This document shows, one piece after another, positions 1 to 60,000 of a DNA stretch of 60,000 bases. Where the stretch lies: positions 7,483,726-7,543,725 of the forward strand of contig NC_087074.1 in assembly GCF_026151205.1 (NCBI RefSeq), in the 5' to 3' direction. Both the position numbers and the translations under genes were made by a program. The notes under the pieces were generated by a model. It did not search any database. It had not been told where the DNA came from and saw nothing but the letters and a program-made list of their open reading frames with translations. The stretch is from Bolinopsis microptera (lineage: Eukaryota > Ctenophora > Tentaculata > Lobata > Bolinopsidae). The stretch's first letter is position 1. Each line of letters begins with the position of its first letter.

Positions 1-324
1 TTATCACAAACTTATGAACGAAGTAAAAATAATGAAATGTTCTGTAATTATTGGTAAATATGAAACATTTTCAATTTTTAAAAGTTAAAATTAGTGGTAA
101 TTTGAAATATTGTAATATTGAAACATTTTCAATTTTCAAAAGCTAAAAATGTAGCACAATACTAAGAAAAGACACCGTAAAGATTCCAAAAACGTAGATC
201 ACATTGAAAAAAAAACATGACAAATTGGTACAATTAATGGAACGACTAATACGAGATACATACTTATGGGTAAAAGGATGCAGTTTCATTTTTACTATAA
301 ATATAACGAAGCTGTATCATTGAA
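1..324. other. AT-rich non-coding DNA
   Basis: No exon, RNA gene or repeat boundary could be supported here. The stretch repeats short phrases such as gaaacattttcaattttc twice near the start, which suggests local duplication only. Confidence 0.5.
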
Positions 325-1101
325 CATATAAGCAATGCAATACTAATTGAGAAATTGGTATTAACCAAAAGTAATCAGCCAAGTAAAGGTAATCCAACAA
401 AGTAACATTGAAGAATTAGAAATGCACTCTACTATTATAAAACACTTTAACGTGCGTAAAGCAGTTATTAAACAAATATTAAATGAAAAAAGCCAAGAAG
501 GCATGAACTTCAGAAAAGGACAAAACACTAACTGTACAAAAACCTTAAAGATTTCAGGGAAGGGTACTAAAATTTTTACGGTAGCGCTCCGATTTTATAC
601 AACAATTTTCAAAGTGCTCAGCACCACGAAAAATATAATTTTTTTTCTTCCGCTTTCAAAACTGTTTTGACGCATAAAAACTATCAATAGTATTATTCAA
701 CAGTATTAAAACACTTTGTGGGCAAAAATATTTCATTGTGGATGTATGAAAGAGCCGCCGAAAAAATTTAGCGCGCAAAAAACATTTTTTTGGAGTTTTT
801 TATTTTGACCGGGTAACTCTTGTGCGTGCTTATATATTGATATAAGCTAGTGCGCAAATGAAAATGTACAAGATACCAAAAATGCAAGCATTTCTTTGAA
901 ATTAACCTGTCGAATTTCTAAAAACCCTCAAAAAAATGGGCCATTTTGGGGCCAAAAATCGGTTTATTTTCAAAATAAAACCGGGTTAACCCCCATTTTT
1001 TTTTAACACTTCCCACTATCCCCAATCGATTCAGGGCCAAAAATACGTCTTTTAAGACATGACTGATTACTCTGGTGTATCTAGCAGACAATCCCCGTAA
1101 C
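325..1101. repeat. Dispersed repeat, copy A
   Basis: The same sequence recurs in direct orientation at 9910-10685. Matching begins at catataagcaatgcaatac and runs, with many small indels, to a shared block ending near cccgtaa. Both copies include a segment with agtgctcagcaccacgaa and another with tttttggggccaaaaatcgg. The only ORF (422-670) is not conserved between copies, so the unit looks non-coding. Sequence diverges abruptly outside these limits. No terminal inverted repeats or target duplications were seen, so the class is unknown. Confidence 0.7.
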
Positions 1102-3347
1102 AGCTTCGAACTACTATCCAGTTTAAAATGAAGTCAATAATGGCTCAAATTACAATTGATAAATTGATTTCAACGGTTCAAGTCAAAACGACAAACGGAT
1201 TAATCGGATCTATTTTACTTGTTCAAAACAAAACAATATAAATAAAAGACTGCACGTCAGAGGTCAAAATAGCTTGTTTATGTAAAAAGAGTTCTAACTT
1301 ATCTAAACACATGGAAGAATATGGAATGTTTTTTTTTTTTAATAAAATTATCAGACACGCATACACAAAGATAGTTTTCGAAAATCGATTTAGATATTTC
1401 AAAAAAATTTTAGGGTTTCAACAAATTTATTTTCATATTTAATACGTCCATATAATCAATAATAATACCACAAAAAATAGGTATTAATTGTAGAAAGAAC
1501 CTCTATAGCTACCGTCGAGAAGCTAATCGCCGCGCAAAAAATGTTTTTTGCAATCCACCACAATTTCGGCGTAAGATCGGCAAGATGCTAACCAGAAACT
1601 GCCGGTACCTCATGCAGCATGCTGTTATATATTACTTCTGTTCATAACATACGAATAGATATAGTCGGAATGACAGGTTACTGGCGGTGCTCAGCCTTAC
1701 ATTTCGCCAAATCTTTATTATGTTTATGACATCATAGCCTGGGGTCCCCAGGTAAAATGACAGGCTGAGCACGGGCCTTAACGAAAATCACAAACACTGG
1801 GCCACGCGCGCCGAGCTGCGAAAGTTTGACATCCGTGAATATAAAAAAATCACAGGGAGAATAACAGATAAGACATGCACCCTACCTGTCCCATGTCCTG
1901 CCATAAAACTAGCCTCTTTCAACTCTCCACCAGTTCACCAGTTCTTCCAGTTCTAAAGCGTCAAGGAAATTAAAATCCAGAACTTAAAGAAATTTGATGA
2001 GATTGCTACAACATACAAATATGCCTATTTATGGTCGTACCTAATTTTTTACTCGCAAATTAGAAATTTTCAGAAAATGTGTTATTGGCTGTTTGGGGAG
2101 CGCCTAGGCGCTTAAATTATTCTTGCCCATCATCAGCGCTTCCCCATCCCGAGACTTCAGTCTTGTGGCTTTCCGTCTGTTTTTCCACTGCTCTGTTTCC
2201 ATCACCAGTTACTAAAGCTATGTAACATGATAATCGAGCTGAGTTACAGTTTTCAAACGTAACAACGATTTTCGCGAGGGTTCATACAAACCTTGCTCTC
2301 ACCCATCTGAGCACAAACCAGTGCACTGCCAACTATGCAACTCAACACTTGCATGTTTAATCCCAACCAAAGATTTAACTTATACTAACATTGTTTTACA
2401 AAATATATACTTGCACGCACGCACGGCACCCACGACGACACACCGAGAACAGGCTCTACCTGTTGATTATACCGTATAAGGCGGTAACTAGCTGTGCAAA
2501 TATCACGGTGCGAGATGCAGCTAGTGAAAGTATAGAGACCGAACTAGCTGCAAGCTCTTAATTACGCCCTTATATGGACCGTACTGGATCTGCATAATAG
2601 CTCAATATCACGCGCTATATATTCAACCATAAACCCTCACTCGATACTCTGTGACAGTCCACGTGACAGCTATCCAGGAAATTCCTATATGCGTCTCCGG
2701 TGTAAACTAAGGAAAGAGCTAGTTGATGAATGAAGTTAGGCAGGACACTTCGGTTCTGCACTGCAGAGTTTTAACATCATTCTGCCAGCTCGCTTTGCAC
2801 TTGAACAGCTCACAGCAGCTTAAGTTAACCGGACCTCGACCGGATTGAGGGAACACCCTTCAGTTTTGTTAGTCGACTGACAGAACGGTTTGCGTTCCTT
2901 TTCGAAAAAAGAACGTTTCGAAAATGCAGAAATCACAAACTTCTCAACATCACGCAACAGCTCGGTAACTAAACCAACTATAAATTTCAACTATTATAAT
3001 ACCTATAACATGCGTTTACATACATATCATCGCAAAGATTGAACGTGGATTAGTAAATATTGACAAAGGCATTCATAACATCCCAGCGAATCATCAAGAA
3101 GAACACAGTACTAGCTGTTTTCATTATTTGGCGGGAATCATTATATCAGCTCATGGTTATTTATTACCACAAGTGCCAGTCGGAGCCGCGCACGACGTGC
3201 AACTCAGTAACACTCGTACATGAGCTACCTTACACGTGCATGGACCGATCCAATGGTCAAGCAAATGATCCGAATCCGTTAAGTACAGACCACTTGCAAA
3301 ATGCAAGTCATAATTTCACACTAAACACTAATCTTTGTTTATTTCAG
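1102..3347. other. Non-coding stretch, no supported gene
   Basis: No convincing coding exon was found on either strand. At 1655-1775 there is an atgacaggt block and a gcctggggtccccaggtaa block that recur elsewhere in the window (see the finding on the CCCCAGG motif). The ORF at 3060-3350 overlaps the intron side of the next exon and shows no recognised similarity. Confidence 0.45.
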
Positions 3348-3558
3348 TAACCGAAGATTCGGAAGGCGAGATCGACAATACAAGAAGACACGACCGAGTC
3401 TGGATTTAGACAGACGTTCACCGCTGCTTTTCTTCTGCGGAGTTGTTCAAATTCTTCAGAACGATATTCAGGAGCGATCCACGCACCTGCCCATTGGGTC
3501 AACCGAGAATGAAAGAAAATTCGTGATGACTCCCCGACCCGAGAAATTAACAAATTCG
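3348..3558 (+). CDS. Internal exon of an unrecognised gene
   Basis: A 211-base stretch is bounded by a good acceptor (tttatttcag) and a donor (tcg|gtatga). It is open throughout in the frame that uses one leading base plus 70 codons. The peptide is basic at its start, then has a hydrophobic LLFFCGVVQIL segment, and ends with FVMTPRPEKLTNS. The phase matches the exon at 3815-3945. No family was recognised. The - strand ORF covering the same bases (3344-3553) lacks splice support and is treated as a shadow. Further exons must lie outside, because neither a start nor a stop is seen. Splice sites and open frame are direct observations; exon status is inference. Confidence 0.4.
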
Positions 3559-3814
3559 GTATGAATCATTATAGCTGGTAGAATAATTTTACTTTTCCCA
3601 ATTTGTGCAAAGTTTTAAGTTTTTTTCTTTGGTTGATGAATCAAAAAGATGCCGTTTAGTTATTAAATTAAATAAATTATCAAGCATGTTAGAACCAAAA
3701 CATGTCTTTTTGTTCAGAGTTCAGATTTTAGCTTTTTCAACTCTCAGTGTGTTGAATTATAATTATAAAATATTTCGTTGTATTTTTATTTTTGTTACTA
3801 TAATTAGTAGGTAG

Positions 3815-3945
3815 AAGAGATTGTACAGCAAGTTGGGTTCAAGAGGAATAAAATCGCACCTGACGGCAGCATTAAAGACGATAATTCCACTTTTGTCCCA
3901 CATTTTTGATATCGAGACTGTGCCAAAGGGTTACTTTATGAAAAG
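3815..3945 (+). CDS. Next exon of the same unrecognised gene
   Basis: The acceptor is taattagtaggtag and the donor is aaaag|gtaaac. The 131 bases are open in phase 0 from the previous exon, which ends on a complete codon. They encode a peptide beginning KRLYSKLGSRGIKSHL and ending VPKGYFMKR, and leave two bases for the next exon. An alternative reading four bases upstream runs into a stop after 32 codons, which would make this a terminal exon. The longer frame is preferred because its composition looks more protein-like and it uses a clean donor. The function is unknown. Confidence 0.4.
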
Positions 3946-5035
3946 GTAAACTTTTTGTTTTATTATATTTTGCGAGTCAGATGTACATGATAAGGCAAAG
4001 TTGAAAAATTTCGCGTGTCCGCCTTCTCAATGTGGTTGTGCTTACAAACCACTGATCTTGAAAAAAACAACAAAAAATGGCTATACGGTTTTTAAAAAAC
4101 CGTCTGATGGATCAGACGTGGAGACTAGTCAGACTTTTTCAAATTTTGTTCCCATATAATTCTAACAATGTATGTTCCGTGCCGCGTTTTAGATTTTAAT
4201 TCTTGGCAGAGTCTCATCATTTTTTAAAACCAGATTCGGGTTCAGTAACTTTTAAATTTTTGTATGTGTGATCTAAAAGTAGACAGAATTGCTCGTTTTA
4301 TTGTGAAAGTGTGCTTATATTCTCCAAGGCCGATCACAGCGTGAGCTGGTATGTAACAATGATCTATTGTAAACAGACTGATTCTGTCCCAGTAGTCACT
4401 GTCGCCTGTAGCTAATTCTACTAAACATTATCTAAACAATATTGCTGTAAAGTCGTAAGTCAGTGTTACTAGTTTTCTTTAATTAACGAACCTCCATCCA
4501 TATGTAATATAGTAATGCTCGCAATGGATGTATGAGTGTTTGAGAGCATCCTGTGGTTTAGAAAATCCAAACTGTTAATTTAAATAAATATTGGATGAGT
4601 CCTCAATTTATTTCCCCATAATAGGTAGAATACCCCAAACTATAGATTATTCTGCTCCAAATTAAAGTATTCTGTAGGATTTTGTACTTAAAGAAACCAT
4701 CAATCGATAGTATTATTTCTCTGAACATGATCGACCTTAATAAGGAAAGAAGTCTCGCTGAGAGTTTCTTGAGAACAAATCTAATTCTTATAAATTGATA
4801 CAATAACTAGTTAACGAACATTTTCATTATAAAAGTTTCTACAAACATCTGTACAAATTTAAATAAGAATACAAACTGCACTGGAGCATAGAATAAAACC
4901 CTACAATCTATACACTAGACAGCTACAAAATGTAGAAAACTAGGAAGAAACGAATTACGAGTGTAGTTCACTTGCGATGTCCTCAGGATCGATTGAAGCT
5001 TAAACAATGCTCCCAAAAATTTAAATATTATACGA
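3946..5035. other. Intron or intergenic DNA, nothing recognised
   Basis: AT-rich and frequently interrupted in all frames. A downstream exon for the + strand gene ending at 3945 was not found here. The 66-codon - strand ORF at 4603-4803 has no supporting splice sites or similarity. Confidence 0.4.
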
Positions 5036-8000
5036 TCAGTTTTCGGCCAACGAACACCATTTTTTGTTCATTTGGAACTGAGGCCCTGAAAACACAAAGA
5101 AATTATTAAAGCGAATGATTCCCATAATATCACGGAAAGAGCGCTCATTCGATCATACATCTAAATATGGTAATAGTCAAACTAAATTAATTGTTTTGAC
5201 ACAAATCAGTGGGTCCTTTTGTGTGAAATTAAATTCTGGACATGAAATGTGTCCAAGAAAATAAAATTCAAATCCCCACCAGTAGTCAAACGCACTGATT
5301 GCAATATTCAAAGCTCCGTCAGCTATCATAAGTTGCCGCTATATTGTTCATAGAACAACCTTCTTGAAGTTCTTCATCACTGTATCTCCATTTGGTCTTT
5401 ACAGCGGTCAGGTAAAAAGTACGAAGAAGAACTTGAATTTGATTTTTCGCACTGAAAATAGATTGAGCATGAATGGATTATAAGCTAGTAAGCTAAATTA
5501 TCAGAATATATAACTAGAATTGGAAAGGAATAGATTTCAAGAGCAACTTTTTGATCTTTAATTCTGAGATTCCAGAATAAATAATCGATTCGCGCGCAAA
5601 CCGATCGATATACTGTTAAGAACCAAAAATTTCCATGTTACACTGAATGCAAAAACAAAGTGCTTCTTAATCAACAAAATTAAGCGCGCTACTAACGTTA
5701 CAAATATTTGCGATGAGAACCGAAACTACTTAACAAGTTTATAATTTTGATGGATCTGAACTTCGATCACTGCGTCTTCAAATATGTCCAATAACCAGGA
5801 AATACCACGCAAATTATTTTGGGGCAAAATTTTTAGTTTTTTTCCATTTATTGCGAAATGCTCTAATACGAGGATAATTGAAACGCTACAAATTTTGCCA
5901 GAAACATGATATTGAATTCCCGATCCGTGTATAATTAACTCATACTGATGCAAGAACCAACACAACACCCCCATAAGAACTTACCGTTTGTTTTATTGGG
6001 AGTTGACGTCAGCATCAAGTGACGTACGAGTCTAAAAGTTTCTCCTGTAGTGGTGTTCGAAAATCTGAATAGATTCCTGGTTAGCAATATCTGGTTCAAG
6101 TAAGAAACCGTTTTGAAACGTTGATCCAACAAAGAATGAGAAATCGAATAGAGCCATTTTTAAAACGAGAGAAATTGAATTATTAATAATTTCTAAAACT
6201 AACCCTTGCAAGATTTGTGAAAAGCAGAGGCTGGCGTTTTCTCTTTTGAAGCACCAATAAAAGACATGGGTCTGTTTACGAAAGTCTGACTCAACTGAAA
6301 GGTTATAAGATGATACAAGAGGGTAATATATCTTACTCGTGTAGGTTAAATTCAAACAGTACGTAAAATCACAAGAAAGCCTTACCAACAAATCAGAAAA
6401 TCCAAACAATCACTTGAAATCAAACAAGAACATTTTTCGTTGATCTTTCTTTAAAACGAATGAAGTCCACTTATTTGATTAATTACTAATTTATTTATGA
6501 ATAACTTAATTTACTTAATCTATGCACCTGATCAATTACTTAATACCTCGTAGTGTACTTAAAGAGAGTTCTGAAGGGTGTATCTGGAGTGGGTATGGTT
6601 AACAGCCGCAACAATCAACTATCTCAAACTGACAACTCTGTAGCAGCCTGGTAATTTAACATAATTAATTAACAAAATAGCTCACTCTCAAATAATTAAC
6701 TACTGTCATTATTGAGTATCATCCTAATCTAACAGTGCTTGTCCCATCAGAAATGAAACTAGATTTTAATGCACGAATTTGCTTGAGAAAATACTGAAAT
6801 ATGGTATATATTTGAATAATAAATATAATTATTGAATAAGCAAGGTAAAATAATGAAAGGTAAGACAGAGAACTTACCGTGATGAGTTGACTAGCAGGTG
6901 ATAGGCGCAGTGTTTGGCGGGGTCCTCATTAAACAAGTAGGAGAACACAACACACCCGTCTTGGAGGAGAGGCTTCAGATATGAATCTGTGAAAACTTAT
7001 CACCTAGCGCTCAGCTGTATTCACCAACTCGTCCTATTGTAGAGTGAGGATCTGAGTATTGGAATTATTTAATACTTGAGTGAAAAGAGGAGTTTATAGG
7101 GAATTGACTTGATGTCGTGGTGGCGCCGTGTTATCTTTGGATTTGGTGGAGAGACAGCGCAAACAAAATAAAATAGAATACCAAAATGAATTATAGCCTA
7201 GATATGGTAAGGGTTAACTTGATGAAAGATATATGAATAATGAAGAATAGATAATAAGTATTAATGTTAGGAACCTAGCCCCCACAGCCGCATATCAAGA
7301 GTGTTGCACAACACAGTCATCAGGGAAATATCTCTTTACATCAGTGCCACTGTCATATACTCGGGGACGCGAAATTGATAATTTTTAGCCCAATACATCT
7401 CAAGAAAACTTTATTGTATTATAACGTCGATAGCATAAAGATCAATATTTTAAAGATTTAATCGTATTCGGGTAAAGCTGATTAAAGGGACTAAAATAAC
7501 ATAAAAAGAGTCGGAGTGTGTAGCAAAAGAAGGCCCTCACACTAGAACTGATGGGAAGATTCCCACCCTTAAGATCACTAGTCCAACCAGCTGTAGCATG
7601 CTTGTAATTACCGCTCTCTGCTTGTACAACAGAACACAAAGCTGTCCGTGTCACGTGTTAGTTGTACTCCTACTACTGTAAACTCTTGGAGGAGGGTTGA
7701 GATTGTTACTTTTTAATTAAAACGTTACTACCAACACCAACACTAGAATTTGCTCATATTTGAAAATAATTTCGAACAAAACAAAACATAGTAATAAAGC
7801 TAAAGTAGACACAATTTCTTCGCTAACAATAATATATATTAACTAATCCTTCAAGGAGTTAAACCACAAATGCACAGTCTACAACCACTAACCTTCGTGT
7901 TCCAACCTCTTGATATCTTGCCAAAATGCTTACTTGGACGGTCACAAAGATAGAGGCGAGTAGCCTGGAGGACTTAACATACTCTATCATATCCCCCCTC

Positions 8001-8451
8001 CCCCCCCCCCCCCCCCCCCCCTTTGATTGTAACTAGTCCTGTCAGGTAGGTCTGATAAGTGGTGTCTTTCCTGTGGAGGGGTCAGAGGGGTAGATGGTAT
8101 AGAGGGTTTGTGGGTAATATGGTAAAGGGGGTTAGAGGAGTTAGAGGGTAAGCTGGTAATGAGAATTAAAAGTTGGTTTCAGAGTATTGTGGTAGGGTTC
8201 GCTTTAGGGCGGCAAAAAGCTGAACTTATAATTGACATACATAACAATTTTCCGGCAACAAAATTATAGCGATGATTTTTGATATAAATAGTGTTGATCA
8301 GAAAGTACACACGCCTCCCTTGCTGATGATACATTAACTGAGTCCTGGGTGGGGAGATTGTAATTGTTTAGGCCTCAGATCTCGTCACTGTACAGTCCTT
8401 CTCAAAGAACAGCAGACTGGCTAGCTTGTACCATATCTGTGTCTCTGACAT
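5036..8451 (-). CDS. Split gene of unknown function (partial exon model)
   Basis: Five - strand pieces look like exons of one gene. The first is 8451-8394, beginning with ATG (MSETQIWYKLASLLFFEKD, donor gtacag). The second is 7675-7612, containing LTRDTDSFVFCCTSRE (acceptor tttacag, donor gtaatt). The third is 6986-6878, containing LKPLLQDGCVVFSYLF (acceptor ttttcacag, donor gtaagt). The fourth is 5451-5360, ending YSDEELQE. The last is 5085-5036, with ENINE-like tail residues KKWCSLAEN before TGA. Phases agree between exons 1 and 2 and between the last two. They do not agree between 7612 and 6986, so at least one exon is missing there. More exons probably lie in 5700-6300, where spliceable open segments occur (for example 6293-6190). 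No family was recognised. Confidence 0.45.
7985..8021. repeat. Poly-C tract
   Basis: A C-rich run, almost unbroken from 7985 to 8021, lies in the first intron of the - strand gene. It is followed by 120 bases rich in GGT and GGG. It is a simple-sequence tract, and its exact length may be unreliable in assemblies. Confidence 0.8.
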
Positions 8452-8468
8452 GATACTGCTGCAATGGT

Positions 8469-8532
8469 CACGTGTTCCACGCCCACGTGCAGGCGTAACG
8501 GTCACGTGTCTGATGCTGGAGAAGTGCACGTG
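8469..8532 (-). promoter_or_regulatory. Cluster of four CACGTG E-boxes
   Basis: Perfect CACGTG hexamers occur at 8469, 8484, 8503 and 8527, 18 to 81 bases upstream of the predicted start codon at 8451. Two have the wider form GTCACGTG, the core bound by bHLH-leucine-zipper factors of the MITF/TFE, USF and Myc/Max group. No TATA box is evident. Hexamers are seen directly; a promoter role is inferred from position and density. Confidence 0.5.
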
Positions 8533-9385
8533 GTGGAGCGGGAGAGGACTGTTTGGATAATTTGGAAAGCGTTGATTCCCTACGAAACAGCAGAGAGATT
8601 ATGGGCACTGAAAAGATAAGAAAATGTTTTCGTTGAAGTGATTTTTATCGTTCAGTAATGAAATTGATATTGAAAAAACATGGATTTATTTAAGGACAGT
8701 CCCCTATCATCAACAAAGAACACAAAGAGTTAAAGTTATTAAATAGTTATATATCAAGAAATAGAAAATAACTGCGGTAAAAAACTTGGTGCCGTCCACC
8801 AAAGGTACCTGTCTGAAGGAACTGAATGGCCACCTCTTCCAATGTGGATCACCCACTTCGGATGGTAACATCTCTAGTCTTGGAAGGAGTTAATTTTACT
8901 GATGAGTTTAACTCCCAACAGTTCCAGCTGACCTTCTCATTCTCTTGGTAACCAGTCTATACCAACGTGTCAGTGAAAAGTTAAAGTAGCCTGTTAGTTG
9001 AATATAATTTATATATATTCTGTAATATAAGGATAGAACATTTATTATGGGTCGCATTGTTGTGATGTTTTCTGATGAAATTTCTGATTAATAAATAACT
9101 AATTGAAATACTAGAGTTTTTTGTAGAACATGAACAACATCACGAAAAGACATATAAAATTCACGAAACATACACAGAATGAACGAAAGCGAGGTATCTC
9201 GCGCCCACTTGTAGCGGCCACAATCTTTACCGATAAGAGTACGAACACTATCTGTTCTAGTCACATTTCTCTTTATCACGTCCTGATGTTTATGTAAAAT
9301 TGTGGTTGAATATGCTGAAATATTTAAAATGTTCCTGAAGTTTATGTTAAATGTGTTGAATATGCTAATCTGGTTCAAATTGTTG
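8533..9385. other. Upstream flank, no gene supported
   Basis: No exon with splice support was found. The 96-codon - strand ORF at 9088-9378 contains a basic RTLIGKDCGRYKWARDT segment that looks mildly protein-like. It has no recognised similarity and is left unannotated. Confidence 0.4.
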
Positions 9386-9797
9386 GAGGGAGGGGGTTTA
9401 AGTCAGGCATTCCTGACATTGACTCTACTATTATTTATAAATTCAAAATCATGTTAAGAAGATAGCAGCAACTAATCTATATTATTTACCGTGCTCTATT
9501 TTATGTGTACTGAAGAGTGCCTTTACAATATTCCACATTGTGGTGTAGATTTCCTCCATATCCAACAGGCAACACTGAATGAGTGATGGATAAGGGGGTT
9601 TAAGTCAGGTGTTCCTGACATGTATTCAAAATTGCATTGAGAAGATAGCAGTAATTAATCTACATTATTTACAGTGCCCTATATGTGTACTGAAGGGTAC
9701 TTTAACAATATTTCAGTTTGTGGTAGGATTACTCCCCATCCAACAGGCAGCACGGAATAAGTGATGGATGAGGGGGTTTAAGTCAGGCATTCCTGTC
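9386..9797. repeat. Tandem repeat, about 195-bp unit, 2.1 copies
   Basis: Each unit starts with agggggtttaagtcaggc and then attcctgaca. It continues through agaagatagcag, tatgtgtactgaag and catccaacaggca, and ends atgagtgatggat. Starts are at about 9386, 9593 and 9771, the last one truncated. Copies differ by substitutions and small gaps, so the duplication is not very recent. No coding potential was seen. Confidence 0.75.
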
Positions 9798-9909
9798 AAA
9801 AGATCTATAATTAATCTTGTAAGGGTACCACACAGTAGACATTATATTGTTGATTGTGAACCAAAAGTTTATTCATACCCACAATCGATAAATTATAAAT
9901 CCAAATAGT

Positions 9910-10685
9910 CATATAAGCAATGCAATACTAAATTGGTGAAATTGTATTAACTGAATTGACAAAAGGTAATCAGCCAAGTAAAAGTATCTCAACAATATAA
10001 CATTGAAGTATTAGAAATGCCACTCTACTATTATAAAACACTTAACTGTACTGTATTAAACAATATTAAATGAAATTAAGCCAGAGAAGGCATGAACTTC
10101 ACAAAAGGACAAAACACTACCGGTACAAAAACTTAAATGAGTTTCAGGGAAGGGTTACTAAAATTTTACGGTAGCGCTCGATTTTATTCAAAAATTTTCA
10201 AAGTGCTCAGCACCACGAAAAATATAATTTTTTCTTCCGCTTTCAAAAATTGTTTTGACGCTGAAAAACTATTATTGAACAGTATTAAAACACTTTGTGG
10301 GCAAAAATATTTCATTGTGGATGTATAAAGAGCCGAAAAAATTTAGCGCGCAAAAAAACATTTTTTTTGGGAGGTTTTTTAAAATTTTGACCAGGTAAAC
10401 TCTTGTGTGTGCTTATTATATTGGTATAAGCTAGTGCGGCAAATAAAAATGTACAAGAACCCAAAATATTTAAGCTTTTCGATTGAATTAACCTGTCGAA
10501 ATTTCTAAAAAACCTCAAAAAATGGCCATTTTTGGGGCCAAAAATCGGTTTTTTCAAAATAAAACCAGGTAACCCCCATTTTAAACACTTCTAACCACTT
10601 TTAATCGATTCTACGGTCAAAAATACGTCTTTTAAGATGGGTCTGGTGATTTTAGTGTATCAAGCAGAAAAAGCCCGTAAGAGCC
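9910..10685. repeat. Dispersed repeat, copy B
   Basis: Second copy of the repeat described at 325-1101, in the same orientation. It is shorter in some homopolymers and lacks several internal bases. The two copies are about 9.6 kb apart, and no matching short duplications flank either copy. Confidence 0.7.
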
Positions 10686-12085
10686 TCTACTATAGTGTGT
10701 ACTGTGATAATTAATTGTTTGCCGCAGATTAAATATGGTTCGTGGTTTTGGTCATGGTTATTTGGAGACCTCAGCTGTCAGTCATGAATAAGTCCACCTA
10801 CAACGATTACATACGCATCTAATGATTTAATCATCTCGATATAGGGTCCTAACTGGAAAATCAGGTTTATCAAACGACAGCTGTAAAGAAGAAAACCAGA
10901 AAATCCTGTTTCGCGCTGTCGACAAAGTCGCAGAATCAAAAAATGAACAGACCGACGTTTCACCTGATGATGGAGACTCCAGAAAGGTTGTTAAAATAGG
11001 ACATTGAGAATCCAGGATAGGTCCATCTGACCGTCACGTGATCAACTTGTCCCGACCAATCATATGCCTCCGTTTTATCACGTGGTTATGATCAGCTGGC
11101 TGGAGGCACGTGGGGCCATCTGAAAGGGTGTTCAATTAGAGGAACGCTGATGTGATTACCATTTTGGCAAGTCATGGATACGTTAATTCCGCCAAGGCTG
11201 TCTTGCGTCTACTCATTTTAAATGATATGAATCAAAGTTTTCGCCTATATCGTACTTTTTTATTGGATTTCTGAAATGTGAATTATCTTAACAAAATCAG
11301 CAACCATAATTCCGTGAAATTTCCACAAAACATGACCCAAAGTAGCGGAAGGTTAAGTAGTTTGTAGAATCGGAGAGGTTGGTGGGCCGTTATAAATATA
11401 ACGCGTTAATCTATTATCGGTACCGGTAGCACGTTCTTTTCAGTCATGTTCTGATTGTAATTTCCGATCACCGAGATTAAATTAGTTCCGAAGCACGAAC
11501 TTTTCAATTTGTAATTGTGGTGAGATAGGATTCAAATAAACTTATCGGATTTCGCCTTCAATATATGTGCTGTTAGTGTTGTGCATTGTGCCGGTGCTCA
11601 TTTTTATGAAATAAGATAATACTGTAATTTAGTTTTGGAAATCTGGCGGGGAGGCAAACATTTAAACATTTTGACTGCACCAGTCCGGCAGTCACTGTGC
11701 GCGGCGCTATTTTCAAGCTTCCTGTATAAATATAATACGTGAGAGGAGCGAGCAATAGACTAGCAAGCTAGGTAACAGCGACTGAAGTATGTACCTTGAA
11801 CATGGTATGGTTTATCAAAACACATATTTCCCAAAACCTAAACTTAAACTTAAAGCATGTATGTATTTACCAAGACATGTTTCATTGAATTTGAAAATTG
11901 ATCTAAATTCTAAGTGTTTTTGGTTTTGGCATAACTTTTACTCTCTTAATAATAATAACGGGAAAATTAAATTCGTTTGGATTTCCTCATATAGTGTAAA
12001 TCACCGAGCGTGCTATTAATCACTCTGTAATCGAACTTAAAGGGCCCACGACAGTTGAAACCAACTTGAATAGATGTATTTGTAC
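10686..12085. other. Non-coding stretch with three E-boxes
   Basis: CACGTG occurs at 11035, 11079 and 11107. On the - strand a possible terminal exon starts after a strong pyrimidine-tract acceptor (ttttcttctttacag, near 10882). It reads CRLINLIFQLGPYIEMIK before a TGA near 10778, but no partner exon was found. The ORF at 11789-12019 has no recognised similarity. Confidence 0.35.
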
Positions 12086-12233
12086 CAGGGACAAAAGGAT
12101 TTCGCGATTATTTTGGTCAAATTCGCGATACCGCGAATTTTAACAGACTATACATTAAACTATACATAAAATTTTTCGCAAATAATGGGAAAAATCGCGA
12201 TTCCGTACATGCCGCGATTTCCTTTTGTCCCTG
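12086..12233. mobile_element. hAT-type MITE, TIR cagggacaaaagg
   Basis: The 148-bp unit has inverted ends: cagggacaaaaggatttcgc at the left matches the complement of the right end gcgatttccttttgtccctg. It is flanked by a perfect 8-bp duplication atttgtac at 12078-12085 and 12234-12241. An 8-bp duplication and short CAGG-type termini are the hallmarks of hAT transposition. No ORF is present, so it would have been moved in trans. Confidence 0.85.
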
Positions 12234-12241
12234 ATTTGTAC

Positions 12242-13475
12242 TTGTATTACTACTACTAGTAATATAGTATTGACCGCTGATTTCGAATTATTACCCCACA
12301 TGGAATGGCCCTCTTGGTGATTAAACACTGTTTGAGTTTCGGTCACGTGACATGCCCATAATCCATATATGGAAGTTGATCTAATTTCTCGTTAGGGTTT
12401 AGTATATGCTAAAGGTTGCTATTGGTAAAAGCCCTGTTCTTCTTTAAGAGGCAAGGTACGTCAATCAGTAGGACACATCACACAGTGACGTAAAATACAA
12501 AATAGGGCATATGGCAACACTTTGTCACGTTTTGTAAAACAAATTCAATTTATTGGGCAATGGGCCACCGCCGCTCCATCTTTCAAATCCATCTCCCTGA
12601 TTACTTTATACAACTGATCTAAGTCGGGTCATTGATTTAATAAAATTTTACATGAGCAGCTTTGGCATTCTAATGTTATTTTGCATTTGATCCTAATAAA
12701 ATATTTGTATCGCGTGAGAACTAATACTGGATTCATTGATTTCGGGGGCACTCACGACGTCTCTCCGAAATTAAATATAAAGGAAAACGATATACTGACC
12801 AGAAGGTGTTACTGTTACGTATTATATTTATTATTAAGATATTATTGATATTCTGAAATATGTATTTGATTTTAAACGATCCGTTTAAATCGATCACTCA
12901 AAATAAACTCCAAATTTAACGGAAATTCCCTCATAAATCTTAGATCGTCAAAGTAAAACAACATATTTTGATACCAATTATTATGATATTATGTATTTGG
13001 TTTAAAACGATGTTTAATTCGGATCTTCAATATAAACTCCAAATTAAGATAAAGTTGCCTCATAAATATCACATGAAAGAAAAAAATATTACCATCATAA
13101 ATCCTTGACATATGGCATACAGTACATTCTTTTCGAGGCATTAAACAGTTAAAAATTATATAATTAAGTAATTAGATGTGAGAAACAATAGTGGGATCAA
13201 ATAAAACATAACGGTATCGAGTATCTTCACCAGATCTGATTTTAGTGGGACTGATATCTGAACCCCCAATTGTAGCATATGTTCACTGAGAATGTTCTTA
13301 TAGTTATACTCTGTAATATCTTCACGTCAACCATCTAAACTTCTATAAAACAGCTGAATAAAAATATGTACACTACCTCCTCCAGTAAACCCCACCCGTT
13401 GTCCCTGACATTAGTCTAATCGCATATATCATATCGGTAAACTCAATAACTTCAGTTAAGATAACCGGAATCAGC
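12242..13475. other. Downstream flank of the calponin gene
   Basis: AT-rich, with no ORF or repeat that could be supported. It should contain the 3' untranslated region of the calponin-like gene, which ends its coding part at 13476 on the - strand. Confidence 0.5.
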
Positions 13476-13652
13476 TCACAAAGCTCTAGGTCTGCCAAAG
13501 GTCATGCCCTCTTGGTTAGCCCCCTTGAAGCCCCCCGCCTGCATCCCTACTATTGAGGCTCCCTTGTTCATGGTTTCTTGGTCGAAGTTTCGTTCATACT
13601 TCACCGAGAGGTCCGGTCCTAGAGCTGGTAATTCCTTGTTAGCTCGTCTTGC
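13476..13652 (-). CDS. Calponin-like gene, terminal exon
   Basis: Begins ARRANKELPALGPDLS after the acceptor ccctttag. It contains the calponin repeat GASIVGMQAGGFKGANQEGM, then FGRPRAL and TGA. The acceptor is the first unit of a tandem repeat that copies the acceptor eight times. Confidence 0.93.
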   Translation of the reverse strand, partial: ARRANKELPALGPDLSVKYERNFDQETMNKGASIVGMQAGGFKGANQEGMTFGRPRAL

Positions 13653-16600
13653 CTAAAGGGGAACTTTAGTTAAAATATCTTGCCTAAAGGGGAACTTAAG
13701 TTAAAATAATGTCTTGCCTAAAGGGGAACTTTAGTTAAAATATCTTGCCTAAAGAGGAACTTTGATTAAAATATCTTGCCTAAATAAAGAGGAACTTTAG
13801 TTAAAATATCTTGCCTAAATTAAGAGGAACTTTAATTAAAATATCTTGCCTAAAGGGGAACTTTAGTTAAAATATCTTGCCTAAAGGGGAACTTTAGTAT
13901 AATATTTCCCGAACTTCTACTCGAGATTATAATCTATACAGTGTACATTATAAATATTAATATTAATTACTCAAAGGTTCCTTAGAGAGTTATAAATGAT
14001 TTGCTAGTTTTTGACAAATAAATTGGTAAAGGGCGAAATACTGAATGCATACTAAGAAATCAGTCGATGGAAGTTCTCAGTTCTAAAATAACGTGCTACT
14101 TTACCAAATATTTGTATAGTTAGTAGTAATGAAAAGTGATTCAATATCATCAATCAGCATGCTTACATACGATTTGGTAATGCGACCAATTTGTGCTTTC
14201 TTCTTTTTGCCAGTGCACATTTTACATTCAAATATTTCTTTTAAAAATATTTGATGCGCGTGAAGGCGCTGATGAAAATAAGATGGGGAAAAAGCGCACA
14301 ATTACTTGCGCTAGATTTGCATATTAGAAAAAATACTGAATTAGAAGCTTCTTAAGCTTTCCGGTCATCTTTGTTAACCAGAAGACCCCGAAAGGTACGC
14401 ACTCTATATACGCATAGCCATAATTGTGGAGTTTTGAATAGGGGTACAATAAGGGCGGGCATCCTCCGTCCATTCTTCGGGCCTGACCAGATGAGATTAC
14501 ATTTATATCGGATTAATTAAAAGTTATCTCTTCGCACTCTTGTGTTATCGTAATTCGTGATAACTGCATTTGTGTTTAGGGGCCTCATATTATTACGGAG
14601 TCCACATTTACATACTTATTAATCTTGGTACGAGGTCAATATCATGACTTATCTCAATAGTATTCAAAATGTTAACCAGACAATTTCAGGACCAGTGACC
14701 TGTATAACGTCCCACGACCAGAGCCATTGACGTCACTCCAGAGTTCCAGAGTTTGTGACGTCACTAAAAAGCGAGTTGACGTCACTCCCTATAACTTACG
14801 TATCTAGCGACAGCAGTGATGCCCCAGAGCACTTGGGTCATGTTGGCTGCCTCGAACAGGTCTACAGTCTGGAACAGTTCTACCACAGGTACATCCAGTT
14901 TCTCTGTTGCGGCCATCAGGAAGAAGTTGATGTTCTCCATCTAGGGAAATATTGGGGTAAAATTAGTGAACAAGACGTCGCGTGACAGGCAGAGAATGTA
15001 AAATAAAAGGTTTAAACAAACTGAATAACTGAATATCTTTAACAGAATTAACAAATATGAGTTATTAGAGACCAGGTAGCGTACTCAAGTTCGACACGTA
15101 CTCTAGTTCGACACATACTCTAGTTCGACACGCACTATAGTTCGACACATACTCTAGTTCGACACGCACTATAGGTCGACAACTTAACTTCGCCAGATAT
15201 CACCCCTGTCGAACTTCGGTACGTGCCGAGCTAGAGCCCAGGTAGCGTACTCTAGTTCGACAAATAGTTTCTGCTTATGATCCAACGGCTATTGCCGGGT
15301 CCTCATCATAGGATCACAGGGTTCAATGGCAGATAAAACAATTTTCTGATATCTACAATCTAGCAACCAGCTTACCAGCGGTTAGAAATTCCAGAACCTT
15401 TCAGTATAGTTTTAATTCTCCTGTTTGCCACTCAGTTCTGGTCTAGCTAACAGGAAAATAGATTGATATCCGACTGTTTCCGGTTCAGCAGCCAAATCTC
15501 TAGACTGGTACTCGGTTACTAGTCGTTTGTGATAATAGAAAGTGTGGTATGTGGTAGATATTTATAAAGCGTATTCTACAATCTAGATCTATAAAACGGA
15601 GTACGAGTTACCACGTTAGTTTTTTATCTCTCCGCTTATAAATCTACAATTCTGATAACTAACAATTGAGTATGAGGTCAATCAAATGTTCATATATTAT
15701 ATGGATTATAGAGATTACATTTGCACATGCATACATTTTACACAAGTGGAAAACAAACAAACGAATAGATTTCAAGCTTGTAAAGGATTGTTGCTTGAGA
15801 TCGGAGATTTCAAAAATCTAGTTCGACAGTCGAAGTTACCTTGTCGAACTTTAGTACGTGTCGAACTTGAGTCCAGGTAGTACTTTAGTTCGACAGAGTC
15901 GAACCTTAGGGTTTGTAGAACTACAGTACGTGTCGAACTAGAGTGTGTGTCGAACTTGAGTACGTGTACCGTCTGATGCAAGTCAGCCAGTCACCAAGCT
16001 GCAAATTGGTACAGCACTACAGCTTCGACTGGAGATGCACACTCCCATGTTCGTAGTACTGACCCCTCGACAGATATTATAGTGCCTTGAGACAGAGTGG
16101 CTTGGGGTTACAGAAAAAGGAGCGCACCTCAGGCCATCCAAATTCTGGGAGTGACCTGCCCTTGTATTTGCTCTAACCTGAGCCCTCTCGCTAGCAGTAG
16201 CGCGCGCCCACGCGAAGGCACATGGTTAGTTGAACCCTAGTAAGCTAGTACATATCTATCTTGTATTACTAAAATCAATACAACTAAGGATCAGGAAGAA
16301 AGATCCGACATCGGTGATCACTGATTTATGAATTATGATCCGTGATCACTGATTCGTGATCCGTGATCACTTCATATTAGGCTATGCAGAAATCAAGAGA
16401 AGATTATCGACATTGTTCTCTTGAGGAAGGTGCATTATCTTACAACCATTCTGGAGACGGGCACGAGCATGTTACTGTTAACAGGAGTCAGGATAATAGC
16501 ACTCAATTGAATTCCAGAAGTGTTCTGGGGGTGATACATTGTCTTCAGGAGAAGGGATCTTTTGCTCTATTGTTTTGAAGAGAACTGGTACACTATTGTT

Positions 16601-19600
16601 CTCAGGAGAAGGAAACCGGTGCTATTCTGTTTTGAAGAGAACTGGTGCACTACTGTTCTCAGGATAAGGAAACCGGTGCTATATTGTTTTGAAGAGAACT
16701 GGTGCACTACTGTTCTCAGGAGAAGGAAACCGGTGCTATACTGTTTTGAAGAGAAATGGTGCACTACTGTTCTCAGGAGAAGGAAACCACCAACCGGTGC
16801 TATACTGTTTTGAAGAGAACTGGTGCACTACTGTTCTCAGGAGAAGGAAACCGGTGCTATATTGTTTTGAAGAGAACTGGTGCACTACTTTTCTCAGGAG
16901 AAGGAAACCGGTGCTATACTGTTTTGCAGAGAACTGGTGCACTACTGTTCTCAGGAGAAGAAAACTAGTGCTCTAATATTTTCAGAAGAAAAGAAGTGGT
17001 GCTGTAAAAATTTTACTGGTAACCGGTGATAAAAGTCGACAGTTAGTTTTATTGAAATTTGGACAACATTTTGGCTTTTGCCTTCAGCAGAAAAATGATC
17101 GGTTTTATCAAGATAAAACCTAAATCGTTATCTGTTTATCTAGATAAAAGATTTCATACCGATAATGGATAGCCTACTTCATATCCGTGATCTTTGAATT
17201 GTTATCCACTATCCTCGATCCACTATCTATAGTCCGTGAACTGGTATGTGATTAACGAGACTGCTTACACTACCACGATGAAATTTAAATGAGACTAATA
17301 GTACGTGACATTTTGAAACACCTCAATAGATATCATACTGTGGTTGGAGCACTGAAAGGTGAAATACCATTCATACTTCATGTCGAATCAAGCATGAAGC
17401 ACATTTGCGTGTACAAACAAGTAGACCTCTTCAGTCAACAAGTAGTCCTTATAGTCAACACAATGTGCAGAATCTCATTCGGTTTTTCTGTTGTACACGA
17501 GATTGCATGCTAGCTTGACAAACAATGTTTTGATTTGTGAGAAGTAAAGAAATCGCACATGGAGAAAGTATGAGCGCGCGACGCGCGGCCTAGTTTCTGT
17601 GATGTACGCTAAAACTTTCATAATAACCAAAACATTGCGCCTTACATAGAGTTGTACTGACCACAGTTCCACGTCCAATGTATTTTACATACCGGATCTT
17701 GTGCGGTATTACATATCATAGCCCCAGAACGATTAATTCTAAGTGTAAAATAAACAAATTCGGAGTTAGTGGGCCGTTAAGCTGTTCAACAAGTCGTGGT
17801 GGAGGAGTGGATAAAAGTTTAGCGGACTTTTAGAGACCCAACTATAAAACAGACAAATCAAATAATATCAGTCCTTAAATTCGAAAGAACGTTTGACTTC
17901 TAAAAGATGAGTTTAAAAGTACATTCTAGTCGATAAGCTCAGACGTTCTCATTTCGTAATGAGATTACAAGTCCAGCATTTGAAAGTAATACACGTTGTG
18001 TGGGGACAGAAAGCTAAAATTACAAATTTACATCACCTTACATGTTAACTTATTTCAATTCAGATTAACTTTAAAGTTGACTCACAATTTTAAAAGCAAA
18101 CTTTGAGGTGTGCACTTTCGGGATACTTTCCGGGCTCAGGATGTTCATCAACCTGAAAATAAATACATTTTAAAAGAAAGAATGAGTCCGCTTGTCTAAT
18201 AATCCTTCAGGGTGAGGTTTTCAGAAACCGCAAATCATTATTTTTATATTTACTGTAATTAAAACCCTGTGATAAAACCACATTGATTAACAAGTAAATT
18301 AGTGTTCATAGTTTGATATTCTAGGTGTGGCCAGAAGTTACTGATACTCTTATTAAGGTTCTAGATCCTGTTTTATTCCGTCATAAAATCATAGCCGAAT
18401 ATACACGATGGTACGGGGCACGGGCTACTGGCTAGTGGTGATTCTGCCTCTCCTTGCTTCACAAAAACGAAATTGGATACCACGTTTCCACAGAAACACT
18501 CAAAATAGACGATATAATATATCACATGGGAATATCCTTCATCTGGTGCCAATAAAGGGAACTAGTCAGTAATAGTCTGTTTTGGAGGTGCAGTTGAGCG
18601 TGTAAAACTGGGTTATTGAGTACTAAATATACAGTGTGGCTATTGTAAGCGGACTAGAACAAACAATGTGTGTAAGTTGGGGCGGCGGCTCGTGTAAAAC
18701 ATTGTGCATATTATTATACTTAAAAACGTATATTTCATAATATAACTCTCTATAGCGATAGCATAAGTCCGGTAGTCAACCCCTAATAATGGATGTTGGG
18801 GCTATTTTACCATTTCTAGTTTCTAACCTTTTAAATATACGAGAAGTCAAATTAAGTTCAGATTTCAGCCACCAATAGCTCGTGAAAACAGAACTACTGG
18901 CACACCATGATCTCATGTGTACATTGTGTCCCACTCTGTGTAACAGGTGAGCATTGTACAGCGCCCGTGTGTGCCAAGTGGGACCAGTTCATTTCGTCAA
19001 TCGGAAATATTATTTTAACAGTTTGACGTGCATGACAAATTGAATAATTCCGATCTGTCGGTGAATTTTGAAAAAATACATCTGATGATTGGTACGGTCC
19101 GTGTAAAATCCATCAAAATTAAATTCTTTCTTTACATAACCCAATAGTTTCATTAACATAACCTTTTAGTTTTAATAAGCAAGTTCACGTTCTTATGGGC
19201 GCACAAATTTCTGTGTGAGATTATAAAAACCATAGAGGAGTTTTTTAAAACACATACACTCCCTGGAAAGTTAATAAACCACACTTTATGACTTGAGACG
19301 ATTAGCAGATGGCGATTAGAACTTGTTATTTGAAAGCTCCCTTGACAACTCAGGTAGTTGAACTTCCTGTAAATTATATGATGATACATAGTACGAGTAA
19401 TTACATGTTGTTCCCCTCCAGAACCCCGTCCAAAACCCCGTCTAAAACCCCGTCCAAAACCCCGTCCAGAACTCTTTCCAAAACTCCTTCCAAAACTTCC
19501 TCCAAAACCCCCTCCAGAAACCCCTCCAGAACCCCCTCCAGAAACCCCTCCAGAACCCCGTCCAGAACCCCGTCCAGAACTCCTTCCAAAACTCCTTCCA

Positions 19601-22600
19601 AAACTCCTTCCAAAACTTCCTCCAAAACCTCGTCCAGAACTCCCCCCAGAACCCCCTCAAAAACCCCCTCCAGACTCCCTCCAACACCAATCTTTATAGT
19701 TTAATCATGGATCAAGGGAAATAGTCTTACACTAGCTGACTAGATCGAACACTTAGAAGCTTCATATCACATCTAGCTGGATAGTCATTGTGTTATGACC
19801 ATATTTGGGCATAAACTCCATTTCAATCAAATTGAAACTCTAGCATATGGACGAGTAGATTACATCACTTTGATTACATAGCTGAGTTATAGTAGATCTC
19901 TCTCACACACAGTGAGAACACGTGTTAAATCAGACTGCTGCTGTGCAATACTTATCACTCGACAAGCAATGAGTTATAATAGAGTTACAGTGAGGATCAT
20001 TGACAAGGTGACAGCTTAGTACTTTAGTGTACTGATCAGTGATCAGATATTTACAACAATTTAGTCCGGAAAGCACAGGATATAAGAGATAACAGTGTAC
20101 ACTGACGATGCCTAACATAGCTGCGGGCTAACTATCAGCCCACAATATGATCATCACAGCTTTAAAGCTGACTTTAAAGCTGACTTTAAAGCTGACTTTA
20201 AATGTCTTCTGACCGGCTCTTTAGCAGTTCTACAACGGCTCTTAGGTATCTCATAACTGGTCATTGTATAAACTAATTCTACAACTAACCTGCAAAGAAG
20301 AAGACCGTCTTTAAGAGCCTCGTGGAAGCTCCCCTCCGGGAAGGGCTCCCCAACTACAGCGGCTATCCAGTGCCGGCACTGTGACTCTAGCTCCACGTCG
20401 TACTGTTTCTCTATCTGAAGAGGAGAGTTAGAATAAGATGTTTAGTAGCTCTCAAGTGATTGCAAGTCTAAACAGGTAATGTAGTACATGGTTACACGTT
20501 GTGCGTATTGAGTGTGGATTATCTGTAGATAAGCAGCATATTTGTTTACTGATAACGAATCGTGATAGATTGCTTTGCTTGTTAATATACAATTACTTTA
20601 CCTATCTGACACCGGATCATTGCTAATTAACTGGGAAAATTTGGACGTTCCGAAAGCGCAGAAATTATTGAAATTATTGAAACAATGTTGCAGAAATACA
20701 AAACAGGAAACTTTCAAATATTCACTACTCGAGCGTTTTATAATTTAATGGTAAGTGTAAATGGATAAGATAGGGTTTAGTTGACTGTTTTCATCAGGTT
20801 ACCCTATATAGTAACCCAAACTCGTGACGGTTTTAGGGTTGTTTCAAATACTAAGACTGAGTTGGCAGAAATTTAACGATATTCTCGAAGAAATGATTAT
20901 AAACTCCTCCGGTATACTGCTTAGAGACGGGATAGAAAATAAAGGCGGCGTTATTTTGTTCCATCGCGCAGTTTTGCAGCGATCCTATAGGTTATTTAAG
21001 GCTCTCTCCTCATTCAACAGTGGGGTAACACTGTCATAGTCACATTGATCTAATTTTCGCTGCTGAAGATAACACTAAACTTCATTCGTCTCAAAACATA
21101 TTATCAATAATCTTCTAGGGACTTTTTGCGCACATGTTTCATATCATAGTTTTTGGAGAATAAACACCTGTAAGTGGTGACTTTTGCGTCCCAGTGGTAA
21201 TTTAATAAGCAGGACTTTGCAGAATATCCAGCCTTGCAAAATGCTGTGATCCTATTGGCTAGTGAAAGGTTCACACTCTCTCCTCATTCGATAATGGAGT
21301 TAACGTAATCACATTCCCACTGATCTAATTACTAACATTCAGCCTCCTCTTAATGTTGCAACGTGTCCCTCGTGTCCCTCGTCATAGTAGCTTTAGTACG
21401 GGAGTTTCGTTATAGTTGCCAAGGTACCATATAAACTCAGTACACTACAATTATTAGTATTTTCCGGCTTTCGGTTTTATTCTTTTTTTTCTGTTCTAGT
21501 GCAGATTCACGTCTTTGAATTATGTTAATCGTTTGTTTTTGATAATTTTAGGCTTGTCTCTCGATCCGAACTGCGATTGGTATGGTGATTCGGCTGGGTT
21601 GTTATATCGTTTTCTCTCTAACGACTATCACTGTAAGTATTTGATGCGTACAATTATTTTGTGGAGAAGGTAATTACCAAATATCACATGATTACCCAAT
21701 CAATTTTGCTAACGAGACAAACAAATTGCTTGATAACTCCGTCATTTTAAATCCGTTTCGCGCCATCTTTTCAGATCATATCCCGGATTTAATGACCTAT
21801 TTCAAGATTTTACATAAGAGTTTCAAACATGCGCACAAACACGAGTACAATGAACGAATAAAAACACCACCATATTATTCTATTCCTGTTAAGTGCTGAT
21901 AAAGGATTTAGCACAATGAGTCATAGATACAAAAAAAGCAAGAAATATTACAATGTAAGTAAAATGTTCTGTAAAGATCAATACGTTTTGTATATTATCA
22001 CAATATTCAACACTATTTCAAGTCTAATTTACACGTCAAGTAACCATGTTCTATCCCCCTTTTCACCGGCCCCGTGATGACTATATTCATTAATATTCCA
22101 ATGGTTACAAAACAGTTTCGTTATTCTGTTAAGGCTCTTATGACGAAGTTTTTTGTAAGCCTTTTTATCATCTTCGGTATATTCAGCAGTCGTCTCAGGA
22201 TGCAGGTTCTTAACTAGGAATTTTGGACACCAAACCACTTTCTTTCCAGCAGCTTTGAGTCTTAAAAACAAATCTTGATGCTCGTGAACTTTGAACTCTA
22301 GGCTCCAGCCTCCAACTTCTAGAATATCTTTTGTCTTTGCTATAAAACTCTTACTGGTCAGATCACATCGTAAACAGTCCGGATAGAAAGGTAAGCCCTG
22401 ATTGGCTGCCCTACAAGAACCATGGTAATGAACCAGTTGTGGGTCTCCGTTATCATCAGCTCGGAAATCAAGAAACGAGTTCCAATCCTTATTGTCAGTT
22501 CTCCCGCCGACCAACGTCAGGTCAGTAGTGTCTAAAAGATCTGTCATCTTTGCAGCGTCCCACGTTTTGGTAACCACGTTATCGTCGTCCATGTTGACAA

Positions 22601-24641
22601 AGTATTTTGTCTTTACCATTTTAACTCCTGTCATTCTACTTATTCCGAGATCGGCCTTCTCTGATACAATGTATTTTATGTTGGGAAAATTGGCAATTTG
22701 AGCCATTATTTCAGGGGTATGTGGCATGGGCCCATCGTCAATAACAATAATTGGTAAGTCTTGGTTGAGTCTCTTTCTTATTGATTCAGCAAGTCTGATA
22801 ACCAGAAGAGGTCTTCGTGCTGTTTTGACTATTACAGTTAAACATTCAGACAAGTTATTACACCTGTTTACTTCAATTTCTGGAAGGAGTTTAGCCATTG
22901 GTGGTCTATGGTTGGCACGGCAGGCTGTTAAATTACAGGACTTTTCATTGATTAGTGGCATCATTAGGGCCGCTCTATCACGGAGGAATGTAGACTCATT
23001 TAAAAGTTTGATTTTAGATGCTGTTGGAAAACATTTTGTTAGAGCTACAGCCGCACCCAAATGCGGACCTGTAGCAGGTTTATCTCTATCTTTGCAAGGA
23101 GAAAGACAACGGATTTCACTCTCAGCTGTATTCCCAGTTCTGAGTATGAGCTTTTCGCTCTCTAATGTAAGTCGAATAGCTTCAGCGCAGTCGAGAAGGT
23201 ATAGCTCATTCGAACTTGACTTTTTGAGTCCCACGCAGAGTGATGTTTCTTCAGATTTGAGTTTTTGGTCGGAGAAAAAGAAAGCTTGATTAGTTGTTGG
23301 GTCACAAAAAGACACAATAAGAGAATCATCCTCGGCGATTCCAACACACCTACCTTTGTGTTCAAACTGAATTCGAAATAACTTTTTAGTCATATTCTCG
23401 GAAGTAATGCTGTTTATGGTGATCATCTCGTACGAAGAATGAGCTCCTATTAACGTTGGTCTTGTATATGAGGTCAGTAGTTCCTGCTCTGTAATCTTCT
23501 GGTATGGTTCAATTAAAACGTTTATAACGGTCTCCTTGTTTTGGTCATTCTCTATAAAGTTTAACCCAAAGAACAGCAGAGTGAAAGAAATAATGGTAAT
23601 AAAGGAGGCAGTTTTTAATTTTGGAGTTGAATTCCAGTCAGAGTCCATCGTGAGTACTTCAACAACACGTAAAATAAAGGAAATAGTTTAAAAGAAGGCA
23701 AATCATAAATTAGTTTGTGACCACATGGGGTAATGAAAAGAGAACAGTAGTAGTAATTAACTGATATAGGGAATGTAAATAGTAAATAATTGTGTAGTAT
23801 GAAAAGCTAAATATTCATCTGTGTCGTTTTGGTTATTTATTCTCTTTATTAAGATGGTATTTTACTATCCCGGCAGATGAACTGTAAGGAATGAACATTA
23901 TATGAACTATTCGCAATGATGCTCCAAACTACAGAGCAATACTTGCAAACTCGGTAATAATGAAGATTGAGTGTTGAGTGGAATGTATATAAGTGTCACT
24001 TGCTAGATGACTATAAGGTGTCACCTACACTTCCAGTACAGTATGTGCACTCCCTTGGGGATAGACTACTAATTATAATGTACGCTCTCACTGGACTTAA
24101 AGGGTTAGTGCACATAACGCTATAATTGCAATGTATAATGTGACATTGTTAAATTACTTTAGAGGGACTTAAGTAAAACGGAAAGAAATCAGATTACAGT
24201 AAAACATCAAATACTAGAGCTGCTGTATATTTTTACAGACAAAAATTTAGAATTAATTTATGGAGCCAATTAATTTGATCAGACACGCCAGCATGTTATT
24301 TTTTAAAGGAGTTGTGCGAGATTACAATACATACTTAACTGGTCACAGAATAATGAGTACTACCAGATCTAGTGAAACTAATTTGATCCACGATATCATG
24401 ACAGGCCCTAACTGTCCTCTTCTGTCAATAAATTAGCGTACAGGCTGCTGACTTGAGTACATTGCAGCATGAGATGTCCAGAAAAATACTAATCACTCCA
24501 TCAACAGCTAAAGACGTAAACAAAAACTAATGACTAAAATCTAATTATGTACTTGGATCAATTATCAAATCAAACAATCAAACGACTTACTTTATCTTGA
24601 ATTTCTCTTGACATGCCATAGGCTGGTCCCCGGTTAGCCAT
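13476..24641 (-). CDS. Calponin/transgelin-like (muscle protein 20) gene, five coding exons
   Basis: Coding exons are 24641-24591, 20414-20290, 18152-18086, 14940-14800 and 13652-13476. They total 561 bases (186 codons plus stop), and all phases agree. The protein starts MANRGPAYGMSREIQDK. A calponin-homology domain follows, with exon 2 carrying GSFHEALKDGLLLC, exon 3 SPESIPKVHTSKFAFK and exon 4 VVELFQTVDLFEAAN. It ends with one calponin-family repeat, GASIVGMQAGGFKGANQEGM. The size and the single repeat fit the transgelin/SM22/muscle protein 20 group, which bind actin and stabilise filaments in the cytosol. A probable 5' untranslated exon boundary lies at 24659/24660 (acceptor cttacag). Intron 1 contains a nested glycosyltransferase gene. 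Family assignment is firm; orthology to a named vertebrate member is not claimed. Confidence 0.93.
13648..13905 (-). repeat. Minisatellite of about 31 bp that duplicates a splice acceptor
   Basis: Eight units of the form cttgcctaaaggggaacttt + agttaaaatat run from the last calponin exon into intron 4. Read on the gene strand, every unit carries cctttag|gcaag (variants ccttaat or cctcttt in diverged units). This is the real 3' splice site plus the first exon bases. Middle units have 4-base insertions (taaataaag, taaattaag). Confidence 0.88.
13906..14799. other. Calponin-like gene, intron 4
   Basis: Apart from the minisatellite and the TGACGTCA triplet, no feature was supported. The - strand ORF at 14101-14301 has no splice or similarity support. 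Confidence 0.6.
14728..14784. promoter_or_regulatory. Three TGACGTCA (CRE-type) palindromes
   Basis: Perfect TGACGTCA octamers at 14728, 14756 and 14777, each followed by CT or CAC. They lie 15 to 72 bases past the exon 4 donor. TGACGTCA is the full CREB/ATF site. The sites are seen directly; enhancer function is inference. Confidence 0.45.
14800..14940 (-). CDS. Calponin-like gene, coding exon 4
   Basis: Exactly 47 codons, acceptor tttccctag, donor tac|gtaagt. It encodes MENINFFLMAATEKLDV through QVLWGITAVARY, the end of the calponin-homology domain. Three TGACGTCA palindromes follow within the first 75 bases of the next intron. Confidence 0.93.
15072..15975. repeat. Foldback-like element with inverted arrays of gttcgacac
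   Basis: At 15072-15190 about six units of roughly 19 bp, ctctagttcgacacgtact and variants, run in one direction. At 15828-15972 the same unit runs in the opposite direction (gtgtcgaactagagtgtg). The outer ends pair as gtactcaagttcgacac against gtgtcgaacttgagtac. A single unit sits between the arrays at 15249-15262. The layout resembles foldback transposons, whose long inverted ends are made of short tandem repeats. The 560-bp centre has no recognised gene, and no flanking duplication was found. It lies in intron 3 of the calponin-like gene. Confidence 0.6.
16297..16375. repeat. Repeated TGATCA palindromes
   Basis: Three tgatcac blocks, each preceded by cggtga or ccgtga, lie about 20 to 36 bases apart. 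Partly similar gtgatcc phrases fill the spaces between them. Probably a degenerate tandem repeat. Confidence 0.45.
16557..16978. repeat. 57-bp minisatellite, about 7.4 units
   Basis: Units begin ctatactgttttgaagagaa and end ggaaaccggtg. The fourth unit carries an extra six bases (accacc) and others carry single substitutions. Because 57 is a multiple of three, the array is open in several frames on both strands, producing many repeat peptides such as CFEENWCTTVL. It lies in intron 3 of the calponin-like gene, so the ORFs are not taken as genes. A related degenerate sequence extends upstream to about 16410. Confidence 0.85.
16979..18085. other. Calponin-like gene, intron 3, 5' part
   Basis: Nothing with coding or structural support. 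The ORFs 17289-17513 (+) and 17475-17678 (-) overlap and show no family similarity. Confidence 0.55.
18086..18152 (-). CDS. Calponin-like gene, coding exon 3
   Basis: A 67-base exon with acceptor tattttcag and donor att|gtgagt. It encodes LMNILSPESIPKVHTSK and FAFKI, the middle of the calponin-homology domain. It restores phase 0. Confidence 0.92.
18153..19418. other. Calponin-like gene, intron 2, 3' part
   Basis: No feature could be supported apart from the start of the following minisatellite. Confidence 0.55.
19419..19682. repeat. 12-bp minisatellite (accccgtccaaa type)
   Basis: Roughly 22 units of 12 bases alternate between accccgtccaaa, accccctccaga and acttcctccaaa. In one frame this reads as Thr-Pro-Ser-Lys/Arg repeats (131-codon ORF 19309-19704), and on the other strand as (D/E)GVLEGVL. 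It is inside intron 2 of the calponin-like gene on the opposite strand. A repeat artefact is the simplest view. Confidence 0.85.
20157..20203. repeat. 14-bp tandem repeat beside the exon 2 donor
   Basis: Three units of ctttaaagctga plus ct, which contain the palindrome tttaaa, lie about 90 bases into intron 2. Confidence 0.7.
20290..20414 (-). CDS. Calponin-like gene, coding exon 2
   Basis: First half of the calponin-homology domain. Acceptor cctcttcag, donor tgcag|gttagt, 125 bases. The motif DVELESQCRHWI is followed by EALKDGLLLC. The arginine codon at the junction is split AG/G with exon 3. Confidence 0.92.
20415..22028. other. Calponin-like gene, intron 1, 3' part
   Basis: Contains the 3' untranslated region of the nested glycosyltransferase gene. 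A near-repeat pair around 20990-21050 and 21270-21330 (gctctctcctcattc) suggests an old duplication. No other gene was supported. Confidence 0.5.
22029..23648 (-). CDS. Type II Golgi glycosyltransferase, B4GALNT/GT12-like, nested in an intron
   Basis: An intact single exon of 539 codons with a good start context (cacgATGg). A short cytosolic tail precedes a membrane anchor at about residues 14-32 (FITIISFTLLFFGLNF). Residues about 85-210 are cysteine-rich and contain CVGIAEDD and CVGLKK phrases typical of a ricin-B-like lectin fold. The catalytic part (about 265-510) has the nucleotide-binding start LPIIVIDDGP, the metal-binding DDD at 354-356 within YFVNMDDDN, and the acceptor-side motif VHEHQDLFLRLK near 453-463. 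The pattern resembles the family that transfers GalNAc to galactose or GlcNAc in glycolipids and glycoproteins (B4GALNT1/2, bre-4-like). The exact donor and linkage cannot be read from sequence. It lies in intron 1 of the calponin-like gene on the same strand. The absence of introns suggests origin by retroposition or simple intron loss. The antisense ORF 22726-23289 is a shadow. Confidence 0.85.
   Translation of the reverse strand: MDSDWNSTPKLKTASFITIISFTLLFFGLNFIENDQNKETVINVLIEPYQKITEQELLTSYTRPTLIGAHSSYEMITINSITSENMTKKLFRIQFEHKGRCVGIAEDDSLIVSFCDPTTNQAFFFSDQKLKSEETSLCVGLKKSSSNELYLLDCAEAIRLTLESEKLILRTGNTAESEIRCLSPCKDRDKPATGPHLGAAVALTKCFPTASKIKLLNESTFLRDRAALMMPLINEKSCNLTACRANHRPPMAKLLPEIEVNRCNNLSECLTVIVKTARRPLLVIRLAESIRKRLNQDLPIIVIDDGPMPHTPEIMAQIANFPNIKYIVSEKADLGISRMTGVKMVKTKYFVNMDDDNVVTKTWDAAKMTDLLDTTDLTLVGGRTDNKDWNSFLDFRADDNGDPQLVHYHGSCRAANQGLPFYPDCLRCDLTSKSFIAKTKDILEVGGWSLEFKVHEHQDLFLRLKAAGKKVVWCPKFLVKNLHPETTAEYTEDDKKAYKKLRHKSLNRITKLFCNHWNINEYSHHGAGEKGDRTWLLDV
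23649..24590. other. Calponin-like gene, intron 1, 5' part
   Basis: Should contain the promoter and any 5' untranslated part of the glycosyltransferase gene. No clear TATA box or initiator was identified. Confidence 0.45.
24591..24641 (-). CDS. Calponin-like gene, coding exon 1
   Basis: Seventeen codons from ATG (MANRGPAYGMSREIQDK) with donor aaa|gtaagt. The start is preceded by ggggcaag. The next exon begins IEKQYDVELE, which is the usual continuation in this family. Confidence 0.9.
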
Positions 24642-24667
24642 CTTGCCCCTGTCAGATAACTGTAAGT

Positions 24668-24763
24668 GAGCAATGTATAATCAGTAGTAATAATGATGTG
24701 ATTATAAATTGTATACATTGTACAATCAGTAATAATGATGTGATTATAAATTGTATACATGTA
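24668..24763. repeat. Tandem duplication of about 50 bp
   Basis: The phrase taataatgatgtgattataa + attgtatacat occurs twice in direct succession, each copy preceded by caatcagta. It lies in the upstream flank of the calponin-like coding start. Confidence 0.75.
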
Positions 24764-24889
24764 GTTATTGACTACTGATTTTACATTGTATTATATGATC
24801 AAGTCTTTATGTTTCACTCATTTGTTGATAAGTGGTGTCATATATATACGCTAATCTAACTGCATACAATTCGATTACACTATTGATTG

Positions 24890-25190
24890 CTTCAGTGCAA
24901 ATTGATACAGTTATCGCACGAGGCGAAGCCGAGTTCGAATACTTCAGTTATTTCACGAGGCGCAGCTGAGTGCAATAACTGGTGTAATCGTATTATACTA
25001 CATGCAGGTAGATTAGTGTATAACTCCACGCTTTTGGTGTTAGAATCAGTGCAATTAGTTTATAATCGCACTGGCTATTCGAGCTTTTCATTTAGAATTA
25101 AGTCCTTCATATTATGGAGCCAGAGTGTGAGTGTTTTGAGAGCAACTGACAAAACAGTGCGATTAGTTTATAATCGTACTACCTGTCAAC
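24890..25190. repeat. Palindromic gtgcaatta units, block 1
   Basis: Imperfect palindromes of about 25 bp recur: agtgcaattagtttataatc + gcact near 25049, agtgcgattagtttataatc near 25158, and related units near 24892 and 24980. The same unit returns at 26538-26616 beyond two MITEs, so the MITEs probably landed in a larger repeat cluster. Class unknown. Confidence 0.55.
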
Positions 25191-25572
25191 TGTCAAGTCA
25201 CAAGTTTCAAAACTTATGATTTACACCCCTAAAACAGTATTAATATTCTTGACACCAATTATAGTATCATAGTCACAACCTATAATTATATTTATGTCTT
25301 TGACATAGACAACTTTAACTTCAAGATACAGATTACAGATCAAATATGCTTTATGTTAATATTTTGTATAAGTATTACGGCATTGTCTTATCTTAAAAAT
25401 ACAGAACTAATATTAGTATGTATTAGCTCTCATCAATTGCTGTGAAACGCTCAGTTGTCCATTATCAGGTCGATTTGATTATTGGGACGATATTTCCATG
25501 CACCACAACATGGCAACAAACAATCAGCTGCCATAGCGGCCCCGTAACAAAAGCAAAAAAGCGGTCTAAGCC

Positions 25573-25935
25573 CAGTGGCGTAACTTTGCCTGTTGGCGCC
25601 CCCCCCCCCCCCCCCGCTCAGTGAAGAAAAGCGCCCCTCTAAAATTTTTTGTGTCCCTAAAAAAAAAAAAAAATTAAAAAAAAAAGTCTGGTACTTTTTT
25701 TCTCGCCCCCCCCCCCCCCCCCCCCCCCCCCCTAAGGCTTTTTGCGCCCCCCTGAAGCAAAAAAGGGAACCCCAAATATTTTTTTCACGTCGACCGAACG
25801 CTAAATTGGACAGGGAAATACACAAACAAGACGATTTTTCAGTGAAAGGGCCTAAAATTCAGGAAAATTGCGCCCCCCTTATACGGCGCCCCCCCCCGCA
25901 CAGCGGGGTCTGCGGGGCCCTAAGTTACGCCACTG
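25573..25935. mobile_element. hAT-type MITE, TIR cagtggcgtaac (copy 1)
   Basis: Starts cagtggcgtaactttgcc and ends with the complement agttacgccactg. It is flanked by an 8-bp duplication with one mismatch (tctaagcc at 25565, cctaagcc at 25936). It carries long poly-C runs that are absent in the two sister copies, plus the shared ends gcacagcggggtc and ggcgcccccc. The proline-rich ORFs across it are artefacts of the C tracts. Confidence 0.88.
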
Positions 25936-26160
25936 CCTAAGCCTCATAGCTAATAGGGTCTCAGAGAGTCAGAGCAGTGAATACGTTGGCACGTCACTTG
26001 CATCTGTCAAGATGATTCGTTCTTCTATTGTGAATCGCTGTGGTCACGCGAACCTAACATTTCAACGGATAACCGTCAGCCCGCCCTCGTAGCCTCACCG
26101 TGTGGCTCTTTATTTACACTGCACTATTGAGCTTTATTATTAACATAATATTATGCTAGT

Positions 26161-26449
26161 CAGTGGCGTAACGTTGCCTGTTGGCGCCCCCCTGCCGAAA
26201 AGGCGCCCCCCTGTTGGCGCCCCCTCCCCTTTTGGTGCCCCTCCCTAAAATTGAACAAATTAGGTGATGTTAGAGGATACGCCGGTAAAAATCTCTAAAA
26301 AAGTGTGTATCTAGAGCAAAACGCGCAGTTTTGCTAGAACTTTAGTTAAGTTTTCGAAATTGTCCCACATTCAAACAACGATTTGGCGCCCCCCTAAGAC
26401 GGCGCCCCCCTGCACAGCGGGGTCAGCGGGGCCCTTCGTTACGCCACTG
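26161..26449. mobile_element. hAT-type MITE, TIR cagtggcgtaac (copy 2)
   Basis: The 289-bp unit is flanked by a perfect 8-bp duplication atgctagt (26153 and 26450). It is nearly identical to copy 3. It has no ORF and must rely on a transposase in trans. Confidence 0.93.
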
Positions 26450-26529
26450 ATGCTAGTGCAATTAATATAATGTAAACTTATGTTAACGTATGGGCAGGAA
26501 ATTGCGGAACACGATATTAAAGTATCTTT

Positions 26530-26700
26530 CAGAAAATCAGTGCAATTAGTATTGTAATTGCACTTAATATGTTTTGATTTCTCTCAAAACAGTGCAATCA
26601 GTTTTGTAATCGCACTCCCTGAAGAAGAAAAAAAAACGGTGCGATTATGAAAAAAAATAAGTGGCACTCAAATAGGTCAAAAGTGGAGTTATATAATGAA
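26530..26700. repeat. Palindromic gtgcaatta units, block 2
   Basis: Two imperfect palindromes, cagtgcaattagtattgtaa + ttgcactt and cagtgcaatcagttttgtaa + tcgcactc, match the units at 24890-25190. Confidence 0.55.
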
Positions 26701-27345
26701 TTGGCCTATTTTATCACATAGATTGAATTCATATCATAACATGAATTCATATCGAAAACAGTCGTTTTAAAAACAGAATGCTGTTATCTTATGTTTCTGT
26801 AAGAAAGTAAAGTAAAGTAAAAATTATGACATAACATCATCACACATGTCTACAAAGTATCAAATCACTATATTATGGAAAAATATAAATATCTTACCAC
26901 CAAAATTAATAAATTATCGACTACAACTTTATTTAAAAAATTCAAATAAATTCAAAAAGCATCCCAAAACATAACCCTATTCATACTTCCCAGTGGGGGC
27001 GCTGGTGGCTAAGTTGGTAAATCCGCCTGGCATTGCTTGAGGTGCCAGGTTCGATTCCCGACTCTGCCACTAGCCTTGGGCTTGGTGGTGTAGTGTCGGG
27101 CAGCGCGGCCAGCAATCGATAGATCGCTGCTTCGGGCCCCAGCACTGCATCATTAATCCCAGCCCCCCTGCTGTGTGGAAACAGCAGAGTAAACCACACC
27201 AATTACAACAAATCGAAAACTACACTTAGTTCTGAGAATAATTCTCTCGGAGGCGGTTGTATGTGAGTAGAAAGCGTGACGACGCTTCCAATTAACGTAC
27301 CCCAATTGCAACAAACACACAATACACACAATATATAATAAAACA

Positions 27346-28338
27346 AATATTTTTAATAAAACAAATATCTATTTTTACGGCACAATCAAACAATATCAAT
27401 AATAAATAAATCAGGGGAGGTTTGAAGAGGTTTCAAGTGCCGAAGGCCACTGCTTATCTTTAGGATTTGAGAGTGACCTATTATACAAATATAAAAAAAG
27501 CGCTTTTTTGAATTTAAAAGCGCTTATAAGCGCTTATAAGCGCTTTTAAATTCAAAAAAGCGCTTTTTTGAATTATGACATCAATTATAGTCGATTATAA
27601 GGGATTTTTTAAAACCGTTTATAATCGTAAAAAAAGCGATTGTAAACGATTTTTTTTTTAAAAAGCGCCGAAAAAGCGCTCAATAAGCGATTATCGGCGC
27701 CGATCATAAAATATCGTTTATGGAAACTTGCCGATTTAATAATACCTGACGAGGCTGATAAGTCTGAATTTTTGGAAGAACCCGGGATTATTATCCCATC
27801 TACATTAGCATCACATATTTCGAATACATAGGGGATGAGATCATTCCATATTTTCGTAGAGGTGTACAAAAAGTTCTGTTGGGAGATATCTAACCTCAGT
27901 AATGGGACAATCAGACGAAGTTTTTCATTTCTAGGACAGAACTTGAAAAGATCTTTAATCGACTGGGGGACATCAAATTTAAGAATTTTGAATAGCTCCA
28001 TAAATGTATGGTACATGTGCAGATTCTCCAGGTTCATAATTTTCTGCTCAGTGAATAGCGGTTTAGTGTGTTCAAGACAGTAGTTCTTGCTAGCCATATG
28101 TTCGTTATAAGTTCTTGAACGTGCACAGGTTAAGTAGTATTCTTTATGATCAAAATTGGGAATGTTACCAAATAGCAGTCTTATACATCGTTTTTGAATT
28201 GCAAAGATTTTATTCAGCTTATGTTTAGGGATCCACCCCAGCAACTTATACAATAGCTAAGATGTGACATAAAAAGAGCATTGTATAGTTTCAAATATTC
28301 AGATTTGGGAATGAATTCAAATATTCAGATTTTGGGAA
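27346..28338 (-). mobile_element. 5'-truncated CR1-like LINE fragment inside the SINE-like unit
   Basis: The C-terminal part of a LINE reverse transcriptase ORF is read on the - strand from about 28320 to 27720. Recognisable phrases are ALFMSHLSYCISCWGG, then IFAIQKRCIRLLFG after a frameshift near 28235, and TSTKIWNDLIPYVFE. Its 3' end is a dimeric tail (atatttgttttattaaa twice) like those of other LINEs here. A 26-base local duplication (gaatattcaa type) marks the 5' end. A 4-base duplication atat is possible but ambiguous in AT-rich sequence. Confidence 0.75.
27494..27569. repeat. Perfect 76-bp palindrome built from AGCGCT
   Basis: Bases 27494-27569 equal their own reverse complement, centred between 27531 and 27532. 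Five AGCGCT hexamers are included. Related agcgct and cgatt motifs continue to about 27710. It lies in the 3' untranslated part of the LINE fragment. Confidence 0.9.
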
Positions 28339-28889
28339 TATAATAACGTGTACACATTGCCGTTACATCCGATAAGACGAGCAAATACCTTACTAAGCCT
28401 TGTGCACGTCACCAATATATACCAGTTACACTAAATACACCAAAACATTAACTCCTCGGCATCGACTTGTGGTTGTGTGTAAGATTAATGGCTTAGCAAG
28501 GAGTGAGTATAAACGCATATCAAATATAAGTATGCAATCCCCGGGATCTACAGCAGTCATTCTTAGGAGGGGCGCCCCCGACCCAACTGCCATTGCTCAG
28601 CAATGGTACCAGCAGATTCGTCCTGGAATAGTGGACTCGATGCAAATCAGCTGGGCTTCAGTAGGACCCATCGTTCTCATGGGTCGCTTGCTCGCAAGAG
28701 TCAAGTCAGTAAGTGTTGCACCAAAGAAAAAAAAAAAAAAAAAAAAAAAAAAATACTTCCCAGTGGAATAGATTTATAAATGGAAACAAGGATAATCGTT
28801 ATGCTTCTCTTTATTACTAACATAGCTAGGTCCTTCAATTCTCCCTAATACTTCATTTGAAACGTTCCAAAAATAAAAAATTATATTGT

Positions 28890-29347
28890 TTACATTCTTT
28901 GCCAGGCTGCTAAGATAGCTGAGCAGAAGATGAGGCTGGTCATCTTGCCAGACAAGACGAACTGGCCCATCAGCTTATCCTCTGAGAACGCTTTACGGAC
29001 ATCGGCGTAGGCAAGACCACACCTCACATACAGTGGCGTAACGTTGCCTGTTGGCGCCCCCCTGCCGAAAAAAGCGCCCCCCTGTTGGCGCCCCCTCCCC
29101 TTTTGGTGCCCCTCCCTAAAATTGAACAAATTAGGTGATTTTAGAGAATACGCCGGTAAAATCTCTAAAAAAGTGTGTATCTAGAGAAAAACGCGCAGTT
29201 TTGCTAGTACTTTAGCTAAGTTTTCGAAATTGTCCCACATTCAAACGACGATTTGGCGCCCCCCTAATATATAAGACGGCGCCCCCCTGCACAGCGGGGT
29301 CAGCAGGGCCTTTCGTTACGCCACTGCTCACATAATATGTTGACTTT
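28890..29347 (-). pseudogene. Terminal exon of an unrecognised membrane protein, split by a MITE
   Basis: On the - strand the acceptor tccctccacag is followed by an exon reading KSTYYV, which would continue as RCGLAYADVRKAFSEDK and then a hydrophobic SGKMTSLIFCSAILAAW before TAA at 28890. A MITE with its 8-bp duplication (29031-29334) sits between KSTYYV and RCGLA and breaks the frame. Without the insertion the reading frame is continuous. Upstream exons were not found and may be displaced by the Penelope/LINE stack. It may be a dead copy or a gene with a recent insertion. The family was not recognised. Confidence 0.4.
29031..29326. mobile_element. hAT-type MITE, TIR cagtggcgtaac (copy 3)
   Basis: The 296-bp unit has a perfect 8-bp duplication ctcacata (29023 and 29327). 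It is nearly identical to the copy at 26161, apart from small indels. It lies inside the exon described at 28890-29347. Confidence 0.93.
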
Positions 29348-29809
29348 CTGTGGAGGGAAATAGGGCTTGAGGACAGCAAGATATAAAGGCCCATGCTGGA
29401 TGGACAAATTTGAAGAAAGATCATATCAGCTCAGACATTGAAGTCGCCCTAAGTCGAGTAAGTTGAAGTCAACCATTAATTTTCCTGAAAACTATATAAT
29501 AGGAGCATCAGCGGCAGGAGCTACTTCTTGGGAAGTTTATAGGGCCTGTCATTCTGCCTGAAGTCCCCAGGTAAGGGAAATTTTGTTTAATAATGTCAAT
29601 GAGTACTCGCCCCCACTCTTTGTGTTACAAGGTGTAATGAGGTGATCCGATCTAGCAATTATTATCAAGGTTTAAACAAGTTTGATGTACCTTTAATTGC
29701 TATAACAGTTTTGTGGTGAGCTATAAAAGTTAGGGATCAAATTTCCTCATTTACTCGAAAACGACAATGAGATCAAACTGAGAGTGCTTACTTAATTTAT
29801 ACTTTGAAT
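29348..29809. other. Non-coding flank left of the Penelope pair
   Basis: Contains cctgtcattctgcctgaagt + ccccaggtaagg at about 29546-29577, a block repeated elsewhere in the window. No gene is supported. Confidence 0.5.
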
Positions 29810-29821
29810 TACATAATAAAG

Positions 29822-31051
29822 TACTGATATCTGGATATTATCCGGTTGGAAGAGACAAGGACAAGTGAAACAAGGAAGTTAGGAGTAAGGGCAAATTTTC
29901 GGCGTCAACGCCATCTTCAGGCTAAAATTGTTATAAATGTTAGTATATAATAAATGCTTCTATACTAGTTAAAATGCTAAATTAAAATTACACACACTGA
30001 ATACAGGTTACATCAAATGGTATTGTACATTACATTGAAAATAGTGATGTACACACGTTTTACACTCTGTCCAAGTACATAATATCTACTGAACAGCAGG
30101 GTCGTGTGCTATTTGTTTAAATTTGTCTTTGAATATGTTGTAAAAGAAATCCCTTAAGCTTCTCGCACTCTTCTTTGTTATTGATACTAGGTTTAAATAA
30201 ATTAATGTAGTAAGCTTCTGTCACTTTACGTTTAATGGTGCTATATAAGTTAATCTCTAAAATATCGAAGGAAATATCTGGTTCTATGTTATCGTGAAAC
30301 TCTGAATAATGAGCAGCCAACGCATTATCAGGATAGGTTAAAGGCCTGTTGACTGCTCTTCGATGCTCTGAAAATCTATCGTGTGCTGTTCTACTCGTTT
30401 CCCCTATATATAGCTCTTACCATAATTTACACGTAACTTTGTATATGACACATTTTGGTTTGCAGTCGTGATTTGTTGTGATGAGTGGACATATGATACA
30501 GTTTGGTATGGTGCAGTGTGGTTTGTCGTGTGGTCGTGATGAACATAAGATCTCTGAGAGTTTCTTACCTGGTGTGAATATGAATTTGACCGGTAAGTTG
30601 TGTGAGAGGGCAAATTGAGTGACTTCTTTGGAAAATGGCTCGTTGATGAATGGTAGAGTGCATGTTGCGTGGTCGGTATCTTGTATGTTTGATGATGAAG
30701 GGTTATGACGTGTTGTAGGTGAGAGAGGGTGAAGTCGTCCTGTTTTGTTTATACGTCGTGGGTCTTGGTAACCGTTGTTGACCAACAAGTTGTCTTCTAT
30801 CTTCATGGACTCTTCTTTATACTCTGGTGTTGATGAGCAAAAAGCAGCCGTTTTGTAGAAGTTCTTGATGGTTGCTACTTTAGTTCCCTCATTGTGGTGG
30901 CTGTTGGCGTGCAGTGTGATATTCTTTTTCTGCTTCTTTCTGTAGAATTTGTGGTGTAGTGTTCCCTGTTCGTCGATCTTTATCTGGGTGTCGAGGAATG
31001 GGGTGAAATCCTGACGGCTTTCCGGATAGTCAATTTCCCATTTGAGCAACT
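29822..31051 (-). pseudogene. Penelope-like element, left arm, 3' half
   Basis: Matches the + arm from WEIDYPESRQDFTPFLD to the 3' end. A premature TAA near 30417 replaces the codons before the GIY-YIG motif (KLW then stop, versus KLCQ in the + arm), so the endonuclease is cut off in this copy. The rest of the endonuclease is still recognisable at 30416-30117. It is separated from its 5' half by a LINE inserted at 31052-39380. Confidence 0.88.
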
Positions 31052-31722
31052 CAATGAAACTAATAAATCAATGAAACTAATAAATCAATGTTTTAGCTCA
31101 TTTTACAAAGTCAAATATTTAAAACAATTAAAATTGTATAGTGCTCAATTTGTAAATGACTAGCTGATCTTTGCTATTGGAAGTTTGTCAAGGACTGGCA
31201 GCTAGCGGGGGCAAGGAATGCACGGGCTTAGGGGCTTTTGTGCACACCAGAACACTAGCTCGGTAGATTATTGGAAACTAGAAGGACTGAAAACTAAAAT
31301 TGTTTTTGATGGAGGCTGAGGCATGTTTTTGAGAGGGACGGTATAATAGCTTGTGGTAACAACTGGCCTTTACTTTAATAGGATGAAGTTTTAGTTTTAG
31401 GACAGGAAGAAGGCATTAAGAAGATTTGCTCTTTGTTTACAAGGCAGAATATAAGCAATGTTGGTTATAATATGTATCAATATCTAGATCTTCGTTTATC
31501 AATTTTCACTAAATGGGTTTAAAATTTTAATAGGGAGGGAAATTCATCAACTTTATTAAGTACCTATCAAAAATAAATCTTATATCAATGTAATATATTA
31601 AAAATCATAATCCTAAGTCTAATAATAAATCTGTTAAAAACACTTTCTCACTACACTGCGCTCACACACGTTAGTAAGACAAAGGAAAATGCACACCCAG
31701 CTAATTTTCAATTTCAAGATAA

Positions 31723-32305
31723 TCATTTTGGATGTGTGGACCCTAGGGTAGACTTAATGTCAAAATTTAGATTAGAGCATTCGAAATCTTTGTTTGTCCA
31801 ATCAAGATCAGCATGGTTATGCTGGTTGACGAGCAGTGATTGCTTCATCCTAGACTTCAGGCAGGCCACACTTAGACAGTAGTCACGTATACCAAGCTTA
31901 GGCACAATTACGTTCCAAATACGAGTCGTTCTGCTATTGAAGTTGTCAGGGGGGTCTGCTTGGCTTAGTATAAGGGTGGGTTTCCTACTTGAGCAGGTGA
32001 AATTTTCATGGAGGGAAATCGGAGCACGGAATTTCATGATTTTATAGAGCTCAAGGAAACAATGGTAAGTGTACAGGTTTTGGACGGCAAGTATTCCGTG
32101 TTCCTTGAACAAAGGTTTCGTGTGCTCTTTCAAGAAAAATTTTTTGTTCAGATTTTGGTTGCCAAACGGTCGAGCACGAGCACAGGTCTTAAATTTATCT
32201 AGGTATGCCTCCCTGTCGCCAAACAGTACCCTGAGACAATATTTTTGTGCTTTGAATACAGAACTTATACGAGTTTTGGCTGCCCCACCCCAAACCGTGA
32301 TACAA
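31723..32305 (-). pseudogene. LINE ORF2, 3' part
   Basis: Resumes at ITVWGGAAKTRISS on the far side of the nested insertion and runs to the stop near 31723. The thumb and C-terminal region shows VFKAQKYCLRVLFG and TTRIWNVIVPKLG, typical of CR1-like elements. The 3' untranslated region continues to 31052. Confidence 0.85.
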
Positions 32306-34726
32306 AAACCAATAAGTCGTGACACAGCTTGCCAGAGGCCCCTTAATTATAAGAACTACTTTAACAAAAGAGTTACCAACAGTATGTTCTTAAACCCCTG
32401 TGATTCTGAGGAAATCGAAAAAATTGTTAAAACCTTCCAGGGTGACAAGGCTAGTGACATATCAATAGCTGTTCTTAAGAAATGTTGCACTACAATCTCT
32501 AAACACCTAGCTGGTTTCCTAAACTCATTCATGAAGCTGGGTCTATTTCCAAATATTCTAAAAATAGGTAAGGTCACCCCCGTATTTAAGAAAGGAGACC
32601 CACAGCTGTTTGATAACTACAGGCCTATATCCATTCTACCTATCTTTGGTAAGATATTTGAAAAAGTAATTTACTGCCGACTATATAGCTTCTTTACTTC
32701 ACATATGGTCATATACGATAAACAGTTTGGATTCAGATCCAACCACTCAACGGCACATGCCATCAATTACTCCATTGACCACATTCTTAAAAACCTAGAA
32801 AGTAAGAATCATGTAATTGGCATATTCATTGACTTAAGCAAAGCGTTTGACACAATCGACCACAGAAAATTACTTGTCAAACTTGAACACTATGGCATAA
32901 GAGGGCCCTGTCTTGACCTAATTGAAAGCTATTTGTGTAACCGACAGCAGTATGTTGATTTCCAAAATACACACTCTGATCACTGCAAAATTGAATATGG
33001 GGTACCACAGGGATCAGTTCTAGGCCCTCTCCTCTTCTTACTCTACATTAATGACATTACCAACTCTAGCAAACTTGGACACTTCATACTGTTTGCAGAT
33101 GACACGAACATATTTGTTGCTGGAAAAACTGAACAAGAAGCCTATTTGAATGCTAATAAAGTACTTGAATCTGTAAATGACTATATGGAATCTAACTTGC
33201 TGCACATTAACCAAAGCAAATCGGTCTACATGTTATTCAGACCTGGCCGGTACTCGTCCTGTGCACGTGCTCGTGAATATGGCTCTGAGAACTCACTCAC
33301 GTTATCAGGCAACACGCTTACACGAGTAGATAAAGTGAGATTCCTTGGTGTTATCATAGACCATGAACTATCCTGGGAACCCCAACTAGATAACATAAAA
33401 AGTAAACTAACTACAAGTATAGCTATAATTAAACGTATTATGAAGTTTATTCCAGAAACAGAGTACCATAAGCTGTATGACTCCTTATTCAAGTCTCATA
33501 TGAGCTACTGTATCAGTAGCTGGGGTGGTGTCACACCTTATAGACTATCTAAACTGTTCTCCATCCAAAAAAGATGTGTACGCCTTCTATTTGGAAGCAA
33601 ACCAAGCTTTGACCGGGCAGAGTATTATGAAACATGTGCACGTGCAAGACCATACAGTGAACACATCGCAAAAAGGAGCTTTGCTTTGGAAAACACTAAG
33701 CCAATATTCAATACCGAGAAAATCATGTCAATCCACAACCTGTACACCCAACATATATCCACTGAACTGTTTAAAATCTTGAAACTGCATCAACCTATCT
33801 CTCTGACAAGTTTATTCCAAACAAGTTCCAGAGCATGTAGCCAAACTATGCGGGTCCCCCGACACAAACTTGAAATTTCTAAACACAATTTTGTCTTCAA
33901 AGGTACGACTATATGGAACAGTTTGGTTGATAAAATATTCGACAAATGCACTCCTAATGAAAACAATGTCATGGTCCCTGGCTCTAGTAAATTTTCCGAC
34001 CTTTCCTCCCCCATCTCAATTATCAAGAGCCGTATCAAAAAGCTCTTACTTGAAACCCAGCAATTGACAGCACCTGGGCGTGAAATTGAGTGGCTCCCCC
34101 TAAATAGCTGGGGCATTGAACCAGCTTAGTCAATCAGCATCCCATCCCTTGCATACAACTAATTACAAAAGCGCTAATTATACCTGTTTCAAAAGCATCC
34201 TGTCTGGAAGTTCCCTGACTGCCGTGTGAATCTTTGGATCTATTTTTGGATCTATTTTTATATTGATATGATTTTTATATACCTATATATTCCTCGCATA
34301 ATTTCCATGTCCGCCTGAACAAACCTGGCACCATCAAATCTTACTCTAGAAACCCCAGAACTCATCAAGCCTAGTCTGAATTCAAAACTAGTTGACCAGC
34401 TACGTACAGTTTCCTGGACAGCTGGAACCTTTTGGGCCATGCACAAGCCAATAGCATGTATGGTCCTGCAGTGGGGTCTCCTTGTCCTTGGATCTGTGTT
34501 TTGATCCGTCTTTTCTTAAAATTTTCCATTTGTGTCACTTAGAATCACCTTTTAAAATGTTAATCGACACCACTGGTCCTAGTTAAATTTAGCCATGGCA
34601 CGACTACTCGAACGTAACAGTTAAATAGGTGTGACATACTATTATATTCTTATAATTATATCATATGAATTGATTGCACTGCTAATAAATAAAATACTTT
34701 GTTTTACTAAAATACTTTGTTTTACT
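32306..34726 (+). mobile_element. Nested 5'-truncated CR1-like LINE
   Basis: Inserted antisense into the larger LINE with a perfect 4-base duplication acaa (32302-32305 and 34727-34730). The 3' end is an exact dimer of atactttgttttactaaa, with aataaa just upstream. It lacks ORF1, the endonuclease and the first part of the reverse transcriptase. Confidence 0.9.
32340..34129 (+). CDS. Reverse transcriptase fragment of the nested LINE
   Basis: Open for about 596 codons. RT motifs in order are GKVTPVFKKGDPQLFDNYRP, FIDLSKAFDTIDHRKL, GVPQGSVLGPLLFLLYINDI, LFADDTNIF and FLGVIIDHELSW. The C-terminal region has LFSIQKRCVRLLFGSK. There is no frameshift, so truncation is the only visible defect. The longer open frame starting at 32069 is accidental: codons before about 32340 are antisense to the host LINE. 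Confidence 0.9.
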
Positions 34727-34730
34727 ACAA

Positions 34731-35655
34731 TAGGAGAGGTGTGATTCAAATAGAGTGTAATACAACTGGCGGTGTAAGAAATCTGGGAGGGAGCAGCGTA
34801 GGCGGCAGAGAGTTGATGTTGCATGGCTGAGAGAACGCCTAAGTGATTTTATATGTTCTTCCCAGGTTAGCTTTTCATCGATGACGACTCCCAGAAACTT
34901 AGCAGATGCAACTTGTTTTATTGGAAAGTTATCAATGGTTAGAGTATATTCAGAATTATTGTCAGTCTGGGAGGACGATGCTGGTTTAAAGTGAATGAAA
35001 CAGCATTTAGACAAGTTGACATGGAGTTTGTTTGCTCGCATGTAAGAATATAAACTAGCTAAAAGAGAATTACCACGCATATATGCCTCCTTTTTAGATT
35101 TCCCAGTCACAAATATATTGGTGTCATCAGCGAAGGTGACAAATGATCCCAAACTGGAGCTGTTGGCGATATCATTAATATATAGGAGAAATAAGAGAGG
35201 TCCAAGAATCGAACCCTGAGGGACTCCAAACTGTATTTTCAAGGCGTCAGATTTCTCACCAACAACTTCAGTATATTGTGATCTATTTGTTAAGTAACTT
35301 TTTATAAGATCATTTGCCACCCCACGTATCCCATAGCCCTGTAATTTGACAAGTAATGTACCATGATCTATTGTATCAAAAGCTTTGCTAAGGTCTATGA
35401 ATATGCCTAAGACATGATGCTTAAGTTTTAGAGATTCAGTTATAAGGTTTACTGAGTGATTAACTGCATGTGAAGTAGAGTGTGACTGCCTGAAGCCAAA
35501 TTGTGTTTTAGATATTATACCCTGTGAGCTAGCAAACGAATATATTCTTGAGTAAATGATCTTTTCAAAGATTTTACCAAATATAGAGAGAGTAGAGATT
35601 GGGCGGTAGTTTTCTATCTCTTCAGGGTTTCCCTTCTTAAATACAGGAGTTAAAT
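34731..35655 (-). pseudogene. LINE ORF2, central reverse transcriptase
   Basis: Continues ORF2 after the frameshift. It contains NYRPISTLSIFGK, FIDLSKAFDTIDH (motif A), GVPQGSILGPLLF (motif B) and TFADDTNIF (catalytic FADD). It runs to LFESHLSYC, where the + strand LINE interrupts it at the 4-base duplication acaa. The apparent extra residues after SYC in the continuous ORF come from the inserted LINE's tail. Confidence 0.88.
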
Positions 35656-37545
35656 TCTACCAGTCTTTAAAACGTCGGGGAACGTGCCATTAGACATTAA
35701 GATGTTGATGTATCGACTAAGGATCGGTGTAATTACGTGAGATGATCTTTTGATTACACTAACAGGAATATCACTTGCTTTTCCATTTTCAAATCCTTTT
35801 ATTATTTCCGTTATCTCATAAGGTGTACAGTCTTCTAACATAATCGATTTTTCATTAGTCTTTCCAAGGAAATCATAGAATGTTTTTATAGGGAGAATTG
35901 GTAAGCCAGAGGCCTCACTGCTACTAAGTGTTTCATTGAGCTTAGGGGCAATAGAAACAAAGTAAGAGTTGAATCCATTGGCTATGACTCTACGATTCAT
36001 GATTCGTTCGTTGTTTATGATAAAGGGAGGCTTAGTTTGCTTCTTTTTCTTGCCCCTGAGCTCATTGATTATCTGCCACGTTTTTTTGCTGTTTTCTATA
36101 TTTTTATGGATTTCATTGCAGTAGTACGATCGTTTGGCGACCTTGATAATACTTTTAAGCATTCTTCGGTAGTCACTGAAGACTTTATAGAGCAGTACAT
36201 TACCCTCTGGGTTTCTATTTGTTACAGTGCTTGACCAGTCTCTACAGAGTTCATGTTTTCTTTCAACTGAGACAATGATTCCATCGGTAATCCACGGGTT
36301 GAGTTTGGGAGTCCTTTTGGTAACTTTTGGTACATCAAGCTTACAGTGTTTATCAAGTGTTTCATTGAAGCAGTCCAAGAACTCATTGAAGTTTACCGAG
36401 GGAGTTAAGTCATTCACCTTCACCTCGAGTTCATTAACAAAATTAGTGAGTTTGGAACTTGAATAATCATAGTAGCGAACATGTTTAAGTTTTTCAGTAC
36501 TGTTTTCGGTAGGAATTGACGTGAAGGTGAATATAAAGGCATGGTCACCAATCCTATCATTCAATACACCGGAGAGAAGTACATGATCTATCTCTGATGT
36601 GAGGATATTGTCAATACATGAGTTTTTACAGTTAGGACGGAAGTGGGTAGCAAGTGATATAGTAGGATACATATTGTTACGAAGTAACGTGTCCTCAAAT
36701 AACTGGCTGGAGGTTTGTACATTGAGGAGGTTAGAGTTAAAATCGCCAAGAATATGGAACTTTTTACCAGCCAACTGCTTAGATATATCCTCAAGAGTTT
36801 GACAAAAGGTCTCACTACAGCCATTTGGAGGACGATAAGCAACCCCATATGTCAGTTTATCACCCAAGCTAAGAGTAATTTCAACAAATAAGCACTCAAT
36901 ATCTTTTGTACAGTGAGATAGATTTTCGATTACTACAGCATTCAGGCGATCAGAGACATATAAGGATACTCCTGTTCCTTTTTTCTTATCAGGGAATGGT
37001 ACTTGACAAAATGTTGTATAGGAGGGGATTTGGTATAAGCCTTGTTGGCTTGGATCGATGTTGGTCTCAGCCAATCCAATGACATCAAAATTACACGGGA
37101 GGGTCTTATGTTCTATTAAAAAGCTGTCAAAATTACTAGCAAACCCATCTATATTGCAAAACAGAGCGGGCAGATAAGCAGAATTTTTATTTTTCTCAGG
37201 AAAAAGTTTGCTGATTGAGTTTGCTAGTTCTTGTTTTGTGTAACGCTTACAGTCTTCAAGTATTGAAGAGAATTTAGCTATGGTGACATCTTCCTGGTTG
37301 TTTGTATCATAGAATTTATCTGAATCATCATATCTTTGGCTGCTTGGAAATGGGCAATACCTATCTTCTATTGTACTACAGCAATCACTACACATCCATA
37401 GACCGTTTTTGCTTGTAAATTTCGCGGATCTGAAGCACTTAGTATGAACAACTTTGCTGCAATTTCCACATTCTAAGAGTGGCTGGCCAATATTAATGTA
37501 TTTACTACAGGGGTCGCACACATCTTTAATAAGTTTCATAATCAT
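35650..37545 (-). pseudogene. LINE ORF2, 5' part: zinc finger and AP-type endonuclease
   Basis: 631 codons. A second PHD-like finger occupies residues about 9-56 (CDPCSKYI, CGNCSKVVHTKCF, WMCSDCC). An apurinic-type endonuclease follows, with LAETNID, LGDFNSNLLN, SCIDNIL and GDHAFIF at the expected order and spacing. The frame then enters the reverse transcriptase (VIKRSSHVITPILSRY) and stops at KTGRI. Two extra bases near 35656 shift the frame there, and the normal TPVFKKGNPE continuation is readable in the next frame. Confidence 0.88.
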
Positions 37546-37551
37546 GATAAA

Positions 37552-39297
37552 CTAAGTGGGATAAACTCCCACTGGTCGGGTGGCCTTCCTTTGTCTTACT
37601 CTCTCCTGTCTCTCCCTCACATACACCCACTGTTTCAGACATCTCACAAATTTAGCAATACCAAGCTCTCCGAGATGGTTTTCATCACCATTTCTCGTGA
37701 GTTTCATAGCAAGCAACCCTTTACCGTCTAAAAAGTGGCCAACACCAAGGTGCCATACATTCTGGTTAAAGCTAGAGTACAACATTTCATCAACCAAGCT
37801 GTTGAATGCCATAATGTTTTTATTCATCTTAGGGAGTCTAGACGGTAAAACTGCTGTGACAAACAACTTCGCCTTAGGGCACAGTTTCTGGATCTGCTGG
37901 ATTTTCAGGTGGAGAATGTCTACCAGCTGGTGTATATCACCAGGTGACTGCACATTTTCAACTCGTAGATCGTTGGTCCCACAAACTAAGATGACGTTGC
38001 TATAACCAATGCAGAGCTTAGGGTCTATTGCACTGACCTTGTTGGCTTTAACACGTTCACCTGGGAAGGACTGTCCAAGGGTTCCAGTACCGACACCGAA
38101 CTTGATGGGCTTGGTGTTAGAGTCGCCCATGATGATGCAGCTCCGGCTAAACTGTTTGCTCACAGTTCTCAGTGTGATGGAGAACCTTCCTGTCTGCACA
38201 GAAGACTGAGTTTCAGCAGGACCTGTTTCATCAATACCGTGACGATACCAGGCTTGTGACGATCGTGTCATCACATACACTGAGTTAGATTCTGGACTCA
38301 CACTATGAACATACTCAGTTGAGGCTTCGTTTCCGGTCTCATGGATGCACTTAAAGCACACCTTCCTGACGTCGCCTATGCTGATAGTAGCAATTTCTGA
38401 GTTAGCAATAATCTCAGACTCATCGTCAGAGTGAAAAGGGAGCTTGCTACTAGTGGTGGTATCAACTGAGGGAGGGTAGTAGTTTATTAGGATGGAGTTG
38501 GGCTTATGGGTCAGTCTGCACTTTGATGTAACTGCGTCTATGGCTGAGGCAAGGGGTGCTGGGATTGTGGGGGATAGGGGTGGGTCTGAATCACCAGTAT
38601 AAGAGTAGTCTTCCCCAAACTTGAGGACCTGTCTTCCATTCTTCGGGATGAACTTATTACTAGCTTGGCTCTCCAGGAGAAACTCTGTAACTTCTTTGAG
38701 GATCTCAGCACTTAGCACATCGACCAGGTAATCACACACTGGAGGTTCTGTGCATTTAGGGAGGGGGATTTTTGTAGCAGGTGGTGCTTCAGATGGACTT
38801 CTGGACTGCTGAAATTCATGAATCTCTTGACTCAGCTTCTTCAGTCTTGTCTCCAGGGATACAATCTCCACAGTAGGCATACTGTTACCAACAGCATTAG
38901 AAATAGCATCTGATATAGCCTGTATGTTCTGGCTGTAGTCTACAGAGCTCTTTAGGTTGTTGTCCATCTTGGCTGACATGCTGGAGCCTGGTCTGGGGAA
39001 TGATGTATCGAAACACCATGGACATAGCCATTCTGAGAGAATAATATTCAGAGAAGCTTCAAGAGGTGTATCGTACTGAATGTTGTTAGCACCCTTGAGA
39101 TTGCAACAGGAAGCATGCCAGTGCTGAAAACATCTGGTACACTTGAACTTCCATTCCTTACCATCTGATGTTGATCGGCAAGGACAATCACTCTTTGAAG
39201 CCCGTTGTTTTACTGTAGGTTTATCCTGGATTTCAAGTTCTTCAGCAGACTCTTCAGCACGGGAGAATGGAGGAAAGGACTTGTACAGAGGGCTCAT
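37552..39297 (-). CDS. LINE ORF1 protein: PHD finger plus SGNH esterase-like domain
   Basis: An intact ORF of 581 codons. Residues about 38-95 form a PHD-type zinc finger (CPCRSTSDG, CTRCFQHWHASCC, WLCPWC). About 125-170 looks helical. From about 390 there is an SGNH-hydrolase-like domain, with the GDSN block (IIMGDSNTKP), the GxND block (VCGTNDLR) and a final HLGELG. Esterase and PHD domains are known in ORF1 of several CR1-group LINEs. They are thought to act in RNP formation, membrane interaction or chromatin targeting. The stop at 37552-37554 is followed after six bases by the ORF2 start, so ORF2 is probably translated by reinitiation or a similar mechanism. Confidence 0.88.
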   Translation of the reverse strand: MSPLYKSFPPFSRAEESAEELEIQDKPTVKQRASKSDCPCRSTSDGKEWKFKCTRCFQHWHASCCNLKGANNIQYDTPLEASLNIILSEWLCPWCFDTSFPRPGSSMSAKMDNNLKSSVDYSQNIQAISDAISNAVGNSMPTVEIVSLETRLKKLSQEIHEFQQSRSPSEAPPATKIPLPKCTEPPVCDYLVDVLSAEILKEVTEFLLESQASNKFIPKNGRQVLKFGEDYSYTGDSDPPLSPTIPAPLASAIDAVTSKCRLTHKPNSILINYYPPSVDTTTSSKLPFHSDDESEIIANSEIATISIGDVRKVCFKCIHETGNEASTEYVHSVSPESNSVYVMTRSSQAWYRHGIDETGPAETQSSVQTGRFSITLRTVSKQFSRSCIIMGDSNTKPIKFGVGTGTLGQSFPGERVKANKVSAIDPKLCIGYSNVILVCGTNDLRVENVQSPGDIHQLVDILHLKIQQIQKLCPKAKLFVTAVLPSRLPKMNKNIMAFNSLVDEMLYSSFNQNVWHLGVGHFLDGKGLLAMKLTRNGDENHLGELGIAKFVRCLKQWVYVRERQERVRQRKATRPVGVYPT

Positions 39298-39380
39298 TGG
39301 ACTGCTGGGGCTCTCTCTGAGGTTCGATGATTCTAAAGCTGATATCAGGTTTGGGCTGATCTTTTCAATAACCAGATTAC

Positions 39381-39957
39381 CTGGTCTGGGTCCTCGTTTG
39401 AGATGGACTCCACTATCCTCAGAGCTTCTTCTTTGGAGCTGGCTAGACTCCCGGCATCATCCACGTATCTCCGGTAGAATGAGACGTGTAAATCAGTGTA
39501 AATCGATCTTCTCTCGAACATATATACTCGTACTATCGCTCCTATTGGTGATGGTTGGCACCCCATGAAGAGACCAATTTTCTGGAGGTAGAGTCTTGAG
39601 TGATATGTAAAGTATGAGTTGGTGAAGACGAATTCAAGGATCTTGTGGATGTGCGTGAGTGTTAGACCCCAGGTGTCGAGGTCTTCCCAATGTTCTTCGG
39701 TGAGTGTAATGAGGTCTTGAATGCAGCCACTGATGTTGATGTTTGTGTACAGTGCTGTGACGTCAGCTGTGAAGAATGAGAGACCTGAGAGTTGTTGATG
39801 TGACATGTTTTGAAGCTCTTCTAGGTGAGTGTGTATATTGCTCAGGTGAGATGGAACATGATTAAGCAGAGGAGATAGAATAGATTTAACAATCCAAGCA
39901 AGCTTCTCAGAAGGGGAATTTATACAAGACACAATTGGACGTATTTTACAATTAGAA
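39381..39957 (-). pseudogene. Penelope-like element, left arm, 5' half
   Basis: Mirrors the + arm from the truncated start to EALRIVESISNEDPDQ, where the LINE begins. Reverse transcriptase motifs TADVTALYTNI, GCQPSPIGA and RRYVDDA are intact in this piece. The residues after DPDQ in the open frame belong to the LINE 5' end. Confidence 0.88.
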
Positions 39958-40020
39958 ATAATATCTACATCTGAAACTAAGACATATATATTCTAATTGT
40001 AAAATACGTCCAATTGTGTC
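39928..40020. repeat. Inverted junction of the Penelope arms
   Basis: gacacaattggacgtatttt + acaattagaa (39928-39957) pairs perfectly with 39991-40020 around a 33-base spacer. This is the tip of an inverted repeat whose arms extend for about 1.8 kb once the LINE insertion is discounted. Confidence 0.92.
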
Positions 40021-41500
40021 TTGTATAAATTCCCCTTCTGAGAAGCTTGCTTGGATTGTTAAATCTATTCTATCTCCTCTGCTTAATCATGTTCCATCTC
40101 ACCTGAGCAATATACACACTCACCTAGAAGAGCTTCAAAACATGTCACATCAACAACTCTCAGGTCTCTCATTCTTCACAGCTGACGTCACAGCACTGTA
40201 CACAAACATCAACATCAGTGGCTGCATTCAAGACCTCATTACACTCACCGAAGAACATTGGGAAGACCTCGACACCTGGGGTCTAACACTCACGCACATC
40301 CACAAGATCCTTGAATTCGTCTTCACCAACTCATACTTTACATATCACTCAAGACTCTACCTCCAGAAAATTGGTCTCTTCATGGGGTGCCAACCATCAC
40401 CAATAGGAGCGATAGTACGAGTATATATGTTCGAGAGAAGATCGATTTACACTGATTTACACGTCTCATTCTACCGGAGATACGTGGATGATGCCGGGAG
40501 TCTAGCCAGCTCCAAAGAAGAAGCTCTGAGGATAGTGGAGTCCATCTCAAACGAGGACCCAGACCAGTTGCTCAAATGGGAAATTGACTATCCGGAAAGC
40601 CGTCAGGATTTCACCCCATTCCTCGACACCCAGATAAAGATCGACGAACAGGGAACACTACACCACAAATTCTACAGAAAGAAGCAGAAAAAGAATATCA
40701 CACTGCACGCCAACAGCCACCACAATGAGGGAACTAAAGTAGCAACCATCAAGAACTTCTACAAAACGGCTGCTTTTTGCTCATCAACACCAGAGTATAA
40801 AGAAGAGTCCATGAAGATAGTAGACAACTTGTTGGTCAACAACGGTTACCAAGACCCACGACGTATAAACAAAACAGGACGACTTCACCCTCTCTCACCT
40901 ACAACACGTCATAACCCTTCATCATCAAACATACAAGATACCGACCACGCAACATGCACTCTACCATTCATCAACGAGCCATTTTCCAAAGAAGTCACTC
41001 AATTTGCCCTCTCACACAACTTACCGGTCAAATTCATATTCACACCAGGTAAGAAACTCTCAGAGATCTTATGTTCATCACGACCACACGACAAACCACA
41101 CTGCACCATACCAAACTGTATCATATGTCCACTCATCACAACAAATCACGACTGCAAACCAAAATGTGTCATATACAAAGTTACGTGTAAATTATGTCAA
41201 GAGCTATATATAGGGGAAACGAGTAGAACAGCACACGATAGATTTTCAGAGCATCGAAGAGCAGTCAACAGGCCTTTAACCTATCCTGATAATGCGTTGG
41301 CTGCTCATTATTCAGAGTTTCACGATAACATAGAACCAGATATTTCCTTCGATATTTTAGAGATTAACTTATATAGCACCATTAAACGTAAAGTGACAGA
41401 AGCTTACTACATTAATTTATTTAAACCTAGTATCAATAACAAAGAAGAGTGCGAGAAGCTTAAGGGATTTCTTTTACAACATATTCAAAGACAAATTTAA
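39991..41500 (+). CDS. Penelope-like reverse transcriptase with GIY-YIG endonuclease (N-terminally truncated)
   Basis: The open frame runs from the junction to 41500 without an ATG near its start. It joins in the middle of a conserved RT block (KIRPIVSCINSP). Motif A is FFTADVTALYTNI, motif B MGCQPSPIGAIV and motif C RRYVDDAG. FLDTQIKIDEQG and HHKFYRKK follow. About residue 395 of the frame counted from 40016 starts the GIY-YIG nuclease (LYIGETSRTAHDRFSEH). It ends near EAYYINLFKPSINNKEE. This RT plus GIY-YIG order defines endonuclease-positive Penelope-like elements. The 5' RT region is missing, so this copy should be inactive. The 3' untranslated region runs to 41795. Confidence 0.92.
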
Positions 41501-41919
41501 ACAAATAGCACACGACCCTGCTGTTCAGTAGATATTATGTACTTGGACAGAGTGTAAAACGTGTGTACATCACTATTTTCAATGTAATGTACAATACCAT
41601 TTGATGTAACCTGTATTCAGTGTGTGTAATTTTAATTTAGCATTTTAACTAGTATAGAAGCATTTATTATATACTAACATTTACAACAATTTTAGCCTGA
41701 AGATGGCGTTGACGCCGAAAATTTGCCCTTACTCCTAACTTCCTTGTTTCACTTGTCCTTGTCTCTTCCAACCGGATAATATCCAGATATCAGTATTTCA
41801 ATCATGAGACTAATAAACAGCGAACTACTCCGTTATTTGATACATAATAAAGGATTAAAATGCAATGAGTAATCGAGGGAAAACCGTTTCTAGCACCTGG
41901 AATGGTCATATAAGAAAGT

Positions 41920-42630
41920 TGTTGGCCTCTCGGACCAACAAGACTCTTTAATTATAGGTGGTTCTTTGCTAAAGTTCCGTTCATTTGGCTGAATTTGTCG
42001 AATCCATTTCTCTTGAGAACTCAAAGTTTTAGTATACCTCCAAGTCAAATTTATTTTACGGATTGAAACAGTTAATTGAATTAACCCGTAAAACCCCCGC
42101 ACATCTACAGTGACTTTGGTCATTAGTCCAGTGAAACTTTCAAAATATAAAACACCGATAACGGGTCTACTCAAATGATCCAGGGTGTTGGTCATTAGTC
42201 CGGAAAAACTTTCAAAATATACGGACCTTCAAATGATCTAGGGTACATAGTTCCGTGTTGATTAGTTTCAATTGAGCATTAACGAGGCCACGCATCGGCG
42301 ATCTAGAAGCCGTGTTTCGATGCGTCCTAACGGCAACAACACTGCCCGACTATATCTGAATTTTAGTTGCGATAGCAACAAGTTACAATTCGACGTAGCT
42401 CTCAAATAAGCTACAAGTTCAATTCAAATCGGAAATATAAAAAGACTCTCAATATATGAACCTTATCTCCGAAGGTATCTATTTAATGAATTAATGGAAG
42501 TATTATTATATTTGAAGGCTTATTATACGACTCTATCAATTGTGTTCAAGTAACCATAAATTGAGACTGATTAAAAGCTCTAAAATCTAAAATATAAAAT
42601 ATAAATAAACCACAACGGCAGTAGCCAAAA
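41920..42630 (+). repeat. 5' LTR
   Basis: Starts TGTTGGCC and ends GTAGCCAAAA. A TATA box tataaaaag is at 42436-42444 and a polyadenylation signal aataaa at 42604-42609, 22 bases before the end. The sequence equals the 3' LTR after removing the LINE-like insert from the latter. Confidence 0.92.
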
Positions 42631-42631
42631 C

Positions 42632-42649
42632 TGGTGCCCTCCTGGTTCG
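42632..42649 (+). promoter_or_regulatory. Primer-binding site
   Basis: tggtgccctcctggttcg begins one base after the LTR. Its complement ends in GGCACCA, as expected for a tRNA 3' end. The tRNA species was not identified. Confidence 0.65.
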
Positions 42650-42726
42650 AATTGACGATCTCTTCATATCAAGCTTCAATTACTGAAACATCAAACTTCA
42701 ATCATTGAAACATCAAGTTCAATAAA

Positions 42727-43190
42727 ATGGCTGAACTGGACAATGCAAAGAAGGAAATAGACAATTTGAAGAAGCAGCTACATGAAATAAATGATAAAAA
42801 TGAGGATCTGAAGACATATGCCGACAAACTTAAAAATACAGTCAAAGACACTGCAAAGAAGAACGAAGATTTGAAGAAATATGCAGACGATTTATCGGAC
42901 CGAAATAATAATATGCTCGAGACTAATCAGAAGCTAGATAATGAATATAGAAGAATGCAACATGAATTGGACAAACGAACTCAGCTTAAAGAACAGGAAA
43001 TGGATAAAGCCTATCTTGACGGACAGAAAACTGGAAAATTGGAGCTTCTGGAGAAATGGGACGGAAATAGAAAATCAGATATACCGCTAAGAAAACCCGA
43101 CATCTTTCGTCACGGGGGAAACTTTAAACGATGGCTAAAGAATTTTCAACATTTTGCGACTGCATCGAAAATCCCAGAAAACAAGAGATT
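42727..43190 (+). pseudogene. gag, 5' part (coiled coil and capsid start)
   Basis: The ATG follows the leader by about 80 bases. Residues 1-100 are a charged heptad-rich coiled coil (AELDNAKKEIDNLKKQL). The start of a Ty3/gypsy-type capsid follows: PLRKPDIF, GGNFKRWLKNFQHF and PENKR. Capsid homology stops at PENKRL, and the frame closes at 43215 inside foreign sequence. The continuation is found 0.8 kb downstream. Confidence 0.7.
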
Positions 43191-44021
43191 GGGAAGAGGG
43201 ATGAGCTCCTTATAATCCCAGTCTCTAACAGGGGGAGGTGGATCCGCGAGGATCCGGGGACACGTTAAACATTTCTATAGTGCTGGAGAGGAAACTGAAG
43301 GCTCCCGTGTCTAACGAAGTGTGAATTAACACACTGCCTTGGTACCCTCTAGTCGGCCGTGTTTTCGGGCTACCTGGTGTTCAGTACCTGGAGCTTGTCA
43401 CCCCCAGGACTGGACATACGTCCCCAGGCAAGTGGAACACGGTGGTACGTGGACGACAGTCCACACCTAGCTAGTATCTTATCTTTTTGAACCCCACAAA
43501 GGTGGAAAATTACCCAGAAAGGGAGTAAATAAAAATTTGGAAGATAAGATCTAGTGAACAGGCAAGGCAAGAGAAAACGGTCAAAGTTCATAGTTGTGAC
43601 AGCTAAGTCCTCTATGGATAAGACCGTCGGTGGAACCTAGGAGTGCCAATCCCACTTACTGGTCATCCATCGCTACAGACTGGGTCCCTTGCCGGTAGGT
43701 TCACATATGCGTAACATCCTTTTATGTAAAAGGTTGCGTGATCTGCTCAATGTACAGTCGGGCCTACATAAGCTAAAAGCGACTTGGTCTTTATGATCGT
43801 CCAGTTAGTAAGCGAATGTAGCTGTTGTGATCAAGGGGATTAAAAAGTGAACCTTGGGAAGCAATGGGCAGTTCTTTAAACTGCGGGAATGGGGTCAGCT
43901 CAGACTGCGCCTGGTTACACATAATGATTAAGTAAGAATAAATAAGTAAGTAAGGGTGCATAAAAATTAAAAGTTATGATTGAATAGAAGCAGTTGAAAT
44001 GTAACAGGAGGTCGAAGACCA
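43191..44021. mobile_element. Unidentified 0.83-kb insert in gag
   Basis: Capsid coding breaks at ...agattgg and resumes at tggatgtatta, giving a 3-base duplication tgg. The insert is GC-richer than its surroundings at its start, rich in short inverted repeats (for example ggatccgcgaggatcc, 43241-43256), and has no long ORF. Near its end it has gattaagtaagaataaataa followed by gtaagtaag. This resembles the 3' part of some non-LTR elements, but no family was recognised. The boundaries do not fit a GT-AG intron. Confidence 0.5.
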
Positions 44022-44647
44022 GAAGTGTGGATGTATTAATTACCTATTTGGATCAAACATGTCAATCAAAAGTCGACACATTGAATTTCGACAGAATGCA
44101 GAGGCTGGATTTTGAAAGTTGTTGTGAAAAATTGGTACGAACAATAGAGGGATCAAATTCGAAAGCAGAATGGAGAACAAAATTATTCTCAGCAAAGCAA
44201 GAACCGACTGAATCAATCACGGATTTTGTAACTCGTCTTAACGACATGGCGGAGCGTTGTTACGGCACAGAAAAATCAACAATTAAATCGCAGATTTTAT
44301 ACGACTGTTTCATCAACGGATTAGCGTCTGAACAAATCTGTTTTGAAATTATAAAAAACGGGACCAACGACTACGCGACGGCATATGGTCAAGCGCTAGA
44401 TTTAGAAGCTATACACGCACTTCGAAGTGTCAAACCTAAAGTGGAAAAGAAAGAAGTGAAATTCGAAGATGAAGAAACAGAACTGTTCGCCATTCAGAAT
44501 GGACAGATGCCGAATTTTAATAGACAAAACTATCAAAGACCAAATTTCGATCGTCAGTACAATCAGAGATCAAACTTCAATCGCCAACAAAATCAGAGAC
44601 AGAATTTCAATAATCAGTGGAACGACCAAGCACTGCCGGCAGTGTAA
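44022..44647 (+). pseudogene. gag, 3' part (capsid and Asn/Gln-rich tail)
   Basis: Resumes with DVLITYLDQTCQSKVDTLN and continues through FVTRLNDMAERCYG and LYDCFINGLASEQICFE, typical of Retrotrans_gag capsids. The tail repeats NFNRQNYQRPNFDRQ-like units. In the next frame at 44628-44650 a CRQCKC cluster may be the start of a nucleocapsid zinc knuckle. The element loses its coding capacity exactly there, which suggests a deletion that removed the rest of gag and all of pol. Confidence 0.7.
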
Positions 44648-45824
44648 ATGTAAAATCCAATTGGCGGGAATTATTTGGAATATTCGGACAAAGTAAGTTT
44701 ACGATTATATTTGCTATTATTAGCAACGTACAAAGCATCGCCGTATGGTATCTAATCTGGAGGTACATTATAGTAGAATTAATTATAAGTAAATGCGTCG
44801 ATCGCACCAGAGGACGGATCCCAGTTAATGAGGGCCCAATTGACCGGGATGGTCAGGATGATACGGAAGTTTAATTCCTAGATTGACACTGTCCTTTATA
44901 TGTACTGTAGTAAATGTGTATATTTAGATATTCTCCTTAGATATTCCATCAACATAAAGAATTAATTAGCTGGAATTTTAATTATGTTAGTAAATAAGGA
45001 TAAGTAGTAACAAGGCTACTATGTATGATGAACATTATTTGAAGGAACTATTATAAATAAAGTATATATATATATGAAGTATGAGTACTAGGACAGTATA
45101 ACTATATTATGATTGACAATGAAACAATGATAATGAATAACAAGTGCACAATATGATATGTAATAAGAAATAAATATGCGCAATATGACAGTATTTGTAT
45201 GCAATGATATTAAAGTAAATGCACTATGTATGACAAAGATTATGTTATGAAAGATAATAAAGCGCAATCATATAAAATGAAAGTGCACAAGATAGCTAGA
45301 TTATGAATGAAGTGTATGCGCAAAGATATGATCAAGATGAGTAACAAGTAATGCACAATATGGCATGATATTTAAATAAGTGATAAGCAAGCGCTATGAA
45401 AATATAAGATTAAAATAATGTGAGATATGAAACGCCATGAAACAAACCATATTTTAAATGCAGGCCGGCCAAATGGAATGGGAACTAGATTAAATGACGT
45501 CACCCGGAAAATTTTATTTATTTATTTATTTATTTAGTTCTTAATTTATTTATTTATTTGCGTGCACGATTTGTGCCAAATCTGAGCTTAAATGTGCCAA
45601 AAGACTCTTTAGATCCAAGGCAAATTGAACGTGATTGTTGTCTGGAACCAAAATAATTACTTTAGCATGACCTGTTTTGTATACTTTTCTAATAAAACAC
45701 AAAAACCAAATTAGGCACGTAGTAATTTAGAATCTTGTATCTTTGTAACTAAAGTTACAGTTATAAAAATATATTATAATATGACCGGTTAATGGTGGTT
45801 AATCTAAATACTTAAATAGCAAGG
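44648..45824. other. Region where pol would be expected; no coding, degenerate repeats
   Basis: No protease, RT or integrase motif was found in any frame. The region 45140-45400 carries six or more copies of tgcacaatatga or tgcgcaatatga-like phrases roughly 20-35 bases apart, with one larger gap. A (ttta)n tract lies at 45513-45560. The spacing suggests a worn tandem array or repeated RNA signals. Confidence 0.65.
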
Positions 45825-47906
45825 ATGCGGAAGAAAGGATATTATCAACAAGTTATCTTCTTTATCAGTTGCTGCATAGCACTTTCAAAAGGAATGATTG
45901 AAGAAATCAATTACCACCAGGAAAAGACTGGTCTCATCTTACAAGGAATCGGAATCGTCGCACCGGAGATTACCCCTGTGCTGATATCAACATTTATAAA
46001 GATAAGAAATCCAATGAAAAATGTAAATGAATGCGAAAACATATGCAACATTGACGAAAATGTAATTTGGGGACTGCTAACCCACGTAAAATGTAATCAT
46101 GTGCACAACAAAATCGGAGATCGCCAAAATGTAATAAAGGAAATCGAGAATTCGGTGGATAAAGACCTCGAAAATGATTCTAGACAAATGGCGGAACGAT
46201 GTTTCAGAGAATGTATCAAAATACCGAAATGTAAAGCTTTCGGTGTGGAATATAGATCTGACGTCGTGATCTGCATTCTGAGAGAAACCATCCCTACGTA
46301 TCATCAGGATTCTAAAGGTTCAAGCGAATTCGACATGCGATGCATGGTCGAAGATAAGAATAAATTCTGTGGACAATATCAGTCCAGAATCAATATTCTG
46401 TTTGAAAAATCAAATGAAAATTTTGTCAATGAAACAATGACAAAAATAGAAAAACTTACTGAATTGACGAAAAACAGGAAACAGAAAAGATTTGTTCAAG
46501 CAGCCCTTGGATTTTTTGCCGGTTCTATTCTTACTGGAGTGTTCAGTCTCTATGAACAATCGAAAATTTCAACTCAACTTAACGAGTTCTACGACCAATT
46601 TCAGGATTTCCGTAATGAAATGACGGACTATATTGAATCAGCAACGGAATTTCATGAAGGTATGTTGAAAATGTACAAAACTTTGGAATTAAATTCCCAG
46701 GAGTCATTGGAAGAATTAAGCTGTGAAATGATGAGTATAATTCGGTATAACCTGAAAAGAAATCAGCTTCAAGACTGGAAAGAGTATATATACACTCTCT
46801 CGAAAGATTTGATAGACGGCCAATTAAAAGGTCCCGTGAATATACTGGATTTGCTGAAACATAAAAGAATGGAGGACGCAATTTATGTTGACAACGTCCC
46901 TTTATTCTATCGTCTAGGCAGAATGTGGCTAGCTGATGTAAAGAAAGATGGAAAATTTTTCAATCTTCATGTGATTATATCGATACCTCAAATAAAAAGT
47001 GATGAAATGTACATCCTATATCAAGTGAACCAAGTAGGTTTGGTCAATGGTACTCAGTGCATGCGTCTGGATATACCGAATCACGTGTATCAAAAAGATG
47101 GCGAATTCTACGAATTGGAAAACGAAAATAATTGCGAGGTCCGAAGTGGGATAAAATTATGTCTGGGGAATAAAGAAAACGAAGAATCTGCAAAGAAAGC
47201 AAGGTGTTTAAACGCCGACCCAAGAATATGTAAAACGAATTTGGAAAAATGTCAAATGCGCAATATTCAGACTAGTTCTGGTGTCATGGTCAGAGCAATA
47301 CATCATTTGAAAGCATCGACGCAAGAAAGTCCTACTGAATACGTGGATATTTCAAATGGAAGTACGGTGAAATTTCTCAACTACGATAAATATTATCAAA
47401 TAGTTGCCGACAACTACATCATTAGATCAATTAAAGAGCCAATGTTTACGAAAGAACTAGAGTTGACGAACCCCGAAAAATGGGACGAATATTTGATATC
47501 TGAAAATGAATTGCTGAAAAGAACGAATCTAAGTCAGCTCAGTGCTCATGTAGTTCAACAAAAAGAAATTGTTAAACATATCAAATCTGAAAGAATCGGA
47601 CTAAATCTGACGAAGGATCTAACTCTTGTGAATTTTATAGGAATTTTAACAGTAATGATTAGCATTATAGTGGGAATCTTCCTTCTATACAGCTATTGGA
47701 AAAAACGGTTCAGGACAAGGAAAGTAGAAAAGGACATAGAATTAGAAGAACAAAATAAAGACGAACTTTTAGAAAGCGGAAAAGATGAAGAATCTGGAGT
47801 AGATGAAACTAATTTCAGTGGTGAATATAGCGAAGGACTGCGACAAAGAGCGCCTAGTACAACTAAGGTGTATTCAGTGGACGATGTGAAAAACAGAGTC
47901 TTATGA
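45825..47906 (+). CDS. env: Envelope-like fusion glycoprotein (intact ORF)
   Basis: 693 codons starting MRKKGYY, with a signal peptide (VIFFISCCIALSKG). The ectodomain is cysteine-rich. Around residues 125-175 the spacing CFRECIKIPKCKAFGVEY then CILRE resembles a PAN/apple fold. A furin-type site RKQKR ends at residue 222. It is followed at once by a hydrophobic, glycine- and alanine-rich fusion-peptide-like segment (FVQAALGFFAGSILTG) and a long helical region. One membrane anchor lies at about 603-624 (FIGILTVMISIIVGIF), and an acidic cytosolic tail of about 67 residues follows. This layout fits class I-like retroviral or errantivirus/baculovirus-F Env proteins; the exact class was not identified. 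The ORF is undamaged, unlike gag. It stops at TGA with CTAG following. Confidence 0.82.
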   Translation: MRKKGYYQQVIFFISCCIALSKGMIEEINYHQEKTGLILQGIGIVAPEITPVLISTFIKIRNPMKNVNECENICNIDENVIWGLLTHVKCNHVHNKIGDRQNVIKEIENSVDKDLENDSRQMAERCFRECIKIPKCKAFGVEYRSDVVICILRETIPTYHQDSKGSSEFDMRCMVEDKNKFCGQYQSRINILFEKSNENFVNETMTKIEKLTELTKNRKQKRFVQAALGFFAGSILTGVFSLYEQSKISTQLNEFYDQFQDFRNEMTDYIESATEFHEGMLKMYKTLELNSQESLEELSCEMMSIIRYNLKRNQLQDWKEYIYTLSKDLIDGQLKGPVNILDLLKHKRMEDAIYVDNVPLFYRLGRMWLADVKKDGKFFNLHVIISIPQIKSDEMYILYQVNQVGLVNGTQCMRLDIPNHVYQKDGEFYELENENNCEVRSGIKLCLGNKENEESAKKARCLNADPRICKTNLEKCQMRNIQTSSGVMVRAIHHLKASTQESPTEYVDISNGSTVKFLNYDKYYQIVADNYIIRSIKEPMFTKELELTNPEKWDEYLISENELLKRTNLSQLSAHVVQQKEIVKHIKSERIGLNLTKDLTLVNFIGILTVMISIIVGIFLLYSYWKKRFRTRKVEKDIELEEQNKDELLESGKDEESGVDETNFSGEYSEGLRQRAPSTTKVYSVDDVKNRVL

Positions 47907-47910
47907 CTAG
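47904..47910 (+). promoter_or_regulatory. Candidate stop-codon readthrough site TGA-CTAG
   Basis: The env stop reads tta TGA CTA G. UGA followed by CUAG is the strongest animal readthrough context known, found in genes such as AQP4, MDH1, LDHB and OPRK1 and in some viruses. The frame stays open for 315 codons after it. The sequence is seen; actual readthrough is inference. Confidence 0.6.
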
Positions 47911-48854
47911 ACGAAGTAGAAGAATCAAATTTAAACTTGAACTGGAACCTAAATTGCGAAAATATAAATTGTGGAAACGTGCCAGAAAAAGAGGTAAAGA
48001 AAGCTGTAAATTTACATTACGAAAATGTAAATGATAGTGTTCAAGATGTCAGCGACTGGGAAAGTGAATCAAAGAATACAATAGACTCAAATAGTGCTTC
48101 GGATATACACGAGGAACTGGAGGAATTGAACATCGAGCATGACGCTTCTAACGATGATAATTTGGAACAACTACACAAAGAAGAGACGAAACGAGAAACA
48201 GAAATACCAATAGAAATATGGGTGATGATATTTAATTACCTCACCATCAAGCAATTACTGAAAGTACGAGAATTAAATAAACGATTCAGTAGTTTGGTGA
48301 AGGATTACTTGCGGAACCCTACCAATGTAATAATGGAAAATTTTAAATTTTATAGTTACGAAACGTTTTATTTAACGGAAATACTTATAGAAGATCAAAT
48401 GTGTTGGACGAATATGAAAACTAAAATTGGAAAGTTTGCCATGAAATACATGATCATGAAAGGGGTGTACTGCAGCGCCATCAATAAAGTGGAAAACCCA
48501 TACTTGAGGTTTTTAAGAACACGGTGTCTACCATTGTATACTTTCAAGGACCGGCTAAGAAGCTTCACTCCTAAAGCGTCTGACGACGAAGTGATCATAA
48601 GATGGAAGGAATATAAGAAGAATTCTTGGGCGGATATTTCCCCATTGGAAAAATCAATTATTAAAATGGAATGCAAGTTCCAAACTTTCTTAACGAAACT
48701 ATATATGAATAAATATGGTACGTCTCTACCGATAACTACGAATCGGGAAAAGATCCAAAGAATAGGCAAAATGCTGAAAACCGAAGAGAATAAAAACTTC
48801 AATCTTCTTCAAGCTATAAAATATAGACCCCCGATTGAAGTTCTAATAGGGTAA
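47907..48854 (+). CDS. F-box ORF 1, in frame with env after the TGA
   Basis: The 315 codons share the env frame. No ATG occurs in this frame before the F-box, whose first methionine is inside it (IWVMIF). The first 90 residues are acidic and Asn/Ser-rich. An F-box follows: IPIEIWVMIFNYLTIKQLLK, then VRELNKRFSSLVKDYLR. The rest (about 190 residues) is a helical domain shared with the second F-box ORF, for example WTNMKTKIGKFAMK and LEKSIIKMECKFQ. F-boxes bind SKP1 and bring a target to the SCF ubiquitin ligase; the C-terminal domain would be the target binder. Expression as an Env extension by readthrough is the simplest explanation for the missing start. A spliced RNA is the alternative. Confidence 0.78.
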   Translation, partial: LDEVEESNLNLNWNLNCENINCGNVPEKEVKKAVNLHYENVNDSVQDVSDWESESKNTIDSNSASDIHEELEELNIEHDASNDDNLEQLHKEETKRETEIPIEIWVMIFNYLTIKQLLKVRELNKRFSSLVKDYLRNPTNVIMENFKFYSYETFYLTEILIEDQMCWTNMKTKIGKFAMKYMIMKGVYCSAINKVENPYLRFLRTRCLPLYTFKDRLRSFTPKASDDEVIIRWKEYKKNSWADISPLEKSIIKMECKFQTFLTKLYMNKYGTSLPITTNREKIQRIGKMLKTEENKNFNLLQAIKYRPPIEVLIG

Positions 48855-49024
48855 TCAAACCGTAAAAAGGAAAATGTAAAATGTAAAATGTAAATCAAAC
48901 GTAATATGTCAAACGTAATATCACAACTCACCAACGGGTTCAAAATTATAGAAACAGGCTCTTTCGTCATTTCCATTATCACTTTAATTAAAGTTTTCTA
49001 ACCACATATTGATCAGCAAAGCAA

Positions 49025-49705
49025 ATGGAAAATACATCAGAAGAGATACCTTCAAAAACAGAAGAAATTCAAAGTCTATCCATTAAAGAAGTCAAATCAG
49101 TTTCCAACTGTAATCTACCTATTGAACTATGGCATATTATTTTGACAAGGCTGAATCTACGTGATTTACTCAAAGCCAGGTTAATTTGCAAAAGGATGGG
49201 GAAAATCGTCTCACAATATTTGCGAGACACAACAAGTGGATATCCAGATCTCTTCAGCTTCTATAATTATGAAACATATTATCTCTTTGACATTCTAATG
49301 GAGAACGAGATGTATTGGACCAGGATACAAACGAATATTGGAAAATTCGCGATAAAACTCCTAACCATGAGAGGAGCGTATAATGCAGCAGTAGTAGGAC
49401 AAAAGAAATGTTATTCTCGTTTTGTCAGAACTAGATGTCTAACATTTGAAAAATACAAGTCATTATTCCCAAATGAATCGGACTGGGTTATCCTAGAACG
49501 TTGGGGAAAGTATAAACACGAGTCATGGACGAAATTGTCAAGAATCGAAAAATCAATTATTAAGATGGAATGCAAATTCGATTATTATTTAAAGTACCAA
49601 TACTGTAAAGCTTATGGAACCTGGTTGTCTATTACAATGACAGAAGAGAAAATAAAAGAAATCAGTAAAATGATGAAATACGAAGATAAGCAATACGGTA
49701 AATGA
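49025..49705 (+). CDS. F-box ORF 2
   Basis: 226 codons with its own ATG (caaATGG). After about 30 polar residues the F-box reads LPIELWHIILTRLNLRDLLK, then ARLICKRMGKIVSQYLRD. The C-terminal domain aligns with ORF 1 along its whole length: YNYETYYLFDILMENEMYWT against YSYETFYLTEILIEDQMCWT, and RIEKSIIKMECKFDYYLK against PLEKSIIKMECKFQTFLT. The two are therefore products of an internal duplication, with clear divergence since. The shared C-terminal domain was not recognised in any family known to me. A role as an SCF adaptor that removes a host factor is inferred from the F-box only. Confidence 0.82.
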   Translation: MENTSEEIPSKTEEIQSLSIKEVKSVSNCNLPIELWHIILTRLNLRDLLKARLICKRMGKIVSQYLRDTTSGYPDLFSFYNYETYYLFDILMENEMYWTRIQTNIGKFAIKLLTMRGAYNAAVVGQKKCYSRFVRTRCLTFEKYKSLFPNESDWVILERWGKYKHESWTKLSRIEKSIIKMECKFDYYLKYQYCKAYGTWLSITMTEEKIKEISKMMKYEDKQYGK

Positions 49706-50266
49706 GTTCATCGCATAACTATGCGTGAATCTGCATTTAGATAAAGAATGATGAAAAATGTAAATATTGAAAAATTTGAAACTTAAAATATAAAACTGAA
49801 AACGGGCAGGTTTAAAGATGAGGAAGTTAGATAAGTAAAGGATCGAACTCAGCCCAACTGAGATCCTAAATAATAAATATATGTATACAGTTTAAATTGT
49901 GAAAGTTATTATAAGACTTCAATAAGTTAAACATTTATTAAGTTAAGTAAGAAATTAATTATAAATAAGTAAGAATAAGTTAAAAGGCAAATAAGTTAAA
50001 TATCCGATAAATTGAAAGTAGTTTGTCAAAGGACTATTAATTTAGTACCATTTCAGAGCCTTTTAAGTTTATTGAAGTCTACTGACCAAAATGGCCCATC
50101 CAGGGGTTATGATCAAGTTATTTCATAGGTTCTTAAATAGTTCTTGAATAGAAAATTACAAGCTAGTAGATCTTCTCGTTTAGCCGGTCTATTGAGATTC
50201 TGGATCGCAACCGTATCCCCTCTCTGCACAGGAACATTTCCTACGAAGACCGTAGACGCATCGTTA
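49706..50266. other. 3' non-coding region of the LTR element
   Basis: AT-rich, with repeated aagttaagtaag and aataagttaa phrases around 49920-50000. No ORF was supported. Confidence 0.6.
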
Positions 50267-50425
50267 TCGGGACGTAACCCGAATCTGTTTCGTATCGGGA
50301 CGTAACCCCCGTTGAGAAGAAGAAGAAAGAAGAAAGAAGAGGGAATGGAAAGAATTATAATTGTAGCAATTCGTTACCGGGACGTAACCCGACTTTAAAA
50401 GCATCGCAATCAGGGCGTAACCTGA
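50267..50425 (+). repeat. Four small hairpins with a cgtaa loop
   Basis: tcgggacgtaacccga at 50267-50282, a related tcgggacgtaaccccc at 50295, ccgggacgtaacccga at 50377 and tcagggcgtaacctga at 50410. The last differs from the first on both sides of the stem (G to A and C to T), so pairing is preserved. The second and fourth are each followed by ccccgttg and a purine-rich stretch, so the array is two copies of a two-hairpin unit. Confidence 0.7.
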
Positions 50426-50459
50426 CCCCCGTTGTCGTCGAAGAAAGAAGACCAAAGAA

Positions 50460-50476
50460 AAGGAAAGGAAAGGAAG

Positions 50477-50509
<33 letters not shown>

Positions 50510-50640
50510 TACTACTTGTAATAGTGGTGAGCGGCCCTAATGGCGAATTAGGTATTAATATATGTTAACAGTTTTAAGAAATGTTGATCAGCCCTAATGG
50601 CTAAATTATAGTAAATATTCTCCTATTTGAAGGAGAGGAA
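50460..50640. repeat. Purine tract and two agccctaatggc motifs
   Basis: A 50-base A/G-only stretch (50460-50513) is followed by ggccctaatggc and agccctaatggct, both able to form short GCC/GGC stems with a ctaat loop. Confidence 0.55.
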
Positions 50641-50843
50641 AACTTTGGTGTTAGATGATGATTATAATTAGGAGACCTAGGTTCTAAAATTCAGAGTCTT
50701 AAAATTTAAGGATGTCAAGGAAAATTTAATAGAAGAAAAGAAGAAGACGAAGAAGAAGAAGAAATATTTCATTAGAATAGTACGAGTAAGCCCTCGGTTG
50801 GCGAATCGGCTAATCGGTGAAATGATCAAATTAAAAACTCTAT

Positions 50844-50857
50844 GAAAAAGGGGATCG
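50844..50857 (+). promoter_or_regulatory. Polypurine tract
   Basis: gaaaaaggggatcg lies directly before the 3' LTR, in the place of the second-strand primer in LTR elements. Confidence 0.7.
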
Positions 50858-52948
50858 TGTTGGCCTCTCGGACCAACAAGAGTCTTTAATTATAGGTGGT
50901 TCTTTGCTAAAGTTCCGTTCATTTGGCTGAATTTGTCGAATCCATTTCTCTTGAGAACTCAAAGTTTTAGTATACCTCCAAGTCAAATTTATTTTACGGA
51001 TTGAAACAGTTAATTGAATTAACCCGTAAAACCCCCGCACATCTACAGTGACTTTGGTCATTAGTCCAGTGAAACTTTCAAAATATAAAACACCGATAAC
51101 GGGTCTACTCAAATGATCCAGGGTGTTGGTCATTAGTCCGGAAAAACTTTCAAAATATACGGACCTTCAAATGATCTAGGGTACATAGTTCCGTGTTGAT
51201 TAGTTTCAATTGAGCATTAACGAGGCCACGCATCGGCGATCTAGAAGCCGTGTTTCGATGCGTCCTAACGGCAACAACACTGCCCGACTATATCTGAATT
51301 TTAGTTGCGATAGCAACAAGTTACAATTCGACGTAGCTCTCAAATAAGCTACAAGTTCAATTCAAATCGGAAATATAAAAAGACTCTCAATACGCTGATA
51401 CTCTAAATACTGTGCGCGTTTCGTCCGGAACCTGGGGGAGTTCCCGCTCTAATATATCTGACGACAGTGATTACTCATTATGAGAACTAACCCCGACCAC
51501 TTTCCCGGTCGAACCGTACCCAAATCAAACTAATTTATGAACCACGTGTATAGCCAACGTCCTTGCGGTACTGAGCCGATGTAAAACTCTTCTGTCTCTT
51601 GTTAATATTTTAGTTGTACTGTGCATAAAAGTGTGTAGTGACAAGTGTGTAGTGGTAATGTATATTATTTATTATGACGACGCGATATTTATAATGCAGA
51701 ATTAAAAGCTGCTTTCGATATGACTGGTGGTGGGCTGTCTCCGGCGGGACATAGATCTATATAGGGGGTACCCGGGGTACGAGTTAACGAACAGTGTTCG
51801 TGTCCTTCCACAACCCCCTATTACCTATGTTTCTGTCGGAGGGGAGCCTAATTCATCCGTTAGAATCGCAGAGTTAGCGGAGCTCATGATATCTCGCGAT
51901 GTATGCTGCATTAACGGTGCAAGACTTGCGCCGTTTGTTTCAGCATCCAGTTGCGAGTGCTTGCCCATCGAAAACATGATTAGTGATTGTGGATTTTATT
52001 GATATTACTGATTATCCATCATATTCAGTATTAATGTTATCCATTATTTATTTATTGACATCCTTCAGTCTCCAAAACGAGGTGTGAAGGTAAATTAACT
52101 TTGAGCCTTGTTTTGGCGACTGCTTAATCGATGGGCAAGTAGGTATTTGTTTTTTAGCAGTGTTGAACATTGAAACAATTATAAAATGTTTATTTTTATC
52201 TTATATAACCAATAACGTATAATATGAATGACATATGCTATAGTGACGTAACATATATAGTGCAAAGAATTAGTAACTTGCGAGATGTGATTTAGTGATA
52301 ATCGGCGTTAACATTTTGCAGTTTACAGTTGCGCAATGTTGGCGTCGATTGTTACTAACATTTATCTGAATTTAATACAAGTACATGTCACATATAAATT
52401 GGGTAGCTGAATGAAACTCGTGCCTCAAAATTTTCCGTTATTAGCATTGCAGTGTCCACGCCCTATACTGCGTTAACGACCGAAATTTTCCCAATATGCA
52501 ATTATTATTTTGCTTCTAAAATTCTCTGATAATTAATAATATATCGTGACATGTAATTGTAAGATAACAAACCTCGCGCGCGCGGCGCTTACATCTGCAC
52601 CTGAGAATCTCTCAGCAATGTGTGGCTGTCTGCGCGGCGGGCTGTGTATTGTGTATATAGCTGAATTTAAATTTAGATTTATTTGTAAATGTATAATAAT
52701 ATTAAATATGTTTTGATTGATTGTGGTAAATAAAAATTTTTGTTTTACTAAAAAATTTTTGTTTTACTAATATATGAACCTTATCTCCGAAGGTATCTAT
52801 TTAATGAATTAATGGAAGTATTATTATATTTGAAGGCTTATTATACGACTCTATCAATTGTGTTCAAGTAACCATAAATTGAGACTGATTAAAAGCTCTA
52901 AAATCTAAAATATAAAATATAAATAAACCACAACGGCAGTAGCCAAAA
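50858..52948 (+). repeat. 3' LTR, split by a LINE-like insert
   Basis: LTR sequence lies at 50858-51392 and 52773-52948 and totals 711 bp, equal to the 5' LTR. The insert duplicates aata. The TATA box (51376-51384) is left of the insert; the aataaa signal is to its right. Confidence 0.92.
51393..52768 (+). mobile_element. LINE-type 3' fragment inserted in the 3' LTR
   Basis: The 1,376-bp insert has a 4-base duplication aata (51389-51392 and 52769-52772). It ends in a dimer, atttttgttttactaaa then atttttgttttact, matching the tail style of the nested LINE at 34726. No reverse transcriptase similarity was found, so it may be 3' untranslated sequence only or a SINE that shares the tail. It lies 8 bases past the TATA box of this LTR. 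Confidence 0.75.
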
Positions 52949-53575
52949 AAGTAAGTTCACTTTCTTTTAAGAATGTTAGCAAATTCTAATGCTAGGAATT
53001 CAGTTAGGGCTAAAGTTGAAATCAACGCATGGAGTTAGATTAAGGTATAATCAATTGTCAAATAATGCTTCTCAGTACTGAGATCGTAACATTACTGGGC
53101 CGCTACGAACTGAAATGGATTTAATTAACATACCTAGTCTTTTCCTATTATGATATGGCTCTTGAACAATTTCACTTTCTCCATTTAGTGGAGACCATAA
53201 TTGACCATTGTTAATGGTCTGGCCCGGCGAGTTTACCTAGCCAGGTGTACGTCTAGTACGCGCGCGTATAGTACTGCGTGACGCGCTTGTTAATTCACAA
53301 GTAGCTGATCCCTTGCCGCCTTCGGCTGTCGCGCGCTAATGCAAGCGAGAGGGCTCTGGTTAGAAGAATCAGGCGCGCGCTACTTCGTAGCACTTCGAGA
53401 AGGAAGCGGCGTGCGCTACCGCGCTACTTCGAACAAATTTAGACGCGTAACATCCGTCAATTTTTCCATAGCAAAGCATACATAGTTGCACGCGCAGCGA
53501 CGTCCAACAACAAAAGAATAACATTGATTGACATTGGCTACGACATACGTCACGTGACGTCACAAGGGGGGTCTG
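52949..53575. other. Non-coding flank, CG-rich patch
   Basis: At 53260-53420 cgcgcg and gcgcgc repeats give an unusually CpG-rich stretch for this window. No gene was supported. Confidence 0.5.
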
Positions 53576-53796
53576 AAACCAGGTTTTCGATCAAATGCTG
53601 CCATTTGTAGTCAAACGTCGCCAACAGTTGCTCTCGTCCAATGAAATCGCTGCATTTTGCAAGTTAGTATGCATAATTGAATTAAATATATTCATGTGAT
53701 AAGCTTGGCTTACATAATGCAGCGATTTCATTGGACGAGAGCAACTTTTGGCAACGTTTGACTACACATGGCAGCGTTTGATCGAAAACCTAGTTT
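53576..53796. mobile_element. MITE with about 77-bp inverted repeats
   Basis: Arms 53581-53656 and 53719-53791 pair, beginning aggttttcgatcaaatgctg and ending with its complement. The spacer is about 62 bp. A few mismatches and one indel are present. No clear flanking duplication was seen. Confidence 0.8.
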
Positions 53797-53830
53797 TATC
53801 TCCTCCTGTCACAGGAGGAGCTAAGTGCAA

Positions 53831-54038
53831 AGAAACTGCCACTAACTGCTACTAACTATCACTAACTGCCACTAACTGCCACTAACTGCCACAAACTGCC
53901 ACTAACTGCTACTAACTGCCACTAACTGCCACTAACTGCCACTAACTGCTACAATCGCGCCCACGCATTTGCGCGCGACAGTAGCAGTTAGTGGCAGTTA
54001 GTGGCAGTTAGTGGCAGTTAGTAGCAGTTAGTGGCAGT
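53831..54038. repeat. Inverted arrays of a 10-bp unit (actaactgcc)
   Basis: About twelve units read actaactgcc (53834-53952), followed by a short GC-rich loop and about six units in the opposite sense (agttagtggc, 53979-54038). The arms could form a hairpin of about 60 bp. Just before it, ctcctcctgtcacaggagga is itself a near-perfect palindrome. Confidence 0.88.
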
Positions 54039-55320
54039 TTTTATGCGCGTCGGGGTTTCAAATCGAGCGCTCATCAATTTTTATAATAGCAAGTCCGCAG
54101 CGTTTAGAGCTGCATTGTTGATTACTGGGCCGCGCTCACAGCTCAGCCTGTCATTCCGCCGAATCTCTATTCATTAATGAACATGATAGCCTGAGGTCCC
54201 CAGGGAACATTGTTGACTAAACGGAAACCAAACTGTGCACGTTGCGCTAGATGTCAAATGTTGCAGATAGCGTATACGTTTTTTAAAACTATGTTTTGAT
54301 TTGATTTGACTTAACTTGTAGTAAACGGTCGGCCGTTTTACAACACGTCAATATGACTGCTTGTGTTACTGTTAGTTTCGACATTAAATATTTTGTTCTC
54401 GCATGAGTATATAAATGTTTGATATGAATTATGAAATGAGAAGTCGTGTATTGTGTAATTGGTAATAGATTCAGAAAACTCGTAAATGTGCAAGTATATG
54501 AATATTTATATCATATCCATTGAATTATAATTATATTCATGGGACCAGCAAAAGCTCACAGTTAACAGCATTTATTTTTATTTATGATAAGATGATAAGT
54601 TCGTTATGAGCAATTTTTAATTTAGTTCGTATCAGGCTAGGAGTCTAGTAATCGAGTTTTATTTGTTAATAAAAAAAACTTCTCTACGGTATTAGCAATT
54701 AGGTTAACTGCTGTGATAGATCGGAGCGCAGCAAAAAATTTAATAGCTTGTCCTGGACCGAATTCTACCAAATATTATCACTACAAGTATAACACTTTTC
54801 GGATTTAGAAGGGTGCTGTCCAGACTATGAGTATGTTAACAGTGCGCGGTGATATGATTGAAGCTGAAGTCAGCACTAAAAATTAAAGTAGATATTATTA
54901 TTAGAAAATATATGAATTTGGGACAAAATAATTTACTATCGAAGGAAATAAATATTAACTTTTTGATAAGAAAAGCGATTACTAACTACAGTTACACAAA
55001 CACTGCATGGCAATACGATTACAAATTGTTTAAATGTTAAATCCGGGTATCGCTATTAGTATTGTGCTATTGTGCCAAAATTACAATATCATATGGTCAA
55101 TCGTAATCATTTGCAATTTGGAAGGCCCCTCTGCTGATATGTAAACGACCCCTTATATTAACTTGATTGTAGCAAACCGCGTGATGTTTATTGATCATCA
55201 GTTCGATAGGACGATAGTTATGAGAAAAGCTACAAAACTACAATTTCCATAACCAGTTTTAGAACTAAACGCTTGATTGACGGTTCAGAACTTTATTTGA
55301 ATAACAGGGCCTCCCACGGA
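54039..55320. other. Non-coding stretch
   Basis: Includes cctgtcattccgcc and gcctgaggtccccaggga at 54150-54210, members of a recurring motif pair. The 60-codon ORF at 54858 has no support. Confidence 0.5.
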
Positions 55321-55482
55321 TTAAACAGTTTTGTGCGGAGAAATAAGTGAAGAGAGTACGAAGCCAAGGAGTTCTCCGACAATTGTTCCAGCTAGCATCA
55401 CCGCAGCAACGCCAACAGCAAGCAGGGACTTATCCATGCAACCTATACAACGCTGACCAAGAATGGACATGCCACGGTACCA
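55321..55482 (-). CDS. Terminal exon, tetraspanin-like fourth membrane segment
   Basis: After a possible acceptor (aatattatag) the - strand encodes WYRGMSILGQRCIGC, then MDKSLLAVGVAAVMLAGTIV and GELLGFVLSSLI, ending PHKTV and TAA at 55321. A cysteine-containing approach, a helix with an acidic residue two-thirds along, and a very short cytosolic tail fit the last membrane segment of tetraspanins. The large loop and other segments were not found upstream, so the exon could belong to another membrane protein or be a stray copy. Confidence 0.42.
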   Translation of the reverse strand, partial: WYRGMSILGQRCIGCMDKSLLAVGVAAVMLAGTIVGELLGFVLSSLISPHKTV

Positions 55483-57223
55483 CTATAATATTTGCTTTGA
55501 TTCTCCGTGATAGCACTAGCAGTAGCAGAATTTGCTGCTTGTAATTCCTGGGCGTTGCTGAACCTGTCATTCCGCCCTATCTGCTATAGGCATATTTTTA
55601 ATCGCCATAATATGTTCAATGTTAAATCAATGTGTTTAACTTAATAAATACAAAAGCCTGAGCGAGGTACCGTTCCCAGGTAAATTCATCGTTGCAAGTT
55701 GAATTTGCGTTTCTGAAACCACTCTCTGCACTGGTAATTGTATTTAAAAGGGAACACAAAATGATGTACGTGACCAAAATTATTCCCCGCGCGACGCAAC
55801 TAGATTCTCTTTCAGCATTAAGTTTCAGTTTCTGGGTAATTCGCGCGTAAAATCATATTTGCACGTGTGCGTTCCATGTTCTCAGAATTAGGCAACGGTA
55901 AGTTTAATCTTTAACTTTAACTGTTTTGAAACAGGTGCTGTTATTTCATGCTGGGAATCCCAAAAAGTGCTTGATCGGCCAGTTCATCATTGTGTCTTGC
56001 TAAATACTTGGTTAGTTTCATTATGCTTCGACTAATCATCACTGTTGGATTGGGGATGGTATTCAACTGTTGAGGGCCTACTGTAACAGCCATTGATACG
56101 CTTATAGTTATCAGACAGCAACTAACTGATATCCAATGGGTCTCAGCCATAGAACAATACAGGCTCAACGGTGGCTCGGAAAAGTATAATCTTCATGGTC
56201 TTATATATGATTTTGGTCTATTAGAACGAGTTTGAAGCCAAGATCACGACCTTCTATGACTTTTGCACAACACAGCTTCAATATAAGTAATGACAAACAG
56301 GTAGCGTATTCCCTTGCATAACTCCTGCAAGAATGAATTTTTCCATAGTGTCGAATCAGCCTAACTTATGGGCCTTGGAATACTATACGGATACCGTAGG
56401 CATGCTGTCAGTATGTTCATCAGAATACCCCGAGCGGGTCTCTCTCAACTGATAAGGATCATGCGGTTGAGAGTTTTGCTGACAATTGATGATGGTGATC
56501 CATTTAATGTAGTTGTCAGCCTCGGTGAGATTTCCTATTTTGGACATTGGGACAATATTGATAATCCGCCATGCATGAATGGGCGGGAGCATCTCCAATC
56601 TCCATCCACAATACTAATAGCAGTAGCACGGTTAAACAGATTAAGGATTATATTGTCAATATCGGTACTCTTTTTAGGATATCGGGTTCCACACAGTTGA
56701 TGTCATTGTCAAAGAGTCAAAGTATGAGTATTTACTTTGATAGACACCCGGCTTAGTTGTAGTGAACGTACGGAACGCTCACTAAAAATAGTTTGTGAAC
56801 GCGTTCGCTAAAAGATTTTACTGTTCGGAACATATAAAGGAACGTTAATCAGATTTAAAATATTAACACGTCGACACGCCATCGTTTCCCGCAATTTTAC
56901 ATGTTCTAGATGAGCTAAAAGAGTTTTAGCGCGCATGCATGCACGTTTCAGGCCCTAAAACTCCGCTAGTGTTTCTGGATAGAAGTCGACTATTTATGGC
57001 TTATGCTCAATTCTCGAGCCGATAATAGTCTTGCTTAAATTTTCAGACAATAGTCTTAAGATTCCTGTTGGTTTCATCGGTGTAATTTATTACAAATATT
57101 ATCTGTTCACCTTAAAGTTAGCAAATTTTGCTTTTCGCAATTGAAACTATAAAAGCGATATGGTTAGTCTTGCCAACAAAAGGTGGCTCGAGCTCCATTC
57201 CCCCCTACATTCAGTAGGGTTTT
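55483..57223. other. Non-coding stretch with dispersed repeat
   Basis: Contains one copy of a three-copy repeat (55765-55940) and the cctgtcattccgcc motif (55563). The ORFs at 55941-56168 (-) and 56368-56700 (+) show no recognised similarity or splice support. Confidence 0.45.
55765..55940. repeat. Dispersed repeat, three copies (copy 1)
   Basis: Starts gtacgtgaccaaaattattc and includes ccgcgcgac, gattctctttcag and ttcgcgcgtaaaatcatat, then a segment near aacggtaagttt and aactttaactgttt. Related copies are at 58166-58430 and 59495-59600. They differ in internal length, and the third lacks the start. Confidence 0.6.
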
Positions 57224-57659
57224 GTGTTCACCCGGCTTATATATCAGGGATATGATCAACACACGAATCAGGATGTCTGGAAGGAGTTTCTAGATGTCAT
57301 GGACACGTGGTGTGACGGCGCAACAAAGAAGAAGATACTTTCGCAGTACACGTTCTACCGAGAGAAAAGAGGCTTATTCTCTACTGACGCTGCCTCAAGT
57401 TTTAGCCAAGATTCTGACGGTCCAGTCTCTTGGTGGAGCAACTTCGGTTGCGAGGTACCCGAACTCGCAACTACAGAGTTTTGCAATGAAAGCGCTGTCG
57501 CAATCGACATCAGCCTCACCCTGTGAGACGAATTGGAGCTTGTACGACTGGACGATTAACAAAAAAAGAAACCGCCTCACAGTTAACAAGCAGCGAGACC
57601 TTATTTATGTTAACGCAAGTTTGCGTCTTATGAAAAATTCACGAATTAAGGAGCAATAA
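57224..57659 (+). pseudogene. hAT transposase, C-terminal remnant
   Basis: The frame from 57224 reads QDVWKEFLDVMDTWCDG and then GPVSWWSNFGCEVPEL. After one extra T near 57480 the next frame continues FAMKALSQSTSASPCETNWS, then KKRNRLTVNKQRDLIYVNAS before TAA. The WW motif, CE-NWS and KKRNRL..QRDLIYV.. are signatures of the hAT dimerisation domain. The upstream catalytic part is not recognisable, so the copy is dead. It could be related to the source of the 8-bp-duplication MITEs, but no link is shown. Confidence 0.82.
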
Positions 57660-60000
57660 TTTCATTATTATTTGCTTATTGCTATACTAGTGACTTATTT
57701 TTATTCATTATTGTTTATTTACTGTCTAATTCCGACAACATAGTTTTATCTCATTGTATCCATTTAAAGTTAAAAATGGACATCAAAATGAACGCTCGGA
57801 GCCCGGAGGCATTCAAACGTTTACGTACGGGCGTTGACTTGAACGTAAATGGGCAGACTATTTAAGGTTAAACGGATATTAATATATGTACGCTATGCGG
57901 ATGCCCTAGCTGGGGCCTCTTCTCAGACTCTCAAGCGTTCAATTTGAATTTGTGTCCATTCAAAATTAAAATTAAATAAAGTTCAATAAGATAAACTTAT
58001 CATTGCTGGTTTGATTTTGGAACCTTCTCTAGACCTAGTAATTTTGGATTCCTAAGTTATGTGCGAGAATAGCTTCCCAGTCCCGCGTCAAAGTGATTAT
58101 AGATTATCCTTATTTTTAAGGGAATCGTTAGGTATTCGTATACTTATAGTATAGTTTTACTATTACACGTACGTGACCAACATTATTCCCCGCGCGATGT
58201 AATTACAAATTAGATTCTCTTTCACTTTCAGTTTATTTCAAAAACAGATTCGCGCGTTAAATATATTCAGTTTGCGCGCTTTTGGTACTCCCAAAAGTAC
58301 GTCAAAATGCAACTGTGAATTGCATTATTATAAATTTATAGTCATACGTAATAGGCTCCATGACATTGTCCACAGGACTGGTCACCGTTAACCTTATTTA
58401 ACTTAAACTGGTTGGAAAACGCGGATGTGTTATGAAAAATAATGTTTATCGCTTTGCCATTCGGCCGGTAGAATTAGATCAGAAAACCACGCGGATACCG
58501 ATAAGACGATAAAACAGTTATCGAATTTTATACCTTCACCTAAGGCTAATGGTAATGCAACGCTAATGGAATACCTTGATCAGAAAGAAGTAATAACTTT
58601 TGCTTTTGGCAAGTCTAAGAACCACGATAATTTTCAGCGACATCAACGCTAAAACCGGAAAAGATTTTCACTTCAAGATCTACTAAGAGAAAGTAATGAC
58701 ATGTCGGTAGGGATCGCGACGTGATACAAATAGTATAGTATGGTATCTACCTTAAGTTATGGAACTGCTGAAGGTAATTCTTTAGAAGGCTTACATCTCG
58801 ATCCCGGGGTGCGGATAGAAGAAAAACATTATTTATAGTCTTGGACACTTATAACTAGCTGATAGCACAGACTACGTTTTTGTTAGAAAGAATTAGGGTC
58901 CGCAGGAAACCATTGTAAACTGAGAACACAGAAGATGGCAGTCAGGATAAATTTTATGTCTGTCATGTACAATATATAATTATAGGAGAAACAATATTGT
59001 ATAGAGAATATGTTATAGAAAGATATCATGTACATAAAGGTAAGTATACTTATTGGTAGTTGTGGAACACAACAAGAAAATTGAGAATAATCTTGTGCGA
59101 GGGTAGGGACCCAGATGTCGTTTCTAACCCAAATAAACTTTATAAAGGAGGCTTCTCATCAGTAGCCGCACCTCCTTACTCAGTTTCTGAACTGGAATTC
59201 TATGGGCTTCCAGACGGCCAGACCGAGTATTACCATCCCATCCTTCTAGAGTTCATCACAAGTAGCACCCACCTTGAAGATCTTTGACACCCAGACACAC
59301 CCCATTGGCGAACAAACTTTGGATATAATCTTACATGCTCCCGAAGGAATCCCTGGTTTATGGTCTTTCTCATCGTCACCAGCACTTTCGCTAGAGTCAC
59401 CAGCCCTTTCACTGGAGTCATCAGCCCAATCACTGAAGTGTATAGAAGTAAAGTTGTGTATTAGATCAATTTCTAATTGGTCTAACATTTAAAACTAATT
59501 CGTGCGTAAAATCAAATTCGCACGTGTGCACTTAATGCAGTTCTGGTCACGTACCGGTAACTTTAGGCTTTAACTTAAACTGTTAGGAAAATAGATGTGT
59601 ACATGAAATATAGTACCGTAGAATGGGGGAACTTCGCCTTGTTTTACAGCTATTTCATGTTATTTAGAAAATACGACACGAGTACTTGAAAAAGTTTATA
59701 GCTCATATGAACAGGATTGGTAAAGCAAATGTTTTCGTATGAACCACATCAGCCAGGCATAAATAGTCAGCTAGATTGGTTCCACTGAAATCAGGGCGAA
59801 TTTACCCTGCAATACGGGGTAACCTCGCCATTCTGAAACTATACCATATTCGGTGCTAAGCACCATACCACTTGAAACTCAATTATATTTCCTTGCAGTT
59901 GATATACCTGCCAATTTTACTTATCTAGCTCTAGCCTGCGTGTTACAATGGGCAATTTGGTCGCCGGGGTAACATTGCCATGCTGTGGGTAACATCGCCG
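57660..60000. other. Non-coding stretch with repeat copies
   Basis: Holds copies 2 and 3 of the dispersed repeat (58166-58430 and 59495-59600). Near the end, aacttcgcc, aacctcgcc, aacattgcc and aacatcgccg phrases recur at 59628, 59820, 59967 and 59992. ORFs around 59246-59492 on both strands follow a short repeat (agtcaccagcc, agtcatcagccc) and have no support. Confidence 0.5.

Follow-up and report, generated by a model that had tools for sequence, protein, structure and literature searches.

A predicted F-box tail behind the UGA-CUAG stop of a retroelement envelope gene in the ctenophore Bolinopsis microptera

Introduction

Stop-codon readthrough has been described as abundant among animals, Anopheles and Drosophila being two of those studied, and the motif UGA-CUAG has also been named for chikungunya virus (PMC5100048, available part). 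In HEK-293T cells UGA-CUAG supported efficient readthrough of four mammalian genes (OPRL1, OPRK1, MAPK10 and AQP4), which amounted to ~31% in one case, and 12 nt of 3' sequence were apparently enough for the maximum (PMC4132726, available part).

Paramyxovirus-F-like env genes, to which that of the element described here may belong through a relative, are carried by the TelKA LTR elements of bdelloid rotifers and by the non-autonomous TelKA2n (PMC5408684, available part); the word readthrough is absent from that text, and the word F-box is absent both from it and from PMC7264820. The envelope-carrying gypsy elements of insects are, as here, of the gypsy type with viral fusion glycoproteins, and the available part of the report on them mentions type III glycoproteins and no F-box gene (PMC13172572). 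In the literature that we searched (titles and beginnings of abstracts), to which this statement is limited, an F-box in an env-bearing retroelement was not found described, and F-box together with errantivirus gave no match.

The DNA analysed here is a stretch of 60,000 nucleotides of the B. microptera genome (NC_087074.1, positions 7,483,726 to 7,543,725), which we call the window and whose first letter is position 1. An earlier note, made from the letters of the window, had proposed that a retroelement Env protein gains a cytosolic F-box tail by readthrough of its UGA-CUAG stop. The observation behind this proposal is real and unusual. The present analysis adds a second F-box ORF with its own ATG, a lead to an HMG-box-like domain, a second glycoprotein in the relatives and the absence of pol from the window copy.

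Results

Architecture of the element

An LTR retroelement occupies positions 41920-52948 of the window. Its parts other than env and the F-box genes, with the adjoining target-site duplication, are:

41916..41919, no strand: 5' target-site duplication AAGT; identical bases at 52949-52952 beside the other LTR (by eye)
41920..42630, + strand: 5' LTR, starting with TGTTGG (repeat comparison)
42727..43215, + strand: gag, N-terminal part (ORF)
43994..44647, + strand: gag, Retrotrans_gag part (Pfam PF03732, E 3.1e-5, 24.5 bits, cut-off 24.1)
44647..44874, + strand: second glycoprotein gene, C-terminal remnant, in which a hydrophobic stretch is seen by eye; in other copies it matches a long frame ahead of env, at the 3' end of that frame
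50858..51392, + strand: 3' LTR, first part (repeat comparison)
51393..52768, no strand: insert of 1376 bp within the 3' LTR (repeat comparison)
52769..52948, + strand: 3' LTR, second part (repeat comparison)

The 5' LTR is 99.8% identical to 50858-51392 over 535 columns and 100% identical to 52769-52948 over 180 columns. By eye, gag is apparently interrupted by a foreign insert from ~43206 to 43980. The rest of the second glycoprotein gene is absent from this copy, and neither the ORF list nor Pfam revealed an ORF for pol (reverse transcriptase, integrase) in it. With its LTRs, short target duplication and gag, the element is a relative of the env-bearing Ty3/Gypsy LTR elements that lacks pol, and not a full member of that class. 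It looks like a young env-bearing LTR retroelement, present in the window as a pol-less copy, and its relatives look Ty3/Gypsy-like.

The Env stop codon and the in-frame extension

The envelope gene and the frame that continues behind it comprise the following features:

45825..47906, + strand: Env, 693 aa (ORF; paramyxovirus-F-like through a relative)
47904..47910, + strand: TGA-CTAG stop context, TGA at 47904-47906; identical in 10/10 copies found
47907..48854, + strand: whole in-frame extension, F-box1, 315 codons; open at 47907-48851, stop at 48852-48854
47907..48195, + strand: the 289 nt that separate the stop from the F-box; Env's frame is open and coding-like here and has no ATG
48201..48305, + strand: F-box 1 (Pfam PF00646, E 1.4e-5, 25.2 bits, cut-off 20.5)
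48480..48797, + strand: F-box1, C-terminal domain, placed by alignment with the domain that was modelled from F-box2

The window Env itself has no Pfam Fusion_gly match; the Env of locus L035, which is 33% identical to it over 709 columns, matches Fusion_gly with an E-value of 4.6e-10 (38.8 bits, cut-off 29.8). The strongest hydrophobic stretch of Env spans residues 604-622 and is followed by basic residues, from which the usual inference is that the C-terminus would be cytosolic, in agreement with the earlier note. The sister family to which L035 belongs ends Env at the same place (alignment to Env residue 692/693), and on this alignment the TGA at 47904-47906 is the natural end of Env and no recent nonsense change. 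The sequence also bears out what the note had read from it directly: TGA is followed by CTAG, the same frame stays open for 315 codons that include an F-box, and the first in-frame ATG past the stop, at 48225, lies within the F-box.

Counted on both strands, the window has 2431 TGA triplets, and CTAG follows 8 of them; on the + strand of the element it follows 1 of 182. In the window 43 stretches stay open over at least 100 codons, and two of these have a second such stretch in frame behind them. For 14 of the 43 the stop is TGA, and in 1 of these it reads TGA-CTA. The other in-frame tandem pair is LINE-like, lies on the other strand and has TAG as its stop.

Between the stop and the F-box (47907-48195) Env's frame contains 0 stops, compared with 11 and 8 in the other two frames, and only 5 of 20,000 dinucleotide shuffles were open in Env's frame. 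The codon score of this stretch, trained on Env, was matched by none of 2000 shuffles, and the other two frames scored negative. The lack of an ATG is weaker evidence, as 375 of 5000 shuffles also had none. The stretch thus looks coding in Env's frame only; comparison with the start of F-box2 gave no match. No stable RNA structure emerged when 150 and 80 nt, counted from the stop, were folded (z -1.40 and +0.35, respectively), and structure-driven readthrough was set aside, as these folds contained no visible stimulator.

The second F-box gene

A separate F-box gene lies downstream of the extension:

49016..49016, + strand: candidate splice acceptor, last base; the ATG of F-box2 lies 9 nt downstream (rough-matrix score 0.47, rank 35 of 557)
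49025..49705, + strand: F-box2, separate ORF with its own ATG (Pfam PF00646, E 2.5e-7, 30.8 bits, cut-off 20.5)
49379..49678, + strand: F-box2, C-terminal domain, which looks HMG-box-like when modelled

F-box1 and F-box2 are 43-45% identical paralogues that arose by duplication. Over 198 codons the difference between them amounts to a pS of 0.786 and a pN of 0.355, which shows divergence under purifying selection and means that both were translated for a long time after the duplication. The C-terminal domain modelled alone gave an HMG-box-like lead, and both F-box proteins may, judging from the model, end in such a domain. A joint model of the F-box and the C-terminal part had a mean pLDDT of 53.5 and no match at E 0.001. 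Several profile matches were discarded: MYB chains, the only hits of the C-terminal domain profile among PDB sequences (E 0.22 and 0.43); DIA2 (0.045) and COP9 subunits (0.5), found with the F-box alignment profile; and a Syd match on F-box1 (E 7e-4; C-terminal piece 1.8e-4), both values of which were below the cut-off and which was absent from F-box2.

Copies in the genome

The assembly (264,652,675 bases in 232 contigs) was searched for further copies, and 10 loci with a near-identical Env were found; repeat counts are lower bounds. The assembly also contains 33 TTAGG matches, every one of them on contig C125, and no COX1 was found in it. Two results which, according to the earlier note, would count against readthrough did not appear: none of the 10 copies has a sense codon or TAA in place of the Env stop, and none has an indel between the TGA and the F-box. 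TGA-CTAG is present in all 10. Because the copies are ~99% identical, this common motif is weak evidence of constraint, and the synonymous constraint around the stop about which the note had asked is unreadable from them. The extension is open in 8/10 copies, the other two being broken in F-box1 by a 1-nt insertion and a 4-nt deletion, and the frame is intact in 10/10 copies for Env and in 9/10 for F-box2. The window copy of Env lacks 24 nt that the nine other copies have.

Among the 10 copies Env carries 14 substitutions in 2079 nt, 6 nonsynonymous and 8 synonymous, a synonymous excess (p 0.009), and looks constrained. In the extension there are 20 substitutions in 945 nt, of which 15 are nonsynonymous and 5 synonymous, as expected without selection (p 0.48), in a test that has only 20 sites and low power. 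This density is higher than that of Env (p 0.001) and resembles that of the intergenic gap, where 170 nt carry 4 substitutions (p 0.78). All six substitutions in the part of the extension that precedes the F-box are nonsynonymous, and three of them are common to 3 or 4 copies. F-box2 has 7 substitutions in 678 nt (9 intact copies, the broken tenth being left out). The recent substitutions in the extension look neutral, which speaks against strong recent constraint.

Such a pattern is also what would be seen if F-box1 were a fading duplicate, once expressed from its own start, by splicing or by readthrough, with F-box2 as the gene that is active now and TGA-CTAG as a coincidence or relic. The density of the recent changes, the distribution of broken copies (2/10 for F-box1 versus 1/10 for F-box2 and 0/10 for Env) and the ATG of F-box2 are all in keeping with this account. 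We regard it as a serious candidate, but as unlikely, since most F-box1 frames (8/10) are intact, the stretch ahead of the F-box is open and coding-like without matching the start of F-box2, and CTAG so rarely follows TGA in the window. Moreover, any copy of a retroelement is expected to change neutrally once it has inserted.

A sister family and more distant relatives

Sister family B consists of two loci, L034 on C5 and L035 on C3, the contig that also holds the window. Its Env ends at the equivalent place with TAG-TTTT, and its single F-box ORF lies in a different frame from Env, has its own ATG and is not fused. An acceptor of rank 3 of 327 ends 65 nt ahead of this ATG; in L034 the F-box ORF is interrupted by a frame change. 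The motif and the extension are therefore not conserved in diverged relatives, among which this one F-box-bearing family was found, and the fused F-box is, on these sequences, particular to the family of the window element. The earlier note had called for an alignment of related copies: TGA-CTAG stands in all 10 close copies, while the sister family has a different stop and an unfused F-box ORF that starts with its own ATG. When viral contigs were scanned with Env, with F-box1 and with the F-box alignment, no relative came up. A fusion in a third family was considered for L036, whose Env has a long tail with no stop in between, and rejected: profile comparison found the tail unrelated to the F-box proteins, and Pfam gave no match in it.

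Splicing offers another route, in which F-box1 would be made from its own mRNA with a start codon supplied by an upstream exon, as the F-box of the sister family may be. Env-bearing retroelements usually splice their 3' genes, plausible acceptors stand ahead of the family B F-box and of F-box2, and a good acceptor at 47692, in the hydrophobic region of Env, ranks 5 of 557. Nevertheless, acceptors upstream of 47904 that enter Env's frame would still run into the TGA, no acceptor between it and F-box1 scores above -1.9 (rank 92 of 557), and the coding look begins right at the stop, so that we consider this route rather improbable. All of these ranks come from a rough matrix that is a poor judge; as it also ranks none of the acceptors within the 125 nt ahead of Env higher than 53 of 557, weak acceptors before F-box1 are compatible with splicing. 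Initiation at a non-AUG codon, for which TTG at 47937 is a candidate, or re-initiation past the Env stop, to which the F-box frame is near, is very improbable, since no in-frame ATG precedes 48225, a start at 48225 would truncate the F-box, and scanning ribosomes would be caught by the five ATGs that a different frame has between 48025 and 48154.

In other copies a second glycoprotein frame of up to 565 codons lies upstream of Env. Its relative in L034 matches Monjiviricetes_fusion (8.2e-7, 27.8 bits, cut-off 27), and the second glycoprotein of the relatives is class-III-like; that of the window's own family gave no significant match in the part searched. Coordinates compared by eye place this gene close to 9/10 env loci of the family and to another 14 that are more distant. 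In the copy on C7 a zinc-ribbon ORF comes directly behind the LTR leader and is followed by the two glycoproteins; gag and pol are both missing. At no fewer than four of the 10 family loci gag is kept. Among the matches listed, integrase zinc-finger matches lie near several related env loci, and contig C184 has one together with a 98%-identical gag. On the window copy and the parts of the C7 copy that were read, the family of the window element looks non-autonomous.

Discussion

We consider the best explanation of the locus to be that readthrough of Env's UGA-CUAG appends an F-box tail, to which we assign a probability of about 0.47. Readthrough would be the simplest way to express the fusion, as it joins the missing start, the coding stretch past the stop and the leaky context. 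F-box1, which seems to have no start of its own, stands in frame behind the natural stop of Env, in a context that is leaky elsewhere. Most ribosomes would produce plain Env, and some would decode UGA as an amino acid and add a linker, the F-box and the HMG-box-like domain to the cytosolic tail. The extended Env would then bring SKP1-cullin-1 to the membrane or to budding particles, and a partner of its C-terminal domain, or of Env, would be marked for degradation. F-box2, with an ATG of its own, is the free-standing counterpart and is perhaps made from a spliced mRNA. The sequences show the open frame, the stop motif, its presence in the copies, the paralogy of the F-box genes, their past purifying selection and the different arrangement in the sister family. 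We infer the readthrough, the topology of Env and the assembly of the SCF complex, and the degradation target is a guess; the removal of a receptor or restriction factor, suggested in the earlier note, is one among several possible functions.

That the extension has lately changed as if neutral is a real argument against readthrough. The interpretation put forward in the earlier note stands in part: TGA-CTAG in every copy found and the coding signal directly past the stop favour it, whereas the neutral look of the recent changes and the sister family, which is without the arrangement, do not. A fuller scheme, which we offer tentatively and with some doubt, would have programmed UGA-CUAG readthrough generate an Env isoform that is a membrane-anchored SCF adaptor with an HMG-box-like target-binding domain, beside a soluble F-box paralogue, one serving the membrane or virion and the other the inside of the cell; their targets might be receptors, restriction factors or silencing proteins.

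Compared with OPRL1, OPRK1, MAPK10 and AQP4 (PMC4132726, available part), the window Env likewise has UGA followed by CUAG, in 10/10 copies, an in-frame coding extension that begins right past the stop and a short 3' context. It differs from these genes in being a retroelement Env with an extension of 315 codons that contains a whole domain, in that its readthrough is predicted, and in showing no amino-acid constraint in the extension among copies (15 nonsynonymous and 5 synonymous changes at 20 sites). By analogy, the window case would work like UGA-CUAG readthrough, and we do not file it as a proven case.

If readthrough does occur, one gene would provide both a fusion protein and a membrane-held ligase adaptor in a ratio set by a leaky stop, and the locus would offer a route to finding what such elements must destroy to spread. 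Even without readthrough, an env-bearing retroelement that encodes two F-box proteins, both with an HMG-box-like end, would merit description.

We know of no fusion of polerovirus P0 or nanovirus CLINK to an envelope protein. In these two cases a mobile genome encodes its own F-box protein, as the window element does, although P0 and CLINK are plant-virus proteins (PMC3588083, available part). The extended Env would work like HIV-1 Vpu with host beta-TrCP, where an SCF ligase is brought to its target via a retroviral membrane protein (PMC3588083, available part). Vpu borrows a host F-box protein and the window element encodes its own, and no homology is claimed; if the proposed readthrough is real, the extended Env would be a built-in counterpart of Vpu with its borrowed partner.

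A second glycoprotein gene upstream of env

When coordinates were compared by eye, a gene for a class-III-like second glycoprotein was found upstream of the F-like Env in nine of the ten family copies with near-identical Env, and also near 14 more distant env loci. Representative positions are as follows.

L074:1780-3000, second glycoprotein gene upstream of env, C7 copy of the family
L034:2-1069, second glycoprotein gene upstream of env, sister family
window 44647-44874, remnant of the second glycoprotein gene

The L034 protein matched Pfam Monjiviricetes_fusion (8.2e-7). From the recurrence of this gene beside the F-like Env, these env-bearing retroelements seem to encode a pair of envelope glycoproteins that belong to different classes. 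In the C7 copy, the LTR leader is followed by a 280-aa open stretch (L074:899-1741), matched at 2.3e-7 by the Pfam double zinc ribbon family DZR, and then by the second glycoprotein.

Tails and additional genes 3' of env

In a third family, no stop codon separates Env from the long tail fused to it (L036:3289-4158); a Pfam search with this tail gave no match, and profile comparison with the F-box proteins found no relation. Open stretches of 177-271 codons lie 3' of env at four more distant loci (L044, L047, L052 and L053), none of them a direct continuation of env. Extra genes in this position may, on the sequences compared, be a common feature of this group of env elements.

Neighboring elements

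Other elements were observed in the window.

35652-39297, - strand, LINE-like pair
39381-41798 and 29819-31051, Penelope-like pieces

The first ORF of the LINE-like pair has a 2OG-Fe(II) oxygenase match and ends at TAG-TTTA, after which its frame is open for 633 codons that, by eye, read like a PHD finger, an endonuclease and the start of a reverse transcriptase. The Penelope-like pieces, with weak reverse transcriptase and GIY-YIG matches under Pfam cut-offs, form a 1.2-kb near-perfect inverted repeat, and another inverted copy is located ~10 kb away.
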